A stretch of 64,000 nt of DNA, taken from Sinosporangium siamense. GTDB taxonomy: Bacteria > Actinomycetota > Actinomycetes > Streptosporangiales > Streptosporangiaceae. The notes under the pieces are model-generated. The model saw only the letters and a program-made list of their open reading frames with translations. It was not told the origin of the DNA and did no database searches. Positions 1-64,000 of the stretch are shown here, one piece after another. The position numbers were made by a program, and so were the translations under genes. The DNA lies in the NCBI RefSeq assembly GCF_016863435.1, contig NZ_BOOW01000012.1:62001-126000 (forward strand), in the 5' to 3' direction. Positions within the stretch are counted from its first letter, which is position 1; each line of letters starts with the position of its first letter.

Positions 1-2
1 CG

Positions 3-668
3 CAGGACCTCCGTACCCTCGGCACCGCCCTGCTCAACACCAACGCCCGCCATGAGCGCCTCATCGAGAGCCTGCTGCTGCTGGCGAGGTCCGAGCACGA
101 GCCGATCGACGTGCGGCCGGTGGATCTCGCCTATCTGCTGCGCCTGACGGTCGAGCAGCTCCAGCCCGCCGCCGACCGGCGGCGGATCACGATCTCCGCG
201 GAGGTACGGCAAAGCCGCGATCCCGGCGACACGACCGTGCAGGGCGAGGCCACCCTGCTTGAGCGTTGCATGGTCAACCTCATCGAGAACGCCGTCAAGT
301 ACAACGTGAAGGGCGGCCACGTGACCGTGGAGCTGACCCGGCACGCAGACAACGTGTCCTTCCGGGTGCGCAACTCCGGGCCGCGAGTCGCCGACTACGA
401 GGTGGACGGCCTGTTCGAGCCGTTCAGGCGGCAGCGCGACCGGGTGGGATCGGCGCGGGGCAGCGGGCTCGGGTTGTCCATCGTGCGCGCCATCACCGTC
501 GCCCACCACGGCACCGTCAGGGCGGCCGCCCTTCCGGAGGGCGGCCTGGACGTCACCGTGGGACTCCCGGCCGAGCCGTGGCACAACGTCATCAGCTCCC
601 CGGAGCCGGGTTCTCGTCCTTCCCGCGTGGGGAGGCTTGCTGCCGGCAGGCCTCCATCGCCTTCTTGA
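3..668 (+). CDS. Sensor histidine kinase, 3' part (start outside window)
   Basis: Only the C-terminal part is inside the window; the frame is already open at base 3. The first residues (QDLRTLGTALLNTNARHERL) look like the second helix of a HisKA dimerisation domain, so the phosphoacceptor His lies upstream. A HATPase domain follows with a recognisable N box (MVNLIENAVKYN) and G box (GSGLGLSIV). It would phosphorylate a partner response regulator, probably encoded just upstream. The last 77 bases overlap the 3' end of the lipoprotein gene on the other strand, and the tail after VTVGLPAEP has no family match, so the stop may have drifted through that overlap. Confidence 0.9.
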   Translation, partial: QDLRTLGTALLNTNARHERLIESLLLLARSEHEPIDVRPVDLAYLLRLTVEQLQPAADRRRITISAEVRQSRDPGDTTVQGEATLLERCMVNLIENAVKYNVKGGHVTVELTRHADNVSFRVRNSGPRVADYEVDGLFEPFRRQRDRVGSARGSGLGLSIVRAITVAHHGTVRAAALPEGGLDVTVGLPAEPWHNVISSPEPGSRPSRVGRLAAGRPPSPS

Positions 669-1122
669 AGGTCTCGGACTCGGGGTTGACGTCGCCCCTG
701 CGCATCATGCCGCCCTCCTCTGAGGGGTCCGGCATGTTCACGCCGTTCTCCCGCATGCACTGGGCGAACTTCAGCATGCGGTCCCTGACCTTGGGGTCTG
801 AGCGGTCGGCGCCCATGCCCCCGGCCATGTACTTTCCGCACTCCTTTTGCGCCTTCGCGAACGCCTCCTTGTTCACCTCCGCCCCGCCGAAGTTCACCTT
901 CGGGCGCCCGTCCGGGTCGGGCATGTCGATGCCGTTCTCGCGCATGCACCGGGCGAACTTGAGCGGGTCGCTGGAGGTGGTCGGCGAGGGCGACGCCGAC
1001 GCCGCCACGCCTGTGCCCGCCAGGGAGGCCACCCCTGTGCCCTGCTGTTCGCTCCCGCACGCGGCCAGCGCGAGCACGGGGAACACCACCGTGATCAGCG
1101 CGAGGGTCCGGGGAGTCTTCAC
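592..1122 (-). CDS. Secreted lipoprotein with two CMRENG repeats
   Basis: A 176-residue protein with a lipoprotein signal: charged N-terminus, hydrophobic stretch and lipobox L19-A-A-C22. It is therefore probably anchored to the outer face of the membrane. The mature part holds two similar units, FARCMRENGIDMPDPDG and FAQCMRENGVNMPDPSE, each with one Cys, spaced about 45 residues apart. Proteins with this repeat are common in actinomycetes near histidine kinases and efflux-type ABC transporters, but their biochemical role is unknown to me. The convergent overlap with the kinase gene supports a shared locus. Paired Cys or Met residues could bind metal; this is inference. Confidence 0.85.
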   Translation of the reverse strand: MKTPRTLALITVVFPVLALAACGSEQQGTGVASLAGTGVAASASPSPTTSSDPLKFARCMRENGIDMPDPDGRPKVNFGGAEVNKEAFAKAQKECGKYMAGGMGADRSDPKVRDRMLKFAQCMRENGVNMPDPSEEGGMMRRGDVNPESETFKKAMEACRQQASPRGKDENPAPGS

Positions 1123-1443
1123 TTTCTCACCTCCGGCCGGCAGGTCGCACGCCTGTCCGGCTCGCGTCCATTCCTACGGGGGCCGGGGTTAGCGACATGT
1201 AAGCGGTGATCCGGGGGGCTTTGCCGTACTCGGCATCAAAGGCGCGAGTCTCGATCGGCAGGCTTCGCCGTACTCGGCACGCGCTTGGCGGGCTGTGCCG
1301 TACTCGGCATCAGGAGATCGGTCCGGGCGTGATCGTGGCCCGGGCGCGCCGCCGTTCGGCGGTCGGCGGCGTGCCCCGGGCGATCCCGGAAAACCGGCGA
1401 TCACTACTCTGCCCTGGTCTAGCGACAGCCTTATGTCGGTGTT
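1123..1443. other. Intergenic region carrying three direct repeats
   Basis: No convincing gene in these 321 bases. The stretch lies upstream of the lipoprotein gene and downstream of the WYL regulator gene, both read leftwards. It holds three copies of the GCCGTACTCGGC repeat described separately. Open frames here on the minus strand only translate the repeat (AEYG units) and are not believed. Confidence 0.6.
1217..1312. repeat. Three direct copies of an imperfect palindrome
   Basis: Copies start at 1217, 1261 and 1291. Each reads GGCT, two variable bases (TT, TC, TG), then GCCGTACTCGGCA; copies 1 and 3 continue identically with TCA. The core GCCG-TACT-CGGC is itself an imperfect inverted repeat. 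Start-to-start spacings are 44 and 30 bases, so this is not a simple tandem array. It could be a dispersed intergenic repeat family or a cluster of protein-binding sites. Confidence 0.8.
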
Positions 1444-2172
1444 TTAGTCGAGTTGGGGATTACGGACGATCACGTCGGGCAGGTCGGTCACGAAACGCTC
1501 AGGGGGGCGCTCCGGGCACCGCTCGCCGGTCGGCTCGGCCGCCGCGATGCGGTCGAGCCGGAAGACGCGCACGTCATCGCGCAGGCGGCACCACCCGACG
1601 AGATACCAGAAACCGCCCACCCCGCCGATGAACACCGCGGGCTCGATGTCGCGTGAGGTGACCTCGCCCTTGCGGTCGGAGTAGCCGATGCGCAGCACCT
1701 GCCTGCGCAGCAGTGCGTCGTCGATGGCCCGCGCCACCGTGTCAGGGGGCGCCGGATCGCGAGCCGGCCCCGCTTGCGGCTCGGGGTCCAGCAGCCGCAC
1801 CCTGGCGGCGAGTTCACGGGCGCGCTGCCCATCGGGCGCGGGCATCGCCGCCACGACCTTGCGCAGCGCGCTACGCGCGTGACGGGCGAACGGCTGGCCG
1901 CCGGCACGGCCGAGCGCCACCGCGATGGCGACGGCCTCTGCGGGGGTGAAATTGAGCGGGGGCAGCGACATGGTCTTGTCGAGGCTGTAGCCGCCGCGCC
2001 GCCCCGGCTCGGCGTAGATGGGCACGCCCGAGGCCTGGAGCGCGGCGATGTCCCGCTCGATCGTGCGCTTGCTGACCTCGAAGCGGACGGCCAGTTCACG
2101 TGCGGACCTGCACCTGGGGGAGATCGCGCGCAGCTCTTCGACGAGAGCGTAAAGCCGATCGGTACGGTTCAC
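1444..2172 (-). CDS. WYL-domain transcriptional regulator (DeoR-type HTH)
   Basis: 242 residues from a GTG start at 2172. The open frame continues upstream, but homologues start with the helix seen here (NRTDRLYALVEELRAISPRCRSA). Residues 1-60 form an HTH_11-type winged helix (VRFEVSKRTIERDIAALQASGVPIYAEPGRRGGYSL), followed by the PLNFTPAEAVAIAVAL segment and a C-terminal WYL domain with the HxxL-like GFWYLVGWCRLRDDVRVFRLDRI. Family members are ligand-responsive regulators, often for stress or DNA-damage functions; the ligand here is unknown. A perfect palindrome lies 37 bases upstream of the start and may be its own operator. Confidence 0.88.
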   Translation of the reverse strand: MNRTDRLYALVEELRAISPRCRSARELAVRFEVSKRTIERDIAALQASGVPIYAEPGRRGGYSLDKTMSLPPLNFTPAEAVAIAVALGRAGGQPFARHARSALRKVVAAMPAPDGQRARELAARVRLLDPEPQAGPARDPAPPDTVARAIDDALLRRQVLRIGYSDRKGEVTSRDIEPAVFIGGVGGFWYLVGWCRLRDDVRVFRLDRIAAAEPTGERCPERPPERFVTDLPDVIVRNPQLD

Positions 2173-2208
2173 ATCCGGCACGTTACGCGGCGCCACCGAC
2201 AGTTTCCG

Positions 2209-2219
2209 GGTTTGAAACC
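2209..2219. promoter_or_regulatory. Small palindrome upstream of the WYL regulator
   Basis: GGTTTGAAACC is a perfect 11-base inverted repeat (GGTTT-G-AAACC) between the WYL regulator gene, read leftwards, and the membrane-protein gene, read rightwards. Its position fits an operator for autoregulation. No binding evidence; length and location only. Confidence 0.35.
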
Positions 2220-2375
2220 GTAAATGGGACACCGCTACCCTGCTTGCACTGGGCCTTCTCCGGTTTGGCGTTCTTTCGGGCTGTCCTATCGCCAGGTATC
2301 TGTCCTGTCGCGGTCGGTGCACTTCCCGGAGCGTGGGGGACAACGGAGAATGCGCATTGTCGACATAGGAGTGCG

Positions 2376-2786
2376 ATGGCAGCCGGCGCCAAATCCGTTG
2401 AGTCCGCCAAGAAGAAGCGCAGTTTCCGGACCAAGGCCAGCATCGCGGTGGCCGTGACCGGCGTCAGCGTGATTTCCCTGGTCATCGTGGGGTTCGCCAC
2501 GGCGGACGACGAGGAGCGAGAGGTCAACGCGGACTGCGTCGACTGGGACGACTACAACCCCGACGGCTCGTACCTGGTGGTGGACGACGACCACTGCGAG
2601 GACGACGACGGCAACACCTACATCCGCACGTACGGCTCGTACTACTGGTACTACGGGGGCCGCCACGTGAACGGGCGCGTCATGAGCGGTTCCACCGTGA
2701 AGCCCTCCGATGTGCGCATCGTCAGCAGGTCGGGCACGGTCATCCAGCGCGGCGGCTTCGGCGGGCGCGGGTCCGGGGGAGGCTGA
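2376..2786 (+). CDS. Small acidic single-pass membrane protein
   Basis: 136 residues from an ATG at 2376. A basic N-terminus (KSVESAKKKRSFRTK) precedes one transmembrane segment (IAVAVTGVSVISLVIVGFA, about residues 23-41). An outward-facing, very acidic domain then holds two Cys (NADCVDWDDY... DDDHCEDDDG) and a Tyr-rich patch (YGSYYWYYGG); the tail is Gly-rich. It resembles the secreted or anchored third partner that accompanies YjfC/YgiC-like ATP-grasp and DUF350 genes (the YgiB/YjfM position in enterobacteria). The stop is 8 bases from the next gene, so the two are probably co-transcribed. The role is unknown; divalent-metal binding is a guess from the acidity. Confidence 0.82.
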   Translation: MAAGAKSVESAKKKRSFRTKASIAVAVTGVSVISLVIVGFATADDEEREVNADCVDWDDYNPDGSYLVVDDDHCEDDDGNTYIRTYGSYYWYYGGRHVNGRVMSGSTVKPSDVRIVSRSGTVIQRGGFGGRGSGGG

Positions 2787-2794
2787 GCGGCGGA

Positions 2795-3955
2795 GTGAGA
2801 CGTCATCGCTCCACTCCTCGCGAGGGATGGGAACGCATCGTCGAGTCCCAGGGCCTGGCCTACCACCGCACGGCACACCCGTCCGGTCTGACCAGGCCCT
2901 ACTGGGACGAGAGCGTGCACTACACGCTGTCCATGGACCAGGTGCTCGACCTGGAGGAACAGGTGGAGGAGCTCCACCGCATGTGCCTGGCGGCTGTCGA
3001 GCACATCGTGACCGCCGGCCGGTTCCGGGAGTTCGCCGTCCCCGAATGGGCGGTGCCAGAGCTGATCCAGTCGTGGGAGCGGCGCGACCCGCACGTCTAC
3101 GGCAGGTTCGACCTGCGCTACGACGGGAGCGCGCGGCCCAAACTGCTCGAATACAACGGCGACACGCCGACGAGCCTGCTGGAGAGCTCGGTCGTGCAGT
3201 GGTTCTGGCTGAAGGACACCCACCCCGGCGACGATCAGTGGAACTCCATCCACGAGCGACTGATCGACCGCTGGCGGGAGTTGTCGGCCGTCCTGCCGAC
3301 AGGACCATGCCATTTCGCCTGGACCGCCATGGACAGGACCGGCGAGGAGGCCATGACCGTGGCCTACATGCAGGAGACCGCCGAGCAGGCGGGTCTCACC
3401 ACGATCGCGATCGCCGTCGAGGACCTCGGCTTCGACGGCGTCAACCGCCGTTTCGTGGATCTCGAGGGCCGCGTCGTGCGGTCGTTGTTCAAGCTCTATC
3501 CGTGGGAGTGGGCGCTGGCCGACCCGTTCGGCGAACTGGCCGTACGGCACCAGCCCGCCTCGACCTGGATCGAGCCCATGTGGAAGATGCTGCTGTCCAA
3601 CAAGGCGCTGCTCGCGATCCTGTGGGAGTTGTATCCGGACCACCCGAACCTGCTGCCCGCCTACCTCGACGGACCCCGGGACATGACCTCCTACATCGCC
3701 AAACCGCTGCTCGGGCGGGAGGGCGCGAGCATGAGGATCGTCAGCCCCGATCACACGTCGCAGACCGGCGGGTCCTATGGCGCCGAAGGCTTCGTCTACC
3801 AGGAGTTCCTACCGCTGCCCGACTTCGACGGGCAGCGGCCGGTGCTCGGCGCGTGGATCGTGCACGACGAGGCGGCAGGACTCGGCATACGGGAGACGGC
3901 GGGGCTCATCACCGATGACACCTCGTCTTTCGTCCCCCACAGAATCGAACTCTAG
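2795..3955 (+). CDS. Glutathionylspermidine synthase-like ATP-grasp ligase (YjfC/YgiC family)
   Basis: 386 residues from a GTG with a G-rich ribosome site. It carries the family signature KLLEYNGDTPTSLLESS (about residues 110-126), the late ATP-grasp motifs KPLLGREGASMRIV and QEFLPLPDFDGQRPVLGAWIV, and a C-terminal IRETAGLITDDTSSFVPHRI. These enzymes resemble the synthetase half of glutathionylspermidine synthase and should join a carboxylate to an amine using ATP. The real substrate of the stand-alone actinobacterial forms is not known, and actinomycetes do not generally make glutathione. It sits between a membrane-anchored acidic protein and a DUF350 membrane protein, suggesting a membrane-linked envelope-stress module. 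Confidence 0.9.
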   Translation: MRRHRSTPREGWERIVESQGLAYHRTAHPSGLTRPYWDESVHYTLSMDQVLDLEEQVEELHRMCLAAVEHIVTAGRFREFAVPEWAVPELIQSWERRDPHVYGRFDLRYDGSARPKLLEYNGDTPTSLLESSVVQWFWLKDTHPGDDQWNSIHERLIDRWRELSAVLPTGPCHFAWTAMDRTGEEAMTVAYMQETAEQAGLTTIAIAVEDLGFDGVNRRFVDLEGRVVRSLFKLYPWEWALADPFGELAVRHQPASTWIEPMWKMLLSNKALLAILWELYPDHPNLLPAYLDGPRDMTSYIAKPLLGREGASMRIVSPDHTSQTGGSYGAEGFVYQEFLPLPDFDGQRPVLGAWIVHDEAAGLGIRETAGLITDDTSSFVPHRIEL

Positions 3956-3966
3956 GAGAGCTCCAC

Positions 3967-4416
3967 ATGACCGCCATGGTCGCCTCCCCCCTCATAGACA
4001 CCCTCAGCCGCGGCGCTCTCGCGATCGGCGCCTACGCCCTGCTCGGCGTGGTGCTGCTGATCGTCGGTTTCTACGTCATCGACCTGGCCACGCCGGGCAA
4101 GCTCAGCAGCCTGATCAAGTCCGAGCGGAACCCCAACGCCACCCTGCTGACGAGCGCGGGGCTGGCGGCGGTCGGGCTCATCGTGGCGGCCTCCATCTGG
4201 TCGTCCAGTGGAGCGCTCCACGAGGGCCTGCTGGCCACCGCGGTGTTCGGCCTCGTGGGCATCGCCGTACAGACCGTGGCGATGTTGCTCTTCGATCTCG
4301 TGGCCGGAATCTCGGTGCGCGAACTCGTCCAGCAGGCCGAGCTGCAACCGGGCACTCGCCTCCTCGCGGTGACACACCTGGCCATCGGCCTCATCACCTC
4401 CGTCGCAGTCATCTGA
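3967..4416 (+). CDS. DUF350 (YjfL/UPF0719) membrane protein
   Basis: 149 residues with a strong ribosome site (AGGAGAG) before the ATG. Four hydrophobic segments are visible: about residues 14-38 (GALAIGAYALLGVVLLIVGFYVIDL), 58-76, 84-106 and 128-149. The TPGKL segment after helix 1 is typical of DUF350. Family members are paired inner-membrane helices of unknown function, found with PspA-like proteins and YjfC-type ATP-grasp enzymes. Here the gene follows the ATP-grasp gene by 11 bases, so they form an operon. Confidence 0.9.
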   Translation: MTAMVASPLIDTLSRGALAIGAYALLGVVLLIVGFYVIDLATPGKLSSLIKSERNPNATLLTSAGLAAVGLIVAASIWSSSGALHEGLLATAVFGLVGIAVQTVAMLLFDLVAGISVRELVQQAELQPGTRLLAVTHLAIGLITSVAVI

Positions 4417-4438
4417 AACGAGCTGGCACCCTAGTGGT

Positions 4439-5605
4439 GTGAGCGATCGGGTACGCGAGGACACCACACGGCGACTTGAGCGGGCCATGGGGGCGCTGGG
4501 CACGGCGGCCATGGCACGCATGGACGAGAGGCTGCCGTGGTTCCGCGCGCTGTCCGCGGAGGACCGCTCCTGGGTCGGCCTGGTGGCCCAAGCCGGGATC
4601 GCGGCCTTCGTGGAGTGGTTCCAGCACGTCGACGAGGGGCGGCCCACCCCCAGCATGGAGTTCTTCGGCACCGCGCCCCGCGAGCTGAAGCGCTCGATCT
4701 CGCTCCAGCAGACCGTCGACGTGGTCCGCGTCGTGGTCGAGGTCGTCGAGGCGCAGGTCGACGATCTCGCCGCGCCCGGCGGCGGCGACCAGCTCCAGCA
4801 GGCGATGCTCCGCTACACGCGTGACGTCGCCTTCGCCGCCGCGCAGGTCTACGCGCGGGAGGCGGAGGTGCGCGGCGCGTGGGACGCGCGGCTTGAGGCG
4901 TTGATCGTGGACGCGCTGGTCCGGGGCGAGGTGGACGACGGCCTGCACTCGTGGGCCGCCGCGCTCGGCTGGACCTCCTCGCCCGTGGTGGTGCTCGCCG
5001 GCCGCGCGCCCGACGACGACCCGCGGGCGGTGATCGACGGCCTGCGCGACAAGGGCAGGCGGGCCGGGCTCGACCTGCTCGCCGGGGTGCAGGGCGACCG
5101 GCTCATCGTCATCGTGGGCGGCGCCGGCAGCGTCAACGACGCGGCCAAGCAGGTGGTGCCGAGGTTCGGCGACGGCCCCATCGTGATCGGGCCGGAGGTG
5201 TCCGACCTGCACGCGGCGGCGAGCTCGGCGCGGGCCGCCATCGCGGGGCTGCGCGCCGCGGCGGGCTGGCCCGACGCGCCGCGCCCGGTGCACGCGGACG
5301 ACCTCCTGGCCGAGCGCGCCATCGACGGGGACGGCGACGCCCGGATGCAACTGGTGGAAAACGTGTATCTCCCCCTCGCGGGGACTCCGCTGCTCGACAC
5401 GCTCGCGACCTACCTTGAGCAGGGAACTTCTCTGGAAGCCACGGCGCGTCTACTGTTCGTGCATCCCAACACAGTGCGCTACCGTCTAAGGAAGATCACG
5501 GAGCTGACCGGCTACCAGCCCACCGAGGGCAGGTCGGCGTTCACGCTGCAGGTCGGGCTGATCCTCGGCCGGTTGTCCGAAATCTCGGCGCACGCCGACC
5601 GATAA
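4439..5605 (+). CDS. fasR: Fatty acid biosynthesis transcriptional activator FasR
   Basis: 388 residues from a GTG at 4439. It is a PucR/CdaR-family regulator: a long N-terminal domain, a central GGDEF-like segment (about 175-290) and a C-terminal HTH_30 (LATYLEQGTSLEATARLLFVHPNTVRYRLRKITELTGY, about 318-356). In Streptomyces the orthologue directly upstream of fabD binds its promoter and activates the fabD-fabH-acpP-fabF operon. The same gene order here, with only 108 bases to fabD, makes the assignment firm. An inverted repeat in that gap is a likely target. Confidence 0.93.
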   Translation: MSDRVREDTTRRLERAMGALGTAAMARMDERLPWFRALSAEDRSWVGLVAQAGIAAFVEWFQHVDEGRPTPSMEFFGTAPRELKRSISLQQTVDVVRVVVEVVEAQVDDLAAPGGGDQLQQAMLRYTRDVAFAAAQVYAREAEVRGAWDARLEALIVDALVRGEVDDGLHSWAAALGWTSSPVVVLAGRAPDDDPRAVIDGLRDKGRRAGLDLLAGVQGDRLIVIVGGAGSVNDAAKQVVPRFGDGPIVIGPEVSDLHAAASSARAAIAGLRAAAGWPDAPRPVHADDLLAERAIDGDGDARMQLVENVYLPLAGTPLLDTLATYLEQGTSLEATARLLFVHPNTVRYRLRKITELTGYQPTEGRSAFTLQVGLILGRLSEISAHADR

Positions 5606-5628
5606 CGCATTCACGCATAACCCCCTAC

Positions 5629-5643
5629 TGTAGGTTCCCTACA
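5629..5643. promoter_or_regulatory. Inverted repeat in the fabD promoter (candidate FasR site)
   Basis: TGTAGG-TTC-CCTACA is a perfect 6-base inverted repeat with a 3-base spacer, 70 bases before the fabD start and 23 bases after the fasR stop. The surrounding TACTGTAGG... CAACAATGA is less GC-rich than the coding DNA, as expected of a promoter. FasR is known to bind just here in Streptomyces; whether this exact sequence is the site is inference. Confidence 0.55.
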
Positions 5644-5713
5644 ACAATGACTGCGAAAAGTTCATGCGGATCTCCATCCGTGTGGCGAACCTCTACAGGG
5701 CATGGTGGTTTTC

Positions 5714-6610
5714 GTGCACGCTATCGTCGCCCCGGGTCAAGGGGCCCAGACTCCTGGTTTCCTCGCCCCGTGGCTTGAGCTGCCCATAGTCGCCGACAGG
5801 CTCGCCGCCTGGTCGGAGATCGTCGGGATTGACCTGGTCGCCCACGGCACCACCGCCGACGCCGACCGCATCCGCGACACGGCGGTCGCCCAGCCACTGC
5901 TCGTGGCCGCCGCGCTCGCCGCGGCCGCCGCGCTGGACGTGACTCCCGGTGTGGTCGCGGGTCACAGCGTCGGCGAGTTCGCCGCCGCCGCGATCGCGGG
6001 TGTGCTGACCGACGAGGAGGCGCTGGCGCTGGTGAGAGAGCGCGGCCACGCGATGGCGAAGGCCGCGGCGGTGACGGCGACCGGCATGACCGCCGTTCTC
6101 GGCGGCGACGAGGCCGAGGTGCTGGCGGCGCTTGAGCGCCACGGCCTGACCCCGGCCAATGTCAACGGCGCCGGTCAGATCGTGGCCGGCGGCACGCTTG
6201 AGCAGCTCGACGCGCTGAAGGCCGACCCGCCCGCCAAGGCCCGGCTGCGCCCGCTCGCGGTGGCGGGGGCGTTCCACACCGCGCACATGGCCCCGGCCAT
6301 CGACCACCTCCGCGGCGCCGCCGCCGAGATCACCCCGAAGGACCCGTCCGTCCCGCTGCTGTCCAACGCAGACGGCGCGGCCGTCCCCTCCGGGGCCGAC
6401 GCGCTCGCCCGCCTGGTCGGCCAGGTCGGCAACCCTGTGCGCTGGGACGCATGCATGGCCACGATGGCGGGCATGGGTGTGACCACGCTGGTCGAGCTGC
6501 TGCCCGGCGGCACCCTCACCGGTCTGGCCAAGCGGGCCATGCCGGGGGTCAAGACCGTCGCGATCAAGACTCCGGAAGACCTCGACACGGCCAGGGAGGC
6601 CCTCCGATGA
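5714..6610 (+). CDS. fabD: Malonyl-CoA:ACP transacylase FabD
   Basis: 298 residues from GTG at 5714, preceded by GGTGG five bases upstream; an ATG at 5702 would add four residues, but Streptomyces FabD starts the same distance from VAPGQGAQTPGF. It moves malonyl from CoA to the acyl carrier protein. The nucleophile elbow GHSVGEF gives Ser85, and GAFHTAHM supplies the partner His. The conserved oxyanion segment APGQGAQ is present. Its stop overlaps the fabH start (ATGA), so the two are translationally coupled. Confidence 0.95.
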   Translation: MHAIVAPGQGAQTPGFLAPWLELPIVADRLAAWSEIVGIDLVAHGTTADADRIRDTAVAQPLLVAAALAAAAALDVTPGVVAGHSVGEFAAAAIAGVLTDEEALALVRERGHAMAKAAAVTATGMTAVLGGDEAEVLAALERHGLTPANVNGAGQIVAGGTLEQLDALKADPPAKARLRPLAVAGAFHTAHMAPAIDHLRGAAAEITPKDPSVPLLSNADGAAVPSGADALARLVGQVGNPVRWDACMATMAGMGVTTLVELLPGGTLTGLAKRAMPGVKTVAIKTPEDLDTAREALR

Positions 6611-7563
6611 GACTCATGCCGAGCATCCCCGGGGCCCGTGTCCTCGCCTTCGGCGGCTATCAGCCGTCCAACGTCGTGACCAACGACGAGCTCGCGGCGC
6701 GCATCGAGACCTCCGACGAGTGGATCCGCACCCGGGTCGGCATCGTCGAGCGGCGCATCGCCTCGGCCAACGAGAGCGAGGTCGACCTCGCAGTGCAGGC
6801 CGGCGGCAAGGCCCTGGCGGCCAGCGGCCTCGCGGCGAGCGAGATCGACCTGGTGATCGTCGCGACCTGCACCCTTGAGGCCCCGATCCCCAACGCGGCC
6901 GGCCGCGTCGCGCACCGGCTCGGCATCGACGCGCCCGGCGCGTTCGACGTCAACGCAGCGTGCGCCGGCTTCTGCTACGCCCTGGCCGCCGCGAGCGACG
7001 CGATCCGCTCGGGCTCGGCCACCAACGTGCTGGTCGTCGGCACCGAGAAGCTCTCCCAGTGGATCGACTGGGACGACCGCGCCACCTCCGTGATCTTCGC
7101 CGACGGCGCGGGCGCGGCGGTCGTCGTGCCCTCCGAGACCCCCGGCATCGGACCGGTGGTCTGGGGCAGCGCCGGCGACAAATACGACGCAATCATGATC
7201 AAGGACCGCGAGTCCCACCTCCGCCAGGAGGGGCAGACGGTGTTCCGGTGGGCGACCACCGCGCTGCACCCCGTCGCGCTGCGCGCCTGCGAGCGGGCCG
7301 GGGTCGACCCCGCCGAGCTCGCGGCGTTTGTGCCCCACCAGGCCAATCTGCGCATCATCGAGGCCATCGCCCGCAAGATCGGCGCGCCGCACGCGGTCGT
7401 CGCCAAGGACATCGTGACGGCGGGCAACACCTCGGCCGCCTCGATCCCGCTGGCCCTGTCCCGCATGATCGAGCGGGGCGAGGTGCCCTCCGGCGGCCTG
7501 GCGCTTCTCCTAGGATTCGGCGCGGGGCTGACCTACGCCGCCCAGGTGATCGAGATCCCCTAG
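6607..7563 (+). CDS. fabH: Beta-ketoacyl-ACP synthase III FabH
   Basis: 318 residues. The enzyme starts chain elongation by condensing an acyl-CoA primer with malonyl-ACP. The catalytic triad is complete: Cys119 (NAACAGFCYAL), His244 (FVPHQANLRIIEA) and Asn274 (GNTSAASIPLAL). Actinomycete FabH accepts branched primers (isobutyryl-, methylbutyryl-CoA) and so sets iso/anteiso fatty acid composition; that specificity is inferred from the group. The start overlaps the fabD stop. Confidence 0.95.
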   Translation: MRLMPSIPGARVLAFGGYQPSNVVTNDELAARIETSDEWIRTRVGIVERRIASANESEVDLAVQAGGKALAASGLAASEIDLVIVATCTLEAPIPNAAGRVAHRLGIDAPGAFDVNAACAGFCYALAAASDAIRSGSATNVLVVGTEKLSQWIDWDDRATSVIFADGAGAAVVVPSETPGIGPVVWGSAGDKYDAIMIKDRESHLRQEGQTVFRWATTALHPVALRACERAGVDPAELAAFVPHQANLRIIEAIARKIGAPHAVVAKDIVTAGNTSAASIPLALSRMIERGEVPSGGLALLLGFGAGLTYAAQVIEIP

Positions 7564-7569
7564 CCTTAC

Positions 7570-7593
7570 ATCGCACCTCTGTGGGGGTGCGAT
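7570..7593 (+). other. Hairpin between fabH and acpP
   Basis: ATCGCACC / GGTGCGAT forms an 8-base perfect stem with an 8-base loop, 6 bases after the fabH stop. An A-rich run (ATAAAAAAAG) follows rather than a T run, so it is not a standard terminator on this strand. It may protect or process the mRNA so that acpP is made in excess over its neighbours. Confidence 0.5.
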
Positions 7594-7631
7594 TCCATAA
7601 AAAAAGAACCCAACCAAGGAGAATGTACGAC

Positions 7632-7871
7632 ATGGCCCTCACCGAGCAGGATGTCCTCGCAGGCCTCGGCAAGATCGTCAACGAGATCACCGGCATCCCG
7701 GCCTCCGAGGTCACCCCGGAGAAGAGCTTCGTCGACGACCTCGACATCGACTCGCTCTCCATGGTCGAGATCGCCGTCGCCGCGCAGGACGAGTTCGGCG
7801 TCGAGATCCCCGACGACCAGCTCAAGCACCTCAAGACGGTCAAGGACGTCATCGGCTTCATCCAGAACTAA
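7632..7871 (+). CDS. acpP: Acyl carrier protein AcpP
   Basis: 79 residues; the ATG at 7632 is chosen over 7623 because AAGGAG lies 10 bases before it. Acidic four-helix carrier protein with the phosphopantetheine site DLDIDSLSMVE, Ser41 being the attachment residue. It carries growing acyl chains between FabD, FabH and FabF. Position within the fab operon marks it as the fatty-acid ACP rather than a polyketide ACP. Confidence 0.96.
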   Translation: MALTEQDVLAGLGKIVNEITGIPASEVTPEKSFVDDLDIDSLSMVEIAVAAQDEFGVEIPDDQLKHLKTVKDVIGFIQN

Positions 7872-7878
7872 CGTGTCC

Positions 7879-7902
7879 GGCGCGTGATCCCAACCACGCG
7901 CC
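7879..7902 (+). other. Hairpin between acpP and fabF
   Basis: GGCGCGTG / CACGCGCC forms an 8-base stem with an 8-base loop, starting 7 bases after the acpP stop. No T run follows. With the hairpin before acpP it brackets the ACP reading frame, which would allow a separate, stable acpP message. Confidence 0.4.
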
Positions 7903-8032
7903 GACCCTCATCATCTGGCCCCGTGTGCCCGGACTACGAGGCCACCTCGACCGGGCCACACACGGCACGGCGGCACGGAGGGACCCACCGGGAGGACGGC
8001 GGTCCCTCGATTGAGCACAAGGAGCGCAGACA

Positions 8033-9265
8033 GTGAGTACGAACCGGGTTCGCGTCGTCGTCACCGGACTCGGCGCGACCACGCCTCTCGGTGGTGATGT
8101 CGCGTCGTCCTGGTCGGCGCTCCTCGCCGGCCGGTCGGGCGTCCGCAACCTCACCGCGGACTGGGTGGACTTGGTCCCGGTGAGGTTCGCCGCCGAGGCC
8201 GCCGTCGACCCCAGTGAGGTCCTGCCGAGGCCCGAGGCCAGGCGGCTCGACCGCGCCGAGCAGTTCGCGTTGATCGCGGCCCGCCAGGCGTGGATCGACG
8301 CCGGCACCCCCAAGGTCGACTCCGAGCGGCTGGGAGTGGTCGTGGGCAGCGGCATCGGTGGCATCACCACCGTGTTGTCGGCCTACGACACCTTCAAGGA
8401 AAAGGGCTGGAGCCGGCTCTCGCCGTTCACCGTGCCCATGCTCATGCCCAACGGGGCGGCGGGCTGGATCGGCCTGGAGTTCGGCGCCACGGCGGGCGTG
8501 CACGCCACCGTCAGCGCCTGCGCCACCGGCGCCGAGTCCATCGGCTACGGCATCGAGATGATCCGCTCCGGCCGGGCCGACGTTGTGGTGGCCGGCGGCA
8601 CCGAGGCCGCCATCCACCCGCTCAACGTGGGTTCCTTCGCCGCCATGCGCGCCATGTCCACCCGCAACGACGAGCCGCAGCGTGCCTCGCGCCCGTTCGA
8701 CAAGAACCGCGACGGTTTCGTGCTCGGCGAGGGCTCAGGCATCGTCGTGCTGGAGTCCGAGGAGCACGCCAAGGCGCGCGGGGCGCGGATCTACGCCGTC
8801 GCCGCCGGCGTCGGCTACTCCGCCGACGCCCACCACATCGCCCAGCCCGAGCCGACCGGCGCCGGCATCATGCTCGCCATGCGCCGCGCCCTCGCCAACT
8901 CCGGCCTCGCCCCCGAGGACGTGCACCACATCAACGCGCACGCCACCTCCACCCCCGCGGGCGACGTCGTCGAGGCGAGCGCCGTACAGCAGGTCATCGG
9001 CACCCACCCGCTCATCACCGCCACCAAGTCGATGACGGGCCACCTGCTCGGCGGAGCGGGCGGCATCGAGTCGGTCTTCACGATCCTCTCCCTGGGTGAG
9101 CGCATCGTGCCCGCGACCGTCAACATCGACGACCTCGACGACGGTGTCGAGGTCGACATCGTCCGTGACGAGCCGCGCAAACTTCCGCAGGGTCAAATCG
9201 CCGCGATCAACAACTCCTTCGGGTTCGGCGGCCACAACGTGGCCGTCGCCTTCACCACCGCATGA
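8033..9265 (+). CDS. fabF: Beta-ketoacyl-ACP synthase II FabF
   Basis: 410 residues from GTG at 8033 with AAGGAG before it. It elongates acyl-ACP by decarboxylative condensation with malonyl-ACP. The Cys-His-His triad is visible: Cys163 (TVSACATGAES), His303 (NAHATSTPAGD) and His337 (KSMTGHLLGGAGG). The GFGGHNVAV glycine-rich end is typical. It follows acpP after a 161-base gap and precedes the carboxyltransferase gene by 12 bases. Confidence 0.95.
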   Translation: MSTNRVRVVVTGLGATTPLGGDVASSWSALLAGRSGVRNLTADWVDLVPVRFAAEAAVDPSEVLPRPEARRLDRAEQFALIAARQAWIDAGTPKVDSERLGVVVGSGIGGITTVLSAYDTFKEKGWSRLSPFTVPMLMPNGAAGWIGLEFGATAGVHATVSACATGAESIGYGIEMIRSGRADVVVAGGTEAAIHPLNVGSFAAMRAMSTRNDEPQRASRPFDKNRDGFVLGEGSGIVVLESEEHAKARGARIYAVAAGVGYSADAHHIAQPEPTGAGIMLAMRRALANSGLAPEDVHHINAHATSTPAGDVVEASAVQQVIGTHPLITATKSMTGHLLGGAGGIESVFTILSLGERIVPATVNIDDLDDGVEVDIVRDEPRKLPQGQIAAINNSFGFGGHNVAVAFTTA

Positions 9266-9277
9266 GGGGACACCGCG

Positions 9278-10702
9278 ATGACCGTGCTCGACAGCCGGGG
9301 GGTGACGTCGGCCACACCCGGTGAGTCCGGCGACCCACGAGATCCCGGCCTCAGACTGGCCGCCTACTTCGACGAGGGCTCGGTGCGTCTCATCACGCCC
9401 GAGGACCGCAGCGGCGTGCTCGCCGCCATGGGCCGGGTCGAAGGTGTGCCGGCCGTGGCCTTCTGCAGCGACGCACGGGTCCAGGGCGGAGCCATGGGCG
9501 CCGACGGCTGCGAGCACATCGTGCACGCCTACGACGTGGCCGTCCGGGAGCGGGTGCCGATCGTCGGCATCTGGCATTCGGGCGGTGCGCGGCTCGCCGA
9601 GGGCGTCGAGTCGCTGCACGCCGTCGGCCGCGTGTTCGCCGCGATGACCAAGGCGTCCGGCGTCGTCCCGCAGATCTCCGTGGTCGTCGGCCCCGCCGCC
9701 GGCGGAGCCGCCTACGGCCCCGCCCTCACCGACCTCGTGATCCTCGCCGACGAGGGCCGCATCTTCGTCACCGGCCCCGACGTCGTGCGCAGCGTCACCG
9801 GTGAGGACGTCGACATGCGGGCACTCGGCGGCCCCGAGCCGCACAGCAAGCGCAGCGGCGTCGTGCACGTCGTCACCAACTCCGAGGCCGAAGCGCTGCT
9901 CCAGGCCAGGCGCCTCGCCGTCCTCCTCGGCCACCAGGGGCGGGTCCGCCCGGACTCGGTGAAAGAGGTCGACTTCAGCGCACTCCTGCCCGACTCGCCG
10001 CGCCGCGCCTACGACGTGCATCCGCTCGTCGACGGCCTGCTCGACGAGAAAGGGGTCGAACTCCACCCCAAGTGGGCGCCCAACATCGTCACCACCCTCG
10101 GCCGCCTCGGCGGGCGCACCGTCGGCGTGATCGCCAACAACCCGATGCGCCTCGGCGGGTGCCTCGACGCCACCTCCGCCGAGAAGGCCGCCCGTTTCGT
10201 GCGCATGTGCGATGCCTTTGGGGTGCCGCTCGTCGTCCTGGTCGACGTGCCCGGCTACCTCCCCGGCGTCGGCCAGGAACACGACGGCGTCGTGCGCAGG
10301 GGCGCCAAGCTCCTCCACGCCTTCGCCGAGGCGTCCGTGCCTCGCGTCACTCTTGTCACGCGCAAGGCGTACGGCGGAGCCTACATCGCCATGAACTCCC
10401 GCTCCCTGGGCGCCACCAAGGTCTTCGCCTGGCCCACCACCGAGTTCGGCGTCATGGGCGCCGTGGCGGCCGTGCGTGTGCTCAAGCGCCGCGAACTGGC
10501 CGCGTGCCCCGAAGAGGACCGGCCGGCCCTGGAGGCCAAACTGGCCGAGGAACACGAACAGAGCGCCGGCGGCCTCCAGCGTGCGGTCCAACTCGGCGTG
10601 GTGGACGACATCATCACCCCCGAGACCACCCGCAGCACCATAGCCACCGTCCTCGCCAAAGCCACCCCGGCCCGCGGCGCCCACGGCAACATCCCGCTGT
10701 AG
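9278..10702 (+). CDS. Acyl-CoA carboxylase carboxyltransferase (beta) subunit, AccD6/PccB-like
   Basis: 474 residues. It transfers the carboxyl group from biotin to acetyl- or propionyl-CoA, giving malonyl- or methylmalonyl-CoA. Both crotonase-fold halves are present: N-terminal VGPAAGGAAYGPALTDLVIL (about 141-160) and C-terminal RKAYGGAYIAMNSRSLGATKVFAWP (about 363-387), the glycine pairs forming the oxyanion holes. It is the last gene of the fab operon, the position of accD6 in the mycobacterial FAS-II operon, so a role in supplying malonyl-CoA is likely. The biotin-carrying alpha subunit must be encoded elsewhere. A strong terminator follows. Confidence 0.9.
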   Translation: MTVLDSRGVTSATPGESGDPRDPGLRLAAYFDEGSVRLITPEDRSGVLAAMGRVEGVPAVAFCSDARVQGGAMGADGCEHIVHAYDVAVRERVPIVGIWHSGGARLAEGVESLHAVGRVFAAMTKASGVVPQISVVVGPAAGGAAYGPALTDLVILADEGRIFVTGPDVVRSVTGEDVDMRALGGPEPHSKRSGVVHVVTNSEAEALLQARRLAVLLGHQGRVRPDSVKEVDFSALLPDSPRRAYDVHPLVDGLLDEKGVELHPKWAPNIVTTLGRLGGRTVGVIANNPMRLGGCLDATSAEKAARFVRMCDAFGVPLVVLVDVPGYLPGVGQEHDGVVRRGAKLLHAFAEASVPRVTLVTRKAYGGAYIAMNSRSLGATKVFAWPTTEFGVMGAVAAVRVLKRRELAACPEEDRPALEAKLAEEHEQSAGGLQRAVQLGVVDDIITPETTRSTIATVLAKATPARGAHGNIPL

Positions 10703-10708
10703 CCCCGG

Positions 10709-10740
10709 CCGTGCCCCCGGCCCACCGGCCGGGGGCACGG
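10709..10740 (+). terminator. Terminator of the fab operon
   Basis: CCGTGCCCCCGGCC / GGCCGGGGGCACGG is a perfect 14-base stem with a CACC loop, 6 bases after the carboxyltransferase stop, followed by TTGT. It also ends the convergent remnant gene at 10771. Confidence 0.85.
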
Positions 10741-10770
10741 TTGTCCGGCAGGCGTTCGACCGGTGAACGA

Positions 10771-11322
10771 TCAGGGGCGGCGGCCGGCGGCCAGGTCGCC
10801 AAGGAGGTCGGCGATCACCAGCTCCTCCTCGGCACCCACGCCTTGCCGCACCATCGCCGCAGACAGTTGCCAGGCCCACGGTGTCTCCTCCACCCTGCCG
10901 GGTAGCGGCGCCGAGGCGGCGACGGCCTGACAGGACGCGCTGTCGTAGCGCCAGGGCACCCAGCCGACACGGGCGCGGACGGCGTTCGCGATGCCGATCC
11001 CGCCCCACTCGAAGTCACCGTGGTAGGCGAACTCGGCCCCGCCGGCGCCGAGCAGGTCGAGCAGCCGCCAGACGGCAGCCGAGGGCCTGCCGTTCACACG
11101 CGCGTTGGGTGGACAGCGCGGCCCGAGCTCGCCGGCTTCCACGGCGACCATCACAGAGTTCTCGCAGATCCGGACCAGGCCGGCGGTGATAGGACCCTCA
11201 TGGCGGCGGAGCTGCCTCAAGGTGGGTGCACACGCTCGCCCGCCGTCCGAGCCGCCGCTCGGCCAGCCGGTCGAGCGGTGCCTTAAGCAAAGGCCAAACT
11301 GAAAGAGATCATCCGTGACCAT
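10771..11322 (-). pseudogene. Remnant of a JetD-like DUF2399/TIGR02679 nuclease subunit
   Basis: A 183-codon frame that matches only the C-terminal Toprim-like DUF2399 part of TIGR02679 proteins: TLRQLRRHEG, then VRICENSVMVAVEAGELG with the expected Glu, PSAAVWRLLDLL, and YHGDFEWGGIGIANAV with the acidic pair, ending PWRYD. Intact proteins are more than twice this length and are encoded with an SMC-like ATPase and two small partners in Wadjet-type anti-plasmid systems. None of those partners is here. The residues before TLRQLRR look random. The simplest reading is a 5'-truncated leftover; an expressed orphan domain is less likely. Confidence 0.7.
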
Positions 11323-11337
11323 GAGGACGGACTACTG

Positions 11338-11850
11338 TTACGCCTTGGCGGAAGCCTGGATGGACTCCACGAGTCTCCACACCGAGGTGGACGGGTTCCG
11401 CATGTGATTCTCCCCTTCAGGATCAGCGGCTTTGGCGCGCCGGCAAGCATCATCGACACCGTCCCGAAAATCGGCGAACCTTGTGTTTCCCTTGCTCCAC
11501 CCCGGAAGCACGCACTTCAACGCCTTCTCGGCATCGCCTGCGGCTTGAAAGGGAGCTCGATGATCCTTGTGGTGAAGTAGGAGCCAGAAGTCAAAGCAGG
11601 GGGTAGAGAGTGCCAGCCGAACCTTGCCCCCCGCCTTCGCAAGCATCCGCCCAGTGAGATTGCTGTCGAGTTCTGTGTCGAGAACACACCACACTTCGTC
11701 ACTTTCGTCATAGTCGTCCAGATTTCGGCGACGGTTGGCCGTACGAAAACTCAGCAGCATGCCGACTGTCACCCCCTCCTGGACGGACTCCCGGGCTACA
11801 TCTCGCAGAATAGCCGCACAGATGATCGCGCGACATGGCGGATCGACTCA
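11338..11850 (-). pseudogene. Remnant of an RloB-family defence protein
   Basis: The frame is open from a stop at 11848-11850 to a TAA at 11338; the first usable start is GTG at 11772 (144 residues). The body is clearly RloB: YDESDEVWCVLDTEL (Asp-rich strand), LALSTPCFDFWLLLHH, and the end NPSTSVWRLVESI. The N-terminal EGxxTE motif of full RloB proteins is missing, so the gene has lost its 5' part. RloB proteins occur in RloAB and other abortive-infection loci, usually with an ATPase (RloA) that is absent here. It lies just past the 3' end of a tRNA gene, next to the JetD remnant. Confidence 0.7.
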
Positions 11851-12100
11851 CAGATCCGAAAGCTTGGTCAATAGCCCGGCAGCCCCCGAGGCGTATCCAA
11901 AGCTGTCTTGCACAGCCCCCGCGAGTTCACCCCCCACTTTGAGTCATCCTTCTCCACTGTGAGGACTCACGGCATGGGCAGGCGAACACGTTCAATGCGC
12001 CAGAAACGCTGACACCGGACATCGCAGGGACTTACTCACCTGCCAGTTGATCACCGGAAAGAGTTGTATACCCTGTTTCCATGATTGGAAACGGGTCCTA
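11851..12100. other. Gene-free stretch between the defence remnants and tRNA-Val
   Basis: No supported gene. GC content is lower than in the flanks and several frames are closed. A 12-base-loop-free hairpin near the tRNA is listed separately. The stretch has the look of eroded mobile-element DNA; no second copy of the tRNA 3' end was seen in the window. Confidence 0.5.
12069..12097 (-). terminator. Hairpin downstream of tRNA-Val
   Basis: On the minus strand ACCC-GTTTCC pairs with GGAAAC-GGGT (one bulged base) around an AATCAT loop, directly after the tRNA 3' end. Position and stem suggest a transcription terminator for the tRNA gene. Confidence 0.55.
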
Positions 12101-12175
12101 TGGTGGGCGCTACTGGGTTCGAACCAGTGACCCCTCGCTTGTAAGGCGAGTGCTCTACCGCTGAGCTAAGCGCCC
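12101..12175 (-). tRNA. tRNA-Val (anticodon TAC)
   Basis: Cloverleaf on the minus strand starting GGGCGCTTAGCTCAG. The 7-base acceptor stem GGGCGCT/AGCGCCC is perfect. The anticodon loop is CTTACAA with anticodon TAC, the T loop is GGTTCGAACCC, and the CCA end is encoded at 12103-12101. The 3' end faces the two truncated defence genes, the usual side for site-specific integration. Confidence 0.95.
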
Positions 12176-12196
12176 GGACGCATGCGGTTCACCACC

Positions 12197-13216
12197 TTAC
12201 GGCACGGGGGGTGTCTCTGGCACATTCACGGTCCAGGTGTGGCCGATGTCCGGGTGGCCGGCGGCCTGCCAGCCCAGGAGGGCGGCGCCCAGCATGCCGG
12301 CGTTGACGCCGAGGGCGGCGGGGCGGAGGGGTGGGGCCTCGCGGAAGGTGAGGCGTTTGGCCAGGCGTTCGCGGAGGGGGTCGGTGAGGGCGGGGCCGGC
12401 TTCGGCCAGGCCGCCGCCGAGGACGATGAGGATGGGGTCGAGGAGAAGCGTGTAGCTCGCGAGGCCGAGGGACAGGGCCTCGATGGCGTCGTTCCACACC
12501 TCGACGGCGATGGGGTCGCCGGCGCGGGCGAGGGAGACGACCTGTTCGGCGCGGGTGTCGGGGCGGCCCGCGCGGATGCTGTAGCGGCGGCCGACGGAGG
12601 CGGCGGAGGCGTAGGTCTCAAGGCAGCCGATCTGGCCGCAGGCGCAGGCCTCGCCGGTGGGGAGGACGGGAATGTGGCCGACCTCACCGCCCCAGCCGGT
12701 GGCTCCGCCGTACGGCTCGCCGTTGATGATCATGGCGGCGGCGATGCCGGTGCCGATGGGGAGGAAGAGGAAGTCGGGTGAGCCGCGCCCTGCGCCGAGG
12801 ACACATTCGGCGAGGCCCCCCGTACGGACGTCGTGGCCGAGCATGACGGGGACGTCGAGGGTGGTGAAGTCGGCGGCGGGGACGTCGCGCCAGCCGAGGT
12901 TGGCGGCGTAGACGGCCGTGTCGCTGGTGACGATGCCGGGGACGATGAGGCCGACGCCGACGAGGCCGCTTTGCTCCTGGGAGCGTGCCGGGCGGTTGGG
13001 GCCGCCCTGAACGCCTCGGGCAGGGGTTGCCGGCAGAGTGTCGCCGAGGCGGGTGAGGTGGGTGATGAAGGCGCGGATGGTCTTGACGACGGCTTCGGGG
13101 CCGTGTGCGCGCGGGGTGGCACGCCTCTCGGTGTGCAGGACGGTGCCGACCTGGTCGACAAGAGCGCCCTTCATGGACGTACCGCCCACATCTAGGGCAA
13201 CCACGAAGGACCTCAT
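12197..13216 (-). CDS. ROK-family glucokinase
   Basis: 339 residues from ATG at 13216, with AGGAGG seven bases before; a longer frame has no better start. It would phosphorylate glucose to glucose-6-phosphate. The ATP-binding motif ALDVGGTSMKGALV is at the N-terminus, GHDVRTGGLAE carries the catalytic Asp, and EVGHIPVLPTGEACACGQIGCLETYAS is the ROK zinc motif (CxCGxxGCxE). ROK glucokinases of actinomycetes also take part in carbon catabolite repression. There is no DNA-binding domain, so it is an enzyme rather than an NagC-type repressor. An inverted repeat lies just upstream. Confidence 0.9.
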   Translation of the reverse strand: MRSFVVALDVGGTSMKGALVDQVGTVLHTERRATPRAHGPEAVVKTIRAFITHLTRLGDTLPATPARGVQGGPNRPARSQEQSGLVGVGLIVPGIVTSDTAVYAANLGWRDVPAADFTTLDVPVMLGHDVRTGGLAECVLGAGRGSPDFLFLPIGTGIAAAMIINGEPYGGATGWGGEVGHIPVLPTGEACACGQIGCLETYASAASVGRRYSIRAGRPDTRAEQVVSLARAGDPIAVEVWNDAIEALSLGLASYTLLLDPILIVLGGGLAEAGPALTDPLRERLAKRLTFREAPPLRPAALGVNAGMLGAALLGWQAAGHPDIGHTWTVNVPETPPVP

Positions 13217-13240
13217 GTAGCACCCTCCTGCGGGGGTAGT

Positions 13241-13258
13241 TTGCTCGGTTATGAGCAA
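13241..13258. promoter_or_regulatory. Inverted repeat upstream of the glucokinase gene
   Basis: TTGCTC-GGTTAT-GAGCAA is a perfect 6-base inverted repeat, 25-42 bases upstream of the glucokinase ATG. The position suits an operator. The regulator is unknown. Confidence 0.35.
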
Positions 13259-13299
13259 TATAGGGGGCGACCCTCAATAGGATCAGCCCCCATCCCGCG

Positions 13300-13638
13300 T
13301 TACGGCTCAGCCCCTTGTCGCGGCGGTGCCGACCGCCCGAGAACGCGGCTGAGCGCCGCCTCGACCTCGGCGGAGAGGTCGGGGGTGGTGCCGGAGGAGG
13401 CGAGCCGGCCGTGGGTCTCCGCGAGGCGTACGACGCCGCAGTCGCGGCACTCGACCTCGCCGAGCCGGCAGATGAGTGCGGTGGAACCACACGATGCGCA
13501 CGAGTCCAGCTCGGGGGCGTGCGCACGCTGGCAGTCCGGGCAGACCAATACCTGAGTTTCGTCGAGGACGCCGCGCTTCCAGGGGCTCGCGCCACGCGCG
13601 GGGTCGGTCTGCCTGGCCCCGCATCGATAGCAGGGCAT
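13300..13638 (-). CDS. Small zinc-ribbon protein
   Basis: 112 residues from the second of two ATG codons (13638), which is better spaced from GGAGG than 13641. Three Cys pairs are seen: CYRCG at the N-terminus, CPDCQ plus CASCG in the middle, and CRLGEVECRDCG. These should bind one or two zinc ions. The C-terminal 45 residues are Ser/Ala-rich and helical (LSAEVEAALSRVLGRS). Rubredoxin-like or RNA-polymerase-like zinc ribbons of this size have no known function. It lies between glucokinase and peroxiredoxin, all read leftwards. Confidence 0.8.
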   Translation of the reverse strand: MPCYRCGARQTDPARGASPWKRGVLDETQVLVCPDCQRAHAPELDSCASCGSTALICRLGEVECRDCGVVRLAETHGRLASSGTTPDLSAEVEAALSRVLGRSAPPRQGAEP

Positions 13639-13748
13639 CATCGCCTCCGTCGGGCCAAGGGGCGGATGAGGGGCCGCCGCCCGGCGGAACGGCTCACCCC
13701 CGCCTGCGGCGGTGTCCGGATGCGAGCGGCGATGTGTGGAGCCCGCCG

Positions 13749-14204
13749 TCAGAGGCCGGCGAGCGCCTTGCGGTAGTCGGCGATGTCGCGGGCCTCCGGA
13801 AGCTGCTTGACGACCTTCCAGCGCACCACGCCCTCGCCGTCGATGATGAAGGTGCCGCGCAGCGCGATGCCCTTCGTGTCATCGAATACACCGTACTTCG
13901 CCGCGACCTGTCCGTGTGGCCAGAAGTCGGAGAGCAGGGGAAACGAGTAACCTTCACGGTCGGCCCAAGCACGGTGGGTGAACAGCGAGTCGACCGAGAT
14001 CGTGATCACCGCGACGTCGTCGGGGGCGTCGGTGACGAACTCCTTCTGGAGGGCGCTGAGCTCGTCGTGGCAGACGCCGCTGAAGGCGAGCGGATAGAAG
14101 ACCAGGACGACCTTCCGGCCGCGGAAGTCCGACAGCCTTACCGGGGTGCCGAATTGATCCATGAGCTGGAACTCCGGAGCCTGGGCACCGACTTCGACCG
14201 TCAT
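13749..14204 (-). CDS. AhpE-type peroxiredoxin
   Basis: 151 residues. It reduces peroxides using the peroxidatic Cys45 in FYPLAFSGVCHDELSAL; Thr is replaced by Ser in the active-site P-x3-S-x2-C, as in AhpE proteins. No resolving Cys is evident at the usual C-terminal position, fitting the 1-Cys AhpE group that relies on mycothiol or mycoredoxin. The thioredoxin-fold strands KVVLVFYPL and DVAVITISVD are clear. Peroxiredoxin-DUF3052-aceE is the same order as in Streptomyces. Confidence 0.9.
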   Translation of the reverse strand: MTVEVGAQAPEFQLMDQFGTPVRLSDFRGRKVVLVFYPLAFSGVCHDELSALQKEFVTDAPDDVAVITISVDSLFTHRAWADREGYSFPLLSDFWPHGQVAAKYGVFDDTKGIALRGTFIIDGEGVVRWKVVKQLPEARDIADYRKALAGL

Positions 14205-14745
14205 GTCGGATTGATCCCTTCAGGATGGGCGACGCGGGCGTCATCATCCTGCCGTATGTGGCCCCCATCACGGGCACGACCCGGCCGGGTGGGCGACGGC
14301 GACCGGCATCCGGCCCGGCCACCACATCCCATTAGTCCCGCTGATACTGATACGACCCGACAGGCACTCGCCACCCCGCCGTGCGGCCCCCACCGCACGG
14401 CAACGAACGAGACGAGATGACGCACGGTCACTCATCCGCACGCCGGGCGCCTTGCCGCTGATGTGCGGTGGCGATCCGGCGGACGGACAGGACGGCAGGC
14501 CGGAGTGCGGCGCTGCAGCACGGCATGACAGGCCCCGCACCGGCGAGGCGGGCGGGCAAGACAGGCGATGAACACCGCACCGCGCTCAGGGCAGCCGGAC
14601 CGGGCACGCGGCCGGACGGCCTCGTGCGACCGGTCGCGCCGACCGCGGGTTCCGAGGCGTGCGGGCCTTGGACCCCGGGCGAGACGACCGCGGATCCCGG
14701 GCCGGCCTCAGGCGGAGTGCCGGTTCACCTGAAGGAGTGCCGGCC
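14205..14745. other. Long intergenic region, no gene recognised
   Basis: 541 bases upstream of the peroxiredoxin gene and downstream of the DUF3052 gene. No tRNA fold, no supported start codon with ribosome site, and no family match in any frame. Only short direct repeats (GGAGTGCCGG twice near 14715-14745) were noticed. Confidence 0.5.
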
Positions 14746-15174
14746 TCAGCGGCGCGTCCTCGGTGCGACCAACCTTGTCCCCGACCAGTCGGCGGCCGCG
14801 CTGATGCTGCTGGTCTGCGCCAGGCCGGCGGTGATGGCGTCTTCCCCGATATCGCTCGGTTCGACATGGCCCTCACGACCTGCTTTGGGAGTCAGCAGCC
14901 AGATCTGTCCCCCGTCCGCGAGGACGGCCATCGTGTCGCTCAAGGCGTCGAAAAGATCGCCGTCGCCGTCACGCCACCACATCAGCGCGACGTCCACGAC
15001 GTCTTCATAGTCCTCGTCGACCAGTTCGTTGCCGGTCAGCTCCTCGATGGATTCGCGAAGCTCCTCGTCGGCATCCTCGTCCCAGCCGATCTCCTGCACC
15101 ACCTGACCCGGTTTGAGACCGAGTCGGTCGGCCAGGCCACGCTCGTCCTGCGCCTGACCCGCGGTCGCGCTCAC
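14746..15174 (-). CDS. DUF3052 family protein
   Basis: 142 residues from GTG at 15174 with AGGAGGG upstream. The domain shows ADRLGLKPGQVVQEIGWDEDADEELR, ELVDEDYEDVVDVALMWWRDGDGDL and LADGGQIWLLTPKAGREGHVEPSDI, the full length of DUF3052. Its function is unknown. In actinomycetes it is almost always next to aceE and a peroxiredoxin, as here, which hints at a link with pyruvate metabolism or redox control. Confidence 0.88.
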   Translation of the reverse strand: MSATAGQAQDERGLADRLGLKPGQVVQEIGWDEDADEELRESIEELTGNELVDEDYEDVVDVALMWWRDGDGDLFDALSDTMAVLADGGQIWLLTPKAGREGHVEPSDIGEDAITAGLAQTSSISAAADWSGTRLVAPRTRR

Positions 15175-15453
15175 GTGTATCCCTCCTGCTTGGGTGGCCC
15201 CTTAACGGTGCCCATGTGGGCCTTCGTTTCGGCACAGTCCACACGCTGTGACCCATCGTCGTCAACGGTCGCCACGACGACAGCACCAGTCCTGTTGAAT
15301 GAATTGGACAAACTAGACAGTCGTGGACGGTGTTTTGGCCGACGACATGGGCTCTCGCGCGATGGCCACCACGCTAGCGGCCCCCGCCCCCGTAACCGCT
15401 CTGTGCGGGTTCAGTAAAGGTTTCCCAGCGTCGCCGGTCTTGTCCCGCTGCTC

Positions 15454-15648
15454 CTAGGCGCTGCGCTGACTTGGGATGACGACGGTGTCCGGGCCTGGGA
15501 AGACCAGCCCGGTGTGCCCGTCCTCGAAGCGCACGACGAACGGCGGGCCGCCGTCCGCCCCGCGCACTTCGATGATTTCACCTCTTCTATCCGGCTCTCC
15601 CACGGCGTTGCCGTGCATGAGAAGCCGGTCCCCGACCATCGCGTTCAT
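15454..15648 (-). CDS. DUF1918 small protein
   Basis: 64 residues from ATG at 15648 with a purine-rich ribosome site. The pattern VGDRLLMHGNAVGEPDRRGEIIEVRGADGGPPFVVRFEDGHTGLVFPGPD is DUF1918, a short SH3-like beta-barrel common in actinomycetes. Function unknown. Confidence 0.88.
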   Translation of the reverse strand: MNAMVGDRLLMHGNAVGEPDRRGEIIEVRGADGGPPFVVRFEDGHTGLVFPGPDTVVIPSQRSA

Positions 15649-15909
15649 ACTTGCTGTCCCCCTCTCTACTCCTCTCTTCCCACATTCGTACGGTTGACCG
15701 CTCTCCGAAAGGGGGTACCTGATGTAACGTTTGCCCAGGAATCGTCCTACCATCGGTGGTCTAGGCCATAGGCTGCGCATCTGCCAGCATGGACCTCCTG
15801 GTTACCCCGGAGTAGAGATGCGCTTTCCGGGGTGAGCGGCCAGGATGGAAGTGTCCTAGACAACAAGATGAAGAGGCTTCACAAGACCATCCTCGGAAGG
15901 CGAGACCCA

Positions 15910-18657
15910 GTGGCTTCCGGACGCCAGCGTTTCTCGATCATCAGCGACGGCCTACCCAGTCAGTTGCCTGATGTCGATCCCAGCGAGACCCAGGAATGGC
16001 TCGAATCTCTTGACAATGTGGTCAAGACGGAGGGGAGGACACGCGCCCGATATCTGATGCTGCGCCTGCTGGAGCGGGCCCGCGAGCATCAGGTCGGTGT
16101 GCCCGGGCTCCGAAGCACGGACTACATCAACACGATCCCGCCGGAGCGCGAGCCGTGGTTCCCCGGTGACGAATACGTTGAGCGCCGCATTCGGGCATAC
16201 ATCAGGTGGAATGCCGCCGTCATGGTCACCCGGGCCAACGCCCGCACCAACGTGGGCGGGCACATCGCGACCTACGCCTCGGCGGCGTCGCTCTACGAGG
16301 TGGGCTTCAACCACTTCTTCCGCGGCAAGGACCACGGCGAGTCGGGCGACCAGGTCTACTTCCAGGGCCACGCCGCGCCGGGTGTCTACGCACGCGCGTT
16401 CCTGGAGGGCCGTCTCAACGAGGCCCAGCTCGACGCCTTCAGGCAGGAGCTGTCGCACGGCTTCCGCGGCCTGCCCTCTTATCCGCACCCGCGGTTGATG
16501 CCCGACTTCTGGGAGTTCCCGACCGTCTCGATGGGCCTCGGCTCCATCTCGGCGATCTACCAGGCGCGGTTCAACCGCTACCTGCTCAACCGCAAGATCA
16601 AGGACACCAGCCGCAGCCACGTATGGTGCTTCCTCGGCGACGGCGAGATGGACGAGCCGGAGTCGCTCGGCGCCATCGGCCTGGCCGCGCGTGAGGAGCT
16701 CGACAACCTCACCTTCGTCATCAACTGCAACCTGCAGCGGCTCGACGGCCCGGTGCGCGGCAACGGCAAGATCATCCAGGAGCTGGAGTCCTTCTTCCGC
16801 GGCGCCGGGTGGAACGTCATCAAGGTGGTCTGGGGCCGCGACTGGGACCCGCTGCTCGCGGCGGACGTCGACGGCGTGCTGGTCAACAAGATGAACACCA
16901 CCCCCGACGGCCAGTTCCAGACCTACAGCGTCGAGACTGGCGGCTACATCCGGGAGAACTTCTTCGACGACGACCCGCGCCTGCGGCGCATGGTCGAGCA
17001 CATGTCCGACGACGACATCCGCAAGCTGTCCCGCGGCGGACACGATTACCGTAAGGTCTACGCGGCGTTCAAGGCGGCTCGGGAGCACGTCGGGCAGCCC
17101 ACGGTGATCCTCGCGCAGACGATCAAGGGCTGGACCCTCGGCAAGGACTTTGAGGCGCGCAACGCCACGCACCAGATGAAGAAGCTGTCGAAGGCCGAGC
17201 TCAAGGAGTTCCGCGACCGGCTCTACCTCGAGATCCCCGACAAGGACCTCGAAGGCGACCTGCCCCCCTACTACCACCCGGGGCAGGACAACGAGGAGAT
17301 CCAATACATGATGGAGCGCCGGGCGGCGCTCGGCGGCGTGCTCCCGAAACGGGTCAACCGCGCCAAGCCGCTCAAGCTCCCCGGCGACGCGGTCTACGCG
17401 GGCCTGCGCAAGGGCTCCGGCAAGCAGGCCATCGCCACGACCATGGCCTTCGGCCGCCTGCTCAAGGACCTCATGCGTGACAAGGAGATCGGCCACCGCC
17501 TGGTGCCGATCATCCCGGACGAGGCCCGCACCTTCGGTCTCGACGCCATGTTCCCCACCGCGAAGATCTACTCTCCGCACGGGCAGACCTACGAGGCGGT
17601 CGACCGCGAGCTGCTCCTGTCGTACAAGGAGTCGACCGAGGGCCAGATCCTGCACGAGGGCATCACCGAGGCCGGGTCGATGGGGTCGGTGATCGCCGTC
17701 GGGTCGTCCTACGCCACGCACGGCGAGCACATGATCCCGGTCTACATCTTCTACTCGATGTTCGGGTGGCAGCGCACCGCCGACCAGATGTGGCAGCTCG
17801 CCGACCAGATGGGCCGGGGCTTCCTCATGGGCGCGACCGCCGGTCGCACCACGCTCAACGGTGAGGGCCTCCAGCACGAGGACGGCCACACGCCGCTGAT
17901 CGCCTCGACGAACCCCGCGGCGATCTCCTACGACCCTGCCTGGGCGTTCGAGATCTCGCACATCGTCAAGGACGGCATCCGCCGGATGTACGGCGAGCGT
18001 CCCGAGGACGTGTTCTACTACCTCACCGTCTACAACGAGCCCTACCAGCAGCCCGCCGAGCCCGAGGGCCTCGACGTCGAGGGCCTGCTCAAGGGGCTCT
18101 ACCTCTACGCCCCCGCGACGGGCGACCACGCCCGCCGCGCCAACATCCTGGTCTCCGGGGTGGCGGCGCCCTGGGCCCTTGAGGCCCAGCGCCTCCTCGA
18201 CGAGGAATGGGGCGTCTCCGCGAACGTCTGGTCGGCCACCTCGTGGTCCGAGCTGCGCCGCGAGGCACTGGACTGCGACGAGCACAACCTGCTCAACCCG
18301 GACAGCGAGCAGCGCGTGCCATACGTGACCTCCGCGTTGTCGAACGCGAGCGGTCCGTTCGTGGGCGTGAGCGACTACATGAAGGCCGTGCCCGACCAGA
18401 TCGCCCAGTGGGTGCCCGGAGACTGGAGCTCCCTCGGCACCGACGGGTTCGGCCTGTCGGACACCCGGTCGGCGCTGCGCCGCCACTTCCACGTGGACGC
18501 CGCGTCGATCACCCTCGCGGTGCTCACGCAGCTCGCCCGCCGGGGCGAGATCGACGGCGAGATCGTCCGTGAGGCGATCACCCGCTACCACCTCAAGAAC
18601 GGCGTGACCGAGGCGGGCGGCGCCGAGAGCAACGACACCCAGTCGATGGGCCTCTGA
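15910..18657 (+). CDS. aceE: Pyruvate dehydrogenase E1 component, homodimeric type (AceE)
   Basis: 915 residues from GTG at 15910, preceded by GGAAGG; an in-frame GTG at 15832 would add 26 residues without family support. The enzyme decarboxylates pyruvate with thiamine diphosphate and passes acetyl to lipoyl E2. The TPP motif [10 protein letters not shown]... [20 protein letters not shown] is present near residue 240-285, with the transketolase pyrimidine-binding region around 500-700 ([24 protein letters not shown]). Length matches the single-chain E1p family. E2 and E3 are not in the window. A strong terminator follows. Confidence 0.95.
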
Positions 18658-18684
18658 CCGCCACCTGCTCACCGACGCCACAAC

Positions 18685-18712
18685 GTGCCCCCGGGTCCTC
18701 ACCCGGGGGCAC
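18685..18712 (+). terminator. Terminator of aceE
   Basis: GTGCCCCCGGGT / ACCCGGGGGCAC is a perfect 12-base stem with a CCTC loop, 28 bases after the aceE stop, followed by TTGTGT. Confidence 0.85.
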
Positions 18713-18730
18713 TTGTGTCCGGAGCCACCG

Positions 18731-18756
18731 TTCACAAGAACCGCTCACAAGAACCG
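18731..18756. repeat. Two tandem copies of a 13-base unit
   Basis: TTCACAAGAACCG is followed at once by CTCACAAGAACCG. A minimal tandem duplication in the gap between the convergent aceE and TPR genes; no function suggested. Confidence 0.6.
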
Positions 18757-18871
18757 TTCGTCCCAAAGAATCTCGCGAGACCCGCGTCATACCTCTCGCC
18801 CAGCCCGGTCTCTGTGAGAGAGGCGGCGTGCCTGGAGGGGGCGCGCCGCCTCAACTCACACGGCATTACGG

Positions 18872-20170
18872 TCAATGGGCGCCCATTACGGCAAGAGCCC
18901 GCCTGGCCGCTTCCGCCTCGCCGAAGTGCGGGTCGGTCTTGAGCGCCAGCTGGAGGTGACGGCGGGCCGCCGTCACGTCGCCAAGGGCTCTGGCGATCTC
19001 CCCCCGGTGAAACGCGAACGTCGCGTCCCGCATCCCGGTCCGCGCCGCGCGTCCGGCGTAGGTCATGGCCTCCCGGTGCCGCCCGGCCTTGTGCAGGGCC
19101 CACGCCATCGCGTCCGCGACCTCGACGCTCTCCCGCCGCCCGAGCTCACGCCGCAGGTGGCGGACCGCCACAGCCGGATCGCCGTGCTCGGCGTGGTAGC
19201 GGCCGAGCGTGAGGTCGTCGGGCTCGCCGAGCCTGGCCGTGGCTGCGAGCACCTCGAACTGCTGTCGCGCCTCGCCGGCCCGGCCGAGCGAGTGATAGTA
19301 GCCGCCGAGCTCCAGCAGCACATGCGGCTGCGGCGCCCGGCCCACGGCGTCGGCGTAGTCGCGCAACGCCAGATCGACGCGCCCCAACGCCGCCTGTGAC
19401 CGGGCACGGCCGACCAGGGCGGGCAGATAGCCCGGCACCACCGCCACGGCCTCCGTGAACGCCTGGAGCGCCTCCTTGTGGCGTCCCTGGCGGGCGGCCA
19501 CCTCACCGGCCCGGTGCAGCGTGAGCGCCACGTCTCCGGGCAGCAGGGCGGCGTCCAGCGCGAGCGTGAGGGCCTCGCCGGCGCGCCGGGGGCGCCCGGT
19601 GAGGTCGAAGTAGTGCGCGGCCCTGGTGAACGCCGCGACCCCCGGTGCGTGGTCGAGGAGCCTCTGCAGAGTCTTCCCGGCTTTGCCGTAGTCCCCGAGG
19701 TTCACATAGGCGTCCGTCAGCGCGGCCAGGGCGGGCCCGTGCCGTCCGGCGAGCGCCGTGGCCTTGAGCGCCCAGTCGCGGGCGCCCGCGAAGTCGTGCG
19801 TGACGACGGCCAGCCGGGCCCGCCCCACATAGGCGTCGAGATTGCCGCCGGGCGCGAGTCTGAGCGACTCGGCGAGCACCTCCCCGGCCCGCCTCACCGC
19901 CGCGGGGTCGGCGCTGAGCTGCGCCTTCTCGACGTAGAGGCTGCCGAGCGCCGCCGACGCGGCCGGATCGCCGGGGCGGGCCCTCCGCCGCGCCTCGGCC
20001 TCGGCGATCATGCCGGCCAGGTCACCGGTGCGGGCCTTGGCGAGTATGGCGGGGTCCGCGGCGGGCGCGGGCCTCGCACCGCTCGCGCCGGGCGGCCCGG
20101 CCGGGACGAACAGGATGACGGCCCCCGTCACCACGAGAGCGGCGGGAACGAGCAGCGGCCAACGCCGCAT
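18872..20170 (-). CDS. Secreted or membrane-anchored TPR protein
   Basis: 432 residues from ATG at 20170, with AAGGAG before it. One N-terminal hydrophobic segment (WPLLVPAALVVTGAVILFV) works as a signal or anchor. The rest is helical repeat with TPR-like consensus, for example AALGSLYVEKAQL, ALAALTDAYVNLGDYGKAGKTLQRLL, LVGRARSQAALGRVDLALRDYADAV and ALHKAGRHREAMTYAGRA, roughly ten units. TPR arrays bind protein partners. It is followed by the DUF4331 gene in the same direction, so the two may work together outside the membrane. Confidence 0.85.
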   Translation of the reverse strand: MRRWPLLVPAALVVTGAVILFVPAGPPGASGARPAPAADPAILAKARTGDLAGMIAEAEARRRARPGDPAASAALGSLYVEKAQLSADPAAVRRAGEVLAESLRLAPGGNLDAYVGRARLAVVTHDFAGARDWALKATALAGRHGPALAALTDAYVNLGDYGKAGKTLQRLLDHAPGVAAFTRAAHYFDLTGRPRRAGEALTLALDAALLPGDVALTLHRAGEVAARQGRHKEALQAFTEAVAVVPGYLPALVGRARSQAALGRVDLALRDYADAVGRAPQPHVLLELGGYYHSLGRAGEARQQFEVLAATARLGEPDDLTLGRYHAEHGDPAVAVRHLRRELGRRESVEVADAMAWALHKAGRHREAMTYAGRAARTGMRDATFAFHRGEIARALGDVTAARRHLQLALKTDPHFGEAEAARRALAVMGAH

Positions 20171-20359
20171 CAGCGAACTCCTTAAACCGGGCACGGCGGC
20201 CGATCCACCCCGCGCCATCACAGACAACCGGTACGGCGGAAGCCCGCAGGGGCCGACCCTCCACGAGCTCTTGCCGGCAAGAAGACGGGCTACGACGGAA
20301 GCCCGGCCAGGCCACTCACGGTGGACGCCAAGGGCCAGGCTTCCGCCGTACACCACATG

Positions 20360-21856
20360 TCAGCGGATGTCGGGATAAGCCTCATAGGGGAAGACATCCC
20401 TGATGGCCTTGGCCGGGCCGAGCACCGGGCTGACCCAGGTGGGCAGGAGGCTGCCGCGGCGCAGCGGCTCGCCGGTGCTCAGGCGCACGAACGCCACGGT
20501 GACGTCGTCGGTCAAGCGCCGCCCGTTGGGCCACCCCTGGAGGTCGCCGCCGATGAGGCCGAACCTGTTGGGGCGGGCCGTCACCGGGGTCGTCATGTTG
20601 AGCCTGGTCATCTCGGCGGGGACGATCCGGCTCCGGTCGGCGTCCTGGTTGAGCACGTGGGAGTTGAGGTCGATCTTGATCGGGCCGGTCGCCTTGGCGA
20701 TGCCCGTCAGGAAGAACTGCTCGAAGTCCAGTCGCGGCGTCGCGGGCGGGATCGTCAGCAGGCCGGGCGCGGTCAGCAGCGAGGCGTAGGGCTTGCGGAC
20801 GGCTTCCCTCAGCGCGACGTTGGAACGGTCCTGGTCGGGACTCGACGCGTGGTAGATGTCGCGCAGGGGAGCCGGGTTGACGCTGTCGCCGAACATCGAC
20901 AGCCCCTGCCGCGACACCTGGCGGAAGCGCCGCTCGCCGGGCGTGAGGCTGACGGTCTCACGCGACGAGGTGGCCCAGATGCCCACCACGGGGTTGCGGC
21001 GCACGTCGCCGTTGAGGGCGAGCTCGCTCTTCGGGACCTGGATCGCGATCGAGTGCACGTTGAAGGGCGCGATGAAGTCGAACGGCGGAGCCACCGACAA
21101 CCCCACCCGGGTCAGCGCGATCATGCGGAAGTCGAAGAAGAACGGATCCTTGACCGGCCCGGAGAAGGTCTTGCCGCCGCCCGGCAGCGGCACGATCGCC
21201 TCGTCGAACTTGCGGCGGTAGTCGAGCCCGAGAGGCCACGGCGCGACCGGCGCGTCGTCAAGCAGGACCTTCGCAGGCTGACCCGGGCGGATCAGTTCGA
21301 GTTTGTAGGTCTGCGGGATGATCGTGCGCCTGGCCGCGGGGTTGAGGCGGGCCGCGGAGCCCGGTGAGCCGGATGCCGGGCCCATGCCGTGGTAGGGGTC
21401 GTTGCGCGGGTCGGCGACCGCCCCCTGGGCGCCGAACGCCGGGTAGCCCTTGCTCGGCGGGGCCTTGGGATCGCCGCTGCCGTCCCCGTTGCGATACCAC
21501 CAGCGGTAGGTGAGCTCGGGCTTGCCGTCGCCGGTGCTGTCGAAGTGCAGGTCGTAGAAGCCCCTGGTGGCGAACCGGTAGTACGGCAGGGGCACGACCG
21601 GCAGCTCGAAGGGGATGTAGTTCCAGATGACGGTCACCGTGTCCTGGCGGTCCGGACTGGTGAACGCGTAGAGATCGGTCACGTCCATCTGCGGATCGAG
21701 GATCTGCAGCGGTGAGTCGGCGTGGTTGGAGGCCTCGGCGACCTCGGGCCCAGGGCACGTGAGGAGAGCCGCCGTCAGGAGGGTCCCGGCGGCGGTGAGA
21801 ACGGTCAGGGATCTGGCCGCCCTCCTCCAGGGCCCGCGATCACGAAAAGTCTCCAT
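20360..21856 (-). CDS. Secreted DUF4331 protein
   Basis: 498 residues from ATG at 21856 with GGGGAGA upstream. A signal peptide (RRAARSLTVLTAAGTLLTAALLTCPGPEVAEA) is followed by the family hallmark SNHADSPLQILDPQMDVTDLYAF. The product is exported. DUF4331 proteins are found beside TPR and oxidoreductase genes in many actinomycetes and proteobacteria, but their function is not established. The gene is divergent from a Tat-exported GMC oxidoreductase. Confidence 0.87.
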   Translation of the reverse strand: METFRDRGPWRRAARSLTVLTAAGTLLTAALLTCPGPEVAEASNHADSPLQILDPQMDVTDLYAFTSPDRQDTVTVIWNYIPFELPVVPLPYYRFATRGFYDLHFDSTGDGKPELTYRWWYRNGDGSGDPKAPPSKGYPAFGAQGAVADPRNDPYHGMGPASGSPGSAARLNPAARRTIIPQTYKLELIRPGQPAKVLLDDAPVAPWPLGLDYRRKFDEAIVPLPGGGKTFSGPVKDPFFFDFRMIALTRVGLSVAPPFDFIAPFNVHSIAIQVPKSELALNGDVRRNPVVGIWATSSRETVSLTPGERRFRQVSRQGLSMFGDSVNPAPLRDIYHASSPDQDRSNVALREAVRKPYASLLTAPGLLTIPPATPRLDFEQFFLTGIAKATGPIKIDLNSHVLNQDADRSRIVPAEMTRLNMTTPVTARPNRFGLIGGDLQGWPNGRRLTDDVTVAFVRLSTGEPLRRGSLLPTWVSPVLGPAKAIRDVFPYEAYPDIR

Positions 21857-21864
21857 ATGTGTCT

Positions 21865-21879
21865 CCCCATGTATGGGGG
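21865..21879. promoter_or_regulatory. Inverted repeat in the DUF4331/GMC divergent region
   Basis: CCCCAT-GT-ATGGGG is a perfect inverted repeat 10 bases upstream of the DUF4331 start, in the 109-base divergent gap. It overlaps the region where the ribosome site of the leftward message begins, so it could be an operator or an RNA fold. Confidence 0.35.
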
Positions 21880-21965
21880 TCAGTCTGATCACGTCGAGTG
21901 ATTTAACCATGACGCTCGGTAACTTCAATGTGACCGACTCTCCCTCACGAAGAACCGGAAATCCC

Positions 21966-23822
21966 ATGACCATGCAGATGGATCGCCGTTTCCTGCTCCG
22001 CGCCGGCGCACTCGCGGCCGGCGCCTCCGCCTTCGGCGGAGAGGCCCACGCGGCCCGCCGGCGCGAACCCCGCCCGTCCGAGGGCGGTGAGGCCGACTAT
22101 GTGGTGGTCGGCTCCGGCCCGGGGGGCGCGCCCCTGGCGGCGCGGCTGGCCGCTGCCGGGCACAGCGTCATCGTGCTGGAGGCCGGGCCGCCGGCGGGTA
22201 ACCGTACCTGGTATGACACACCCGGCCTGCACAACCGCGCCTCGGCCGCCGACACCGCCGTCCGGTGGGACTTCTACGTCGAGCAATACACCGATCCGGC
22301 GATGAGCCGCACCAACAGCCAATGGGTGCACGACCGGGGCGTGCTCTATCCCCGCGCCTCGACGCTCGGCGGCTGCACCGCGCACCACGCGCAGATCACG
22401 ATGCATCCCGATCCGTGTGACTGGGCCTTCGTGCAGCAGCTCACCGGGGACGCCTCATGGCGGCCCGAGGCCATGTGGCAACACTGGGAGAGCCTGCTCA
22501 AGTGGAACCTCGTCGAGTTCCCCCCGCTGGTCGAGGCACTCAAGATCGACAGCCAGCTCCGCCGCATCATGAACGCCGCCGTGGACGAGGCGGCCCGCCT
22601 GCCCGGCGGCAACATCATCACCGACCACTACGGCGCCAACAAACCCGAGAACGTCGGCGGCGGCAGGCAGGGCTACCTATACGCCCCGCAGATGAACAGG
22701 GGCGGCAGGCGTTACGGCCCGCGCGAGATCCTGCACACCGCGTCGCAGCAGTTCGCGAGCAGGATGACCATCCGCACCGGCACACTGGCCCGCCGGATCC
22801 TCTTCGCCGGCGGCCCGGACGGGCGGCCCCGCGCCGTCGGGGTGGAGTGCATGGTGGGCGACCACCTCTACGCCGCCTCGCCGCTCGCCTCACCCGGCAG
22901 GGCATACGGCGTGCAGGTCTTCCGCGCGCGCAAGGAGGTCATCCTGGCGTGCGGAGCGTTCAACAGCCCGCAACTGCTGATGCTGTCGGGCATCGGCCCG
23001 CGCGCCCACCTCGCCCGGCACGGCATCCCGGTCGTGGTGGACCTGCCAGGTGTGGGAGGCAACCTCCAGGACCGCTATGAGGTGTCCATCGTCACGCACC
23101 ACCGGCCCTTCGCTCTGCTCGCCTCCTGCTCGTTCGGCAAGCCGCTCGACCCCTGCCTCGCCGCGGACAAGGGGCTCGGCCTGTTTGGGTTCAGCCAGTT
23201 CAGCCCATATTCCATCAGCGCCGGCACCGGCGGCGTCAAGCGCCGCTACGGCGCCGACCCCCGGGCCCAGCTCTACGTCTTCGGCGCGCCGGCCGACTTC
23301 CGCGGCTACAAGCCAGGCTTCGACTCCGGCTATGTGAACGACAAGTTCTCCTGGCTTGTGCTCAAGGGCTACGCCGCCTCACGCATGGGCACCGTGCGTT
23401 TGCGGTCGGCCGATCCCGTGCATCCGCCGTACATCAACTTCCGCAAGTTCGACGACGGCGCCGGCGGGCACGAGGACGTCGCCGCCGTGGTCGACTCGAT
23501 GGCGATGGTGCGGCGCATCAACACCGCCGCCGGAGCCGGCACGGAGGTGTGGCCCGGCCCGCAGGTGTCCACTCCCGAGCAACTCGCCCAGTGGGTGCGC
23601 AAGGAGGCGTGGGGCCACCACGCCTCCTGCTCCAACCCCATCGGCCCCGACGGGGACCCGGACGCGGTCCTCGACAGCCGCTTCCGCGTGCGCGGCACTA
23701 TCGGCCTGCGTGTGGTCGACGCCTCGGCTTTCCCACGCATCCCGGGGCTTTTCATCTGGGCCCCCACGGCGATCATCTCGGAGAAGGCCGCCCACGACAT
23801 CCTGAGCGAGGCCCGCCTGTAG
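21966..23822 (+). CDS. Tat-exported GMC-family oxidoreductase
   Basis: 618 residues from ATG at 21966; nearby ATGs at 21972 and 21978 are also possible. A twin-arginine signal (MDRRFLLRAGALAAGASAFGG) directs folded export. The FAD-binding Rossmann motif VVVGSGPGGAPLAARLAAAGHSVIVLEAG (about 43-71), GMC signature 2 (GAFNSPQLLMLSGIGP) and the C-terminal VVDASAFPRIPGLFIWAPTAIISEKAA are all present. The active-site His pair is in WGHHASCSNPIG. Family members oxidise alcohols, sugars or sterols; the substrate is unknown. It is divergent from the secreted DUF4331 gene. Confidence 0.88.
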   Translation: MTMQMDRRFLLRAGALAAGASAFGGEAHAARRREPRPSEGGEADYVVVGSGPGGAPLAARLAAAGHSVIVLEAGPPAGNRTWYDTPGLHNRASAADTAVRWDFYVEQYTDPAMSRTNSQWVHDRGVLYPRASTLGGCTAHHAQITMHPDPCDWAFVQQLTGDASWRPEAMWQHWESLLKWNLVEFPPLVEALKIDSQLRRIMNAAVDEAARLPGGNIITDHYGANKPENVGGGRQGYLYAPQMNRGGRRYGPREILHTASQQFASRMTIRTGTLARRILFAGGPDGRPRAVGVECMVGDHLYAASPLASPGRAYGVQVFRARKEVILACGAFNSPQLLMLSGIGPRAHLARHGIPVVVDLPGVGGNLQDRYEVSIVTHHRPFALLASCSFGKPLDPCLAADKGLGLFGFSQFSPYSISAGTGGVKRRYGADPRAQLYVFGAPADFRGYKPGFDSGYVNDKFSWLVLKGYAASRMGTVRLRSADPVHPPYINFRKFDDGAGGHEDVAAVVDSMAMVRRINTAAGAGTEVWPGPQVSTPEQLAQWVRKEAWGHHASCSNPIGPDGDPDAVLDSRFRVRGTIGLRVVDASAFPRIPGLFIWAPTAIISEKAAHDILSEARL

Positions 23823-23925
23823 GCGTGTTCAGCACGGACTCCACCGACCCCGGCCGGTCGAGGTTGATACCGGTTCACCCCTGGTCGAACCCGACCGGCC
23901 GAGGCCACCCTCGGCCGGACTCACT

Positions 23926-24035
23926 CGCTCCCGCTCCCGTTCGCTCTCGCTCCCGCTCTCGCTCCCGCTCTCGCTCCCGCTCTCGCTCCCGCTCTCGCTC
24001 CCGCTCTCGCTCCCGCTCTCGCTCTCGCTCTTCGC
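23926..24035. repeat. Hexamer/dodecamer microsatellite (CGCTCC/CGCTCT)
   Basis: About 110 bases made only of CGCTCC and CGCTCT hexamers in alternation, giving a 12-base period (CGCTCTCGCTCC) over most of the length. It lies between the GMC gene and the ArsR promoter. Read in frame it would give Arg-Ser repeats on the plus strand and Glu-Ser-Gly-Ser on the minus strand, but no gene with a ribosome site covers it. The array is probably length-variable. Confidence 0.9.
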
Positions 24036-24055
24036 GATTGCCACGAGGACCCCTG

Positions 24056-24085
24056 TTGACTGCCGTCCGCCAATGGCTCTATTAT
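24056..24085 (+). promoter_or_regulatory. Promoter of the ArsR/SRPBCC operon
   Basis: TTGACT (24056-24061) and TATTAT (24080-24085) separated by 18 bases make a near-consensus sigma-70 type promoter. The operator palindrome begins inside the -10 box, which fits repression by blocking RNA polymerase. Confidence 0.7.
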
Positions 24086-24119
24086 CAACATATCGGTTGA
24101 TAAAGAGATTGGTTGATAA
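24082..24119. promoter_or_regulatory. ArsR-type operator: inverted repeat plus half-site
   Basis: TTATCAAC (24082-24089) and GTTGATAA (24096-24103) are a perfect 8-base inverted repeat with a 6-base spacer. A third half-site, GTTGATAA, follows at 24112-24119 just before the ATG. The arrangement overlaps the -10 box and points to autoregulation by the ArsR-family protein encoded next. Confidence 0.7.
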
Positions 24120-24121
24120 GC

Positions 24122-24466
24122 ATGGCGGTTGACGAGGCGGAGGAGCGACTGGACCGTGCGTTCACCGCGCTGGGCGATCCCGTCCGGCGCGCGCTGATCG
24201 CCCGGCTGTCCCGCGGCGACGCGACCGTGAACGAACTCGCCGAACCGTTCGCCATCACCAAACAGGCGGTCTCCCGGCACCTCCACGTGCTGGAGGCGGC
24301 GGGCCTGATCACACGCAGCAAGGACGCCCAGCGGCGCCCCTGTCACCTGAACGCGGCCGCGCTGGAGGAGCTGACCAGCTGGATCGACACCTACCGGCTG
24401 GAGGTCGAGCGGCGCTACCGCACGCTCGATGCGGTCCTGGAAACCATGGAGGAGCAGGAGAAATGA
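24122..24466 (+). CDS. ArsR-family HTH regulator
   Basis: 114 residues from ATG at 24122. The winged helix is clear: ALGDPVRRALIARLSRGDATVNELAEPFAITKQAVSRHLHVLEAAGLITRSKDAQRRPCHLN. No metal-binding ELCVCDL motif is present, so it belongs to the SRPBCC-linked subgroup rather than to metal sensors. It is translationally coupled (ATGA) to the SRPBCC gene, a very common pair. The palindromic operator over its own promoter supports autorepression. Confidence 0.92.
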   Translation: MAVDEAEERLDRAFTALGDPVRRALIARLSRGDATVNELAEPFAITKQAVSRHLHVLEAAGLITRSKDAQRRPCHLNAAALEELTSWIDTYRLEVERRYRTLDAVLETMEEQEK

Positions 24467-24930
24467 ACGAGACCACGATCACCGCCCAGCCCGGCACCCC
24501 GTTCATCGAGGTCGTCCGGGAGTTCGACGCCCCCCGCGAGCGGGTCTTCCGCGCGTGGACCGACCCCGAGCTGGTCCCGCAATGGCTCGGCCCGCGCGGC
24601 ATGACGGTGAAACTGTTCGAACTCGACGCGAGCCCCGGCGGCAGCTACCGCTACATCCACGCCGACGACCGCGGAGAGTACGGCTTCCGCGGCGTCTTCC
24701 ACAACGTCGTCCCGAACGAGCTGATCGTCCAGACGTTCGAATACGAGGGCGCGCCGAACCAGGTCAGCCTGGAGACGATGACGTTCGAGGACCTCGGCGG
24801 CGGCCGCACCCGGGTGCACGGCCGCACCGTGTACACAACGGTCGAAAGCCGCGACGCGATGGTCGCAAGCGGCATGGAGCGCGGCCTGCGCGACTCGATG
24901 GAGCGGCTGGACGAACTGCTGACCCGATGA
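24463..24930 (+). CDS. SRPBCC (AHSA1-type) domain protein
   Basis: 155 residues with the START-like pattern VVREFDAPRERVFRAWTDPELVPQWLGPRGMTVKLFELDASPGGSYRYIH and the C-terminal helix MEWGL-like SGMERGLRDSMERLDELL. The fold is a hydrophobic-ligand binding cup or an Hsp90-cochaperone-like AHA1 domain. The start overlaps the ArsR stop. Ligand and role unknown; the pair probably senses and handles one small molecule. Confidence 0.9.
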   Translation: MNETTITAQPGTPFIEVVREFDAPRERVFRAWTDPELVPQWLGPRGMTVKLFELDASPGGSYRYIHADDRGEYGFRGVFHNVVPNELIVQTFEYEGAPNQVSLETMTFEDLGGGRTRVHGRTVYTTVESRDAMVASGMERGLRDSMERLDELLTR

Positions 24931-25153
24931 CCGGTCTTGCCTGAGCGGATTCCCTCCCTCGCCTGCCTGGTCACCGACTTCTCGACGACCCGGTCGTGCC
25001 CCAGGGCCGCCGCGCCCTCCACCTCGCATACCTGGTCCGGCGCCAGCCGTGTGAGCGACGGACACGTCGGTGGCTCCGGCCTCAAAGATCCCGTGAACTC
25101 ATTCCCGCGAAACACCAGGTGACTGTGATGTCGCCGACGGTTACTGTGGTCGA

Positions 25154-25300
25154 GTGGCCGACGACGAGCTACCCCCCGTCTGCGACATATGTCTCGGCGC
25201 AGGGGGCGAGTGGATGCCTAAGAATGGCACTAAGGACTCCCACGAGGAGTGGGTGCCATGCAAGCCCTGCGAGGGCACTGGGCGGCGGAGACACACGTGA
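25154..25300 (+). CDS. 48-residue DnaJ-type zinc-cluster peptide
   Basis: A small GTG-started frame: VADDELPPVCDICLGAGGEW, then a short acidic stretch, then WVPCKPCEGTGRRRHT. It has the CxxCxGxG pattern twice (CDICLGAG and CPCEGTG), which is the zinc-binding repeat of the DnaJ central domain. The stop overlaps the next start (GTGA), so the two are translationally coupled, and the next protein carries the same kind of motif. This supports it as a real gene despite its size. Confidence 0.65.
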   Translation: MADDELPPVCDICLGAGGEWMPKNGTKDSHEEWVPCKPCEGTGRRRHT

Positions 25301-25614
25301 CCGATCCCATCACCTGTCCCGAATGCGGCGGCCGCAAACAGCAACGCCTCGGAACGTTCTATTTCCGGTGCCGCTTCTGCAAGGGCCTCGGCTGGGTCGG
25401 CGGCCCCAACGAACCCGCCGAAACCAACCACACCCCACCAAAACAAGCACCCCCAGTGTGGGAGCGTTCGCAATGGCGAGACCCCATGGTCGCGTCAACC
25501 TTCCCCTGCCGCTACTGCCTCGGCGCCCAAGTCGTCACCAGCGTCGACGAAGCAGCCCGCACAATGCTGACAGTCCCCTGCCAATGTGCGGCGAAGGCCG
25601 GCGGGGCGGATTAG
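25297..25614 (+). CDS. Zinc-cluster protein with DnaJ-like CxxC repeats
   Basis: 105 residues from GTG at 25297, chosen because it overlaps the stop of the upstream peptide. It has CPECGG, CRFCKGLGW and CRYCLG plus CQC near the C-terminus, four Cys pairs for two zinc ions. The middle is Pro/Asn-rich. Many actinomycetes encode such small zinc proteins without known function. Together with the 48-residue peptide it looks like a split DnaJ-type zinc module, without any J domain. Confidence 0.75.
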   Translation: MTDPITCPECGGRKQQRLGTFYFRCRFCKGLGWVGGPNEPAETNHTPPKQAPPVWERSQWRDPMVASTFPCRYCLGAQVVTSVDEAARTMLTVPCQCAAKAGGAD

Positions 25615-25712
25615 ACGCGGGGATTTACCGGACACGCGCATTAAGTAGCGGCAGAGACCGGGGTGAGGTAAGGATTGGGGCGTCTCGACGTCACCGCCTT
25701 GGGAGGTAGCGA

Positions 25713-26183
25713 ATGCGCAGCGCCCGGTTCCTGGTCGCCGCTCTGGCACTGATGGTGGCATCGGGGTGCACCTCCAAACCTTCGGCGACCGAGGCGATCG
25801 CCGAGCTGGAGCAGGATGTGCGCCGGTTGGAATCGGATGATCTGTTCAAGAGTCCGAGTATGAGTCTGCGTATCTTGCAGCGGCCCGACAAGGATTTGCC
25901 CTGCGGAGAGAACGGGTTCAAGCGTGTATTGCGAGCGACTGCAAATAAGGAGCGCGGCAATGAAGATCCGGACTCCCACCTCGATGGCGCCCAGAGGGTT
26001 ATGGAGACGACTCTGTCCCGACACTTGGGATACAAGCTTGAGCAGGACATAAGTCAAGGGGATGCGCCGGAGGGACGATTCATCTACGGGACTAAGGAGA
26101 CCGGTGTCGTGGTCACTGTGCACGTGGCGTCGGAGGCCCCGACCTGGCACTTGCATGCGCAGACCGTCTGCATGCCGCGTTGA
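25713..26183 (+). CDS. Small lipoprotein
   Basis: 156 residues with GGGAGGT before the ATG. The signal peptide ends at the lipobox V-A-S-G-C19. The mature part is helical at first (TEAIAELEQDVRRLESDD), then has two Cys (LPCGENGFKR and the C-terminal TVCMPR) that could form a disulfide. Not recognised as a named family. It converges, 11 bases apart, with the large WXG-like gene, so a joint envelope role is possible but unproven. Confidence 0.78.
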   Translation: MRSARFLVAALALMVASGCTSKPSATEAIAELEQDVRRLESDDLFKSPSMSLRILQRPDKDLPCGENGFKRVLRATANKERGNEDPDSHLDGAQRVMETTLSRHLGYKLEQDISQGDAPEGRFIYGTKETGVVVTVHVASEAPTWHLHAQTVCMPR

Positions 26184-26194
26184 GTAATAGTTTC

Positions 26195-28165
26195 TCAGTC
26201 TGAGTTCTGCAGCCGATGCTCGGCCAGATTGCTGGTATGGGCGCGAGAGGAATACTCGATCTTGTCGTCGAGGTCGCGATTCTTGTCCATCCATGCCTCG
26301 TAGGCGTTCAACTTACGCTGAAGTGCCTGTTCCCATTGTTGGCCGTTCTTAGCCTCCTGTCTGGCCTCGGTCGTCAGCTCCTCGTATGTTTTCAGGTTGC
26401 CGGTCACCGGGTTGACGAGTTCCTTCGGTGGGTCACTCGCCGGATAACCTCCGGCATGGAGGAGGTAGGCCATGTCGTACATCATGCGCCTGCTCACATC
26501 GGACTGTTTCTTGTCGGCGGCTTCGACCTGGGTTTCGAAACTGTCGGCCCAAGCGTCTGAGGCGGTGCTGACGACGTATGCCTGGACCAACGCCCATCCG
26601 AGTTCTGCGGCCTTGCCTACGATGGGGACGCCGTCGAGGAGCAAGGCGAAGCTGTTCTTGGTGACATCGCGAGCCAAGCCGGCGACGGCGTCCTCCTCTC
26701 CCAGCACCTCTTTGGTTGCCTTGAACTGGATGCTGCCGAGGTCGCCGAACGTTGTAGAGAGACCACGGAAATAGTCGGTTTTTCCCTTCGCGTCCAGGCG
26801 GGCTGCCGATATCAGCAGGTCATGGCGGAGCCCTGCCACAGTCTTATTGAACTCATCGACGGCGCGGTCCTCACCGGCAAACGTCTTGAAGAACCGGTAA
26901 GTATCGCCCGGGCTGAGGTAAAAGGCGGGAGTGACTCCTGGCCAGTCGATCCAGTGCTTCGGGGCATTCATGCCGGAGATGCGATCGGTGGCCTTGTCTG
27001 TGCGTCCACCCGAAAGCAGTTCATGGACGTAGGAGTTCGCTATCACTCCCATGGAGTCTTTAGCCGATCTGGGTAGTGTGGCGCCGAAGGAGCCTGCGGC
27101 GAGCAGCGTGTCCAGGGCGAAGGCGGCAGCGGCTGGGCTGTGGTGCCCGGCCTTTTCCTCGGTGGCCTCGCTGCCCGCAACCAGGACTCGGCCGAACACG
27201 TCGCCGATGCTCTCGCCACCGGTGCGGCCGTAATCGAAGAGTCGCTTCATCTTGTCGACCTGGCCTATTTTCAGATCGGCCCCTCCGGCTTTGGCGAACG
27301 CGTCCCGTACGGCGGTGCCGTCGTCGCCGAGAACCTCCAATCCCAGGACGACCAGATCTGACGGCAACCCATACGCCTTGAGCTGAGTGAATCCGGAGGT
27401 ATGCCAGTTCTGCTTGGGGTTCCTCATGAAGTCGTCCAGGACGAGGGAGCGGGCTGCCGCACTGCGCACGTCTGAGGGGACATTGGCGCCTCTGAGGAGA
27501 GCAAGCCGCTGCCACGCCACCTGCTTGTCGTGCGTGGGCTTCACCAGTGCCTCGCGCACCTTGGTGAAGGCTGGGATGTGGTTGGGGGCGCGGAGGGCTG
27601 CGCCGAGGGCGGAGCTGAAGGCGGCGAGGTCTTGTTTGGCGGTCTTGCTGCCCGTTGTGGCGATGAGGTTGGGCAGGGTGTCGCGGACTTGTGGGGACAG
27701 GAAGGCGAAGAAGGCTGCGGCGGCTTGGGGGTTGTTGGCCAGTTGGGCGACTCTGCCGGTGTGGTTGTGGATGAGTTGGCCCTGGAACTCCCCGCTGTAC
27801 TTGGTGGTGAAGATGTCCTGGTTGAACATGGTGGCGAGCCCGCGGGCGGTTTCGAAGTCCTCTATCTGGTCGGGGAGGTGGAGGAGTGATGACGCGGAGC
27901 CGCCGGCTGCCGCGGGTTCCTGTGCTCCCTTGCCGAGGGCGTTGATGAGTTCGATCCGGCCTTGCAGCATGGAGACTTGTTTTCCGCCCCAGTCGGCGAT
28001 GTCGGCGATCTCTTGCAAGACGGAGGTGCTGACTCCGGTCTGACGGAACTTCGTGTCGAATTCGCGGCAGGAAGCAGCGAGGTTTGCCGCAGATCTCCGA
28101 AGCGATTCGGCCACTCGTCCCATCTCGTCGGGATCGATGCCGCAGAACCCGGCATCGGATGTCAT
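26195..28165 (-). CDS. Large WXG100-like helical protein of unknown function
   Basis: 656 residues. The N-terminal 100 residues look like a WXG100/ESX-type hairpin (DEMGRVAESLRRSAANLAASCREFDTKFRQTG... ADWGGKQVSMLQGRIELINALGKG). The long middle is helical without motif matches I recognise, and the end is coiled and charged (LTTEARQEAKNGQQWEQALQRKLNAYEAWMDKNRDLDD). No signal peptide. It follows a small WXG-type gene by 27 bases on the same strand. The pair resembles substrates of type VII (ESX) secretion or toxin-like LXG proteins, but there is no toxin domain that I can name and no EccC-type motor in the window. Confidence 0.75.
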   Translation of the reverse strand: MTSDAGFCGIDPDEMGRVAESLRRSAANLAASCREFDTKFRQTGVSTSVLQEIADIADWGGKQVSMLQGRIELINALGKGAQEPAAAGGSASSLLHLPDQIEDFETARGLATMFNQDIFTTKYSGEFQGQLIHNHTGRVAQLANNPQAAAAFFAFLSPQVRDTLPNLIATTGSKTAKQDLAAFSSALGAALRAPNHIPAFTKVREALVKPTHDKQVAWQRLALLRGANVPSDVRSAAARSLVLDDFMRNPKQNWHTSGFTQLKAYGLPSDLVVLGLEVLGDDGTAVRDAFAKAGGADLKIGQVDKMKRLFDYGRTGGESIGDVFGRVLVAGSEATEEKAGHHSPAAAAFALDTLLAAGSFGATLPRSAKDSMGVIANSYVHELLSGGRTDKATDRISGMNAPKHWIDWPGVTPAFYLSPGDTYRFFKTFAGEDRAVDEFNKTVAGLRHDLLISAARLDAKGKTDYFRGLSTTFGDLGSIQFKATKEVLGEEDAVAGLARDVTKNSFALLLDGVPIVGKAAELGWALVQAYVVSTASDAWADSFETQVEAADKKQSDVSRRMMYDMAYLLHAGGYPASDPPKELVNPVTGNLKTYEELTTEARQEAKNGQQWEQALQRKLNAYEAWMDKNRDLDDKIEYSSRAHTSNLAEHRLQNSD

Positions 28166-28192
28166 GACTGCTCCCTCTTCTCTGCTCGCCTG

Positions 28193-28501
28193 CTATGCAT
28201 TTCCGCCGAGTTCGCGACGTATGGCCTCGGCCTGGGACTCGGTCACCATGGCGGGGTGCCGGCGTAGTTCGTCCTCGATGGCGTTGGATAGGTGTTGTGC
28301 GAGCCGGCGTAGTCGGTGGTGGCGGTCTTCGAGTTCGTCGCCCCATCTGGTGGCTGTAGGCCCGGTCCAGACCTTTCCCGATCGCATGGCCGACGAGGCG
28401 GGTTGATAGGCCTGGCGTACGTCGCGGGCCCAGTTGTCGGCTTCCATGAGGAGAAGCTTCAGCTTCGCGTGCCGAGGATTGGGCACCATGCGTTCGGCCA
28501 C
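28193..28501 (-). CDS. Small WXG100-like protein
   Basis: 102 residues from GTG at 28501. Two helices flank the turn KVWTGPTATRWGDEL, matching the W-x-G hairpin turn of ESX proteins: MEADNWARDVRQAYQPASSAM before it and LEDRHHRLRRLAQHLSNAIEDELRR after it. These proteins form dimers with a partner; the partner is probably the 656-residue product downstream. Confidence 0.75.
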   Translation of the reverse strand: MAERMVPNPRHAKLKLLLMEADNWARDVRQAYQPASSAMRSGKVWTGPTATRWGDELEDRHHRLRRLAQHLSNAIEDELRRHPAMVTESQAEAIRRELGGNA

Positions 28502-28741
28502 GCGAGCCCCGTCCTCTCTAGGTATGGAAAAGCCAATAGCACAGTAGACGTATAGGGACGGTGTTGACAGCTCTAAGGCTCCCCGGGGAAGTTCTGCGAT
28601 GTTGCGCCATGTAATGCCGGTTTTGTCCTCTGATTGAGTGGCAGGGGAGCGCGTCGATGCAGCCGCTCACCGAACGGCGGAGTTCGTCTGAGTCGTAAGA
28701 GATGGACGCAGGGGCGGGCGGCGTCGCTCGGGGGCCGGGTG

Positions 28742-29161
28742 ATGAGGAAGGGCGCCCTGTTCGCGGCCCGCGCGGACAGGCTTTACCGGCTGTTCCAGAC
28801 GCACGGTTCACTCGCCGACCTCGACCCGCGGACGGCGGACGGGATCGAGGAGGGCTACTTCCGCCGTGGCTTCGACGAGGTGTGGCGCGACGCCCGGTCC
28901 CGCCACCTGGCCGCCGGCCGGGAGGAGGAGAGCGGCGGACCTGAAGCGGCGCGTGGCCGTGGTCTTCCGGTCGTACTTCGAGGAGGTAACGACGGCGGCC
29001 CTCACCGGCCGAGCGGACGACCGGGTGAACTGCCAGGTCCCCTACGGCCCCACAATGGGCGCTTTCAAGCGCTTCGCGGAAAACACCCCCTCAGCCGACC
29101 GCCACAAGCGGCACGTGGACACCGTCGCCGAAAGCTTGATGACCGAAGCCACAAGCTCCTG
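28742..29161 (+). pseudogene. Frameshifted C-terminal remnant of a PfaD-family enoyl reductase
   Basis: Two overlapping frames together match the end of PfaD proteins, the TIM-barrel FMN enoyl reductases of polyunsaturated fatty acid and trans-AT polyketide synthesis. Frame one (from ATG 28742) gives KGALFAARADRLYRLFQTHG and YFRRGFDEVWRDARSRHLAAG. After a shift near 28925-28940, frame two gives RAADLKRRVAVVFRSYF, VNCQVPYGPTMGAFKRFAEN and RHVDTVAESLM. The FMN-barrel N-terminal 400 or so residues are missing. It is a dead fragment; no polyketide or PUFA synthase lies nearby. Confidence 0.65.
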
Positions 29162-29264
29162 ACCTGATCCGACTGGCGTCGGCGACGGCGCGGCTGAGCA
29201 TTTTCCGCTTATAGTCTGGATGCTTGTACAGAGACGGCTGAAAACTGAATACAAGGAGCCCCCC

Positions 29265-30782
29265 TTGTCCAATGCCGAGCAAATTGCCCAGATATTTCGG
29301 ATAGCTCTAGAGGTTCTTCGCGAGGCAGGCCTTCCGCTGGGCCCCGACCGGGTGAGGGCAGCGGTCTCCCGGCAGGTCGACATCTCAGCGGAGCTTCAGG
29401 CGCCCGACAGACATGGGCAGGCACGCTGGTGGGCACAGCTCGGATTCCGCACCGGTGAAGCGGCCGCGATCGGTTGGATGAGCAAGAGAAACGGCTGGTC
29501 GCTCACGGACGCCGGAGTCCGGGCGCTGGCGGATTTTCCGGGTTCTCACCTCTACCGAGAGCTGGTGCGTCAGTATCGCGCCCGCAGGACCCCGCTGTCC
29601 ACGCCGACCGGCGAGCCGTCTCCGTTCGAGCAGTTTCAACAGAACCTCGAATACGCTCGGCAGCTCGTGCGTGGAGGTCAGAATCTGGAGCGCCTCAAAG
29701 TAGGCGCATTCGATGTGAGCGATCTCTATCGAGCCGCCTGGACACAGTCGGTCGCCGCCCTGGACCACTGGATAACCCGGGAGCTTATCGATCGGGCGGT
29801 GCTGCTCGCGATCAATCCGCAGGTGCCACGCCCGCCGAAGTTCGACAAGTTGCCCATTCCTGTGGGGTTGTTCGAGCGGATCCATCATGGACGTGAGTCC
29901 TTGGAAGAGGTTTTCCGGGCACACCTGGACCAGGTCTTCGGGTTCATGACCTTTCAAAACCTCGAGAAGATCAAGGAAGGCCTCGCCCATGTGAGCACGG
30001 TGAAGCTCTGGGTGAAGGTCGCCGAGATCCTGACCGATCAAGACCCGACGGCACCGGTCACCCAGGACAAGGTGCGGCGCAGGCTGGAAGAGATCGCCTG
30101 GCGCCGCAACAACATCGCTCACACCGCCGACCACGACCCGGAGCATCCCGGGCAGAAGATGCCCATCACCTCGCGTGACGCGGAGGAGACGCTGTCCTGG
30201 CTCGAGTCGACCGCGATCGCCATCCAGTTGGCACTCGGAGACCCGCTCCCGGCCGAGGACTACAGTGCCGTTCCCAGCGGTGCGGGTGCCCTGGGGGAGG
30301 TTCCTCAGGTCGCGTCGCGGTCGCCTTTGACGCGCGGAAACGGCAAACAGGAGAGCTTTCTCCATGCCCTTGAGACATACACTCATCCGGAGGTGTCGAC
30401 CACCCTTCTGGCCGTCTACCGGCATGCGGAAAGTCATCCCGCGTTCCGCGGATACCGGCACTACTGTGGCGAGGCCGCGCACCCTTCGGCCACCGCGTGG
30501 TTCAGCCTCGGGTCCGATGAAGCCGCCGTCTGGGGCATCTACACAGGGGTGAGCAAGTCAGTGCTGACGATCAACTTCGAGTGGATGCGCAACCGGGGGG
30601 CCGACCGGGGCCGGTTGGCGCGGGTGAACGAGGCGCTTGCGGGCCTTCCGGGGTGGACGGATGTGTCCGAGCGGCTTGCCGCGGCCGACTACGGTAAGCG
30701 GCCGTCCATCGGCCCTGTCGCGCTCTCCCATCCCGATGCTGCGCGGACGGTGATCTCGGCGCTTGACGAGCTGTTGAAATAG
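29265..30782 (+). CDS. Mrr_N-HEPN candidate RNase of defence type
   Basis: 505 residues from TTG at 29265: AAGGAG lies six bases before it, and a -10-like TATAGT at 29210 puts the ATG at 29220 too close to the transcription start. Residues 1-100 resemble the Mrr N-terminal winged helix (IALEVLREAGLPLGPDRVRAAVSRQVD... WSLTDAGVRALADF). Residues about 150-330 are a HEPN domain ending in RRNNIAH (R281-x4-H286), the RNase motif of HEPN toxins. The C-terminal 120 residues (YRHYCGEAAHPSATAWFSLG... INFEWMRNRG) are a conserved-looking module I do not recognise. A single-gene abortive-infection RNase is likely by analogy. Confidence 0.75.
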   Translation: MSNAEQIAQIFRIALEVLREAGLPLGPDRVRAAVSRQVDISAELQAPDRHGQARWWAQLGFRTGEAAAIGWMSKRNGWSLTDAGVRALADFPGSHLYRELVRQYRARRTPLSTPTGEPSPFEQFQQNLEYARQLVRGGQNLERLKVGAFDVSDLYRAAWTQSVAALDHWITRELIDRAVLLAINPQVPRPPKFDKLPIPVGLFERIHHGRESLEEVFRAHLDQVFGFMTFQNLEKIKEGLAHVSTVKLWVKVAEILTDQDPTAPVTQDKVRRRLEEIAWRRNNIAHTADHDPEHPGQKMPITSRDAEETLSWLESTAIAIQLALGDPLPAEDYSAVPSGAGALGEVPQVASRSPLTRGNGKQESFLHALETYTHPEVSTTLLAVYRHAESHPAFRGYRHYCGEAAHPSATAWFSLGSDEAAVWGIYTGVSKSVLTINFEWMRNRGADRGRLARVNEALAGLPGWTDVSERLAAADYGKRPSIGPVALSHPDAARTVISALDELLK

Positions 30783-30816
30783 CCGCTCGTCCAAGGACGA
30801 GGACGAGGACGAGCGG
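30783..30816. terminator. Hairpin between convergent genes
   Basis: CCGCTCGTCC / GGACGAGCGG is a 10-base perfect stem around a 14-base loop, directly after the HEPN gene stop and before the FhuF-like gene end. It can end transcription from both sides. Confidence 0.6.
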
Positions 30817-30831
30817 CCGGGGAAGCGCCGG

Positions 30832-31608
30832 TCAGTGCGGGACCACGCCGTCGGCGAGGACGCGGCGGTAGTTGGTGATGCGGTCCTCCACGCTGTCCAG
30901 GCAGCAGCTTGAGCACTTGCCTCCGTGGGCCGACGTGTAATACAGGCAGCACGTCTTGCGCAGGTAGAAGAGGCCCTCGCGGTCGCCCTCGCGGAGGCGG
31001 ATGACGTCGCCCAGGCGGGCGAGGTCGCCGGTGGAGGCGGCGAGGAAGGTTTCGTAGGCCTCGTGCAGGCGGGTGACGTCGCCGCCGCGGCGGCTGGAGA
31101 TGCAGAACGCCGCCGCGCAGCCGTGGGCGACGCCGCCGCGGAGCTGGCGCATGCCGGCTTTGGTGCGGATGCGCAGGGCGTCGGCCAAGGGGAGGAGGTG
31201 GTCGTCGAGGACCCAGGAGACGAGGGTGGTGAGGGGCGCCTGTTCGACGCGGGGTTCGCGGAGGGCGACGGCTTCGAAGCCGTGGTCGGGGGCGAGGCGT
31301 ACGGCGACGTTGCCGGCGCGCATGTCGACGACGACGCGGTCGAGGGCCCAGGCGAGGAGGGCGGAGGCGGTGACGGTGCCGGCGTAGACGGCCATCACGG
31401 TGAGGGCGGTGGCGTGGTCGGAGACCTGGCCGCTGCCGCGGCGTTCGGCGTCGAGGACCTGGCCGAGTTCGTCGGAGTGCGGGTTGAGGAGGCGGTCGCA
31501 GGCTATCCAGTCGTGGCCGGGGGCGAGTCCGCGGTGCAGGCTGAATCGTTCGCCGTAGGAGTCGAGTCGGGTGAAGACTTCCATGGCGTCTGTTTCGTGG
31601 GCGGTCAC
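30832..31608 (-). CDS. FhuF-like (2Fe-2S) ferric-siderophore reductase
   Basis: 258 residues from GTG at 31608. The C-terminal RKTCCLYYTSAHGGKCSSCCLD matches the FhuF iron-sulfur motif, Cys-Cys-x10-Cys-x2-Cys, which in this family holds a 2Fe-2S cluster. The N-terminal part has the hydrophobic segments ALTVMAVYAGTVTASALLAWALDRV of FhuF proteins. It should reduce ferric siderophores in the cytoplasm to release iron. It is the last gene of the ABC-importer operon (2-base gap), which argues that the importer carries a ferric siderophore. Confidence 0.87.
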   Translation of the reverse strand: MTAHETDAMEVFTRLDSYGERFSLHRGLAPGHDWIACDRLLNPHSDELGQVLDAERRGSGQVSDHATALTVMAVYAGTVTASALLAWALDRVVVDMRAGNVAVRLAPDHGFEAVALREPRVEQAPLTTLVSWVLDDHLLPLADALRIRTKAGMRQLRGGVAHGCAAAFCISSRRGGDVTRLHEAYETFLAASTGDLARLGDVIRLREGDREGLFYLRKTCCLYYTSAHGGKCSSCCLDSVEDRITNYRRVLADGVVPH

Positions 31609-31610
31609 GC

Positions 31611-33323
31611 TCAGCCTTTCGCTGCTTGGAGGAGTTGGCGGGTGTAGGGGTCGGTGGCGGAGCCCGCGACGTCGGCGCAGGTGCCGTGTTCGACGACGGT
31701 GCCGTGGCGGAGCACGGTGATGCGGTCGCAGGATTGGATGGCCTCGCCGAGGTCGTGGGTGACGAACAGGACGGCGAGGCCCCGTTCGGCGGCGAGGGTG
31801 CGCAGGGTGGTGGCGATGCCGGCCCGGGTGGAGACGTCGAGCATGCTGGTGGCCTCGTCGGCGATGAGCAGCACGGGGTCGCCGGTGAGGGCGCGGGCGA
31901 TGGAGACACGCTGCCGCTGCCCGCCGGACAGCTGTCCGGGGTGGCGCCGCAGGAAGTCGGGGGTGTCGGGCAGCCCGGCCGAGCGCAGGGCGCGGTGCAC
32001 CCGGTCGCCGCGTTCGGCGGCGGGGGTTTTGGACACGGCGAGGGGTTCGGCGACGAGGTCGCCGACCCGCATGCCGGGGTGCAGCGAGTCGTAGGGGTCC
32101 TGGTGGATGAAGCCGATCTTCTGCTGGAGCAGCCGCAGGGCTTTGCCGCGCTGGGCGGTGAGCTCCTGCCCGGCGATCTCCACCCGGCCGGCGGCGGGGC
32201 GGATGAGGCCGAGGAGCACCCGGGCGAGGGTGCTCTTGCCCGAGCCGCTCTCCCCGACGAGCCCGTGGATCTCCCCGGCGCCGATGGTGAGGTCGACGTC
32301 GGCGAGGGCGGTGGTGGTGCGGGCGCGGCTGCGGAAGGTGTGCCGGAGCCCGGTGGCCCGCACGGCGATGTTCTGCGGGGCGCAGTCGGCGCGCGGCACC
32401 GTCGGATAGGTGGGGAGGGCGTCCTCGTCGTGCCGGTGGCAGGCGACGTGGCTTTCGCCGTACGGCATGAGCCCGGGTTCCTCATCCACGCACCGTGAGG
32501 TGGTGAGGGGGCAGCGCGGGGCGAACCGGCAGCCGGTGAGGGTGTGGTCGAGCGCGGGGGCCTGGCCGGGGATGCTGCCCCAGGGCACATCACGGTCGGG
32601 GGCGGGTGTCGCGGTGAGGAGGCCGTTCGTGTAGGGGTGGGTTTTGTCCTGCCGGTGCAGCAGTCTCGCGGAGGGGGTGACCTCGGCGAGCCTCCCGGCG
32701 TACATCACGGCGATGCGGTGAGCGTGTGGCAGCAGCCCGGTGAGGTCGTGGGAGACGATGAGCAGGCTGATGTTCAGCGAGGCGAGCAGGCTGAGCACGT
32801 GCCGCTGGCTGATGGCGTCGAGGCCGGTGGTGGGCTCGTCGGCGACGAGCAGCCGCGGTTCGCCGGCGAGGGAGAGGGCGATGGCGACCCGCTGGCGTTG
32901 CCCGCCGGACAACTCGTGCGGATAGCACTTGAGCATGCTCGCCGGCAGGCCGACCCGGTCGAGCAGGTCGGCGGGGGTGGCGGTGCCCTTGTGCAGGGTG
33001 AGCATCTCGGTGAGCTGACGCCCGACGCGGTGTACGGGGCTGAGCCCGGTCATCGCGCCCTGCGGCACGATGGCGATGCGTTTGCCGCGCACGCCGGCCC
33101 AGTCGCGGCGGCCGGCGAGTTCCTCACCGGCGAGCAGCGCCGAGCCGGTGACGACGGCGTTGCGGGGCAGCAGGCCGAGGAGGGCGCGGGCGAGGGAGGT
33201 CTTGCCGCAGCCGCTCTCGCCGACGAGGGCCACGATCTCGCCTTCGGCGACGTCGAGGTCGACGCGGTCGACCGCCGGGCGGGCGCCGTAGGAGACGGTG
33301 AGGTCGCGCATGGTCAGCGTCAT
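31611..33323 (-). CDS. Dipeptide/nickel-type ABC transporter, fused double ATPase
   Basis: 570 residues with two complete ATPase domains in one chain. The first has GESGCGKTSL (about residue 34), ELSGGQRQRVAIALSL and VADEPTTGLD; the second has GESGSGKSTL (about 357), QLSGGQRQRVSIARAL and IADEATSMLD. Both have the C-terminal Cys-rich oligopeptide-binding tail in the middle (CRFAPRCPLTTSRCVDEEP). It energises the two permeases encoded next. The start overlaps the permease stop by 4 bases. Confidence 0.92.
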   Translation of the reverse strand: MTLTMRDLTVSYGARPAVDRVDLDVAEGEIVALVGESGCGKTSLARALLGLLPRNAVVTGSALLAGEELAGRRDWAGVRGKRIAIVPQGAMTGLSPVHRVGRQLTEMLTLHKGTATPADLLDRVGLPASMLKCYPHELSGGQRQRVAIALSLAGEPRLLVADEPTTGLDAISQRHVLSLLASLNISLLIVSHDLTGLLPHAHRIAVMYAGRLAEVTPSARLLHRQDKTHPYTNGLLTATPAPDRDVPWGSIPGQAPALDHTLTGCRFAPRCPLTTSRCVDEEPGLMPYGESHVACHRHDEDALPTYPTVPRADCAPQNIAVRATGLRHTFRSRARTTTALADVDLTIGAGEIHGLVGESGSGKSTLARVLLGLIRPAAGRVEIAGQELTAQRGKALRLLQQKIGFIHQDPYDSLHPGMRVGDLVAEPLAVSKTPAAERGDRVHRALRSAGLPDTPDFLRRHPGQLSGGQRQRVSIARALTGDPVLLIADEATSMLDVSTRAGIATTLRTLAAERGLAVLFVTHDLGEAIQSCDRITVLRHGTVVEHGTCADVAGSATDPYTRQLLQAAKG

Positions 33324-34171
33324 GACGAGTTGGCCTCCTTAAGCGCGGGGTTGAGGCGTTCCTCCACGGCTATGCCGATGAGTGCGAGCCCAAGCACGGT
33401 GAGGGTGATGGCCGCGCCGGGCGGCAGCGCCCACCAGAGCCAGGCCTCGGACAGGAAGACGCCGTTGGACTGCACCCAGTAGAGGGTGGTGCCCCAGCTC
33501 GGGGTCGTGGGGTCGCCGAGGCCGAGGAAGGACAGGGTGGCGTCGTAAAGGATGGCGCGCATCGCCGTACGCACGAAGACGGGGATGAGCAGCGGCCCGA
33601 TCAGATAGGAGCCGTGGCGCACCAGCAGCCACCAGCGGGGCGCGCCCATGGCGCGGGCGACCTCGAGGTGGCCGCGCGACCAGGCGGTGAGCACGGCGGC
33701 GCGCAGCACGCGGGCCGGGACGGGCCACAGGATGAGCGCGAGGATCGCGACCCTGATGCCGAACGCCTGCCCGAGGAAGGCGGCGGCCAGGATGAAGAGG
33801 ATCAGCTCCGGCAGGATCAGCATGATGTCGATCCCGCGCATGATGGTGGCCGACATCCATCGCGGCCCGATGCCGGCCGCTCCGCCGACAACGGCGGCGA
33901 TCACGGTGGTGGCGACGGCGACGAGGAAACCGAGGCTGAGCGAGGTGCCGGCGCCCACCACGAGCTGCTCGAACAGGTCGCGGCCGAGGTCGTCGGCGCC
34001 GAGCGGCAGGCCGGGCCCTGGCGGGGCGTACGGCGTGCCGACGCGGGCGTGTCCCGCGCCCTCGGGCAGCAGGAAGCCGTAGACCGCGACGCCGACGACC
34101 GCGGTGAGGATGGCGGCGCCGATGAGGCCGGGTGTGCCGAGCAGGCCGTGGGCGCGGCGCAGGGCGGTCAT
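33320..34171 (-). CDS. ABC permease, DppC/OppC-like
   Basis: 283 residues with six hydrophobic segments. It has the N-terminal OppC-like pattern PYAPPGPGLPLGADDLGRDLFEQLVVGAGTSLSLGF and the EAA loop ARAMGAPRWWLLVRHGSYLIGPLLIPV. It pairs with the upstream permease. Start and stop overlap its neighbours (ATGA), so all transporter genes are translationally coupled. Confidence 0.92.
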   Translation of the reverse strand: MTALRRAHGLLGTPGLIGAAILTAVVGVAVYGFLLPEGAGHARVGTPYAPPGPGLPLGADDLGRDLFEQLVVGAGTSLSLGFLVAVATTVIAAVVGGAAGIGPRWMSATIMRGIDIMLILPELILFILAAAFLGQAFGIRVAILALILWPVPARVLRAAVLTAWSRGHLEVARAMGAPRWWLLVRHGSYLIGPLLIPVFVRTAMRAILYDATLSFLGLGDPTTPSWGTTLYWVQSNGVFLSEAWLWWALPPGAAITLTVLGLALIGIAVEERLNPALKEANSS

Positions 34172-35187
34172 CGTGCTCCTCCCGCGCGGGCCCTCGGGTC
34201 GAGCAGGGGGTAGGTCGCGTCGGCGACGGCGTTCATGACGACGACCATGACGGTGAGCACCAGGAATGCTCCTTGCATGAGCGGGTAGTCACGGGCGGAG
34301 ATCGCGTTGAACGTGAGCCGTCCGAGCCCGGGGTAGGCGAAGACCGTCTCGACGACGATCGAACCCGCCGCCAGGAAGCCGATCTCCATCATGATGATCG
34401 TGTGCACGGGCAGCAGCGCCGGGCGCAGTGCGTGCCTGCGCACGATCTGGCGGTACGGCACGCCGCGCGCGTGGGCATGTTGCACGGGTTCGCTGGTCAG
34501 CACCGTGAGCAGGGACGAGCGCGTGTAGAGGAACAGGTAGCCGAACCCGGTGAGGGTGAGCGTGGTCACCGGCAGGACGAGGTGCTGGGCGACGGCGCCG
34601 ATCGTGACCACTCCGTCGGGGCCGACCGCCCCGAAGGTGGGCAGCATCCGCAGCTGCACGCTGAACAGGACGATGAGCAGCATCCCCAGCCAGAACTGCG
34701 GCAGCGAGTCGAACACGATCGCGCCGCCCAGCAGCCCCGACCCCTTGCCCTTGCGGCGGCGCAGCGCGCCGATCACGCCCAGCGTCACGCCGAGCAGGGC
34801 GGTGATCACGATGCTCGTGCCGACCAGCAGCAGCGTCCAGGGGAGTGCCTCTCCCAGCACCTCCATGACGGGGCGGCGCTGGGACAGGGACATGCCGAGG
34901 TCGAGGCTGAAGACGTTGCCGAGGTAGGTGAAGAACTGCTCGTGCAGCGGCTGCCCGAAGCCGTACTGGTTGGCGATCTGGGCGCGTTCCTCGGCGGTGA
35001 GCTGCGCCAGCGCCTCGGGGCTGCCGAACAGCTTGAGCGGGCCGCCGGGCAGGGCCCGCGGCAGGGCGAAGTTGAGGGTCAGGGCGATGAAGAGCACCGC
35101 GGCATATTGCGCCAGCCGACCGGCGGTGTAGCGGCCGTAGCTCCGGCGCCCACGTTCGGTGGGCGCCGGTGTCTCCGTTTGTACCAT
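34168..35187 (-). CDS. ABC permease, DppB/OppB-like
   Basis: 339 residues from ATG at 35187, six bases after the binding-protein gene stop. The first membrane helix (GRLAQYAAVLFIALTLNFALPRALPGGPL), the DLGMSLSQRRPVMEVLGEALPWTLLL segment and the EAA loop HARGVPYRQIVRRHALRPALLPV are typical of DppB. Six transmembrane segments in all. Confidence 0.92.
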   Translation of the reverse strand: MVQTETPAPTERGRRSYGRYTAGRLAQYAAVLFIALTLNFALPRALPGGPLKLFGSPEALAQLTAEERAQIANQYGFGQPLHEQFFTYLGNVFSLDLGMSLSQRRPVMEVLGEALPWTLLLVGTSIVITALLGVTLGVIGALRRRKGKGSGLLGGAIVFDSLPQFWLGMLLIVLFSVQLRMLPTFGAVGPDGVVTIGAVAQHLVLPVTTLTLTGFGYLFLYTRSSLLTVLTSEPVQHAHARGVPYRQIVRRHALRPALLPVHTIIMMEIGFLAAGSIVVETVFAYPGLGRLTFNAISARDYPLMQGAFLVLTVMVVVMNAVADATYPLLDPRARAGGAR

Positions 35188-35192
35188 GGCCG

Positions 35193-36827
35193 TCAAAGCG
35201 CCATGTCGACGAGGGAGAACTTGTTGAGCGCGGCCGCGCCGTCCTGCCAGGCCCAGCCGTCGTAGGTGTCCTTGCGGAAGGCGTAGGTGCCGTTGCGGTA
35301 GTAGAGCGTGAGGAACGGCACCTGCTCGGCGAGGAGCTTCTGGAGCTGCTTGGCTGCCTCGCTGCGCTCTTCCATCGTGGGCGCGGAGGTCAGCGTCTTG
35401 ACCACGGCGTCGACCGCGTCGTTCTTGAAGCCGACGACGTTGAGCGGGCCGTCCTTGTGGTCGGAGGCCACGAGCTGGGCGATCATTCCGCTGCTGAGCA
35501 TGGTCGGGGCGGACCAGCCCCACATCGACATGTCGTAGTTGCGGCCCTGGGCGACGTCGTAGTCGGGCCACACCTTCGCGTCGAGCGAGTCGGAGTCGAG
35601 CGAGGTGATCTTCACGGCCACGCCGACGTTCTTCAGCATGTCGCGGATCAGTTCGGCGGCGCGCAGCCGGTCGGTGCTGGAGCTCTGCACGAGCAGCTCG
35701 TACGACATCGGCTTGCCGGACAACACGCGGATCCCGTCGGCGCCGGGCGCCGCGCCGAGTGCGTCGAGGTCGCGCTTGGCGCCCTCGGGGTCGAACAGCG
35801 GCGGCAGTTCGTCGGCCTTGATGGGGGACTTGGCGTGGATGAAGCCGGGGTTGCCGGGGGTGCCCTGGCCGAGCAGCACGGTCTTCACCAGGTCGTTGAC
35901 GTCGATGGCCTTGGCCAGGGCCCGCCGTACCTCGGCTTTGTCGAAGGGGGCCCGCCCGGTGTTGAACGCGAGCAGGGTGGAGGCGAACTCGGTGCCCTCG
36001 ACGATGCCGATGTTCGGCTGCTGCTTGAAGGACTGGAGCTGCTGCGGCGGCACGAGCCGGGTCGACATGTGCACCTCGCCGGTGCGTAGGGCGGCGAACT
36101 GCGTCGCCTCCTCGGGGATCACGACCACCTTGACGGTCTGCACCTTGGGCTTGCCCATGGCGTACGCGGCGTTGGCGGTCAGCGTGTAGCCGCGCGAGGG
36201 GTCGTAGGTCGTCAGCTTGAACGGGCCGGTGCCGACGGCTTTGTCGGTGCCCGCCTCCTTGACCTTGGTGACCGATTCCCAGAGGTGCTTGGGCAGCATC
36301 GCCATGTCGGCGAGCAGGCGCCGGGGGAACTCGGGGTCGGGCGCCTTGAGGGTCATCGTCACCGTGTCGCCTTCGGCGCTGACCTTCTCGATGGGGCGCA
36401 CGTCGATGGCGGAGTCGCCCTCCATGTGCTCGCGGTAGTAGTCCACGCTGAAGAGCACGTCCTCGGCGGTGAAGGGCTTGCCGTCGTGCCAGGTCACGCC
36501 GGAGCGCAGCGGCAGGGTGTAGACCTTGTTGTCGGTGGTCTGCACCTCTTTGGCGAGAAGGGGCTTGATCCCGTCGCCTTGGACCGTGACAAGTGAATCG
36601 AAGATGAGGTTCACCAGGTTGTCGCCGGGGTATCCGGTCTGGTTGGTGAACGGGGTCAGCGTGCTCTCGTCGGACGAGATGGAGATGGTGACGGATGCGG
36701 CGGTTCCGGCGGTCTTCTGACCTGGGGCGCCCTGGTTCTGCACCGGTGCGGTGTTGCCGCCGCACGCGGCCAGCGTCAAGGCGAGCAGGCCTGCCGCGGC
36801 GATCGACCTGGGTGTCCGACGGTACAT
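35193..36827 (-). CDS. ABC importer substrate-binding lipoprotein (SBP family 5)
   Basis: 544 residues from ATG at 36827 with GGAGG five bases before it. Lipobox L-A-A-C follows a typical signal (RSIAAAGLLALTLAACGG). The SBP_bac_5 fold is shown by DSLVTVQGDGIKPLLAKE, LPLRSGVTWHDGKPFTAEDVLFSVDYY and GTGPFKLTTYDPSRGYTLTANAAY. Family 5 usually binds peptides or nickel, and sometimes siderophores. The FhuF-like reductase at the end of the operon favours a metal-chelate substrate here. An inverted repeat and promoter lie upstream. Confidence 0.92.
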   Translation of the reverse strand: MYRRTPRSIAAAGLLALTLAACGGNTAPVQNQGAPGQKTAGTAASVTISISSDESTLTPFTNQTGYPGDNLVNLIFDSLVTVQGDGIKPLLAKEVQTTDNKVYTLPLRSGVTWHDGKPFTAEDVLFSVDYYREHMEGDSAIDVRPIEKVSAEGDTVTMTLKAPDPEFPRRLLADMAMLPKHLWESVTKVKEAGTDKAVGTGPFKLTTYDPSRGYTLTANAAYAMGKPKVQTVKVVVIPEEATQFAALRTGEVHMSTRLVPPQQLQSFKQQPNIGIVEGTEFASTLLAFNTGRAPFDKAEVRRALAKAIDVNDLVKTVLLGQGTPGNPGFIHAKSPIKADELPPLFDPEGAKRDLDALGAAPGADGIRVLSGKPMSYELLVQSSSTDRLRAAELIRDMLKNVGVAVKITSLDSDSLDAKVWPDYDVAQGRNYDMSMWGWSAPTMLSSGMIAQLVASDHKDGPLNVVGFKNDAVDAVVKTLTSAPTMEERSEAAKQLQKLLAEQVPFLTLYYRNGTYAFRKDTYDGWAWQDGAAALNKFSLVDMAL

Positions 36828-37191
36828 GAAACCTCCGGGGGGTATCTGAGGTCTAGGCCACCCCCATGGAGGAGGAAGCATGTTGAAGGTGACTCTATAG
36901 GGCATTTACGGAGATTCAAGGTTTGCTTTGGACCGTCACAAAACCTTGATCTGGGTAACCGCAACATCGGCCTGGCGGCTGTGAGCTGCGCCGATGGTCG
37001 CCGGAGGCGCCCACGGGGGGTATGGGCACCTCCGGCGGGCGTCCGCTGGGGGGCGGTTCGGAAACTATAAGCGATAGTAGGCCGGGTGGGGGGATCTTCG
37101 GCGGCTGTGCCCTCCCCGGCCAGCACATGTACACCAATCGGCCACTTGGCTCACAGAAGCTCCTTATGCTCAATTGTCACCAAGGAGTCTC
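36828..37191. other. Divergent intergenic region, ABC importer / EEP gene
   Basis: 364 bases without a gene, between the leftward importer operon and the rightward EEP gene. On the minus strand TTGAAT (36919-36914) and TAGAGT (36897-36892) with 16 bases between could be the importer promoter. The GC content is lower than in the coding flanks. The listed inverted repeat overlaps the -35 side. Confidence 0.5.
36916..36949. promoter_or_regulatory. 9-base inverted repeat upstream of the ABC importer
   Basis: TCAAGGTTT (36916-36924) and AAACCTTGA (36941-36949) are a perfect inverted repeat with a 16-base spacer. It overlaps the likely -35 box of the importer operon. It does not look like an IdeR/DmdR iron box, so the controlling protein is unknown. 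Confidence 0.5.
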
Positions 37192-38835
37192 ATGCGTAGG
37201 ATCCCGCTGCTCTCGGTCGCCGTCCTGGCCGCGATCGCCGTCTCGGCCACCTCGGCAGGGGCGGACCCGGACACCGCCCGCAAAGCACCGCCGTCCGGTC
37301 CCGCCGCGCCGGAAACCGTGCCGGAAACCGCGCCGGACGCCGCACCGAACGCGGCCCCGTCCCCCGGCGGCACGCTCACCGTGCAGAACGCCACCGTGCG
37401 CGCCGGGCAGCCCGTCGCCTTCACCTACTCGACGCCGGCCCCCGGCCCCACGAACTGGATCGGGATCTACACCGATCCCGGCGACGGCCCCGTCGACCGG
37501 AGATTCGTCGGCCCCTCCCTCAAGTGGGTCTACATCCCGAAGGCGAGCGGCACCGCGACCCTGCCCACCGAGGGCCTCCAGCCGGGCGACTACATCGCCT
37601 TCGCCCTGGCCGAAGACGGCTACGAGTGGCTCGCCCAGCCGGTGAGATTCCGCATCACCGACGGCGGCGCCCTCCGCTTCGCCGCCGAGCGGATCCCGCT
37701 GCGCAACGCGCAGGCCGGCCGCCCCTACGCGGCGACCGTGCGCGGCCTGGTGCGCGGCGACCTCGACGGGCTGACCTTCGAGAAGGTGTCCGGCCCCGGC
37801 TGGGTGCGGGTCGCCGCCGACGGCGCCGTCACCGGCACGCCCCCGCCGGGCGAGTCGTCGAAGACGACCGTGGCCGAGGTGCGCGTGGCCAACAAGGCGG
37901 GCGAGAGCCGTACGGCACGGCTGGAGGTCGGCGTGCGGCCTCCGGGAGCCCGGCTCGTGCCCACGCTCAAGGCGCTGAGCTGGAACCTCTGGCACGGCGG
38001 CTCACAGGTGAGCGGCGGGCGTGAGAAGCAGGTGAGGTTCCTCCTCGACCACGACGTCGACGTGGTGGGTGTGCAGGAGGGCTCCAATGAGTCGGTCAGG
38101 GAGCTCGGCGAGGCGCTGGGCTGGGACTACTACCAGGCGGGCGACGTCGGGGTGCTCAGCCGCTATCCGATCGTGGCGCGCGGGCCGCTCCCGTCGCAGT
38201 CGCACCTGCCCGTGTCCAACGTGCGGATCCGGCTCGACGAGCGCCGGCGCACCGAGGTCGCGGTGTGGAACGTCCACCTCGGCTACACGCCTTACGGCCC
38301 CTACGACGCCTGCTTCGGCAAGATGACGGTCGAGCAGTTGCTCGCCCGTGAGGCCGAGTCGCGGCGCACGGCGCAGATCGAGGGCGTGATGCGGGCGATG
38401 CGCGCCGACCTGGACGCCGCCGACCGCACCCCGGTGCTGCTCACCGGAGATTTCAACGCGCCCTCGCACCTCGACTGGACCAAGCGCGACTCGCGCTGCG
38501 GTTACGGCGACGTGCCGTGGCCGACGTCCGTGTTGCCCGCGCGGGCCGGTCTGAAGGACACCTTCCGCGTCGCCAATCCCGACCCGGCGGCGGCGCCCGG
38601 GATCACCTGGTCGCCGATCTACAAGACCTTCACCGGCGGATATGGGCATGACGCGCACAAGGGCGAGCCCGAGCCGCAGGACCGCATCGACTTCGTCTAC
38701 GCCAAGGGCGCGTCGCTCACGGTGAAAAGCTCGGCGGCCCTCGTAGAGGGAAAGCCGGCGCCGGTGCCGGACCACCGCGACAACCAGTGGACGTCGGATC
38801 ACGCGGCGGTGCTCACCGAGTTCATCGTGAAGTGA
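37192..38835 (+). CDS. Secreted endonuclease/exonuclease/phosphatase (EEP) protein
   Basis: 547 residues from ATG at 37192 with AAGGAG. A signal peptide (IPLLSVAVLAAIAVSATSAGA) and a Pro/Ala linker come first. An Ig-like domain follows (about 60-170, TVQNATVRAGQPVAFTYSTPAPGPTNWIGIY), then a small Ig-like repeat, then the EEP domain (about 265-547). EEP motifs: LSWNLWHGG, VGVQEG, LLTGDFNAPSH, DRIDFVYAKG and the final SDHAAVLTEF, with metal and catalytic residues intact. It should cleave phosphodiesters or phosphomonoesters outside the cell; nucleic acid, inositol phosphate or lipid substrates are all possible. Confidence 0.9.
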   Translation: MRRIPLLSVAVLAAIAVSATSAGADPDTARKAPPSGPAAPETVPETAPDAAPNAAPSPGGTLTVQNATVRAGQPVAFTYSTPAPGPTNWIGIYTDPGDGPVDRRFVGPSLKWVYIPKASGTATLPTEGLQPGDYIAFALAEDGYEWLAQPVRFRITDGGALRFAAERIPLRNAQAGRPYAATVRGLVRGDLDGLTFEKVSGPGWVRVAADGAVTGTPPPGESSKTTVAEVRVANKAGESRTARLEVGVRPPGARLVPTLKALSWNLWHGGSQVSGGREKQVRFLLDHDVDVVGVQEGSNESVRELGEALGWDYYQAGDVGVLSRYPIVARGPLPSQSHLPVSNVRIRLDERRRTEVAVWNVHLGYTPYGPYDACFGKMTVEQLLAREAESRRTAQIEGVMRAMRADLDAADRTPVLLTGDFNAPSHLDWTKRDSRCGYGDVPWPTSVLPARAGLKDTFRVANPDPAAAPGITWSPIYKTFTGGYGHDAHKGEPEPQDRIDFVYAKGASLTVKSSAALVEGKPAPVPDHRDNQWTSDHAAVLTEFIVK

Positions 38836-38842
38836 GCGGGCA

Positions 38843-38871
38843 CGGCCCGGAGGTTGTCCGCCTCCGGGCCG
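38843..38871. terminator. Bidirectional terminator after the EEP gene
   Basis: CGGCCCGGAGG / CCTCCGGGCCG is an 11-base perfect stem with a TTGTCCG loop. It fills the 38-base gap between the convergent EEP and phosphotransferase genes. Confidence 0.8.
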
Positions 38872-38873
38872 CG

Positions 38874-39503
38874 TCAGTAGCTCTCACGCAGGGCACGGAG
38901 CTCGGCATCGGATATGCCGGGCAAGCCGTAAGCCTCGGCGAACTCCCGTCCATATCGCCCGTCGCCCAGGTTGTAGTGCAGACTCCACAGCGCCGCGGCC
39001 AGGTCGGCCTCAGGGGAGGCGAGCCCGGCGTCGCCGACGTCGATGAACCCGGTGACCCCCGTGCCGTCGGCCAGCACATTGGGCAGGCAGGCGTCGCCGT
39101 GCGTCACGACCGCCCCCGGGGCGGGCTCCCCGAAGGGGCAGCCGTCCGGGTCGAGCGTGTGGAACATCCGCAGCGCGCCGGCGAGCAGGCGCACGAGAGC
39201 ATCGGGCCGGGGAAGGAAGGCCGTGAGGTCGTCACCGGGCACCGCGGCGGTGATGAGGCAGTCGGCCGAGCCCGGCGTGCCCCAGCCGAGCACCTCCGGC
39301 ACCGGCAGCCGCCCGGCGAGCCAGGCCAGCCGGTCGCGCTCGCCGGCGAGGTCCGCGCCCACCTTCACGTAGGCGGCCCCGCCTCCGGGGCGCACCACGC
39401 GGTAGACCGTGTTGTCGTCCCTGGCCCGCACCTCGGCCCACGCCGCCGGCGTGCCGCCCAGCTCGTGCGCCACCAGCTCGTCGACCTCGCGCGACCTTCC
39501 CAC
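38874..39503 (-). CDS. Aminoglycoside phosphotransferase-like kinase
   Basis: 209 residues from GTG at 39503, chosen because it lies just past the upstream stop; the open frame runs further back into that gene. It has the APH catalytic loop VVTHGDACLPNVL (HGDxxxxN) and the Mg-binding GVTGFIDVGDAG, plus the N-terminal Lys strand AAYVKVG. Length is shorter than classical APH(3') enzymes (about 265). Such chromosomal genes often act on unknown small molecules, so resistance is not assured. Confidence 0.82.
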   Translation of the reverse strand: MGRSREVDELVAHELGGTPAAWAEVRARDDNTVYRVVRPGGGAAYVKVGADLAGERDRLAWLAGRLPVPEVLGWGTPGSADCLITAAVPGDDLTAFLPRPDALVRLLAGALRMFHTLDPDGCPFGEPAPGAVVTHGDACLPNVLADGTGVTGFIDVGDAGLASPEADLAAALWSLHYNLGDGRYGREFAEAYGLPGISDAELRALRESY

Positions 39504-39519
39504 GCCTCCCGCCCCCCGT

Positions 39520-40386
39520 TCAGCCCCGCCCCTCGACCGGTTCGAGGTCCGACCAGGAGCGTACGGCACTGCCCGCGGCACGCCACTCCTCCAGCAGTCC
39601 GGCCGCCCGCTCCGGGGGAGCGCCGAGCCAGAGTGTCTGGCTGCCGCCCTCGTTCTGCGGGCGCCTGCTCTCCACGCTGCTCTCGCTGCACCTCGCGCTC
39701 AGGATGCGGAAGTTGCCCGCCGGCTGGGCGCCGAGGTCGTGGTCGCCGAAGAGGAGGATCAGCTCGTCGATGTCCTTGCCCTCGCGCGCGGTGACCGTCA
39801 CGGTGAAGGTCGGCAGCGGGGAGGGAGCAAAGAGCATGAGCTCGTCGAAGACGGGATATGTCACATCGGCCACGATCCGCTCCCCGTTGGGGACGCCGTC
39901 GTGCAGCACGATCTCGCCGTAGCGCCGCTCGGTGGCGACCGGCACGGTCAGGACGCGCGCCCGGGTAGGGCAGATGCGCCGCACCCACACCACCTCGCTG
40001 CTCTTCTCGTCCCGCAGCCGGACGCACGCCGTGCCGAAGTCCTGGACGATCTCCCCCTCACCCGGCTCGACGGCGATGCCGTACCCCGCCCAGGCATCGC
40101 GGGCGGTGGCCCAGTCGCGCATGATCGTGGCGGCGATGCCGAGGTTCCAGAAGGCCGGGTCCTGCTCGCCGCGGGCCGAGCGGGCCGCCGCCTCCCTGCC
40201 GCGGGTATACGCCCTGGGCCAGTCGCCGAGGAACTTGTACGCCAGTGCCAGGTCGAACCACCACACGGCGCTCTTGTCCGCGTTCGGCAACTCGGCGACC
40301 AGTTCCTCGAAGCGCACGGCGGCGGTGGGCCAGTCCTCCTTGTCCCACGCCCGGTAAGCCGCGTCTTCCACGTCTTGCCAGCCCAT
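39520..40386 (-). CDS. TPR-containing cytoplasmic protein
   Basis: 288 residues. The N-terminal 120 residues are helical and TPR-like (AYRAWDKEDWPTAAVRFEELVAELP, WWFDLALAYKFLGDWPRAYTRGREAAAR, FWNLGIAATIMRDWATARDAWAGYG). The C-terminal part is beta-rich (YGEIVLHDGVPNGERIVADVTYPVFDEL). I do not recognise a named family beyond TPR. It reads into the phosphotransferase gene 17 bases later, so they may form an operon. Confidence 0.8.
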   Translation of the reverse strand: MGWQDVEDAAYRAWDKEDWPTAAVRFEELVAELPNADKSAVWWFDLALAYKFLGDWPRAYTRGREAAARSARGEQDPAFWNLGIAATIMRDWATARDAWAGYGIAVEPGEGEIVQDFGTACVRLRDEKSSEVVWVRRICPTRARVLTVPVATERRYGEIVLHDGVPNGERIVADVTYPVFDELMLFAPSPLPTFTVTVTAREGKDIDELILLFGDHDLGAQPAGNFRILSARCSESSVESRRPQNEGGSQTLWLGAPPERAAGLLEEWRAAGSAVRSWSDLEPVEGRG

Positions 40387-40693
40387 ATGGCCTTCTCTCT
40401 GGTCGACTCACCGCAACGGCCCTTATCGATCGCCAAACGGTGGGGCGATGGAAAACGTGCCCGGTGTCACGGGGGCGCCACCGGGCACGTCCGCGCTTGC
40501 ACGCGTAGCGGAGGCCACGCCTGGTTGAGCCGCGTCACCTCCGTCGTCACCGGTCCGGCCGAGAGTGGCGTTCTCCTCCGGAGTGGTGCGTGCGGGGGAC
40601 GTCGAACGGGTGTTCCGGCTCACGGGGCTGTCAGGAGTGGGAGATTCCGCGTAACTTCTACTATAAGTAGTAGTAGATAAGTGGGGTGTAAAC
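40387..40693. other. Intergenic region with a CTACT/AGTAG palindrome
   Basis: 307 bases between the TPR gene and the multicopper oxidase gene, both read leftwards. It should hold the TPR/phosphotransferase promoter. The only structure seen is the palindrome at 40658-40670. No gene is supported. Confidence 0.5.
40658..40670. promoter_or_regulatory. BlaI/CopY-like palindrome
   Basis: CTACT-ATA-AGTAG is a perfect inverted repeat, followed by two more TAG units (AGTAGTAGTAG). BlaI/CopY regulators bind dyads rich in TACTA/TAGTA, and such a regulator is encoded at 43801. A related TCTACTAT occurs at 42804-42811 in front of the copper operon. The site lies beyond the 3' end of the multicopper oxidase, so its target is unclear. 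Confidence 0.35.
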
Positions 40694-42229
40694 CTAGCTC
40701 CGATAGCCGAGCAGGGTCATCATGCCGCTCTCCCCGTGATAGAGGTTGTGGCAGTGCACCATCCACAACCCGGGGTTGTCGGCGTCGAAGTCGGCGTGCA
40801 AGGTGCGGCCCGGCAGCACGACCGCGGTGTCCTTGCGGATCCCCTCGCCGCCCAGGGCGAAGGTGTGGCCGTGCACATGCATGGGGTGCCACATCGTGGT
40901 CGTGTTGACGAAGGAGACCCGCACCCGCTCTCCGGCGCGCACCTCGGCGATGGTCCTGGGGTCGTATTTCCGCCCGTTGATGCCCCAGTCGTACCTCATC
41001 ATGCCGCCCGTCAACTCCATGGTGATCGTGCGATCCGGCCTCCTGCCCGCCAGCCGTACGGCTGCCGCCGGCGTCAGCGCGTCATACCCGATCACCAGCC
41101 GCTCCAGCTCCGCCGGCCGCACGCCGGCCCCCGGCGCGCGTCCGCCGCGGCTTGTGCGCACGAGGGCGCGGGCCAGGGCCTTCTTCCCCTCCGCGAGCGC
41201 CACCAGCGGGAACACACCGTCCTTGAACGTCACCAGCACGTCGTAGCGTTCCCCCATGCCGATCAGCAGGGCGTCGGTCGCCGCGGGCTCGACCGGGTAG
41301 CCGTCGGTGTGCGTGACCGTCATGCGGTGCCCGCCCAGCGCGACGCGGAACGCGGTGTCGCCCCCGGCGTTCACGAACCTGATCCGCACACGCGCGCCGG
41401 GTTTGGCGGTGAAGGTGACGGGGGCACTCGGCAGGCGGCCGTTGACCAGGTAGTGGGGATAACGCACGTCTCCCGCGTCACCTCCGAGCAGGGGGCTTCT
41501 GGCGCCCATCATCATGAAACCTCCCGGGGACGGCGTGGTGCCCGCCTCCCCCTCCCCGTGGTCCATGCTCTCCATGGAACCGTGGTCCATGCCGCCCATG
41601 CCGCCGGAGAGCTCGGCCATCACGTCGTCCGGGGTGCCCGTCACGCCGTCCAGCCAGTCGTCGAGGACCACCACCCACTCCTCGTCGTAGGCGAGTGGCT
41701 CGGCGGGGTCCTCGACGATGATCGGGGCGTAGAGTCCCCGGTCGAGCTGGGTGCCCACATGCGGGTGGAACCAGTGGGTGCCCGCGTTGGCGGCGCCGAA
41801 CTCATAGACATACTCCTGGCCGGGCCGCACCGGCTCCTGCGTGACACCGGGCACGCCGTCGGCGTTGTTGCGCAACGCCAGCCCGTGCCAGTGGACGGTG
41901 GTCTCCTTCGGTAGCTCGTTGATGAGCCGCACCCGCACCGTCTCGCCTGCCTTGACGCGGATCTCCGCTCCGGGGACGGTGTCGCCGTAACTCCACGTCC
42001 TGACGGTCTTGCCGCCGAGGTCGATGGTCTGCTCGACGGCCCGGAGCGTGTGGTCGCGCACCGCTCCCGGCCGCCGCGCGGCCTCCGCCGCCGCCACCGC
42101 CGGGTCGGCGGGGCCGATGAAGGAGGGGGCGGCGGCGGGTGGCCTGCCGCCCGCACATCCGGTCAGCGCCGCGCCCGCGGCCAGGCCGAGCCCGCCGATG
42201 AGAAAGCCGCGCCGGTCTATCGATCGCAT
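40694..42229 (-). CDS. Multicopper oxidase, Tat-exported lipoprotein type
   Basis: 511 residues from ATG at 42229. A Tat signal (SIDRRGFLIGGLGLAAGAALTGCAGG) ends in a lipobox-like LTGC. Copper ligands of types 1-3 are all present: HWHGLALR, HWFHPHVG, HPMHVHGHTF and HCHNLYHGESGMM. A Met/His-rich loop (GGMGGMDHGSMESMDHGEG) lies near residue 220, as in CueO/CopA, which feed on cuprous ions. It probably oxidises Cu(I) or phenolics in the periplasmic space. It follows a His-rich DUF6153-like membrane protein in one operon. Confidence 0.93.
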   Translation of the reverse strand: MRSIDRRGFLIGGLGLAAGAALTGCAGGRPPAAAPSFIGPADPAVAAAEAARRPGAVRDHTLRAVEQTIDLGGKTVRTWSYGDTVPGAEIRVKAGETVRVRLINELPKETTVHWHGLALRNNADGVPGVTQEPVRPGQEYVYEFGAANAGTHWFHPHVGTQLDRGLYAPIIVEDPAEPLAYDEEWVVVLDDWLDGVTGTPDDVMAELSGGMGGMDHGSMESMDHGEGEAGTTPSPGGFMMMGARSPLLGGDAGDVRYPHYLVNGRLPSAPVTFTAKPGARVRIRFVNAGGDTAFRVALGGHRMTVTHTDGYPVEPAATDALLIGMGERYDVLVTFKDGVFPLVALAEGKKALARALVRTSRGGRAPGAGVRPAELERLVIGYDALTPAAAVRLAGRRPDRTITMELTGGMMRYDWGINGRKYDPRTIAEVRAGERVRVSFVNTTTMWHPMHVHGHTFALGGEGIRKDTAVVLPGRTLHADFDADNPGLWMVHCHNLYHGESGMMTLLGYRS

Positions 42230-42367
42230 GGGTGATTGCCTCGCTTGTCGTGTGGTCGGATCGTCTGCCGGGGCGGGCTTCGCCGAGGGCATGCCGGCGC
42301 GCGTGCCGGAGATGTCCGGCACGTAGAGACGCATGGGTCATGGTCCTGGCGGCCCGCGAGCGGATCT

Positions 42368-42781
42368 CTAGATCCGCAGCACCGCCACACGGGTGAGCAC
42401 TAGAGCGAGGAGAGGCGGCCCATGGCGGCTCGTGCCGTACGGCATGAGCCCGCGTGGCGTGAGCCGTGTGAACCCCCCGCCCGGCGCGAGGGTGAACAGG
42501 GCGAGCAGGGGGAGCAGCGTCAGCAGGGCGCCGGAGGAGAGGATCGCCAGGCAGATCCACAGCGGGGAGGCCGGGGAGGGCCCGTCCTCGGGGGTGGCGT
42601 CGCGCGTGACCGCGGCGGGCTCGTGCCCGGCGGCGCTATGGGAGGCCGCCGCGGTGGAGGTCGTTGCGGGGGAGTGGCCGTCGTGGTGGCCGAGGGTGTG
42701 CATCGAGACGACGCCGACGGCCACCAGCAGCAGCAGGGCGATGTGCTGGAGCGCCCCCACCGCCGTCCGCCGCGCCACCAT
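42368..42781 (-). CDS. His-rich membrane protein of the DUF6153 type
   Basis: 137 residues from ATG at 42781 with GGAGGT. Two transmembrane segments (LQHIALLLLVAVGVVSMHTLG and SPLWICLAILSSGALLTLLPLLALF) flank a loop with His and Ala (HTLGHHDGHSPATTSTAAASHSAAGHE). The DUF6153 name is from memory of copper-linked actinomycete proteins and is not certain. The His loop and the multicopper oxidase 138 bases downstream point to copper handling. Confidence 0.75.
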   Translation of the reverse strand: MVARRTAVGALQHIALLLLVAVGVVSMHTLGHHDGHSPATTSTAAASHSAAGHEPAAVTRDATPEDGPSPASPLWICLAILSSGALLTLLPLLALFTLAPGGGFTRLTPRGLMPYGTSRHGPPLLALVLTRVAVLRI

Positions 42782-42856
42782 GGCCCGTCACCTCCGGCGC
42801 CAGTCTACTATGTGCAATCGTAATTGACGCGCTCGCCCAGGGACGGAAGAGCCGCC

Positions 42857-43804
42857 TCAGAGCATGATCAGCGTGTGGCAGTGGTGGGCGAGGAAGGAGC
42901 CGACACCGGGGACGAGGACCACGGCGGCGGGGCCGGTCAGGAGCAGGCCGACGGCGAGCAGGCCGGCGAGGCGCTCGCGGCGGCCCAGCGGGGCCTCGGG
43001 GTTGAGCATGCGGCGGACCCGCATAAGGGCGGTCTCGCCGCCGGCGCCGAGCGTGAACGCCGGGGGCCTGCCCGTGGCGAGGCCCACGAGCGCGGCGGCG
43101 ATCTGCACCCGGGGGTGGCGGCGGGCGGCGACGTCGTCGGCGGCGAGCTCCACCAGACGGGTGATCTCGACCTTGGCGCGTGAGAAGAGCGGGACACCGG
43201 GGAAGGCGCGCCTGAGGGCCGCGGCGCCGACGAGCACGAGGTGATGGCGGCCACGCAGGTGCGCGTGCTCGTGGGCGAGCACCGCGGCGACCTGGGCGGG
43301 GGCCAGGGAGCCGAGGGCGCCGGTCGTGATCACGGCCTGGCCGGGGCGGCCGGGCAGGCAGTAGGCGACGCGCTCGTCGTGGTCGACCACGACGGCGCCG
43401 AGCTCGTGGTCGTGGCGGCCGAGGAGGGCCAGGAGCTCGGCGTGCCGGCGGCGCTCGGCCCGGGCCCGCAGCAGCTCGGCCACCGCGCAGTAGGCGATCC
43501 TGGCGGCGACGAGACCGGAGCCGGCCAGCCCGGCGAGAGCGGCGGGGGAGGCGGTGAACTCGCCTTCGCCGAGCAGGAGCGCGCACGCCTCGAAGAAACT
43601 GGCCAGGCCGTGCCCGATCGCGGAGGCCGGGACGGCGAGCGCGAGCCCGGCCAGCAGCGCCGACACGACCACCGAGGCGCCCGCCGCCTGCCACAGCGCG
43701 AGGGCGAGCCGGGGCGCGCGATGGCGCCACGCGCCCCGGCTCAGCAGCCGGGGCAGCACGAACGCCGCCGCGACGGCGTAGAGCCCGAGGAGGGCGGCGG
43801 TCAC
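42857..43804 (-). CDS. M56-family membrane metallopeptidase (BlaR1-like)
   Basis: 315 residues with four transmembrane segments and a zinc HExxH motif at H178-E-H-A-H182 (LAHEHAHLRGRHH), plus the downstream ELAADDVAA segment. There is no penicillin-binding sensor domain, unlike BlaR1/MecR1. In BlaI systems such proteases cut the repressor after signal. It is coupled by ATGA overlap to the BlaI-like gene. The signal sensed is unknown; the neighbouring copper genes make copper a fair guess. Confidence 0.9.
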   Translation of the reverse strand: MTAALLGLYAVAAAFVLPRLLSRGAWRHRAPRLALALWQAAGASVVVSALLAGLALAVPASAIGHGLASFFEACALLLGEGEFTASPAALAGLAGSGLVAARIAYCAVAELLRARAERRRHAELLALLGRHDHELGAVVVDHDERVAYCLPGRPGQAVITTGALGSLAPAQVAAVLAHEHAHLRGRHHLVLVGAAALRRAFPGVPLFSRAKVEITRLVELAADDVAARRHPRVQIAAALVGLATGRPPAFTLGAGGETALMRVRRMLNPEAPLGRRERLAGLLAVGLLLTGPAAVVLVPGVGSFLAHHCHTLIML

Positions 43805-44175
43805 TCGTCGCGCCCCTTCGCCGGGAACACCTGCAGGGCCGCCGACAGGGCTTCGGCCTCCTCCGGGGTGAGCCGCTCCAGGAAGTGCACGAGGGTGGCG
43901 GCTCTATTGCCGCTCTGCGCGAGAGAATCACGCATCAACTCAGCGGTATATGCCTCTTTAGAGGCCACGGTCTCATAAATGTAGGCACGGCCAAGCGGGC
44001 GGCGTTTGAGGAGGCCTTTGGTGTGGAGCTTGTCCATCACGGTCATGACCGTCGTATAGGCGATCTCACGGTCTTTGCGTAGGTCTTCAAGCACGTCCCG
44101 CACCGACGCCGGCCTGCGGTAGGACCACATGCGATCCATGATCGTGGACTCCAGGTCGCCTAAGCCGCGCATCAT
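43801..44175 (-). CDS. BlaI/MecI/CopY-family repressor
   Basis: 124 residues from ATG at 44175 (44172 also possible) with GAGGAGGAGGT. The winged helix is LGDLESTIMDRMWSYRRPASVRDVLEDLRKDREIAYTTVMTVMDKLHTKGLLKRRPLGRAYIYE, typical of the family; the C-terminal dimerisation helices follow. No CopY-type Cys hook, so it does not bind copper like CopY and is likely released by the M56 protease encoded next. Confidence 0.92.
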   Translation of the reverse strand: MMRGLGDLESTIMDRMWSYRRPASVRDVLEDLRKDREIAYTTVMTVMDKLHTKGLLKRRPLGRAYIYETVASKEAYTAELMRDSLAQSGNRAATLVHFLERLTPEEAEALSAALQVFPAKGRDE

Positions 44176-44430
44176 GGAGACCTCCTCCTCACCTGCGGAT
44201 CCCTCATGCTACTTGCAAAACGCGCCGAGGCCTCGGCCGCCCATCCGCTCCCTTATCCTGCCCTGTCGCATGCGATCGCGGTATGGCAAAGGAGGGCACT
44301 GGGCTTCCGTTTATCCGGTTGAGCATGACAACGCTCCCCGGCAAGCCGCATAAGTCCGCCCAGCGATCGCATGCAGGCCGATAAACCCGCTCGCCCGGTG
44401 CTTGTCCGCCGGGCTTCGTATGATGGCCCG

Positions 44431-46308
44431 ATGATTTCCCCCGACGGCGCTCCCGCCCTCGACGACGCTGCTCTGACGCTACGCCGCGTCTTCGGTTATG
44501 ACACCTTCAGGGAGGGGCAACGAGAGATCATCGACCACGTCGTGGCGGGCGGCGACGCCCTCGTGCTTATGCCGACCGGCGGGGGCAAGTCGCTCTGCTA
44601 CCAGATCCCCGCGCTCGTGCGCTCCGGCACCGGCATCGTGGTGTCCCCGCTGATCGCGCTCATGCAGGATCAGGTCGACGCCATGCGGGCCCTCGGGGTG
44701 CGGGCCAACTTCCTCAACTCCACGCAGGGCGTCGACGAGCGGCGCACGGTCGAGACCCTGTTCGCCGCAGGTGAGCTCGATCTGCTCTACCTCGCCCCCG
44801 AGCGGCTCGCCCTGGAGTCGACGATGCGGCTCATCGACCGGGCCGAGGTCTCGCTGTTCGCGATCGACGAGGCGCACTGCGTGTCCCAGTGGGGGCACGA
44901 CTTCCGGCCCGACTACCTCACGCTGTCGGCGCTGCACGAGCGCTGGCCCAAGATCCCGCGGGTGGCGCTGACCGCGACGGCCACTCCCGCCACGCGCGAG
45001 GAGATCGTGACCAGGCTGGGCCTGGGCGAGGCGCGGCAGTTCGTGGCGAGCTTCGACCGGCCCAACATCGACTATCGCATCGAGCCGAAGAAGGAGCCGA
45101 AGCGCCAGCTTCTCAAGCTGCTGCGCGGCGAGCACGCCGGCGACGCCGGGGTGGTCTACTGCCTGTCCCGGGGCTCGGTCGAGAAGATCGCCGCCTTTCT
45201 GGTGGAGAACGGCATCCATGCCTTGCCCTACCACGCGGGGCTCGACGCGCGCGTTCGCGCGGAGCACCAGGCGAGGTTCCTGCGTGAGGACGGGGTGGTC
45301 ATGGTGGCGACCATCGCGTTCGGCATGGGCATCGACAAGCCGGATGTGCGGTTCGTGGCGCACATGGATCTTCCGAAGTCCGTCGAGGGCTACTACCAGG
45401 AGACCGGCAGGGCGGGCCGCGACGGGCTTCCGGCGACCGCCTGGCTGGCCTACGGGCTGCAGGACGTCGTGCAGCTCCGCAAGCTGATCGACACCTCCGA
45501 GGGCGACGACGCGCACCGGCGCAACCTCGCAGCTCATCTGTCGTCGATGCTCATGTTGTGTGAGACGGTCGAGTGCCGGAGGGTGGGGCTGCTCACCTAC
45601 TTCGGGCAGGAGAGCAGCCCGTGCGGCAATTGCGACACCTGCCGGTTCCCGCCGGAGTCGTGGGACGCCACGGTGGCGGCGCAGAAGGTGCTCTCCACGG
45701 TGTTCAGGTTGCAGCGCGAGCGGCGGCAGAAGTTCGGGGCCGGGCAGATCATCGACATCCTGCTGGGCCGCCACACCCCCAAGGTCGAGCAGTTCAACCA
45801 CGCGTCGCTGACGGTGTTCGGGGTGGGCACCGAGCTTGGCGAGTCCGAGTGGCGTGCGGTCGTGCGCCAGTTGCTGGCCCTCGGGCTGCTGGCCGTCGAG
45901 GGTGACTACGGCACGCTGGTGCTGACCGCGGCGAGCGCCGACGTGCTCGGCCAGCGGCGTGAGGTGCGCATGCGCAGGGACAAACCGCGCCCCGCGGCCC
46001 CCGCCGCCTCAGCTCCGGCGAAGCCGGCGGGTGGCCCGGCTCCGGCCAAGTCGCGCCGCGCTGCGCCCGTCGAGCTCTCGGCCGAGGCCCAGCCGGTGTT
46101 CGAGCGGCTGCGCGCCTGGCGGACGGCGGCGGCCAAGGAGCAGGGGGTGCCGCCTTACGTGGTCTTCCACGACTCGACGCTGCGCGAGATCGCGACGCGC
46201 CTGCCGGGGTCCCTCGCCGAGCTCGGCGAGGTGGGCGGTGTGGGGGACAACAAGCTGGCGAAATACGGTGAGCAGGTCCTTGAGACGCTCGCAGAGATCG
46301 CTACGTAG
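44431..46308 (+). CDS. recQ: ATP-dependent DNA helicase RecQ
   Basis: 625 residues from ATG at 44431; the upstream extension has no family support. It unwinds forked DNA in repair. Motif I is [17 protein letters not shown] (Lys53), motif II is [15 protein letters not shown] (D146-EAH), motif [11 protein letters not shown]. The RecQ zinc-binding Cys residues are in ETVECRR... [11 protein letters not shown]-terminal HRDC domain (about 548-620) is present, after an Ala/Pro linker ([24 protein letters not shown]). Confidence 0.95.
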
Positions 46309-46475
46309 CGGGGGCGGTGCGGTGTCACCGGGGCCCACGGTGATACATGTTGATTTGGATGCCTTAGGGGATTTGTCGTAGATCACCTTTACGGTGGCCA
46401 CTGGGCTCGTTTCCAGCGGTCCAGACGTTGAACCACTTGATGGGCATGGTTCTCTACCCCTGCGAGGTGCACGCG

Positions 46476-47111
46476 ATGGCCGCCACACCGGCCAGTCAGG
46501 CGTCGGTCAACGAGCTGAGATATCCGGCCGGTTCACTTGTGCTCCTCTCCGGGCTTCCCGGTGCGGGCAAGAGCACCCTGCTGGAACGGCTCTACGACTT
46601 GACCGGTGAGGAGACCCAGCCGGTGATCGCGACCGGCGGCGTGCGCGTGATCGACTCACGGCAGGCACGCAAACGATGGGAAGAGGTGCTGCGGCCGCTG
46701 CCGTCCCGGCTGCAGACACCGTTCGTGCACACTACACACACCTGGCGCGTGATCCGCGCGGTCCTCCGCGGCCACACGGTCGTCGCGCACACCAGGGGCA
46801 CCTGGCCCCACCTGTTGTACGGCTTCGCCTGGCTGGCCCGGCGCGCACACGGCGAGATGCATTTGATCATGTTGGACGTGGAGCCGGCGACGGCTCGCGC
46901 CGGGCAGCACGCGCGCGGCCGGGTGATCGCCCGTGTCTCGTTCGCCCGGCATTGCCGGCGCTGGGAGACGTTGATGAAGCGGGCGCGCGCCGGTTCGATG
47001 CCGCCCGCGGCCAGTGTGACCGTGCTCAGCAGGCCCGCCGCGGCTCAGGTGCGGGCCATTCGTTTCGACCCTCCGGCTTCGGCAGCCGAAGAATCCGGTA
47101 GCCGGAGGTGA
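46476..47111 (+). CDS. P-loop kinase-like protein
   Basis: 211 residues from ATG at 46476, eight bases after GAGG. Walker A is LLSGLPGAGKSTLLERL near residue 30. The strand VVAHTRGTWPHLLYGFAWLA and the Arg-rich ARHCRRWETLMKRARAG helix resemble the zeta-toxin/AAA_33 group of small nucleotide-dependent kinases. The substrate is unknown. RecQ ends 167 bases upstream; the two need not be co-regulated. Confidence 0.8.
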   Translation: MAATPASQASVNELRYPAGSLVLLSGLPGAGKSTLLERLYDLTGEETQPVIATGGVRVIDSRQARKRWEEVLRPLPSRLQTPFVHTTHTWRVIRAVLRGHTVVAHTRGTWPHLLYGFAWLARRAHGEMHLIMLDVEPATARAGQHARGRVIARVSFARHCRRWETLMKRARAGSMPPAASVTVLSRPAAAQVRAIRFDPPASAAEESGSRR

Positions 47112-47522
47112 GTGGGGCGGCGGAAACTGGCCGGATGGCCGGTGAGTTAAATAGCGAAAGTCAGGGTGGTTTCTTTTGCCGCCGCTCGCGTGATTTATGA
47201 AGCATGCCGGTGTTGGGGGTGTAGTGGGGAAATGCCGCAACCCCTACCATGCCGCAGGCCGGTCGGGACTTTCACTCGTGGAGCATGCGCGGACGCCGCG
47301 CGTGCTCCGTCCCGCCTGTTGTGAGCCGCGTGATACCAGAAGTCCGGCGGGGTGGGTGGGGCTGGTGAGAGAGGGGAGACGCCCACATTTGGGATGCTAC
47401 CCAGGGTGATCGGCTCGGCGTGGCGTAAGTGACCGTCCACGTCATTCCCGGTCACCGCTCGAATCCGGTTGATTATCGCGATGAGTGGTGGCCGAAACGG
47501 CAAGCCCGGATATAAATGTGGG

Positions 47523-47551
47523 TTGACACCCTGAAAGTGGAACATTACCAT
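47523..47551 (+). promoter_or_regulatory. Promoter-like element upstream of the AMP-ligase
   Basis: TTGACA, 17 bases, TACCAT. The -35 box is exact and the -10 has the TAnnnT form. Transcription would start near 47558 and run through the 27-residue frame into the AMP-ligase gene. Confidence 0.5.
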
Positions 47552-47715
47552 CGGTCACGTTATGCGCCCATTGAGATAGTTTCTTGCGGCTACATGGGCT
47601 ATAGCCGGTGGTGAGGATGAGCCGGTGCTATATCAACGGTTGGGTAGTTCGCGCCCCGTTGACGTTAGATTCTGATTTCGCTTTTCAATCCCGTCCGAGG
47701 ATCTCCGAGGGGACT

Positions 47716-47799
47716 ATGAAAACCGGCCCGTCGACCTCCGCGGTGACCAGGGGGTCACAACCTCAGCTCGAGCCCCCCGCCGCCCCGCGCCCCTGGTAG
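47716..47799 (+). CDS. Possible 27-residue leader or precursor peptide
   Basis: An ATG with GAGGGG three bases before it opens MKTGPSTSAVTRGSQPQLEP and ends PPAAPRPW, stopping six bases before the AMP-ligase start. The spacing suits translational coupling. It could be a leader peptide, a peptide substrate of the ligase, or chance. No family match; the ribosome spacing is shorter than usual. Confidence 0.3.
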   Translation: MKTGPSTSAVTRGSQPQLEPPAAPRPW

Positions 47800-47805
47800 G
47801 GGGCG

Positions 47806-49221
47806 ATGCCTGTGAACACCGCCCACGCGGCCGGTCTCGGCCTGCCCCCGTCCCCCGCCTCCGTCGAGGTGTTCCTCAACGGAGCCGTCGACACCGAACC
47901 GGTCGCAGGCGCCGCACCCGTCGCCACCCTGGCCGAGCTGTTCGGCTCCCTGCTCCCGCGGGCCGGCGCCGTGGTCGTGATCGCTCTGCCGGGCTCCACC
48001 GCGCTTCTGCGCCACTTCTTCGGCACGCTCTTCGCCGGCGCGGTGCCCGTGCTCGCCGCCCCCACCACGCCCGCCTCCCGGCTCGGCGAACTCGCCCGCC
48101 GGCTGGGCGCCACCGCGCTCGTGGTGCCGCGAGGCAAGGCCGTGCCGTACACCACGGCGGCACGCGCGCAACTCCCCGGCGCCGACGTGCTGGTCCTGCC
48201 CGGGCCGCACCGCCTGCACCGGCCCGGCCAGGTCATCCTGCTCACCTCGGGCACCTCCGGCGTGAGCAGCGGCTGCCTGCACAGCGCGTCCGCCCTCATG
48301 CGGAACGCCGCATGGCACGCCGCCTCCATCGGCCTCACCTCGGACGACACGATGCTGGTGAACCTGCCGATGCACTTCTCCTACGCCCTGGTCGCCCAGG
48401 TGCTCGCGGCGATGAGCGCCGGCGCCCGCATCGTCGTCGACCGGCCGCCGTGCAGCCAGGCGAGGTATACGGCCATGCTGAAGGAATACGGGGTGACCGC
48501 TTCCTCCCTGATGCCGTGTTTCGTGCGCCGGTTACTGGCGGGCGGCTGGTCGGCGCCGCGCGGCCTGCGCGCACTCACCGTAGGCGGCGACATGCTGGAA
48601 GCCGGCGCCGTCGGCGCCCTGCTCAGCCGGGCCCCCGGCACCGAGATCTACCTCACGTACGGCCTGGCCGAGGCGGGCCCGAGAGTCAGCACCCTGGCCG
48701 CCCACCTCGAACCGCCGCACCGGCACACCTCCTGCGGCCGCCCCCTCGACGGCGTGGGGATCACTCTGCGCCCCCGAGGCGAGGACGGCCCGGCCGAGCT
48801 CGTGGTGGCCTCGGAAACCGTGATGCTCAGCCGCGTCGGCGTCCCCGAGGGAGAGGCGAACACCGCCCTCATCACGCCCGGCCGGGTCGCCACGGGCGAC
48901 CTCTTCGACGTCGACCGCGACGGCTACCTTTACTTCCGGAGCCGGCTGACCGACTTTCTGGTCGTCAACGGCAGCAGGGTGTCACTCGGCTCGGTGCGCC
49001 GCCTGGCCTCATCCCTCCCCGGAGTCGTCGGCGCCCGCACCCGCCCGGGCCTTGAAGAATGCGGCGAACCCTCCTATGAACTCGACCTATACATGCACGA
49101 CATGTCCGACGACGCAGTCGAACGCGCCACCTCGGCCCTCCTCGGCGGACTCCTGCGAACCGAACACCCCCACCGCATCCGCGCCCTGCCCCACGACAGC
49201 GTCGAGGCCCTGCCCAAGTAG
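47806..49221 (+). CDS. AMP-dependent acyl-CoA synthetase/ligase-like enzyme
   Basis: 471 residues. ANL-family motifs: the P-loop LLTSGTSGVSSGC, the A5-like IYLTYGLAEAGPRVSTL, and A7-A8 ATGDLFDVDRDGYLYFRSRLTDFLVVNGSRVSLG. It should activate a carboxylic acid as its adenylate. The N-terminal domain is shorter than in most acyl-CoA synthetases, and the end EALPK keeps the catalytic Lys position of A10. No carrier protein or CoA partner is nearby, so the acid and the acceptor are unknown. Confidence 0.87.
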   Translation: MPVNTAHAAGLGLPPSPASVEVFLNGAVDTEPVAGAAPVATLAELFGSLLPRAGAVVVIALPGSTALLRHFFGTLFAGAVPVLAAPTTPASRLGELARRLGATALVVPRGKAVPYTTAARAQLPGADVLVLPGPHRLHRPGQVILLTSGTSGVSSGCLHSASALMRNAAWHAASIGLTSDDTMLVNLPMHFSYALVAQVLAAMSAGARIVVDRPPCSQARYTAMLKEYGVTASSLMPCFVRRLLAGGWSAPRGLRALTVGGDMLEAGAVGALLSRAPGTEIYLTYGLAEAGPRVSTLAAHLEPPHRHTSCGRPLDGVGITLRPRGEDGPAELVVASETVMLSRVGVPEGEANTALITPGRVATGDLFDVDRDGYLYFRSRLTDFLVVNGSRVSLGSVRRLASSLPGVVGARTRPGLEECGEPSYELDLYMHDMSDDAVERATSALLGGLLRTEHPHRIRALPHDSVEALPK

Positions 49222-49357
49222 AGCTTCACGTAGGTGTTCCCGGTGAGGTCTGGGCAGGAGGACGGTCAAGCCAAGGTCGCCCGCTGAGTGTCGCGGCCAG
49301 GTGCGTGCGGGGTCTAGCGGTGCTTTTGCGCGGCATCGACTGGACCGTCCGAGGTGG

Positions 49358-50458
49358 CTAGCTGCGCGCGGCGTCCTGGGGGCGCGGGGTGTCGGGGACC
49401 GCCGGTTCGAGAGCCTTTTCGTGCAAGGCGAGGGAGGTGCTTTCGCCGCGGCGGCGGCGGGACCAGGTCCACACGGTGAACACCACGCCGCCGAAGGGGA
49501 TCTCGATCAGGTAGGTGAAGAACCAGAACAGCAGCACCGCCGCCGAGGTGGCCGCCGGGGCGGTGCCGAAGGTGGCGGTCATCAGGAGCACCGTGCCGGC
49601 TTCGCTCACGCCGCTGCCGCTGGGGGTGATGGTGACCGTGCTCAGGAGGCGGCCCAAAGCGAAGGCCGCGATGGTTTCGGCGAAGCCGACCTCGACGCCG
49701 GTCGCCCACAGGCACGCGTGGAACAGCGCCGCCTGGAGGGCGAGGAAACCGAGCATGCCGGCGGTCATGGTGAGCCAGCCGCGCCGCACCACGTCGAGAA
49801 TGCTGAGCCGGAGGCCGACGAAGGACGCGACGACCTTGTCCCGCGACGGGCGGCGCCTTTCCGGGACGACCTTCACCACGACGGCGGCGCACTTGCCGAG
49901 GGCGCGGGCGGCGCCTTCCCGCCACAGGCCGGCGATCAGCAGGGCGGCGGCACCGGCCAGCGTCAGGCCCGCGGTGCTCGCGGCGGTGGCGAAGCCGTCG
50001 CTGACGACGCGGCCGGTCGCGAGGAGGCAGACGATGCCGGCGACCGGCAGCAGCAGCCGCGACAGGTTGTTCCAGATGCCGCTGACCAGGACGAACGTGG
50101 TGATGGACCGGTTGTCGTGCCCCCAGATGCGGGCCATCGCGAAGGTGACGGGCACCCCGACCGCCGCGCCGCCGAAGGGCAGCAGGTTGCTGACCGCGCT
50201 GCCGACGCCGCTGACGACGACGCCGCGCAGAGGCGTCAGGCCGGGCAGCGACCCCACGAGCACATAGCTGTACGCCCACAGGCTGCTCAACCACAGCGCC
50301 GTCAGCACACCCCATTCGAGCAGGCTCAGCCGGGCGAACTCGGACAGGATCTGCTCCCATCCGACCCCCACCAGGAACGGCATGGCGATGAGCAATCCCG
50401 CTCCGAGCGCCAGCGAGACCACTGATATCGCGACGCGCGCGATGATGTTCCCCCTCAT
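49358..50458 (-). CDS. UPF0104/LPG-synthase-TM-type membrane protein
   Basis: 366 residues with about eight transmembrane segments. The family pattern LRGVVVSGVGSAVSNLLPFGGAAVGVPVTFAMAR (about 77-110) and LGRLLSTVTITPSGSGVSEAGTVLLM (about 267-292) match the flippase-like domain of lysylphosphatidylglycerol synthases (AglD/UPF0104). No aminoacyltransferase domain is attached. It is divergently transcribed from the two-component system, which may control it. A role in moving or anchoring lipids is inference. Confidence 0.87.
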   Translation of the reverse strand: MRGNIIARVAISVVSLALGAGLLIAMPFLVGVGWEQILSEFARLSLLEWGVLTALWLSSLWAYSYVLVGSLPGLTPLRGVVVSGVGSAVSNLLPFGGAAVGVPVTFAMARIWGHDNRSITTFVLVSGIWNNLSRLLLPVAGIVCLLATGRVVSDGFATAASTAGLTLAGAAALLIAGLWREGAARALGKCAAVVVKVVPERRRPSRDKVVASFVGLRLSILDVVRRGWLTMTAGMLGFLALQAALFHACLWATGVEVGFAETIAAFALGRLLSTVTITPSGSGVSEAGTVLLMTATFGTAPAATSAAVLLFWFFTYLIEIPFGGVVFTVWTWSRRRRGESTSLALHEKALEPAVPDTPRPQDAARS

Positions 50459-50506
50459 CGCCGACTACCCTAGGAGCGAGGACCGGCGATGCGCATCCAA
50501 CCGTAG

Positions 50507-51763
50507 GTGGAGCTTGTGGAGGCGGAAATCAGCAAGGCGAGGTGGCCGGTCCGGATACTGCGGACCTTGCCGGCGTCGCCCGCCTATGCTCCGGTGACCG
50601 GTGCCGCTCTCGGTCTGCTCGGCGCGGTGGAACTGGTGCGTGTCCACGGTGGCACGTTCACGTGGTTGTGGGTCACGACGCTCGCCGCCACGGTGCCGCT
50701 GGCGTGGCGGAGCCTCTATCCGGTCCCGATGGCATATGTGGTGACCGTGGCGGCCCTGTCGTCTTACGTCATCAGGCCGGAGTTGTTCTTCGCCGTCGCC
50801 ATAGGCGGACTGGTCGGTCTCTACCACCTCGCCTACCGCTCCAAAAACCCGACGCGCCTCGCGGTTGCCGCCCTCATCGTCTTGATCGTCGTCATCGCGG
50901 CCGGTCGGCGATGGGAGGATCCCGAAGGACTCTTCGGCGAACCGGTGGTCTTCGCCGTGTCCCTCATCGCGGTGATCAGCCTCGCCGACGCCGGTCGCAG
51001 CCGCCGCCGCATACGGCAGGAGCGTGAGGTCGCGCTCGCCCGCGTCGTGGCGGCCGAGCGGCAGCAGGCAGTGCTGGAGGAACGCGCCCGCATCGCCCGC
51101 GAACTGCACGACGTGGTCGCGCACGCGGTCTCCGTGATCGCGGTCCAGGCCGAGACCAGCCAATACATTGAGCCCGGACTGACCGACGGGGGCAAGGAGG
51201 GGTTCCGCAGGATCGCGGTGTCGGCGCGGAGCGCGCTCACCGAGCTGCGGCAGGTCCTCGACGTGCTGCGCCAGGAGTCCGACACCGCGCAGACCACGCC
51301 GCAGCCCACCCTCGCCGAACTCGCCGACCTCGTCCGCCTCCACCGGGAGGCGGGGGAACGGGCCGAACTGCGCGTCGAAGGCGACCCGGCCGAGTTGCCG
51401 CAGGCGGTGGAGATGTCGGCCTACCGCATCGTGCAGGAGGCCCTGACGAACGCCCGCAGGCACGCCCCGGGCGCGACCACCCACGTGACGATCATATATC
51501 GGCCCGCCTGGGTCACCGTACGGGTGGCCGACGACGGCGGCACCCGGCGCTCCGCCGCCCACCCGGGGCCCCGCGGCGTCGGCCACGGCCTGCTGGGCAT
51601 GCATGAGCGTGTGGCGATGCTCGGCGGACACCTCACCATGGGCCCCCGCGACGGTGGCGGCTTCACGGTGCGGGCGGAGCTGCCCGCAGGCGCCGGCGCG
51701 CCGGTACGGCGGAGCCCCGTCAGCCCCGTCCACCGGCGTGAACACCACCACGGAAAGGACTGA
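50507..51763 (+). CDS. NarL-family sensor histidine kinase
   Basis: 418 residues from GTG at 50507; an alternative GTG at 50516 has the better ribosome site (AGGTGGAG). Four or five transmembrane segments in the first 150 residues form the sensor. The HisKA_3 helix is EERARIARELHDVVAHAVSVIAVQAE with the phosphoacceptor His. The HATPase has MSAYRIVQEALTNARRHA and GVGHGLLGMHERVAMLGG. The kinase and its response regulator overlap (TGATG). The short, all-membrane sensor suggests an envelope signal. Confidence 0.92.
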   Translation: MELVEAEISKARWPVRILRTLPASPAYAPVTGAALGLLGAVELVRVHGGTFTWLWVTTLAATVPLAWRSLYPVPMAYVVTVAALSSYVIRPELFFAVAIGGLVGLYHLAYRSKNPTRLAVAALIVLIVVIAAGRRWEDPEGLFGEPVVFAVSLIAVISLADAGRSRRRIRQEREVALARVVAAERQQAVLEERARIARELHDVVAHAVSVIAVQAETSQYIEPGLTDGGKEGFRRIAVSARSALTELRQVLDVLRQESDTAQTTPQPTLAELADLVRLHREAGERAELRVEGDPAELPQAVEMSAYRIVQEALTNARRHAPGATTHVTIIYRPAWVTVRVADDGGTRRSAAHPGPRGVGHGLLGMHERVAMLGGHLTMGPRDGGGFTVRAELPAGAGAPVRRSPVSPVHRREHHHGKD

Positions 51764-52422
51764 TGGGCATGACGATCCGGGTCCTGGTCGCCGACGATCA
51801 GGCGATCGTCAGGGCCGGCTTCGCGGGCCTGCTCTCCACCCAGGACGACATCGAGGTCGTGGGACAGGCGGTGGACGGCGCCGAGGCGGTCGACCTGGCC
51901 GCGCGTCACCGACCGGACGTCGCCCTGCTCGACATCCGCATGCCCCGTATGGACGGCATCGAGGCCGCCCGCCGCATCCTCGCCGACGCTCCTCGGACCC
52001 GAGCCCTGATGATCACGACCTTCGACGTGGACGACTACGTGTACGCCGCCCTCGCCGCCGGTGCGAGCGGATTCCTGCTCAAGGACGCGACGGCCCCCGA
52101 ACTCCTCGAAGCCGTTCGCGTCGTAGCCCGCGGCGATGCCCTCCTCGCCCCCTCGGTCACGAAACGCCTCGTCGCCGAGTTCGCCCGGCAGCGCCGCCGC
52201 CTGGTCGTGCCCCGGCAGGTGGAGGAGCTGACCGCGCGGGAACGCGAGGTGCTCACCCTCATCGCCGCCGGCCTGTCCAACGGCGAGATCGCCGGGGAAC
52301 TCGTCGTCAGCGAATCGACCGTCAAGTCCCACATCAACCGGCTCTTCGCCAAACTCGGCCTGCGTGACCGCGCCCAGGCAGTCATCTTCGCCTACGAGCA
52401 CGGCTTGGCGGGCAACGGCTGA
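51763..52422 (+). CDS. NarL/LuxR-family response regulator
   Basis: 219 residues. The receiver domain has the phospho-acceptor Asp57 (VALLDIRMPRMDGIEA) and Lys (FLLKDATAPELLEA). The LuxR-type HTH is ELTAREREVLTLIAAGLSNGEIAGELVVSESTVKSHINRLFAKLGLRDRAQAVIFAYE. It should bind promoter DNA after phosphorylation by the kinase encoded just before. A palindrome 214 bases downstream is a candidate site. Confidence 0.94.
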   Translation: MGMTIRVLVADDQAIVRAGFAGLLSTQDDIEVVGQAVDGAEAVDLAARHRPDVALLDIRMPRMDGIEAARRILADAPRTRALMITTFDVDDYVYAALAAGASGFLLKDATAPELLEAVRVVARGDALLAPSVTKRLVAEFARQRRRLVVPRQVEELTAREREVLTLIAAGLSNGEIAGELVVSESTVKSHINRLFAKLGLRDRAQAVIFAYEHGLAGNG

Positions 52423-52783
52423 GCAACCCCGACAGCCCTTCGGCGCTGAGCGGCACTTGAGTGGCGGGTGCTTAGAGGGCGGGGCGGCGTTGGCCGGAAG
52501 GCCGTCGTCGCGGCAGCCCGGCCAAGTCGAAGTCGTCCGCACCTGCCTTCGGCGGAGGGGCGCGGGAGCATGCGGCCGAAGAGACTGCCGGCGGGTGATG
52601 TCCGAGAGGTAGTGGGCCGCCCCTGAGGGACGGTGCTCTCCACCCTGGGGCGGAGAGGTCGGTTGCCGGGTGGAGGTGAGAGTCCCACCCGCGGCTTGAC
52701 GATCGGCGGGCGGTGCCGTTCCTAGCATCGGAGAGACCAGGGCCCGTACACGGGCCGGTGATCGATCTCGCCAGGGGGACGAC
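52423..52783. other. Intergenic region before the FkbM gene
   Basis: 361 bases. It contains the imperfect palindrome at 52636-52657 and a second dyad GGGTGG/CCACCC around 52669-52690. TTGACG at 52697 and TAGCAT at 52724 are spaced too far apart (21 bases) to call a promoter with confidence. No gene is supported. Confidence 0.5.
52636..52657. promoter_or_regulatory. Imperfect palindrome, candidate response-regulator site
   Basis: CTCTCCACCC and GGGCGGAGAG match in 9 of 10 positions around a central TG. It lies 148 bases upstream of the FkbM gene and downstream of the LuxR-type regulator gene. Such a dyad suits binding by a dimeric NarL-type protein. No functional evidence. Confidence 0.4.
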
Positions 52784-53638
52784 ATGCCCGCGGACACACC
52801 AGGCCGGTACGGCGGAACGGCGTCCGCTGCGACCGAGCCCGCTCCAGTGCCTTCCCGCGGCGCCGCACCCGCGCGACCCGTCCTTCCCCCGCGGGACGGG
52901 TTGCGCGTGCGCTTCGCCGCCTCCTTACTCCGCGGGCTCGCGCCGCGCGTGTCGTTCGTGGAGAACGAGGTGGCCGGGCTAGCCGGTGTCGTCCGTCCGG
53001 GAGACGTGTGCCTGGACCTCGGTGCGGAGTACGGGCTCTACACCTATCCCCTCGCCCGCCTGGTCGGCGGGCGAGGGGCCGTCCACAGCGTGGAGCCGCT
53101 TCCCGGGCCGGCCGCCTTGCTCGCGGCGGGCATCAGGGGGCTCGGCTGCGCCAACGTGCGGCTTCACCGCGTCGCTCTCGGCGGCCGGCGGGGTGAGGCG
53201 GTGATGAGCCTGCCGCTGCGCGGCGGATTGCCGGTGCACGGGCGGGCCTATCTCACCGAGGGGGCCCGGGGCCCGGGGCCGAACGTGGAGTTCCGCCGCA
53301 CCCGCGAGGTGCGGACCGCCGTCACCACGCTCGACGCGCTGTGCCGGGACGAGCGGTTGCACCGGGTCGACTTCATCAAGGCCGACGTGGAGGGCGCCGA
53401 GGCTGCGGTGCTCCAAGGAGGCGCCGAGGTGCTGGTACGGCACAGGCCCACGTTGATGTTGGAAATCGAGGACAGGCACCTGGCGAAATATGGCTGCGAC
53501 TCCTCCGCGGTGGTCGATCCCCTCCGCGAACTCGGCTATCGCATGCACGTCTTCCGCTCCCCGGCGTGGCGGCGGACCGACGTCGTCGACGAGTCCAGCC
53601 GCAACTATCTGTTCACCGCGAACCGCCGTAGGGGGTGA
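52784..53638 (+). CDS. FkbM-family methyltransferase
   Basis: 284 residues. The SAM-binding pattern VRPGDVCLDLGAEYGLYTYPLARLVGGRGAVHSVEPLPG (about 70-108), RVDFIKADVEGAEAAVLQGG (about 196-215) and LMLEIEDRHLAKYG are the FkbM signatures. FkbM enzymes O-methylate sugars, polyketides or other secondary metabolites. The N-terminal 55 residues are Pro/Ala-rich. It converges on the PhyH-family gene with a 26-base overlap. A link to the lasso cluster is possible but its opposite orientation makes it uncertain. Confidence 0.88.
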   Translation: MPADTPGRYGGTASAATEPAPVPSRGAAPARPVLPPRDGLRVRFAASLLRGLAPRVSFVENEVAGLAGVVRPGDVCLDLGAEYGLYTYPLARLVGGRGAVHSVEPLPGPAALLAAGIRGLGCANVRLHRVALGGRRGEAVMSLPLRGGLPVHGRAYLTEGARGPGPNVEFRRTREVRTAVTTLDALCRDERLHRVDFIKADVEGAEAAVLQGGAEVLVRHRPTLMLEIEDRHLAKYGCDSSAVVDPLRELGYRMHVFRSPAWRRTDVVDESSRNYLFTANRRRG

Positions 53639-54506
53639 TGTCCATGCCGGGATAGAGATCGGCGACACCACGCAGCGTGTCCTCGTTCCAATAGGGGTCC
53701 TCCGGCGTCGGGAATCCGATCAGTTCGCGCTGGCCAGGCGTCGCCTTTTCGATGAACCGCCGGATCGGCGCGGATTTCGGGTCGGCGGGCAACGCCGACC
53801 AGGACCGCTGGAAAGCCCCGGGTGCGGTCGCCGCGTGGTAGTTCATGAAATGCGCGAACCGATATCCCTTGTCGGCCCGTACGGCGGAGCCGCGGTGCAC
53901 GGTCGTGCCCTGAAAGAGCAGCAACGACCCGGCGGAGGCGATGATCGGCTGCTCGCCCGCATAGAGCTCGGGGTAGTCCTTTTGGTCGAACGCCGCATGG
54001 CCTTCCTTCGTCATCATCGGCGTGTCGCCCACTCGGTCACGCGGCACCACGAAGGTGGGGCCGAGCTCCCCAGTCACGTCGGTGTAGTAGACGATCGCGA
54101 AGACGCGCAGGTAGTGCCCGTCGGATCGGGGGCAGACCAGGGAGGTCTTCTCCCAGCCGTCAAGGTGGAGGCGCTGGTCCCGGTCGGGGCCGCACAGCGG
54201 GCCGTACTTCGCCTGGAGCAGCGAGTCGCCGAGGCGCACCTGCGGAGTTCCGAGCACCTTCGTCAGGAAGGCGATCGTCTCGGGGTGGGCCGTGACCTGG
54301 TTGAGCGCGTCGCCCTCGAAGGGGAACGTCGCGAAGCGGTCGGTCTTGCGATAGCGCTCGGGTGTGGCGAGGAACTCGTCGACGTCGGGGAAGTAACGCG
54401 CGATATCCCGCCGGCAGCGGTCAAGCTGCTCAGGGGGGATGAACCCGGGGATCAGGACGTGGCCTTCGGCGAGGAATTCGTCGATGTGCTCCTGGGTGAT
54501 GTGCAT
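53613..54506 (-). CDS. Phytanoyl-CoA dioxygenase (PhyH) family 2-oxoglutarate/Fe(II) oxygenase
   Basis: 297 residues from ATG at 54506 with a purine-rich site. The iron triad is visible: H114-x-D116 (RLHLDGWEK) and H204 (TTVHRGSAV), with Arg210 for 2-oxoglutarate. N-terminal SxEHIDEFLAEGHVLIPGFIPPEQL is typical of PhyH enzymes. They hydroxylate unactivated C-H bonds in small molecules. It is divergent from the lasso precursor gene and may act on the peptide or share its regulation; this is inference. Confidence 0.88.
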   Translation of the reverse strand: MHITQEHIDEFLAEGHVLIPGFIPPEQLDRCRRDIARYFPDVDEFLATPERYRKTDRFATFPFEGDALNQVTAHPETIAFLTKVLGTPQVRLGDSLLQAKYGPLCGPDRDQRLHLDGWEKTSLVCPRSDGHYLRVFAIVYYTDVTGELGPTFVVPRDRVGDTPMMTKEGHAAFDQKDYPELYAGEQPIIASAGSLLLFQGTTVHRGSAVRADKGYRFAHFMNYHAATAPGAFQRSWSALPADPKSAPIRRFIEKATPGQRELIGFPTPEDPYWNEDTLRGVADLYPGMDITPYGGSR

Positions 54507-54569
54507 CTCTCCACTTCCCTTGCCCTAGAGGCCGATGTTTTCCGTGAGGGAGCGTATTGGTGGGGCGCG

Positions 54570-54583
54570 GTCAACCGGTTGAC
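54570..54583. promoter_or_regulatory. Perfect 14-base palindrome, candidate operator
   Basis: GTCAACCGGTTGAC equals its own reverse complement. It lies 64 bases upstream of the PhyH start and about 370 bases upstream of the lasso precursor, so one dimeric regulator could control both. No regulator gene is inside the cluster. Confidence 0.5.
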
Positions 54584-54718
54584 TCGCCGGTCGACATTTA
54601 TCCAGGCAGATCGGTATCGGCTGGCCGGCTGTGGATAGTCCGGCGAGCCTGGGAGGGTGGGGCGGATTTACCGACAGTATCAACTGAGGATTTCCATGCA
54701 AGAGGGAGATTCTGCTCT

Positions 54719-54749
54719 CCGACGGCATGCGGGTTTGCTTTGCCGTCGG
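54719..54749 (+). other. Hairpin in the lasso precursor leader region
   Basis: CCGACGGCA and TGCCGTCGG form a perfect 9-base stem with a 13-base loop. It could be an RNA fold in the 5' untranslated region or a DNA operator. Confidence 0.4.
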
Positions 54750-54955
54750 CAGTGGACTGCATTTGTGCAGGTGGTAGGGGGTTTATGTAGGTCAATGATG
54801 TAGTGCGACCCTTCTATGTGATAATTCCGACTTCCCTATCCGATGATGCGCTGCCTAGCCTGGTGGAGCTTCAGGGGAGTTTCGCCGGGATGTTCCGGCG
54901 CTCTTTCTCCTGATATCCAGAGTTCTTCTCTGTATGCGGGAGGAGGTGGAAGAAC

Positions 54956-55063
54956 ATGGAGCGGCGTGAGCTTGAGCTTGAATTCCTCGGCAAACTGGAG
55001 GATGTGACTCAGGGTTGGACCGGCCCCACCTGGGACTACTGGGATGGTGACTGGACCCCGTGA
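54956..55063 (+). CDS. Lasso peptide precursor (35 residues, Trp-rich core)
   Basis: ATG at 54956 with GGAGGAGG eight bases before it. The leader MERRELELEFLGKLEDVTQ (19 residues) is followed by the predicted core GWTGPTWDYWDGDWTP (16 residues). The leader end fits the lasso consensus GxFxxxTxG: G12, L14, T18 at the -2 position, then G20. The Tyr and Pro of the usual YxxPxL element are absent, but Leu8 is kept. Core Gly1 and Asp8 would close an 8-residue ring (isopeptide bond), leaving the tail YWDGDWTP. Four Trp and one Tyr give a bulky plug. The B2, cyclase and B1 genes follow directly. Confidence 0.85.
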   Translation: MERRELELEFLGKLEDVTQGWTGPTWDYWDGDWTP

Positions 55064-55184
55064 ATCCAGGGAGATTCTTCTCAGCATCCCGGAAAACCGT
55101 TGGGTGAGGCTTTTGCCGCGAGAAATCCGGCGGAGGTTCATGGGGTGCCACGAAGAGCCCGGTAAAGGCCGCGAATGCGGCGAT

Positions 55185-55229
55185 GGTGCGGACACGCAGG
55201 ACACGCATATGGGCCTGTGTGTCCGCACC
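55185..55229 (+). terminator. Attenuator-like hairpin between precursor and B2 genes
   Basis: GGTGCGGACACGCAGG and CCTGTGTGTCCGCACC form a 16-base stem with one G-U pair and a 13-base loop, 122 bases after the precursor stop and 52 before the B2 start. No T run follows. It probably stabilises or partly terminates the message so that precursor exceeds enzymes. Confidence 0.6.
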
Positions 55230-55280
55230 TTCCCTGACCCGGCGCGAGCGCGACCTGAAGTAAGGAAAGGACCCCTTCCC

Positions 55281-55820
55281 ATGTTCCGGCAGTGGGCAGA
55301 ACGCAAGCGCCTACGGCGCGTCCTTCGCGACTTCGCTCTCACCGGGGATCCGGCGGGCGCACCACGGTCCCGCGGCACACCGCCACCCCCTGACGCGACG
55401 CCGTTCACCGAACTGCTTCCCGCGCTCGTGCAATACCTCCGCGTGGGACGGGCCTTCCGCCGGCGCGGACTCGGGGCCGCCCTCGCGGCCCTCCCCTCGC
55501 CGCGTGTCCGTCCGGGCAGAGCGGAACAGACCCCCGCGACGGTGTTCCACGCCAGGGACGCCGCGTGGCGGCTCACCGGGCTGGGCCGTACCTTCGGCGG
55601 CAGGCACCTGTGCCTCCACGAATCGCTCGCCATATGCGCCGCGTTGCGGTGGCTCGGCTACCCCGTCGAGGTGGTGGTCGGCTACCCCGTGATCGAACCG
55701 GCGAACGGCGGAGAGGAACTGCACGCCTGGCCGGTGCTCGGCGACGCGCCGCTTTCCGGCCGGACAACGTCGGCCGCGGGCAGCTACATCGAACTGCTGC
55801 GATATCCGGCGGCCACCTAG
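55281..55820 (+). CDS. Lasso peptide B2 leader peptidase (transglutaminase-like)
   Basis: 179 residues from ATG at 55281; the frame is open further back but overlaps the hairpin and precursor. The papain-like triad is Cys111 (RHLCLHESLAICAALRWLGYPVEVVVGY), His148 (ELHAWPVLGD) and Asp155, matching PF13471-type B2 proteins. It cuts the leader after Gln19 so that Gly1 is free for cyclisation. The N-terminal 85 residues are longer than in many B2 proteins and basic (AERKRLRRVLRD). Confidence 0.9.
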   Translation: MFRQWAERKRLRRVLRDFALTGDPAGAPRSRGTPPPPDATPFTELLPALVQYLRVGRAFRRRGLGAALAALPSPRVRPGRAEQTPATVFHARDAAWRLTGLGRTFGGRHLCLHESLAICAALRWLGYPVEVVVGYPVIEPANGGEELHAWPVLGDAPLSGRTTSAAGSYIELLRYPAAT

Positions 55821-55832
55821 CGAGGAGTGATC

Positions 55833-57728
55833 GTGCTTTTGACCTCCTTTGGCATGTGCGGACGACTGCCACTGCCAGCCTGGTCCGCCTTCCCGGGCTA
55901 CCGCCAGGTCGACCGGCTAGAGGCGCTCACCTCCTCTGCCCGGGGGGAGGAGGACGGCGGGCGAGCCGTCCGCCTGGCCCAGGGACCGATCTCGGCGGGT
56001 GGCCGCGCCCAGCCCGCACAGGACATGCGCGTCCTTCTGACGGGCTGGATGGATCTGAGCCCCGAGACTCCGCCGGCGCGTGGAGAATCGGCGCTGCACC
56101 TGCTTCAACGCCTGATCGACCTGGAGGGGGCCGCCGCCGTGCGCCGCCTGCGGGGAGAGTTCGTGCTCGCCCACCTCTCGCCTGATCTGCGGGAGATCTC
56201 CCTCTATCGGTCGGTGAACGCGCTGATCCCCCTCTTCTGGCGGCAGAGCGCCGACGCGCTGACCTGGGCGACCGATCCCCGCCACCTCCTGCCGGGAGCG
56301 CGTCCCAGCCTGGGGGACGTGGACGTCGAGTTGCTGCCGATGATCATCGCGGAGCGGGGGGTGCCGGCGCGGCGCTCGTGGTTCGCCGGTGTGCGACGGC
56401 TGGCCGCCGGTGACCGCCTGACCGTGACGGGTGCCGATCCACGCCCGCGGGTGGGGGGTTTCGATGCGTTCGGCCCAGCGGAGGTCACGCCCCCGCGAAC
56501 CATCCGTGAGGCCGCCTCCGGTCTCGGCACCCGGCTCGCTCAGGCGTGCGGCCGTATGCTCGCCCCCGGTGATCCTGCTGTCGTGCTGCTCAGCGGCGGC
56601 ATCGACTCGGCCGCCGTCGCCGTGGAAGTGGGGCGGCGCACCGCCAAGGGCACGGCTCTGCACTTCACCCTGCCCGGCTTCCCCGGGTTCGGCGAGGACT
56701 TGGAGGCCGCGCGGGTGGTGGCCGAGGCCGGTGGGCTGAAGCCGGAGTCGTGTGACATGTCCGTCTACACCGTTCCGGGCGGCTCCTACCTGGACGAGCC
56801 GCAGACCGGTTCGTTGCCGCAGACCCACGTGCCGAGGGGCGGCCTCGCCGAGGCGGTCGCGAGGGCCCGGGCAGACGGGGCCGCCTTCGTGTTATCGGGG
56901 CTGTTCGCCGACCAGATCCTCGCCCACGACCTGCACCGCGGCCTTTTCGAGGTCGCCGGCGCGTCACTGCTCCGGCCGACGGTCGCGGGTGAACCGATCT
57001 GGCAATTGCTGCCCCGCGTGGTCAAGGAGTCCTTCGCCGGGTCGGACGGGCGCGGATGGAGAACACCGGCCTACCTCTACAGCCTCCTCGCGGGCGACCC
57101 CACGGTGGCGCTGCCCAACCGGGAAACCTTCATCCACCCTCTCGGCTTCACCGACACCGCCGCCGAAAACGTCACCGAGGCCGTGCGGGCCGCCGCCCGG
57201 GAGGCCCGCACCGAACTGCTGAGCCTCGTAAACCGCTCCGGATCGGCACGCCACCTGCCCGCCGGCATCACCTCCCTCTATATGATCCGGGAGGCTCTGA
57301 ACAGCGCCAACATGCAGGCGTCCTGGCTCAACTACGGCATGCCGGGCGAACGTTTCCTGACCACCCCCTACCTGGACCGGGACGTCGTCGAGTTCGCTCT
57401 GACGCTCCCCACCAAATACCGGATCGCCTTCGGCTACGGCCTCACCCTCGACAAGTTCGCCCTGCGGCTCGCCTACTCCCGCTCCGGGATCCCCGCCGGG
57501 ATCGGCCGCCGCATCCAGCAGGCCCGGCTCGACGCCGTCTCCTCGGTGTTCGTCACCCGGAACTTCGACATGTGCCGACACCTGCTCGCCGAGGACTCGA
57601 TGCTCGTCGAACTCAAAGTGGTCGACGAGGCGTTCGTATCCAGGCTGTCCAGGCAGAGCGTGCACCGCAACGGTGAGGAGATCGCCCGTCTCTGCGTCCT
57701 CGAACGCTGGCTACGCGGCCTGGTGTGA
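55833..57728 (+). CDS. Lasso peptide cyclase (asparagine synthetase-like)
   Basis: 631 residues from GTG at 55833, five bases after GAGGAG; GTG at 55827 overlaps that site. An N-terminal glutaminase-like domain lacks the Cys nucleophile at position 2. The synthetase domain has the PP-loop LLSGGIDSAAVAVEV (Ser254 to Ser259) and later GLFADQILAHDL and PYLDRDVVEFALTLP. It should adenylate the Asp8 side chain of the core and join it to the Gly1 amine. The start is 13 bases after the B2 stop. Confidence 0.92.
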   Translation: MLLTSFGMCGRLPLPAWSAFPGYRQVDRLEALTSSARGEEDGGRAVRLAQGPISAGGRAQPAQDMRVLLTGWMDLSPETPPARGESALHLLQRLIDLEGAAAVRRLRGEFVLAHLSPDLREISLYRSVNALIPLFWRQSADALTWATDPRHLLPGARPSLGDVDVELLPMIIAERGVPARRSWFAGVRRLAAGDRLTVTGADPRPRVGGFDAFGPAEVTPPRTIREAASGLGTRLAQACGRMLAPGDPAVVLLSGGIDSAAVAVEVGRRTAKGTALHFTLPGFPGFGEDLEAARVVAEAGGLKPESCDMSVYTVPGGSYLDEPQTGSLPQTHVPRGGLAEAVARARADGAAFVLSGLFADQILAHDLHRGLFEVAGASLLRPTVAGEPIWQLLPRVVKESFAGSDGRGWRTPAYLYSLLAGDPTVALPNRETFIHPLGFTDTAAENVTEAVRAAAREARTELLSLVNRSGSARHLPAGITSLYMIREALNSANMQASWLNYGMPGERFLTTPYLDRDVVEFALTLPTKYRIAFGYGLTLDKFALRLAYSRSGIPAGIGRRIQQARLDAVSSVFVTRNFDMCRHLLAEDSMLVELKVVDEAFVSRLSRQSVHRNGEEIARLCVLERWLRGLV

Positions 57729-57737
57729 GGAGAACCC

Positions 57738-58043
57738 ATGAGTCTCGACGCCCCCGGACGGCCCGTCGCGGTGCTCGCCGACCACATGCTCTTCCGCGAG
57801 CTCCCCTTCTGCGGCGTGCTTCTCGACACCCGCTCCTTCCACGCCTACCGTCTCTCCCGGCCCGCCGCCGCACTCCTGCGCACCGCGCTGTACGGCACAG
57901 CCGCCCCGGCCCCCTATCCCACCGCCGCCGAAGAGCTCCCGCCAGAGGAGACCGGCCGCGCCGAGGCCACGCGCCTGCTCCTCGGCTCCCTGGCGAAACG
58001 CGGCATGATCCGCCCCGCTCCCCCCATCGAGAGCACACCATGA
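57738..58043 (+). CDS. Lasso peptide B1 / PqqD-like leader-recognition protein
   Basis: 101 residues with AGGAGA before the ATG. The PqqD-type RRE fold is suggested by HMLFRELPFCGVLLDTRSFHAYRLSRPAAALLRTALYG and the final LLLGSLAKRGMI. In split actinomycete systems this protein binds the leader and brings it to B2. It lies nine bases after the cyclase and overlaps the next start (ATGA). The weak YxxP element of the leader may be matched by changes in this protein. Confidence 0.82.
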   Translation: MSLDAPGRPVAVLADHMLFRELPFCGVLLDTRSFHAYRLSRPAAALLRTALYGTAAPAPYPTAAEELPPEETGRAEATRLLLGSLAKRGMIRPAPPIESTP

Positions 58044-58951
58044 GCGACCTCTCCAGTACGGCGGAAGCCATCGCGGCCTCACCCGTGAAGGTGGACGGCC
58101 ACCCAGGTCTGGCGTGGGTGACGAGAAATCTCCACCACTTCGCCCTCTCCGGCGCCGGCACGCCGAACCTGCTTCTCTCCAAACGTGTGGGAGAGCTCGC
58201 GATGCTCCACTTCTACCTGGGGCGCCGCCTGCGGTCCGGCCTGCCTGCCGCCGACGCGGTGCACCGTCACCTGCGCGACTGGCGACGGCTGCTCCTGCGC
58301 GAATGCGGCGGCACAGGCTATCTACGCCATCTCGGGTCAGCCCCGGACTCGGGGCTCTACCACCTTCAGCCCTATCTCTGGCTACGCGCCGCGGGTCACC
58401 GTACCGATCTCGGTGAGGGGACGTTGCGCGGGCTCGCGGCGCGGGGGGTGCGCCCGAGGTCGGCGGGGGAGTTCCACGCATTGTGGACGGCGGGGCTCGT
58501 CCGGGACCGGCCGGACTGGGGGTCGCTTCTCCGCCGGACCGCTGCCGTGCCGCACGGCCGGCTCAGACGTGACGGCTACCGGCTCACCCACGCGGTCTAC
58601 TACGCCACGGACTTCGGCGCGCACGACGCGCGGGTGCCGGCCGACGTCTCGGACACGGCGGCCGGTGTGCTCGACCGCCTGCTGGAAGAAGCTCTCGCGG
58701 CCGGCGACCACGACCTTACCGGCGAATCGCTGCTGGCCCTGTCATGCCTCCCCCCGCGGGACGTCGGCCGGGCCGCGCGGCGGGAGGCGGTTCACGTGCT
58801 GGCCGGGGCACGCCTGCCGGGAGGGGCATTGCCGAAGAACCGCGCCTCCGGAAGCCGGCCGGACGGTGCGGAGGTGCCGTTCCGCGACTGCTACCACGCC
58901 ACGATGGTCGACGTGCTCCGGCACTATACCGACCTGGAAGCAGGTGATTGA
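58040..58951 (+). CDS. Uncharacterised 303-residue protein of the lasso cluster
   Basis: From ATG at 58040, overlapping the B1 stop. It is all-helical in outline: WVTRNLHHFALSGAGTPNLLLSKRVGELAMLHFYLGRRL, HRHLRDWRRLLLREC, GRLRRDGYRLTHAVYYATDFGAHD, VPFRDCYHATMVDVLRHY. It resembles the actinomycete DUF6895 family as I recall it, but this is unsure. No cofactor motif is visible; several His, Cys and Tyr residues cluster (RDCYHATMVDVLRHYTD). Tight coupling to B1 and the flavin enzyme suggests it belongs to the pathway. Confidence 0.8.
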   Translation: MSDLSSTAEAIAASPVKVDGHPGLAWVTRNLHHFALSGAGTPNLLLSKRVGELAMLHFYLGRRLRSGLPAADAVHRHLRDWRRLLLRECGGTGYLRHLGSAPDSGLYHLQPYLWLRAAGHRTDLGEGTLRGLAARGVRPRSAGEFHALWTAGLVRDRPDWGSLLRRTAAVPHGRLRRDGYRLTHAVYYATDFGAHDARVPADVSDTAAGVLDRLLEEALAAGDHDLTGESLLALSCLPPRDVGRAARREAVHVLAGARLPGGALPKNRASGSRPDGAEVPFRDCYHATMVDVLRHYTDLEAGD

Positions 58952-58952
58952 C

Positions 58953-60476
58953 GTGGAGGAGCCGGAGGTCGTCGTCGTGGGCGCCGGGCCCGTGGGGCTC
59001 ATGCTGGCCGGGGAACTGGCGCTCGGCGGCGTGCGGGTCACCGTACTCGAACGCGAGGAACGCGTCGACACGCGGCTGCGCGCCCCCGGCATCACGGTGC
59101 GCACTATTGAGGCGCTCGACCGGCGCGGCCTGCTGGAGCCGCTTCTCGACCGGCTGGACCGGCACGGCGCGCTGCCGGGCGAGGTGCGCGTGGCAGGGGA
59201 GGGGAGCACCGTGCCCGAGGCGCTTCCACTCCGTGAAGGGGTGCTGGAGCGCGTGCTTGAGGAACACGCGCTCGCCCTCGGGGTGGAGATCCGGCGCGGG
59301 CACACCTTCACCGGTCTGGCGAAAGGGGTCGCGGCGGGGGACGACACCGCCGAGGTTGTCGCGCACGCCGAGGACGGGGAGGGGCGGCGGACCCGCGTAC
59401 GCCCGCGCTATCTGGTCGCCTGCGACGGGGGCCGGAGCTCCGTGCGCAAAAGCGCGGGCATCGCCTTCCCCGGCACCACCCCCACAGTCACCGGCTACCA
59501 GATCGTCGCCGACCTCCCCGAGGCCGGCACACTGCCGCGAGGGTGGCATCGGGGCCCAGGCGGCGTCACGGCCTACATGCTGGGTCCCAGCCGGGTTGTG
59601 ACGATCGAGTTCGACGGTCCGCCGCCCGATCAGGCCACGCCCGTCACCCTGGCGGAGGCGCTCGCGAGCCTCCGCCGCACCAGCGGCATGGACGTCACCG
59701 TGTCGCGCACGCGCGGTCTGACCCGCTTCACCGACAACACACGGCTGGCCGAGGTCTACCGCCGCGGGCGGGTCCTGCTGGCGGGGGACGCGGCCCATGT
59801 GCACCCGCCCTTCGGCGGGCAGGGTCTCAACCTCGGTGTGCAGGACGCGGTCAACCTGGGGTGGAAACTCGCGGCGGCGGTGCGCGGCTGGGCGCCTCCC
59901 GGCCTGCTCGCCACCTACGAGTCCGAACGCCGCCCCGTCGCCGAGGAGGTGCTGCGCTACTCGCGTGCGGCGGTCGCCCTGCTCGACCCGAGCGACCGCA
60001 ACACGCCGCTGTTCGACCTGTTCTTCCACGAGCTCATCCCGCACGCCCCCATCGGCCGCTACCTGCGCGAGAAGACCGCCATGACCGGCGTGCGGTACGG
60101 CGGTGCCCAGCCGGACGGGCACCCCCTCACCGGCCGGGCCGTACCCGACCTGCCGCTGGAGACGACGACGGGCCCGACGCGCCTGGCGGCCACGAGGCGG
60201 GCCGGCCGCGGGGTGCTGCTCGACCTCGGCGGCACTCAGCCGGGGCACTACGAGTGGTTCGCCCCCTGGTCGGACCGGGTGGATCTGCTTACGGCGCGCT
60301 GCCTCGGCGACGGCCCGGACGGGAATGTGCTGCTGGTCCGGCCCGACGGATATGTGGCCTGGGCCGGTAAGGCCGGGGGCCACCGGGCCGCGTTGACGGA
60401 GGCGCTGCTCACGTGGTTCGGCCCGCCCGGACGCGGCACCCGCGAGCCGGACCGCCCCACCTCGATCGAGGAGTGA
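58953..60476 (+). CDS. FAD-dependent aromatic monooxygenase (class A)
   Basis: 507 residues from GTG at 58953, one base after the preceding stop; GTG at 58944 is an alternative. Class A flavoprotein hydroxylase motifs: VVVGAGPVGLMLAGELALGGVRVTVLER, the DG motif YLVACDGGRSSVRKSAGI, and the GD motif GRVLLAGDAAHVHPPFGGQGLNLGVQDAVNLGWKLAA. The C-terminal thioredoxin-like domain matches the PgaE/RdmE/PheA group. Such enzymes hydroxylate aromatic rings; with a Trp- and Tyr-rich core nearby, ring hydroxylation of the peptide is an attractive inference. Confidence 0.9.
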   Translation: MEEPEVVVVGAGPVGLMLAGELALGGVRVTVLEREERVDTRLRAPGITVRTIEALDRRGLLEPLLDRLDRHGALPGEVRVAGEGSTVPEALPLREGVLERVLEEHALALGVEIRRGHTFTGLAKGVAAGDDTAEVVAHAEDGEGRRTRVRPRYLVACDGGRSSVRKSAGIAFPGTTPTVTGYQIVADLPEAGTLPRGWHRGPGGVTAYMLGPSRVVTIEFDGPPPDQATPVTLAEALASLRRTSGMDVTVSRTRGLTRFTDNTRLAEVYRRGRVLLAGDAAHVHPPFGGQGLNLGVQDAVNLGWKLAAAVRGWAPPGLLATYESERRPVAEEVLRYSRAAVALLDPSDRNTPLFDLFFHELIPHAPIGRYLREKTAMTGVRYGGAQPDGHPLTGRAVPDLPLETTTGPTRLAATRRAGRGVLLDLGGTQPGHYEWFAPWSDRVDLLTARCLGDGPDGNVLLVRPDGYVAWAGKAGGHRAALTEALLTWFGPPGRGTREPDRPTSIEE

Positions 60477-60477
60477 C

Positions 60478-61695
60478 ATGCAGATTGCAGGCGAGCGCCG
60501 AGACGCCGGCGCCTTTCCCATGCCGCGCACATGCCCTTATCACCCGCCACCGGGTTACGCCGGACTCCGGGAGCGCGGCCCGGTCTCCCGGGTGACGCTC
60601 GCCGACGGCCGCCCGGCCTGGGTGGTCACCGGCTATGAGGAGGTGCGGCGACTGTTTGCCGACCACCGGGTGTCGTCGGACCGCGCCGACCCGAACTATC
60701 CCAGGTTCCGCCCCGGTCCCCCCAGCGCCCGGCCCGACCCGCGGGCCGTGCGGGCCTCGCGGACCTTCGTCGAGATGGATCCGCCCGAACACGGCCACCA
60801 CCGCCGCATGGTGACGCACGCGTTCACGTTGCGGCGCGTCCGCGCCATGCGGCCCGCGGTGAGCCGGGCCGCCGGCGAGCTGCTGGACCGCATGGCCGAG
60901 CTCGGCTCTCCGGCCGACCTTGTGCGGGCTTATGCCGTACCGCTGCCCGCGTTGACCATGTGTGATCTTTTCGGCGTGCCGGGGGAGGACCGGGGGTTCT
61001 TCGTCGAGCAGACCGGGTGGGCGGCGCTGGACCGGCGGGCGGCGGGGCGGGCGCGGCGGGAGCTCGGGGCATATTTCGGGGAGCTGGCGCGGGCCAGGGA
61101 GCGGCGGCCGGGGCGGGATCTGCTCAGCACGCTGGTGGTGCGGCATGTGCGGGCGGGGGAGCTTACCGGTCAGGAGCTCTCGAACATGGTCGTCATGATG
61201 GTGGTGGCCGGGCACGAGACCACCGCGAGCATGATCGCGCTCGGCGCGCTCACCCTGCTGGAGCACCCAGGGCAACTCGCCCTCCTGGCGGAGGACCCGT
61301 CGCTGGTCCCGCGGGCGGTGGACGAACTCCTCCGTTTCCTCACAGTGGTCGACACATTCCCCCGGGTCGCCAAGGCGGACATAGACCTCGGCGACGTGCG
61401 CATCCGGGCGGGGGACGCGGTGATCCTGCTGACCGCCGCCGCCAATCGCGATCCCTCGGTCTTCCCCGACCCCGACACGCTGGACGTGCGGAGGGCCGCC
61501 CGCCCGCACCTCTCCTTCGCCTACGGCGTGCACCAGTGCCTCGGCCAGAACCTCGCGCGCCAGGAGCTTGAGATCGCCTTCTCCGCGTTGTTCACCCGCT
61601 TTCCCACGCTGCGCGGCGCCGCGCCACTTGGCGACATCCCGGTGAACGAGGCCGTCGGGGTCCAGGGCGTGGGCGCGCTCCCCGTCCAGTGGTGA
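60478..61695 (+). CDS. Cytochrome P450
   Basis: 405 residues; GAGGAG lies just before the ATG. The I-helix AGHETTAS is at 244-251, the ExxR motif is E283-L-L-R286, and the heme motif FAYGVHQCLGQNLARQEL puts the ligand at Cys354. Length is normal for soluble bacterial P450s, which need separate ferredoxin partners (none here). It may hydroxylate or cross-link the lasso peptide; P450s in RiPP clusters do both. The stop overlaps the exporter start. Confidence 0.93.
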   Translation: MQIAGERRDAGAFPMPRTCPYHPPPGYAGLRERGPVSRVTLADGRPAWVVTGYEEVRRLFADHRVSSDRADPNYPRFRPGPPSARPDPRAVRASRTFVEMDPPEHGHHRRMVTHAFTLRRVRAMRPAVSRAAGELLDRMAELGSPADLVRAYAVPLPALTMCDLFGVPGEDRGFFVEQTGWAALDRRAAGRARRELGAYFGELARARERRPGRDLLSTLVVRHVRAGELTGQELSNMVVMMVVAGHETTASMIALGALTLLEHPGQLALLAEDPSLVPRAVDELLRFLTVVDTFPRVAKADIDLGDVRIRAGDAVILLTAAANRDPSVFPDPDTLDVRRAARPHLSFAYGVHQCLGQNLARQELEIAFSALFTRFPTLRGAAPLGDIPVNEAVGVQGVGALPVQW

Positions 61696-63476
61696 CGCAC
61701 CTGGCCCGGTGGGCGTCCCGCGCCCCGCGCGAGACCGGCTCGGAGCGGGGCGAGTGGCGCGCCCTGCTCGGCTACGCGGCGGCCGAGCGGCGGTGGCTGC
61801 TGGTCGGCATCCTCCTCGGCCCCGTCGGCACACTCGGCGCGCTGGCCCAGCCCGTGGCCGCCAAGGCGATCATCGACGCGCTGGAACGGGGCGCCTCTCT
61901 CTGGCGTCCGGTGGTGGTGCTGACCGTGCTGGTCGTGGCCGCCGCTGCCTTGCGCGGGCTGGATCTGTGGCTCCTGGAGCGTACGGCGGAGCGGATTGTC
62001 CGCCGGGTCCGCCTGGACCTGGTGACGCGGCTGGTGCGGGCGAGTGTACCCGCCACCGACCGGCACCCCGTGGGCGAGCTGACCACACGCGTCACGGCGG
62101 ACACGACGCTGCTGCGCTCCGGTGTGACGCACGGGCTGGTCGACACCCTGGTGGGCGCCATCGGCATGGTGGGGGCCGTGGTCTTCATGGCGGTGCTGGA
62201 TGTGCGGCTCCTGCTCGTCGCGGCGTTCGTCGTCGGGGCGACCTTCCTCGGCCTGGTCGTGCTGCTTCCCCGCATGCGGCGGGCCACCGAGCACACCCAG
62301 CGTGCCCTCGGCGGCGTCGGCGCCGCGTTGGAGCGGGTGCTGGTGGCGACCCGCACGGTGAAAGCCAGCCAGGCCGAACACCGAGAGCTCGCGACCCTGG
62401 CGGAGCGTGTGGAGGACGCCTACCGGCATGGGCTGAGCTTCGCGTGGCTCCGCAGCGTCGGCGGCGTGGTGACCGGCCTGGCGGTGCAAGGGGCGTTCCT
62501 GGTCGTGCTCGCGGTCGGCGGTGTCCTGGTGGCGCGGGGCGAGCTCGAGGTCTCGGCGCTCATCGCCTTTCTGCTCTACCTCTTCTATCTCGCCGGGCCG
62601 ATCGGCTCCCTCACCACGGGCGTTACGCAGATCAATCAGGCGCTCGGGGCGGTCGCCCGGCTGGCACCTCTCGCCGCGCTGCCTCAGGAGGAGACATCCC
62701 ACGGGCTCCCCGGGGGCCTGGACGGGACGGGCGCCGGGGGCGTTGTCGAGTTCGACCGGGTGACCTTCGCCTATCGGGCGGACCGGGACCGGGTGCTGGA
62801 CGGCGTCACCTTCGCCGTGCCCGCGCGGGGGCAGACCGCCGTCGTCGGCCCCTCGGGTTCGGGGAAGAGCACGCTGTTCGCGCTGCTTCAGCGCTTCTAC
62901 GAGCCGCAGGACGGGCGCATCCTCCTCGCCGGTCGCGACATCCGCGACCTCGGCCGGTCCGAGTTGCGGCGGTGGCTCGGATATGTGGAGCAGGACTCAC
63001 CGGTGCTCGACGGCACCCTGCGCGACAACCTCCTCTACGCCGCTCCGGACGCCTCGGAGGCGGACCTGCGCGACGTCGTGCGCGAGACGCGACTGGACGA
63101 ACTGGTGGAGCGCCTGCCGCGGGGACTGGACACCGATGTGGGCACGCGGGGGACCGCCTTGTCGGGCGGTGAACGCCAGCGGGTGGCCATCGCCCGCGCG
63201 TTGCTGCGCCGCCCGGAGGTCCTGCTGCTGGACGAGGTCACGGCCCATCTCGACGCGCTCAACGAGAAGACGCTGCGGGAGGCCGTCGCCCGTGCCGCCG
63301 GCCACTGCACGGTGATCGTGGTCGCCCACCGGCTGTCCACGGTGCGATCGGCCCGCCACATCGTCGTCATGGAGCGCGGGCGGGTGCGGGCGCAGGGAGC
63401 ACACGCCGATCTCATGGCGGAAGACCTTCTCTACCGGCGGCTGGTCACGACGCAATTGACGGTGCCATCCGCATAG
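61692..63476 (+). CDS. Lasso peptide ABC exporter (fused membrane and ATPase)
   Basis: 594 residues from GTG at 61692, overlapping the P450 stop (GTGA). Six transmembrane segments lie in residues 25-310. The ATPase has Walker A GPSGSGKST (from Gly386), Q-loop YVEQDSPVLDGTL, signature LSGGERQR (about 490) and Walker B VLLLDEVTAHLD. It is a type IV half-exporter and would act as a homodimer. The LasD-type position at the end of the cluster suggests it exports the product and gives immunity. Confidence 0.92.
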   Translation: MTHLARWASRAPRETGSERGEWRALLGYAAAERRWLLVGILLGPVGTLGALAQPVAAKAIIDALERGASLWRPVVVLTVLVVAAAALRGLDLWLLERTAERIVRRVRLDLVTRLVRASVPATDRHPVGELTTRVTADTTLLRSGVTHGLVDTLVGAIGMVGAVVFMAVLDVRLLLVAAFVVGATFLGLVVLLPRMRRATEHTQRALGGVGAALERVLVATRTVKASQAEHRELATLAERVEDAYRHGLSFAWLRSVGGVVTGLAVQGAFLVVLAVGGVLVARGELEVSALIAFLLYLFYLAGPIGSLTTGVTQINQALGAVARLAPLAALPQEETSHGLPGGLDGTGAGGVVEFDRVTFAYRADRDRVLDGVTFAVPARGQTAVVGPSGSGKSTLFALLQRFYEPQDGRILLAGRDIRDLGRSELRRWLGYVEQDSPVLDGTLRDNLLYAAPDASEADLRDVVRETRLDELVERLPRGLDTDVGTRGTALSGGERQRVAIARALLRRPEVLLLDEVTAHLDALNEKTLREAVARAAGHCTVIVVAHRLSTVRSARHIVVMERGRVRAQGAHADLMAEDLLYRRLVTTQLTVPSA

Positions 63477-63693
63477 TCGTCTTTCGGATTCTCCGATGTT
63501 TTCCGCGTGCCGTCGTTCGATGGGAGTAAGTCTCGATTTAAATCGCCGTGGGATTTCATGGTGATGCCGATTGCGGGTGGCCGGGGCGGAGGGTGGACAC
63601 GTATGGCTGAGAGAGTTAGGGGCGTCCTAAAAAGGGGTTAGGCACTTCCCTAATTGGATGTACATGAGTGAAAACCGCTTTGCTGTTGACTGG

Positions 63694-63724
63694 GTGATGT
63701 GCCGCCTGCATATACTCGAACGTA
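63694..63724 (+). promoter_or_regulatory. Promoter-like element after the lasso cluster
   Basis: TTGACT and TATACT are separated by about 19 bases, a little long. A transcript starting here would run about 100 bases to the hairpin at 63785-63826 without a clear gene. Confidence 0.35.
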
Positions 63725-63784
63725 TTCACCAATTTGTACTCATAATGGCGAGATCTGCCCACGTTGCCCACTATGGAAAAGCAA

Positions 63785-63826
63785 GGGATGATCGGGACGG
63801 TCCGATATCCTGGCCCCGATCATCCC
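63785..63826 (+). terminator. Strong hairpin downstream of the lasso cluster
   Basis: GGGATGATCGGG and CCCGATCATCCC form a perfect 12-base stem with an 18-base loop, followed by CTTAACC. It is about 310 bases after the exporter stop. It may terminate the cluster message or a short RNA made from the promoter-like element upstream. Confidence 0.55.
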
Positions 63827-64000
63827 CTTAACCGGTTATCAGCTTTTGTCGCGCGAGCCTTCCGAATGGCTGCCCTGGGTTACCGACAGCACCAGCCGCT
63901 AGCGGAACTCTTGCCCCGTGCTATGCGAAGAACAACCCGGCGAGACCGACATGGGGAACTCCGGCCTGTGGGAGGACTATGGGAGAGGGAGTCGACCAAA

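Follow-up and report, generated by a model that had tools for sequence, protein, structure and literature searches.

The region between accD, which ends at 10702, and an intact tRNA-Val(TAC) gene of the soil actinobacterium Sinosporangium siamense is best read as the end next to the tRNA of a stack of integrated elements, which has decayed and been reshaped by deletion and by host rearrangement; we assign a probability of about 0.83 to this reading. The analysed window of 64,000 bases comprises bases 62001-126000 of contig C12 (261,689 bases) in a 99 % complete genome of 84 contigs. Predictions with ARAGORN, Pfam and PADLOC bore out the preliminary description, according to which remnants of two different defence families, RloB and JetD, face the 3' end of the tRNA gene, an end that points to lower coordinates (Table 1). 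The Pfam and PADLOC scores of both remnants were far beyond chance. The locus is a new example of the accretion and decay of actinomycete integrative and conjugative elements (AICEs) carrying defence cargo, an ordinary process with unusual detail. A literature search on this locus turned up no paper.

Table 1. Features of the scar between accD and tRNA-Val(TAC); positions are those of the window
Feature	Position	Strand	Evidence and remarks
tRNA-Val(TAC), intact	12101..12175	-	ARAGORN; orthologous tRNA loci; hot-spot repeats; landing site, attL side
AICE-type attachment arm directly 3' of tRNA-Val	12026..12101	-	hairpin GTTTCC-AATCAT-GGAAAC inside CCC..GGG; decayed GTGA-type repeats
Leader of rloA and rloA codons 1-9, with start ATG at 11760	11729..11830	-	79 % over 102 bp to the rloA start of Acrocarpospora corrugata
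Chimeric 140-codon ORF, rloA codons 1-9 and rloB	11338..11760	-	DNA alignment to intact operon; Pfam RloB
AICE tyrosine-integrase gene fragment, N-terminal part, pointing to tRNA-Val	11285..11330	+	80.4 % over 46 bp, E=5e-5
C-terminal part (DUF2399/Toprim-like) of Wadjet type II jetD	10771..11259	-	profile matches; DNA homology; 14/84 invariant positions lost
accD-to-scar junction, joint of host rearrangement	10703..10770		gene-order comparison with relatives

The listed open reading frame 11338-11772(-) matched Pfam RloB (3.1e-20, model positions 53-195 of 195) and PADLOC AbiLii (9.2e-16). An intact counterpart was present in Acrocarpospora corrugata (G043), where an rloA-rloB operon directly follows the same tRNA-Val; behind this tRNA, the genes for ROK, zinc-ribbon, peroxiredoxin, DUF3052 and aceE are arranged in the same order as in the window. 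The A. corrugata RloB is full length; the RloA there matched AbiLi (2.9e-91) as well as AAA_21. The contig breaks off about 0.2 kb beyond rloB. Two blocks of this operon aligned to the window, the rloA leader and start (11830-11729) and rloB (11718-11364, 78 % over 355 bp). Between the blocks the window lacks about 1,472 bp of the operon, and the joint is located at a short imperfect repeat. From the rloA start codon a frame of 140 codons is open, which passes after nine rloA codons in frame into rloB near codon 81. Both genes had been regarded as 5'-truncated; the JetD remnant is indeed a C-terminal part, whereas the RloB remnant (RloB') is a fusion caused by an internal deletion. The fusion lacks the CEGxTE motif (CEGETE) of the RloB N-terminal part, which together with the later DxD we take to be the Toprim metal site. 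Neither a complete RloB domain with CEGxTE nor an RloA-type AAA ATPase beside it is thus present in the window. With the RloA-RloB or AbiL (AbiLi-AbiLii) systems the window shares the C-terminal part of RloB, 74-77 % identical over the whole match to the RloB of intact cassettes of Acrocarpospora, Sphaerimonospora and Microbispora, and the very start of RloA, but rloA is deleted after its ninth codon, RloB has lost its first 80 residues, and the frames are fused. RloB' breaks 3 of 56 conserved sites, while three close intact copies break 3-5 of 59-61, one distant intact copy 19 of 75 and the stump of Sinosporangium album 5 of 56. An excess loss of conserved residues relative to the close intact copies was not observed, hence RloB' probably either broke recently or is still constrained.

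The second remnant (JetD', 10771-11322(-)) matched Pfam DUF2399 (2.7e-34, model positions 4-152 of 152) and PADLOC JetD2 (1.2e-46, positions 238-420 of 423) and therefore represents the C-terminal part of JetD. DNA similarity of 70-79 % to jetD homologues of the family begins near 11259 and continues as far as the stop at 10771. Since the bases 11285-11330 are derived from an integrase gene on the plus strand, the listed 183-aa reading frame does not start with JetD codons. Both remnants were thought to keep their C-terminal motifs. In JetD' conserved residues have changed, among them GDFDW to GDFEW. Intact JetD has an N-terminal (DUF3323) and a Toprim-like C-terminal domain (DUF2399), of which only the latter is left, and the stump is flanked by accD and the integrase scrap instead of JetA, JetB and JetC. 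This DUF2399 part is what the window shares with Wadjet type II (JetABCD), an anti-plasmid SMC system, unlike which it has neither JetC nor the JetD N-terminal part. JetD' is about 59-65 % identical to the JetD of its closest relatives within the family, of which at least one is encoded in an intact JetABCD operon; on contig C84 of A. corrugata, the jetD homologue is part of an intact operon of Wadjet type II with JetA, JetB, JetC and JetD. Residues were counted on six close intact homologues out of 18 aligned. JetD' breaks 14 of 84 sites invariant among the six, each of which breaks 1-6 of 85-90 invariant sites when compared to the other five; JetD' has thus been drifting for some time. With all 18 homologues, the window breaks 4 of 18 invariant sites and 17 of the others break 0-3 of 18-21. 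S. album contains a second decayed JetD of the genus, a short fragment that does not lie at the tRNA (G001, contig C26 145462-145680; 64 % over 73 residues) and that breaks 10 of 28 invariant sites in the count with all 18. The partners of both remnants are lacking, as had been noticed: the 99 % complete window genome held no match to RloA or JetC at E<=1e-6, JetA and JetB are not adjacent to JetD' at the locus, and queries with RloB and JetD retrieved from the genome solely the window copies.

Traces of an integrated element were found at three places. The 75 bases 3' of tRNA-Val had a summed score of 219 against eight AICE arms, a value reached by none of 2000 shuffles (mean 100, maximum 157). 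Between RloB' and JetD', the 46-bp fragment matched the integrase gene of a relative (G103), with the E value calculated against the whole contig, and it has the same orientation toward tRNA-Val as in G103. Integrases of this family end at the 3' end of tRNA-Val in G103 (64 %) and G184 (55 %). Copies of the tRNA 3' end are present in the window genome at C12 53127-53180 (54 bp, 98 %) and 56616-56658 (43 bp, 95 %), yet apart from and inverted relative to tRNA-Val, owing to rearrangement. The arm adjoining the first copy is AICE-like (score 242, 0 of 500 shuffles), whereas the second copy has a flank that is not AICE-like (its score was reached by 131 of 500 shuffles), which would be expected if this copy is an outer att site. 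By the first copy lies a dead integrase gene (C12 53311-54219) that has lost most of the C-terminal catalytic stretch, with the final residues kept out of frame; the lost stretch presumably held the catalytic tyrosine. Beside the att sites, a tyrosine integrase is thus represented by the fragment and by the pseudogene. A HATPase and a GntR gene are also located between the two copies, and the RepSA-type and FtsK-type genes of the AICE presumably were lost.

In the relatives, 13 of 32 tRNA-Val loci had at least one same-strand downstream repeat of the tRNA 3' end within the stretch covered. Seventeen repeat-bearing stretches, from 13 genomes chosen for downstream repeats, yielded 78 proteins by a crude length and codon-position score that may miss genes. 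Among these were RepSA (4), phage integrase (4), FtsK (3) and GntR (2), the make-up of AICEs (PMC3218068). Defence families were few (10 PADLOC families at 1e-8, best PifA with 6.7e-69), hence the site is used by AICEs that occasionally carry defence genes and is in general no dense defence island. The tRNA-Val as AICE site with 46-nt repeats, the accretion and the decay of AICEs have already been described in a Streptomyces population study (PMC9513070). The window and its relatives resemble the cases reported there and in PMC3218068 in the integrase facing the tRNA 3' end, the repeats of about 45 bp of that end, GntR and RepSA/FtsK-type genes in the relatives, tandem elements and remnants lacking functions. 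Unlike in the published accretion cases, the tRNA-proximal remnant in the window consists of stumps of defence genes, and a host rearrangement has split the stack. An unusual metabolic cargo was observed in Microbispora sp. H13382, whose repeat-bounded tRNA-Val island has a second aceE-like gene (69 % identical, L171 14464-17382). S. album has a 33-base copy of tRNA-Val bases 15-47 located 73 bases upstream of the tRNA (L091 9468-9500).

The rearrangement was recognized by gene order (REARRANGEMENT): in G001, G005, G009, G015 and G022 a flank L is followed by the block from accD to pucR, the X genes, the block from aceE to tRNA-Val and the islands, a pattern from which G016 differs. The window genome differs from these five relatives (contig C12 51-81 kb, window about -11000 to 18700): the accD-pucR-X block is inverted, as is the aceE-tRNA block, and between L and X lie the dead integrase gene and the two att copies. 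The two inversions explain the location of the att copies 17-21 kb away in opposite orientation and the contact of accD with JetD'. An excision of both blocks as a circle and their inverted reinsertion would fit the block order as one option. Beyond aceE, about 18 kb of the window (18700-37150) have no counterpart at the same place in S. album; they include a GMC oxidoreductase-like gene, an ABC transporter and a stretch of lower G+C content at about 25-31 kb. The tRNA-Asp called by ARAGORN at 17178-17278 lies within the aceE reading frame and is probably a false call.

The preliminary description proposed a search for the intact island at the same tRNA in close relatives, and the outcome supports this description: A. 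corrugata has an intact rloA-rloB there. A Jet operon or gene near tRNA-Val was not found in any other genome of the 250 sampled from the family. RloB matched at 1e-20 in 27 of the 250 genomes and the tRNA at 1e-22 in 132; the lists, compared by eye, placed both within 2 kb of each other in no more than three genomes, that of the window and those of S. album and A. corrugata. JetD was detected at 1e-25 in 53 of the 250, with the window genome as the sole case near tRNA-Val; as the contigs are drafts, these counts could have missed cases. The rloAB cassettes of Sphaerimonospora (G050) and Microbispora (G222) were rejected as further cases, since their tRNA-Val genes are on other contigs, in G050 not at a contig end; stops noticed in the RloA of G222 proved to be outside its reading frame. 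In Sphaerimonospora thailandensis, rloAB adjoins a DISARM-like methylase and a restriction-type gene (L094 208-8558). The short proteins of the window, whose presence in relatives would have refuted the preliminary description, are encoded neither in A. corrugata nor in S. album: the operon of the former is intact, and in the latter (G001, the only genome of the genus sampled besides the window genome) an RloB stump lies about 131 bp after the same tRNA-Val and starts about ten residues later in RloB than RloB', with no rloA sequence recognised there. Between S. album and the window genome, seven host genes have a synonymous divergence (dS) of 0.34-0.65, but RloB has one of about 2.4, a value near saturation, which rules out that the two stumps originate from one insertion inherited from the common ancestor. 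A small RloB tree did not group the two Sinosporangium species, with weak support throughout (30-51).

The following course of events would account for these observations. At least one AICE used the 3' end of tRNA-Val(TAC) for its integration, and the tRNA-proximal AICE, or the locus at that time, may have held an rloA-rloB (AbiL-like) cassette together with jetD of Wadjet type II, the other genes of the jet operon presumably included. Later the integrase gene would have been cut down to the short fragment, and jetABC and the N-terminal part of jetD would have been lost. A deletion between short imperfect repeats probably took away codons 10-470 of rloA and, in rloB, everything up to about codon 80, giving the in-frame fusion. 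A host rearrangement would have carried the outer att copies and a second AICE remnant 17-21 kb off and set accD beside the jetD stump. The decayed integrated island of the preliminary description is therein kept in its AICE part, on the evidence of arm, integrase fragment and att copies; the Jet part is our inference, and the host rearrangement has to be added as a force that shaped the scar. Several observations are at odds with a decayed stack: the integrase fragment is just 46 bp long, the outer att copies are inverted to tRNA-Val and need the rearrangement, an intact element with both rlo and jet systems was not found among the genomes, and RloB' is without excess residue loss. Moreover, the flanks of rlo in the other two genomes are not clearly AICE arms: 67 of 500 shuffles reached the score after the A. 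corrugata tRNA-Val, and 1 of 500 that after the S. album tRNA-Val, albeit at a low score of 142. The rlo genes of these two species may therefore not have been brought by an AICE.

Alternatively, the fragments would be debris that landed near tRNA-Val by rearrangement, without integration at the tRNA. We consider this unlikely. The joint of accD and jetD is a rearrangement breakpoint, and no relative sampled has jet at this tRNA, but the AICE arm at tRNA-Val, the integrase fragment between the stumps and the rloAB at the same tRNA in another genus speak for integration at the site. An error of assembly or sequencing is extremely improbable: the draft genome has 84 contigs, but the locus is situated inside a contig of 261,689 bases, is colinear with S. 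album on both sides, and shows an in-frame fusion at an imperfect short repeat, as a real deletion would give.

The open 140-codon frame with the original start region, the 3 of 56 changed conserved residues, equal to intact copies, and the similar, separately acquired C-terminal RloB stump in S. album would suit a working small protein, consisting of the rloA start region and the DxD-side half of RloB and acting alone or inhibiting related systems; the JetD stump would perhaps be another such protein. This is quite improbable, as the Toprim-like domain has lost its CEGxTE half, the genome is without an RloA partner, the S. album stump has another start and no rloA sequence, and JetD' is clearly degraded; the conservation of RloB' is equally well explained by a recent break. 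Conserved small genes were rejected as main reading for the different stump of S. album, the full-length RloB in three other genera and the 14 of 84 sites broken in JetD'. A yet bolder proposal, to which we give very little credence, regards the fusion as a newly born and retained gene that converted a two-gene nuclease defence into a single protein of 140 residues under the rloA start region, with the stump of S. album indicating that the DxD-side half is repeatedly kept on disarming.

Within the decayed stack, the remnants most likely do not act in defence now, because neither motor nor sensor parts are left and the two effectors are truncated. Intact Wadjet is an SMC-driven plasmid nuclease according to a review (PMC10586767) and occurs in 42 % of Actinobacteria genomes (PMC10482375). 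Intact RloAB would act as an ATPase-regulated nuclease by analogy to OLD-family ATPase-Toprim systems (PMC10568477, in which RloB is not treated). The pattern agrees with a published model in which defence islands are built and eroded by integration and decay at hot spots (PMC8791490). As in that model, clustered defence genes were left by repeated insertion and partial deletion at a single hot spot; unlike in the model as given there, the defence genes at the window locus are themselves debris. The turnover at a defence hot spot becomes readable here, with rloAB intact, separately broken and rearranged at the same tRNA across genera, and the edges of the deletion are known to within about 10 bp. 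Solitary JetD or RloB genes counted by their domains can be stumps, and such counts should be regarded with caution.
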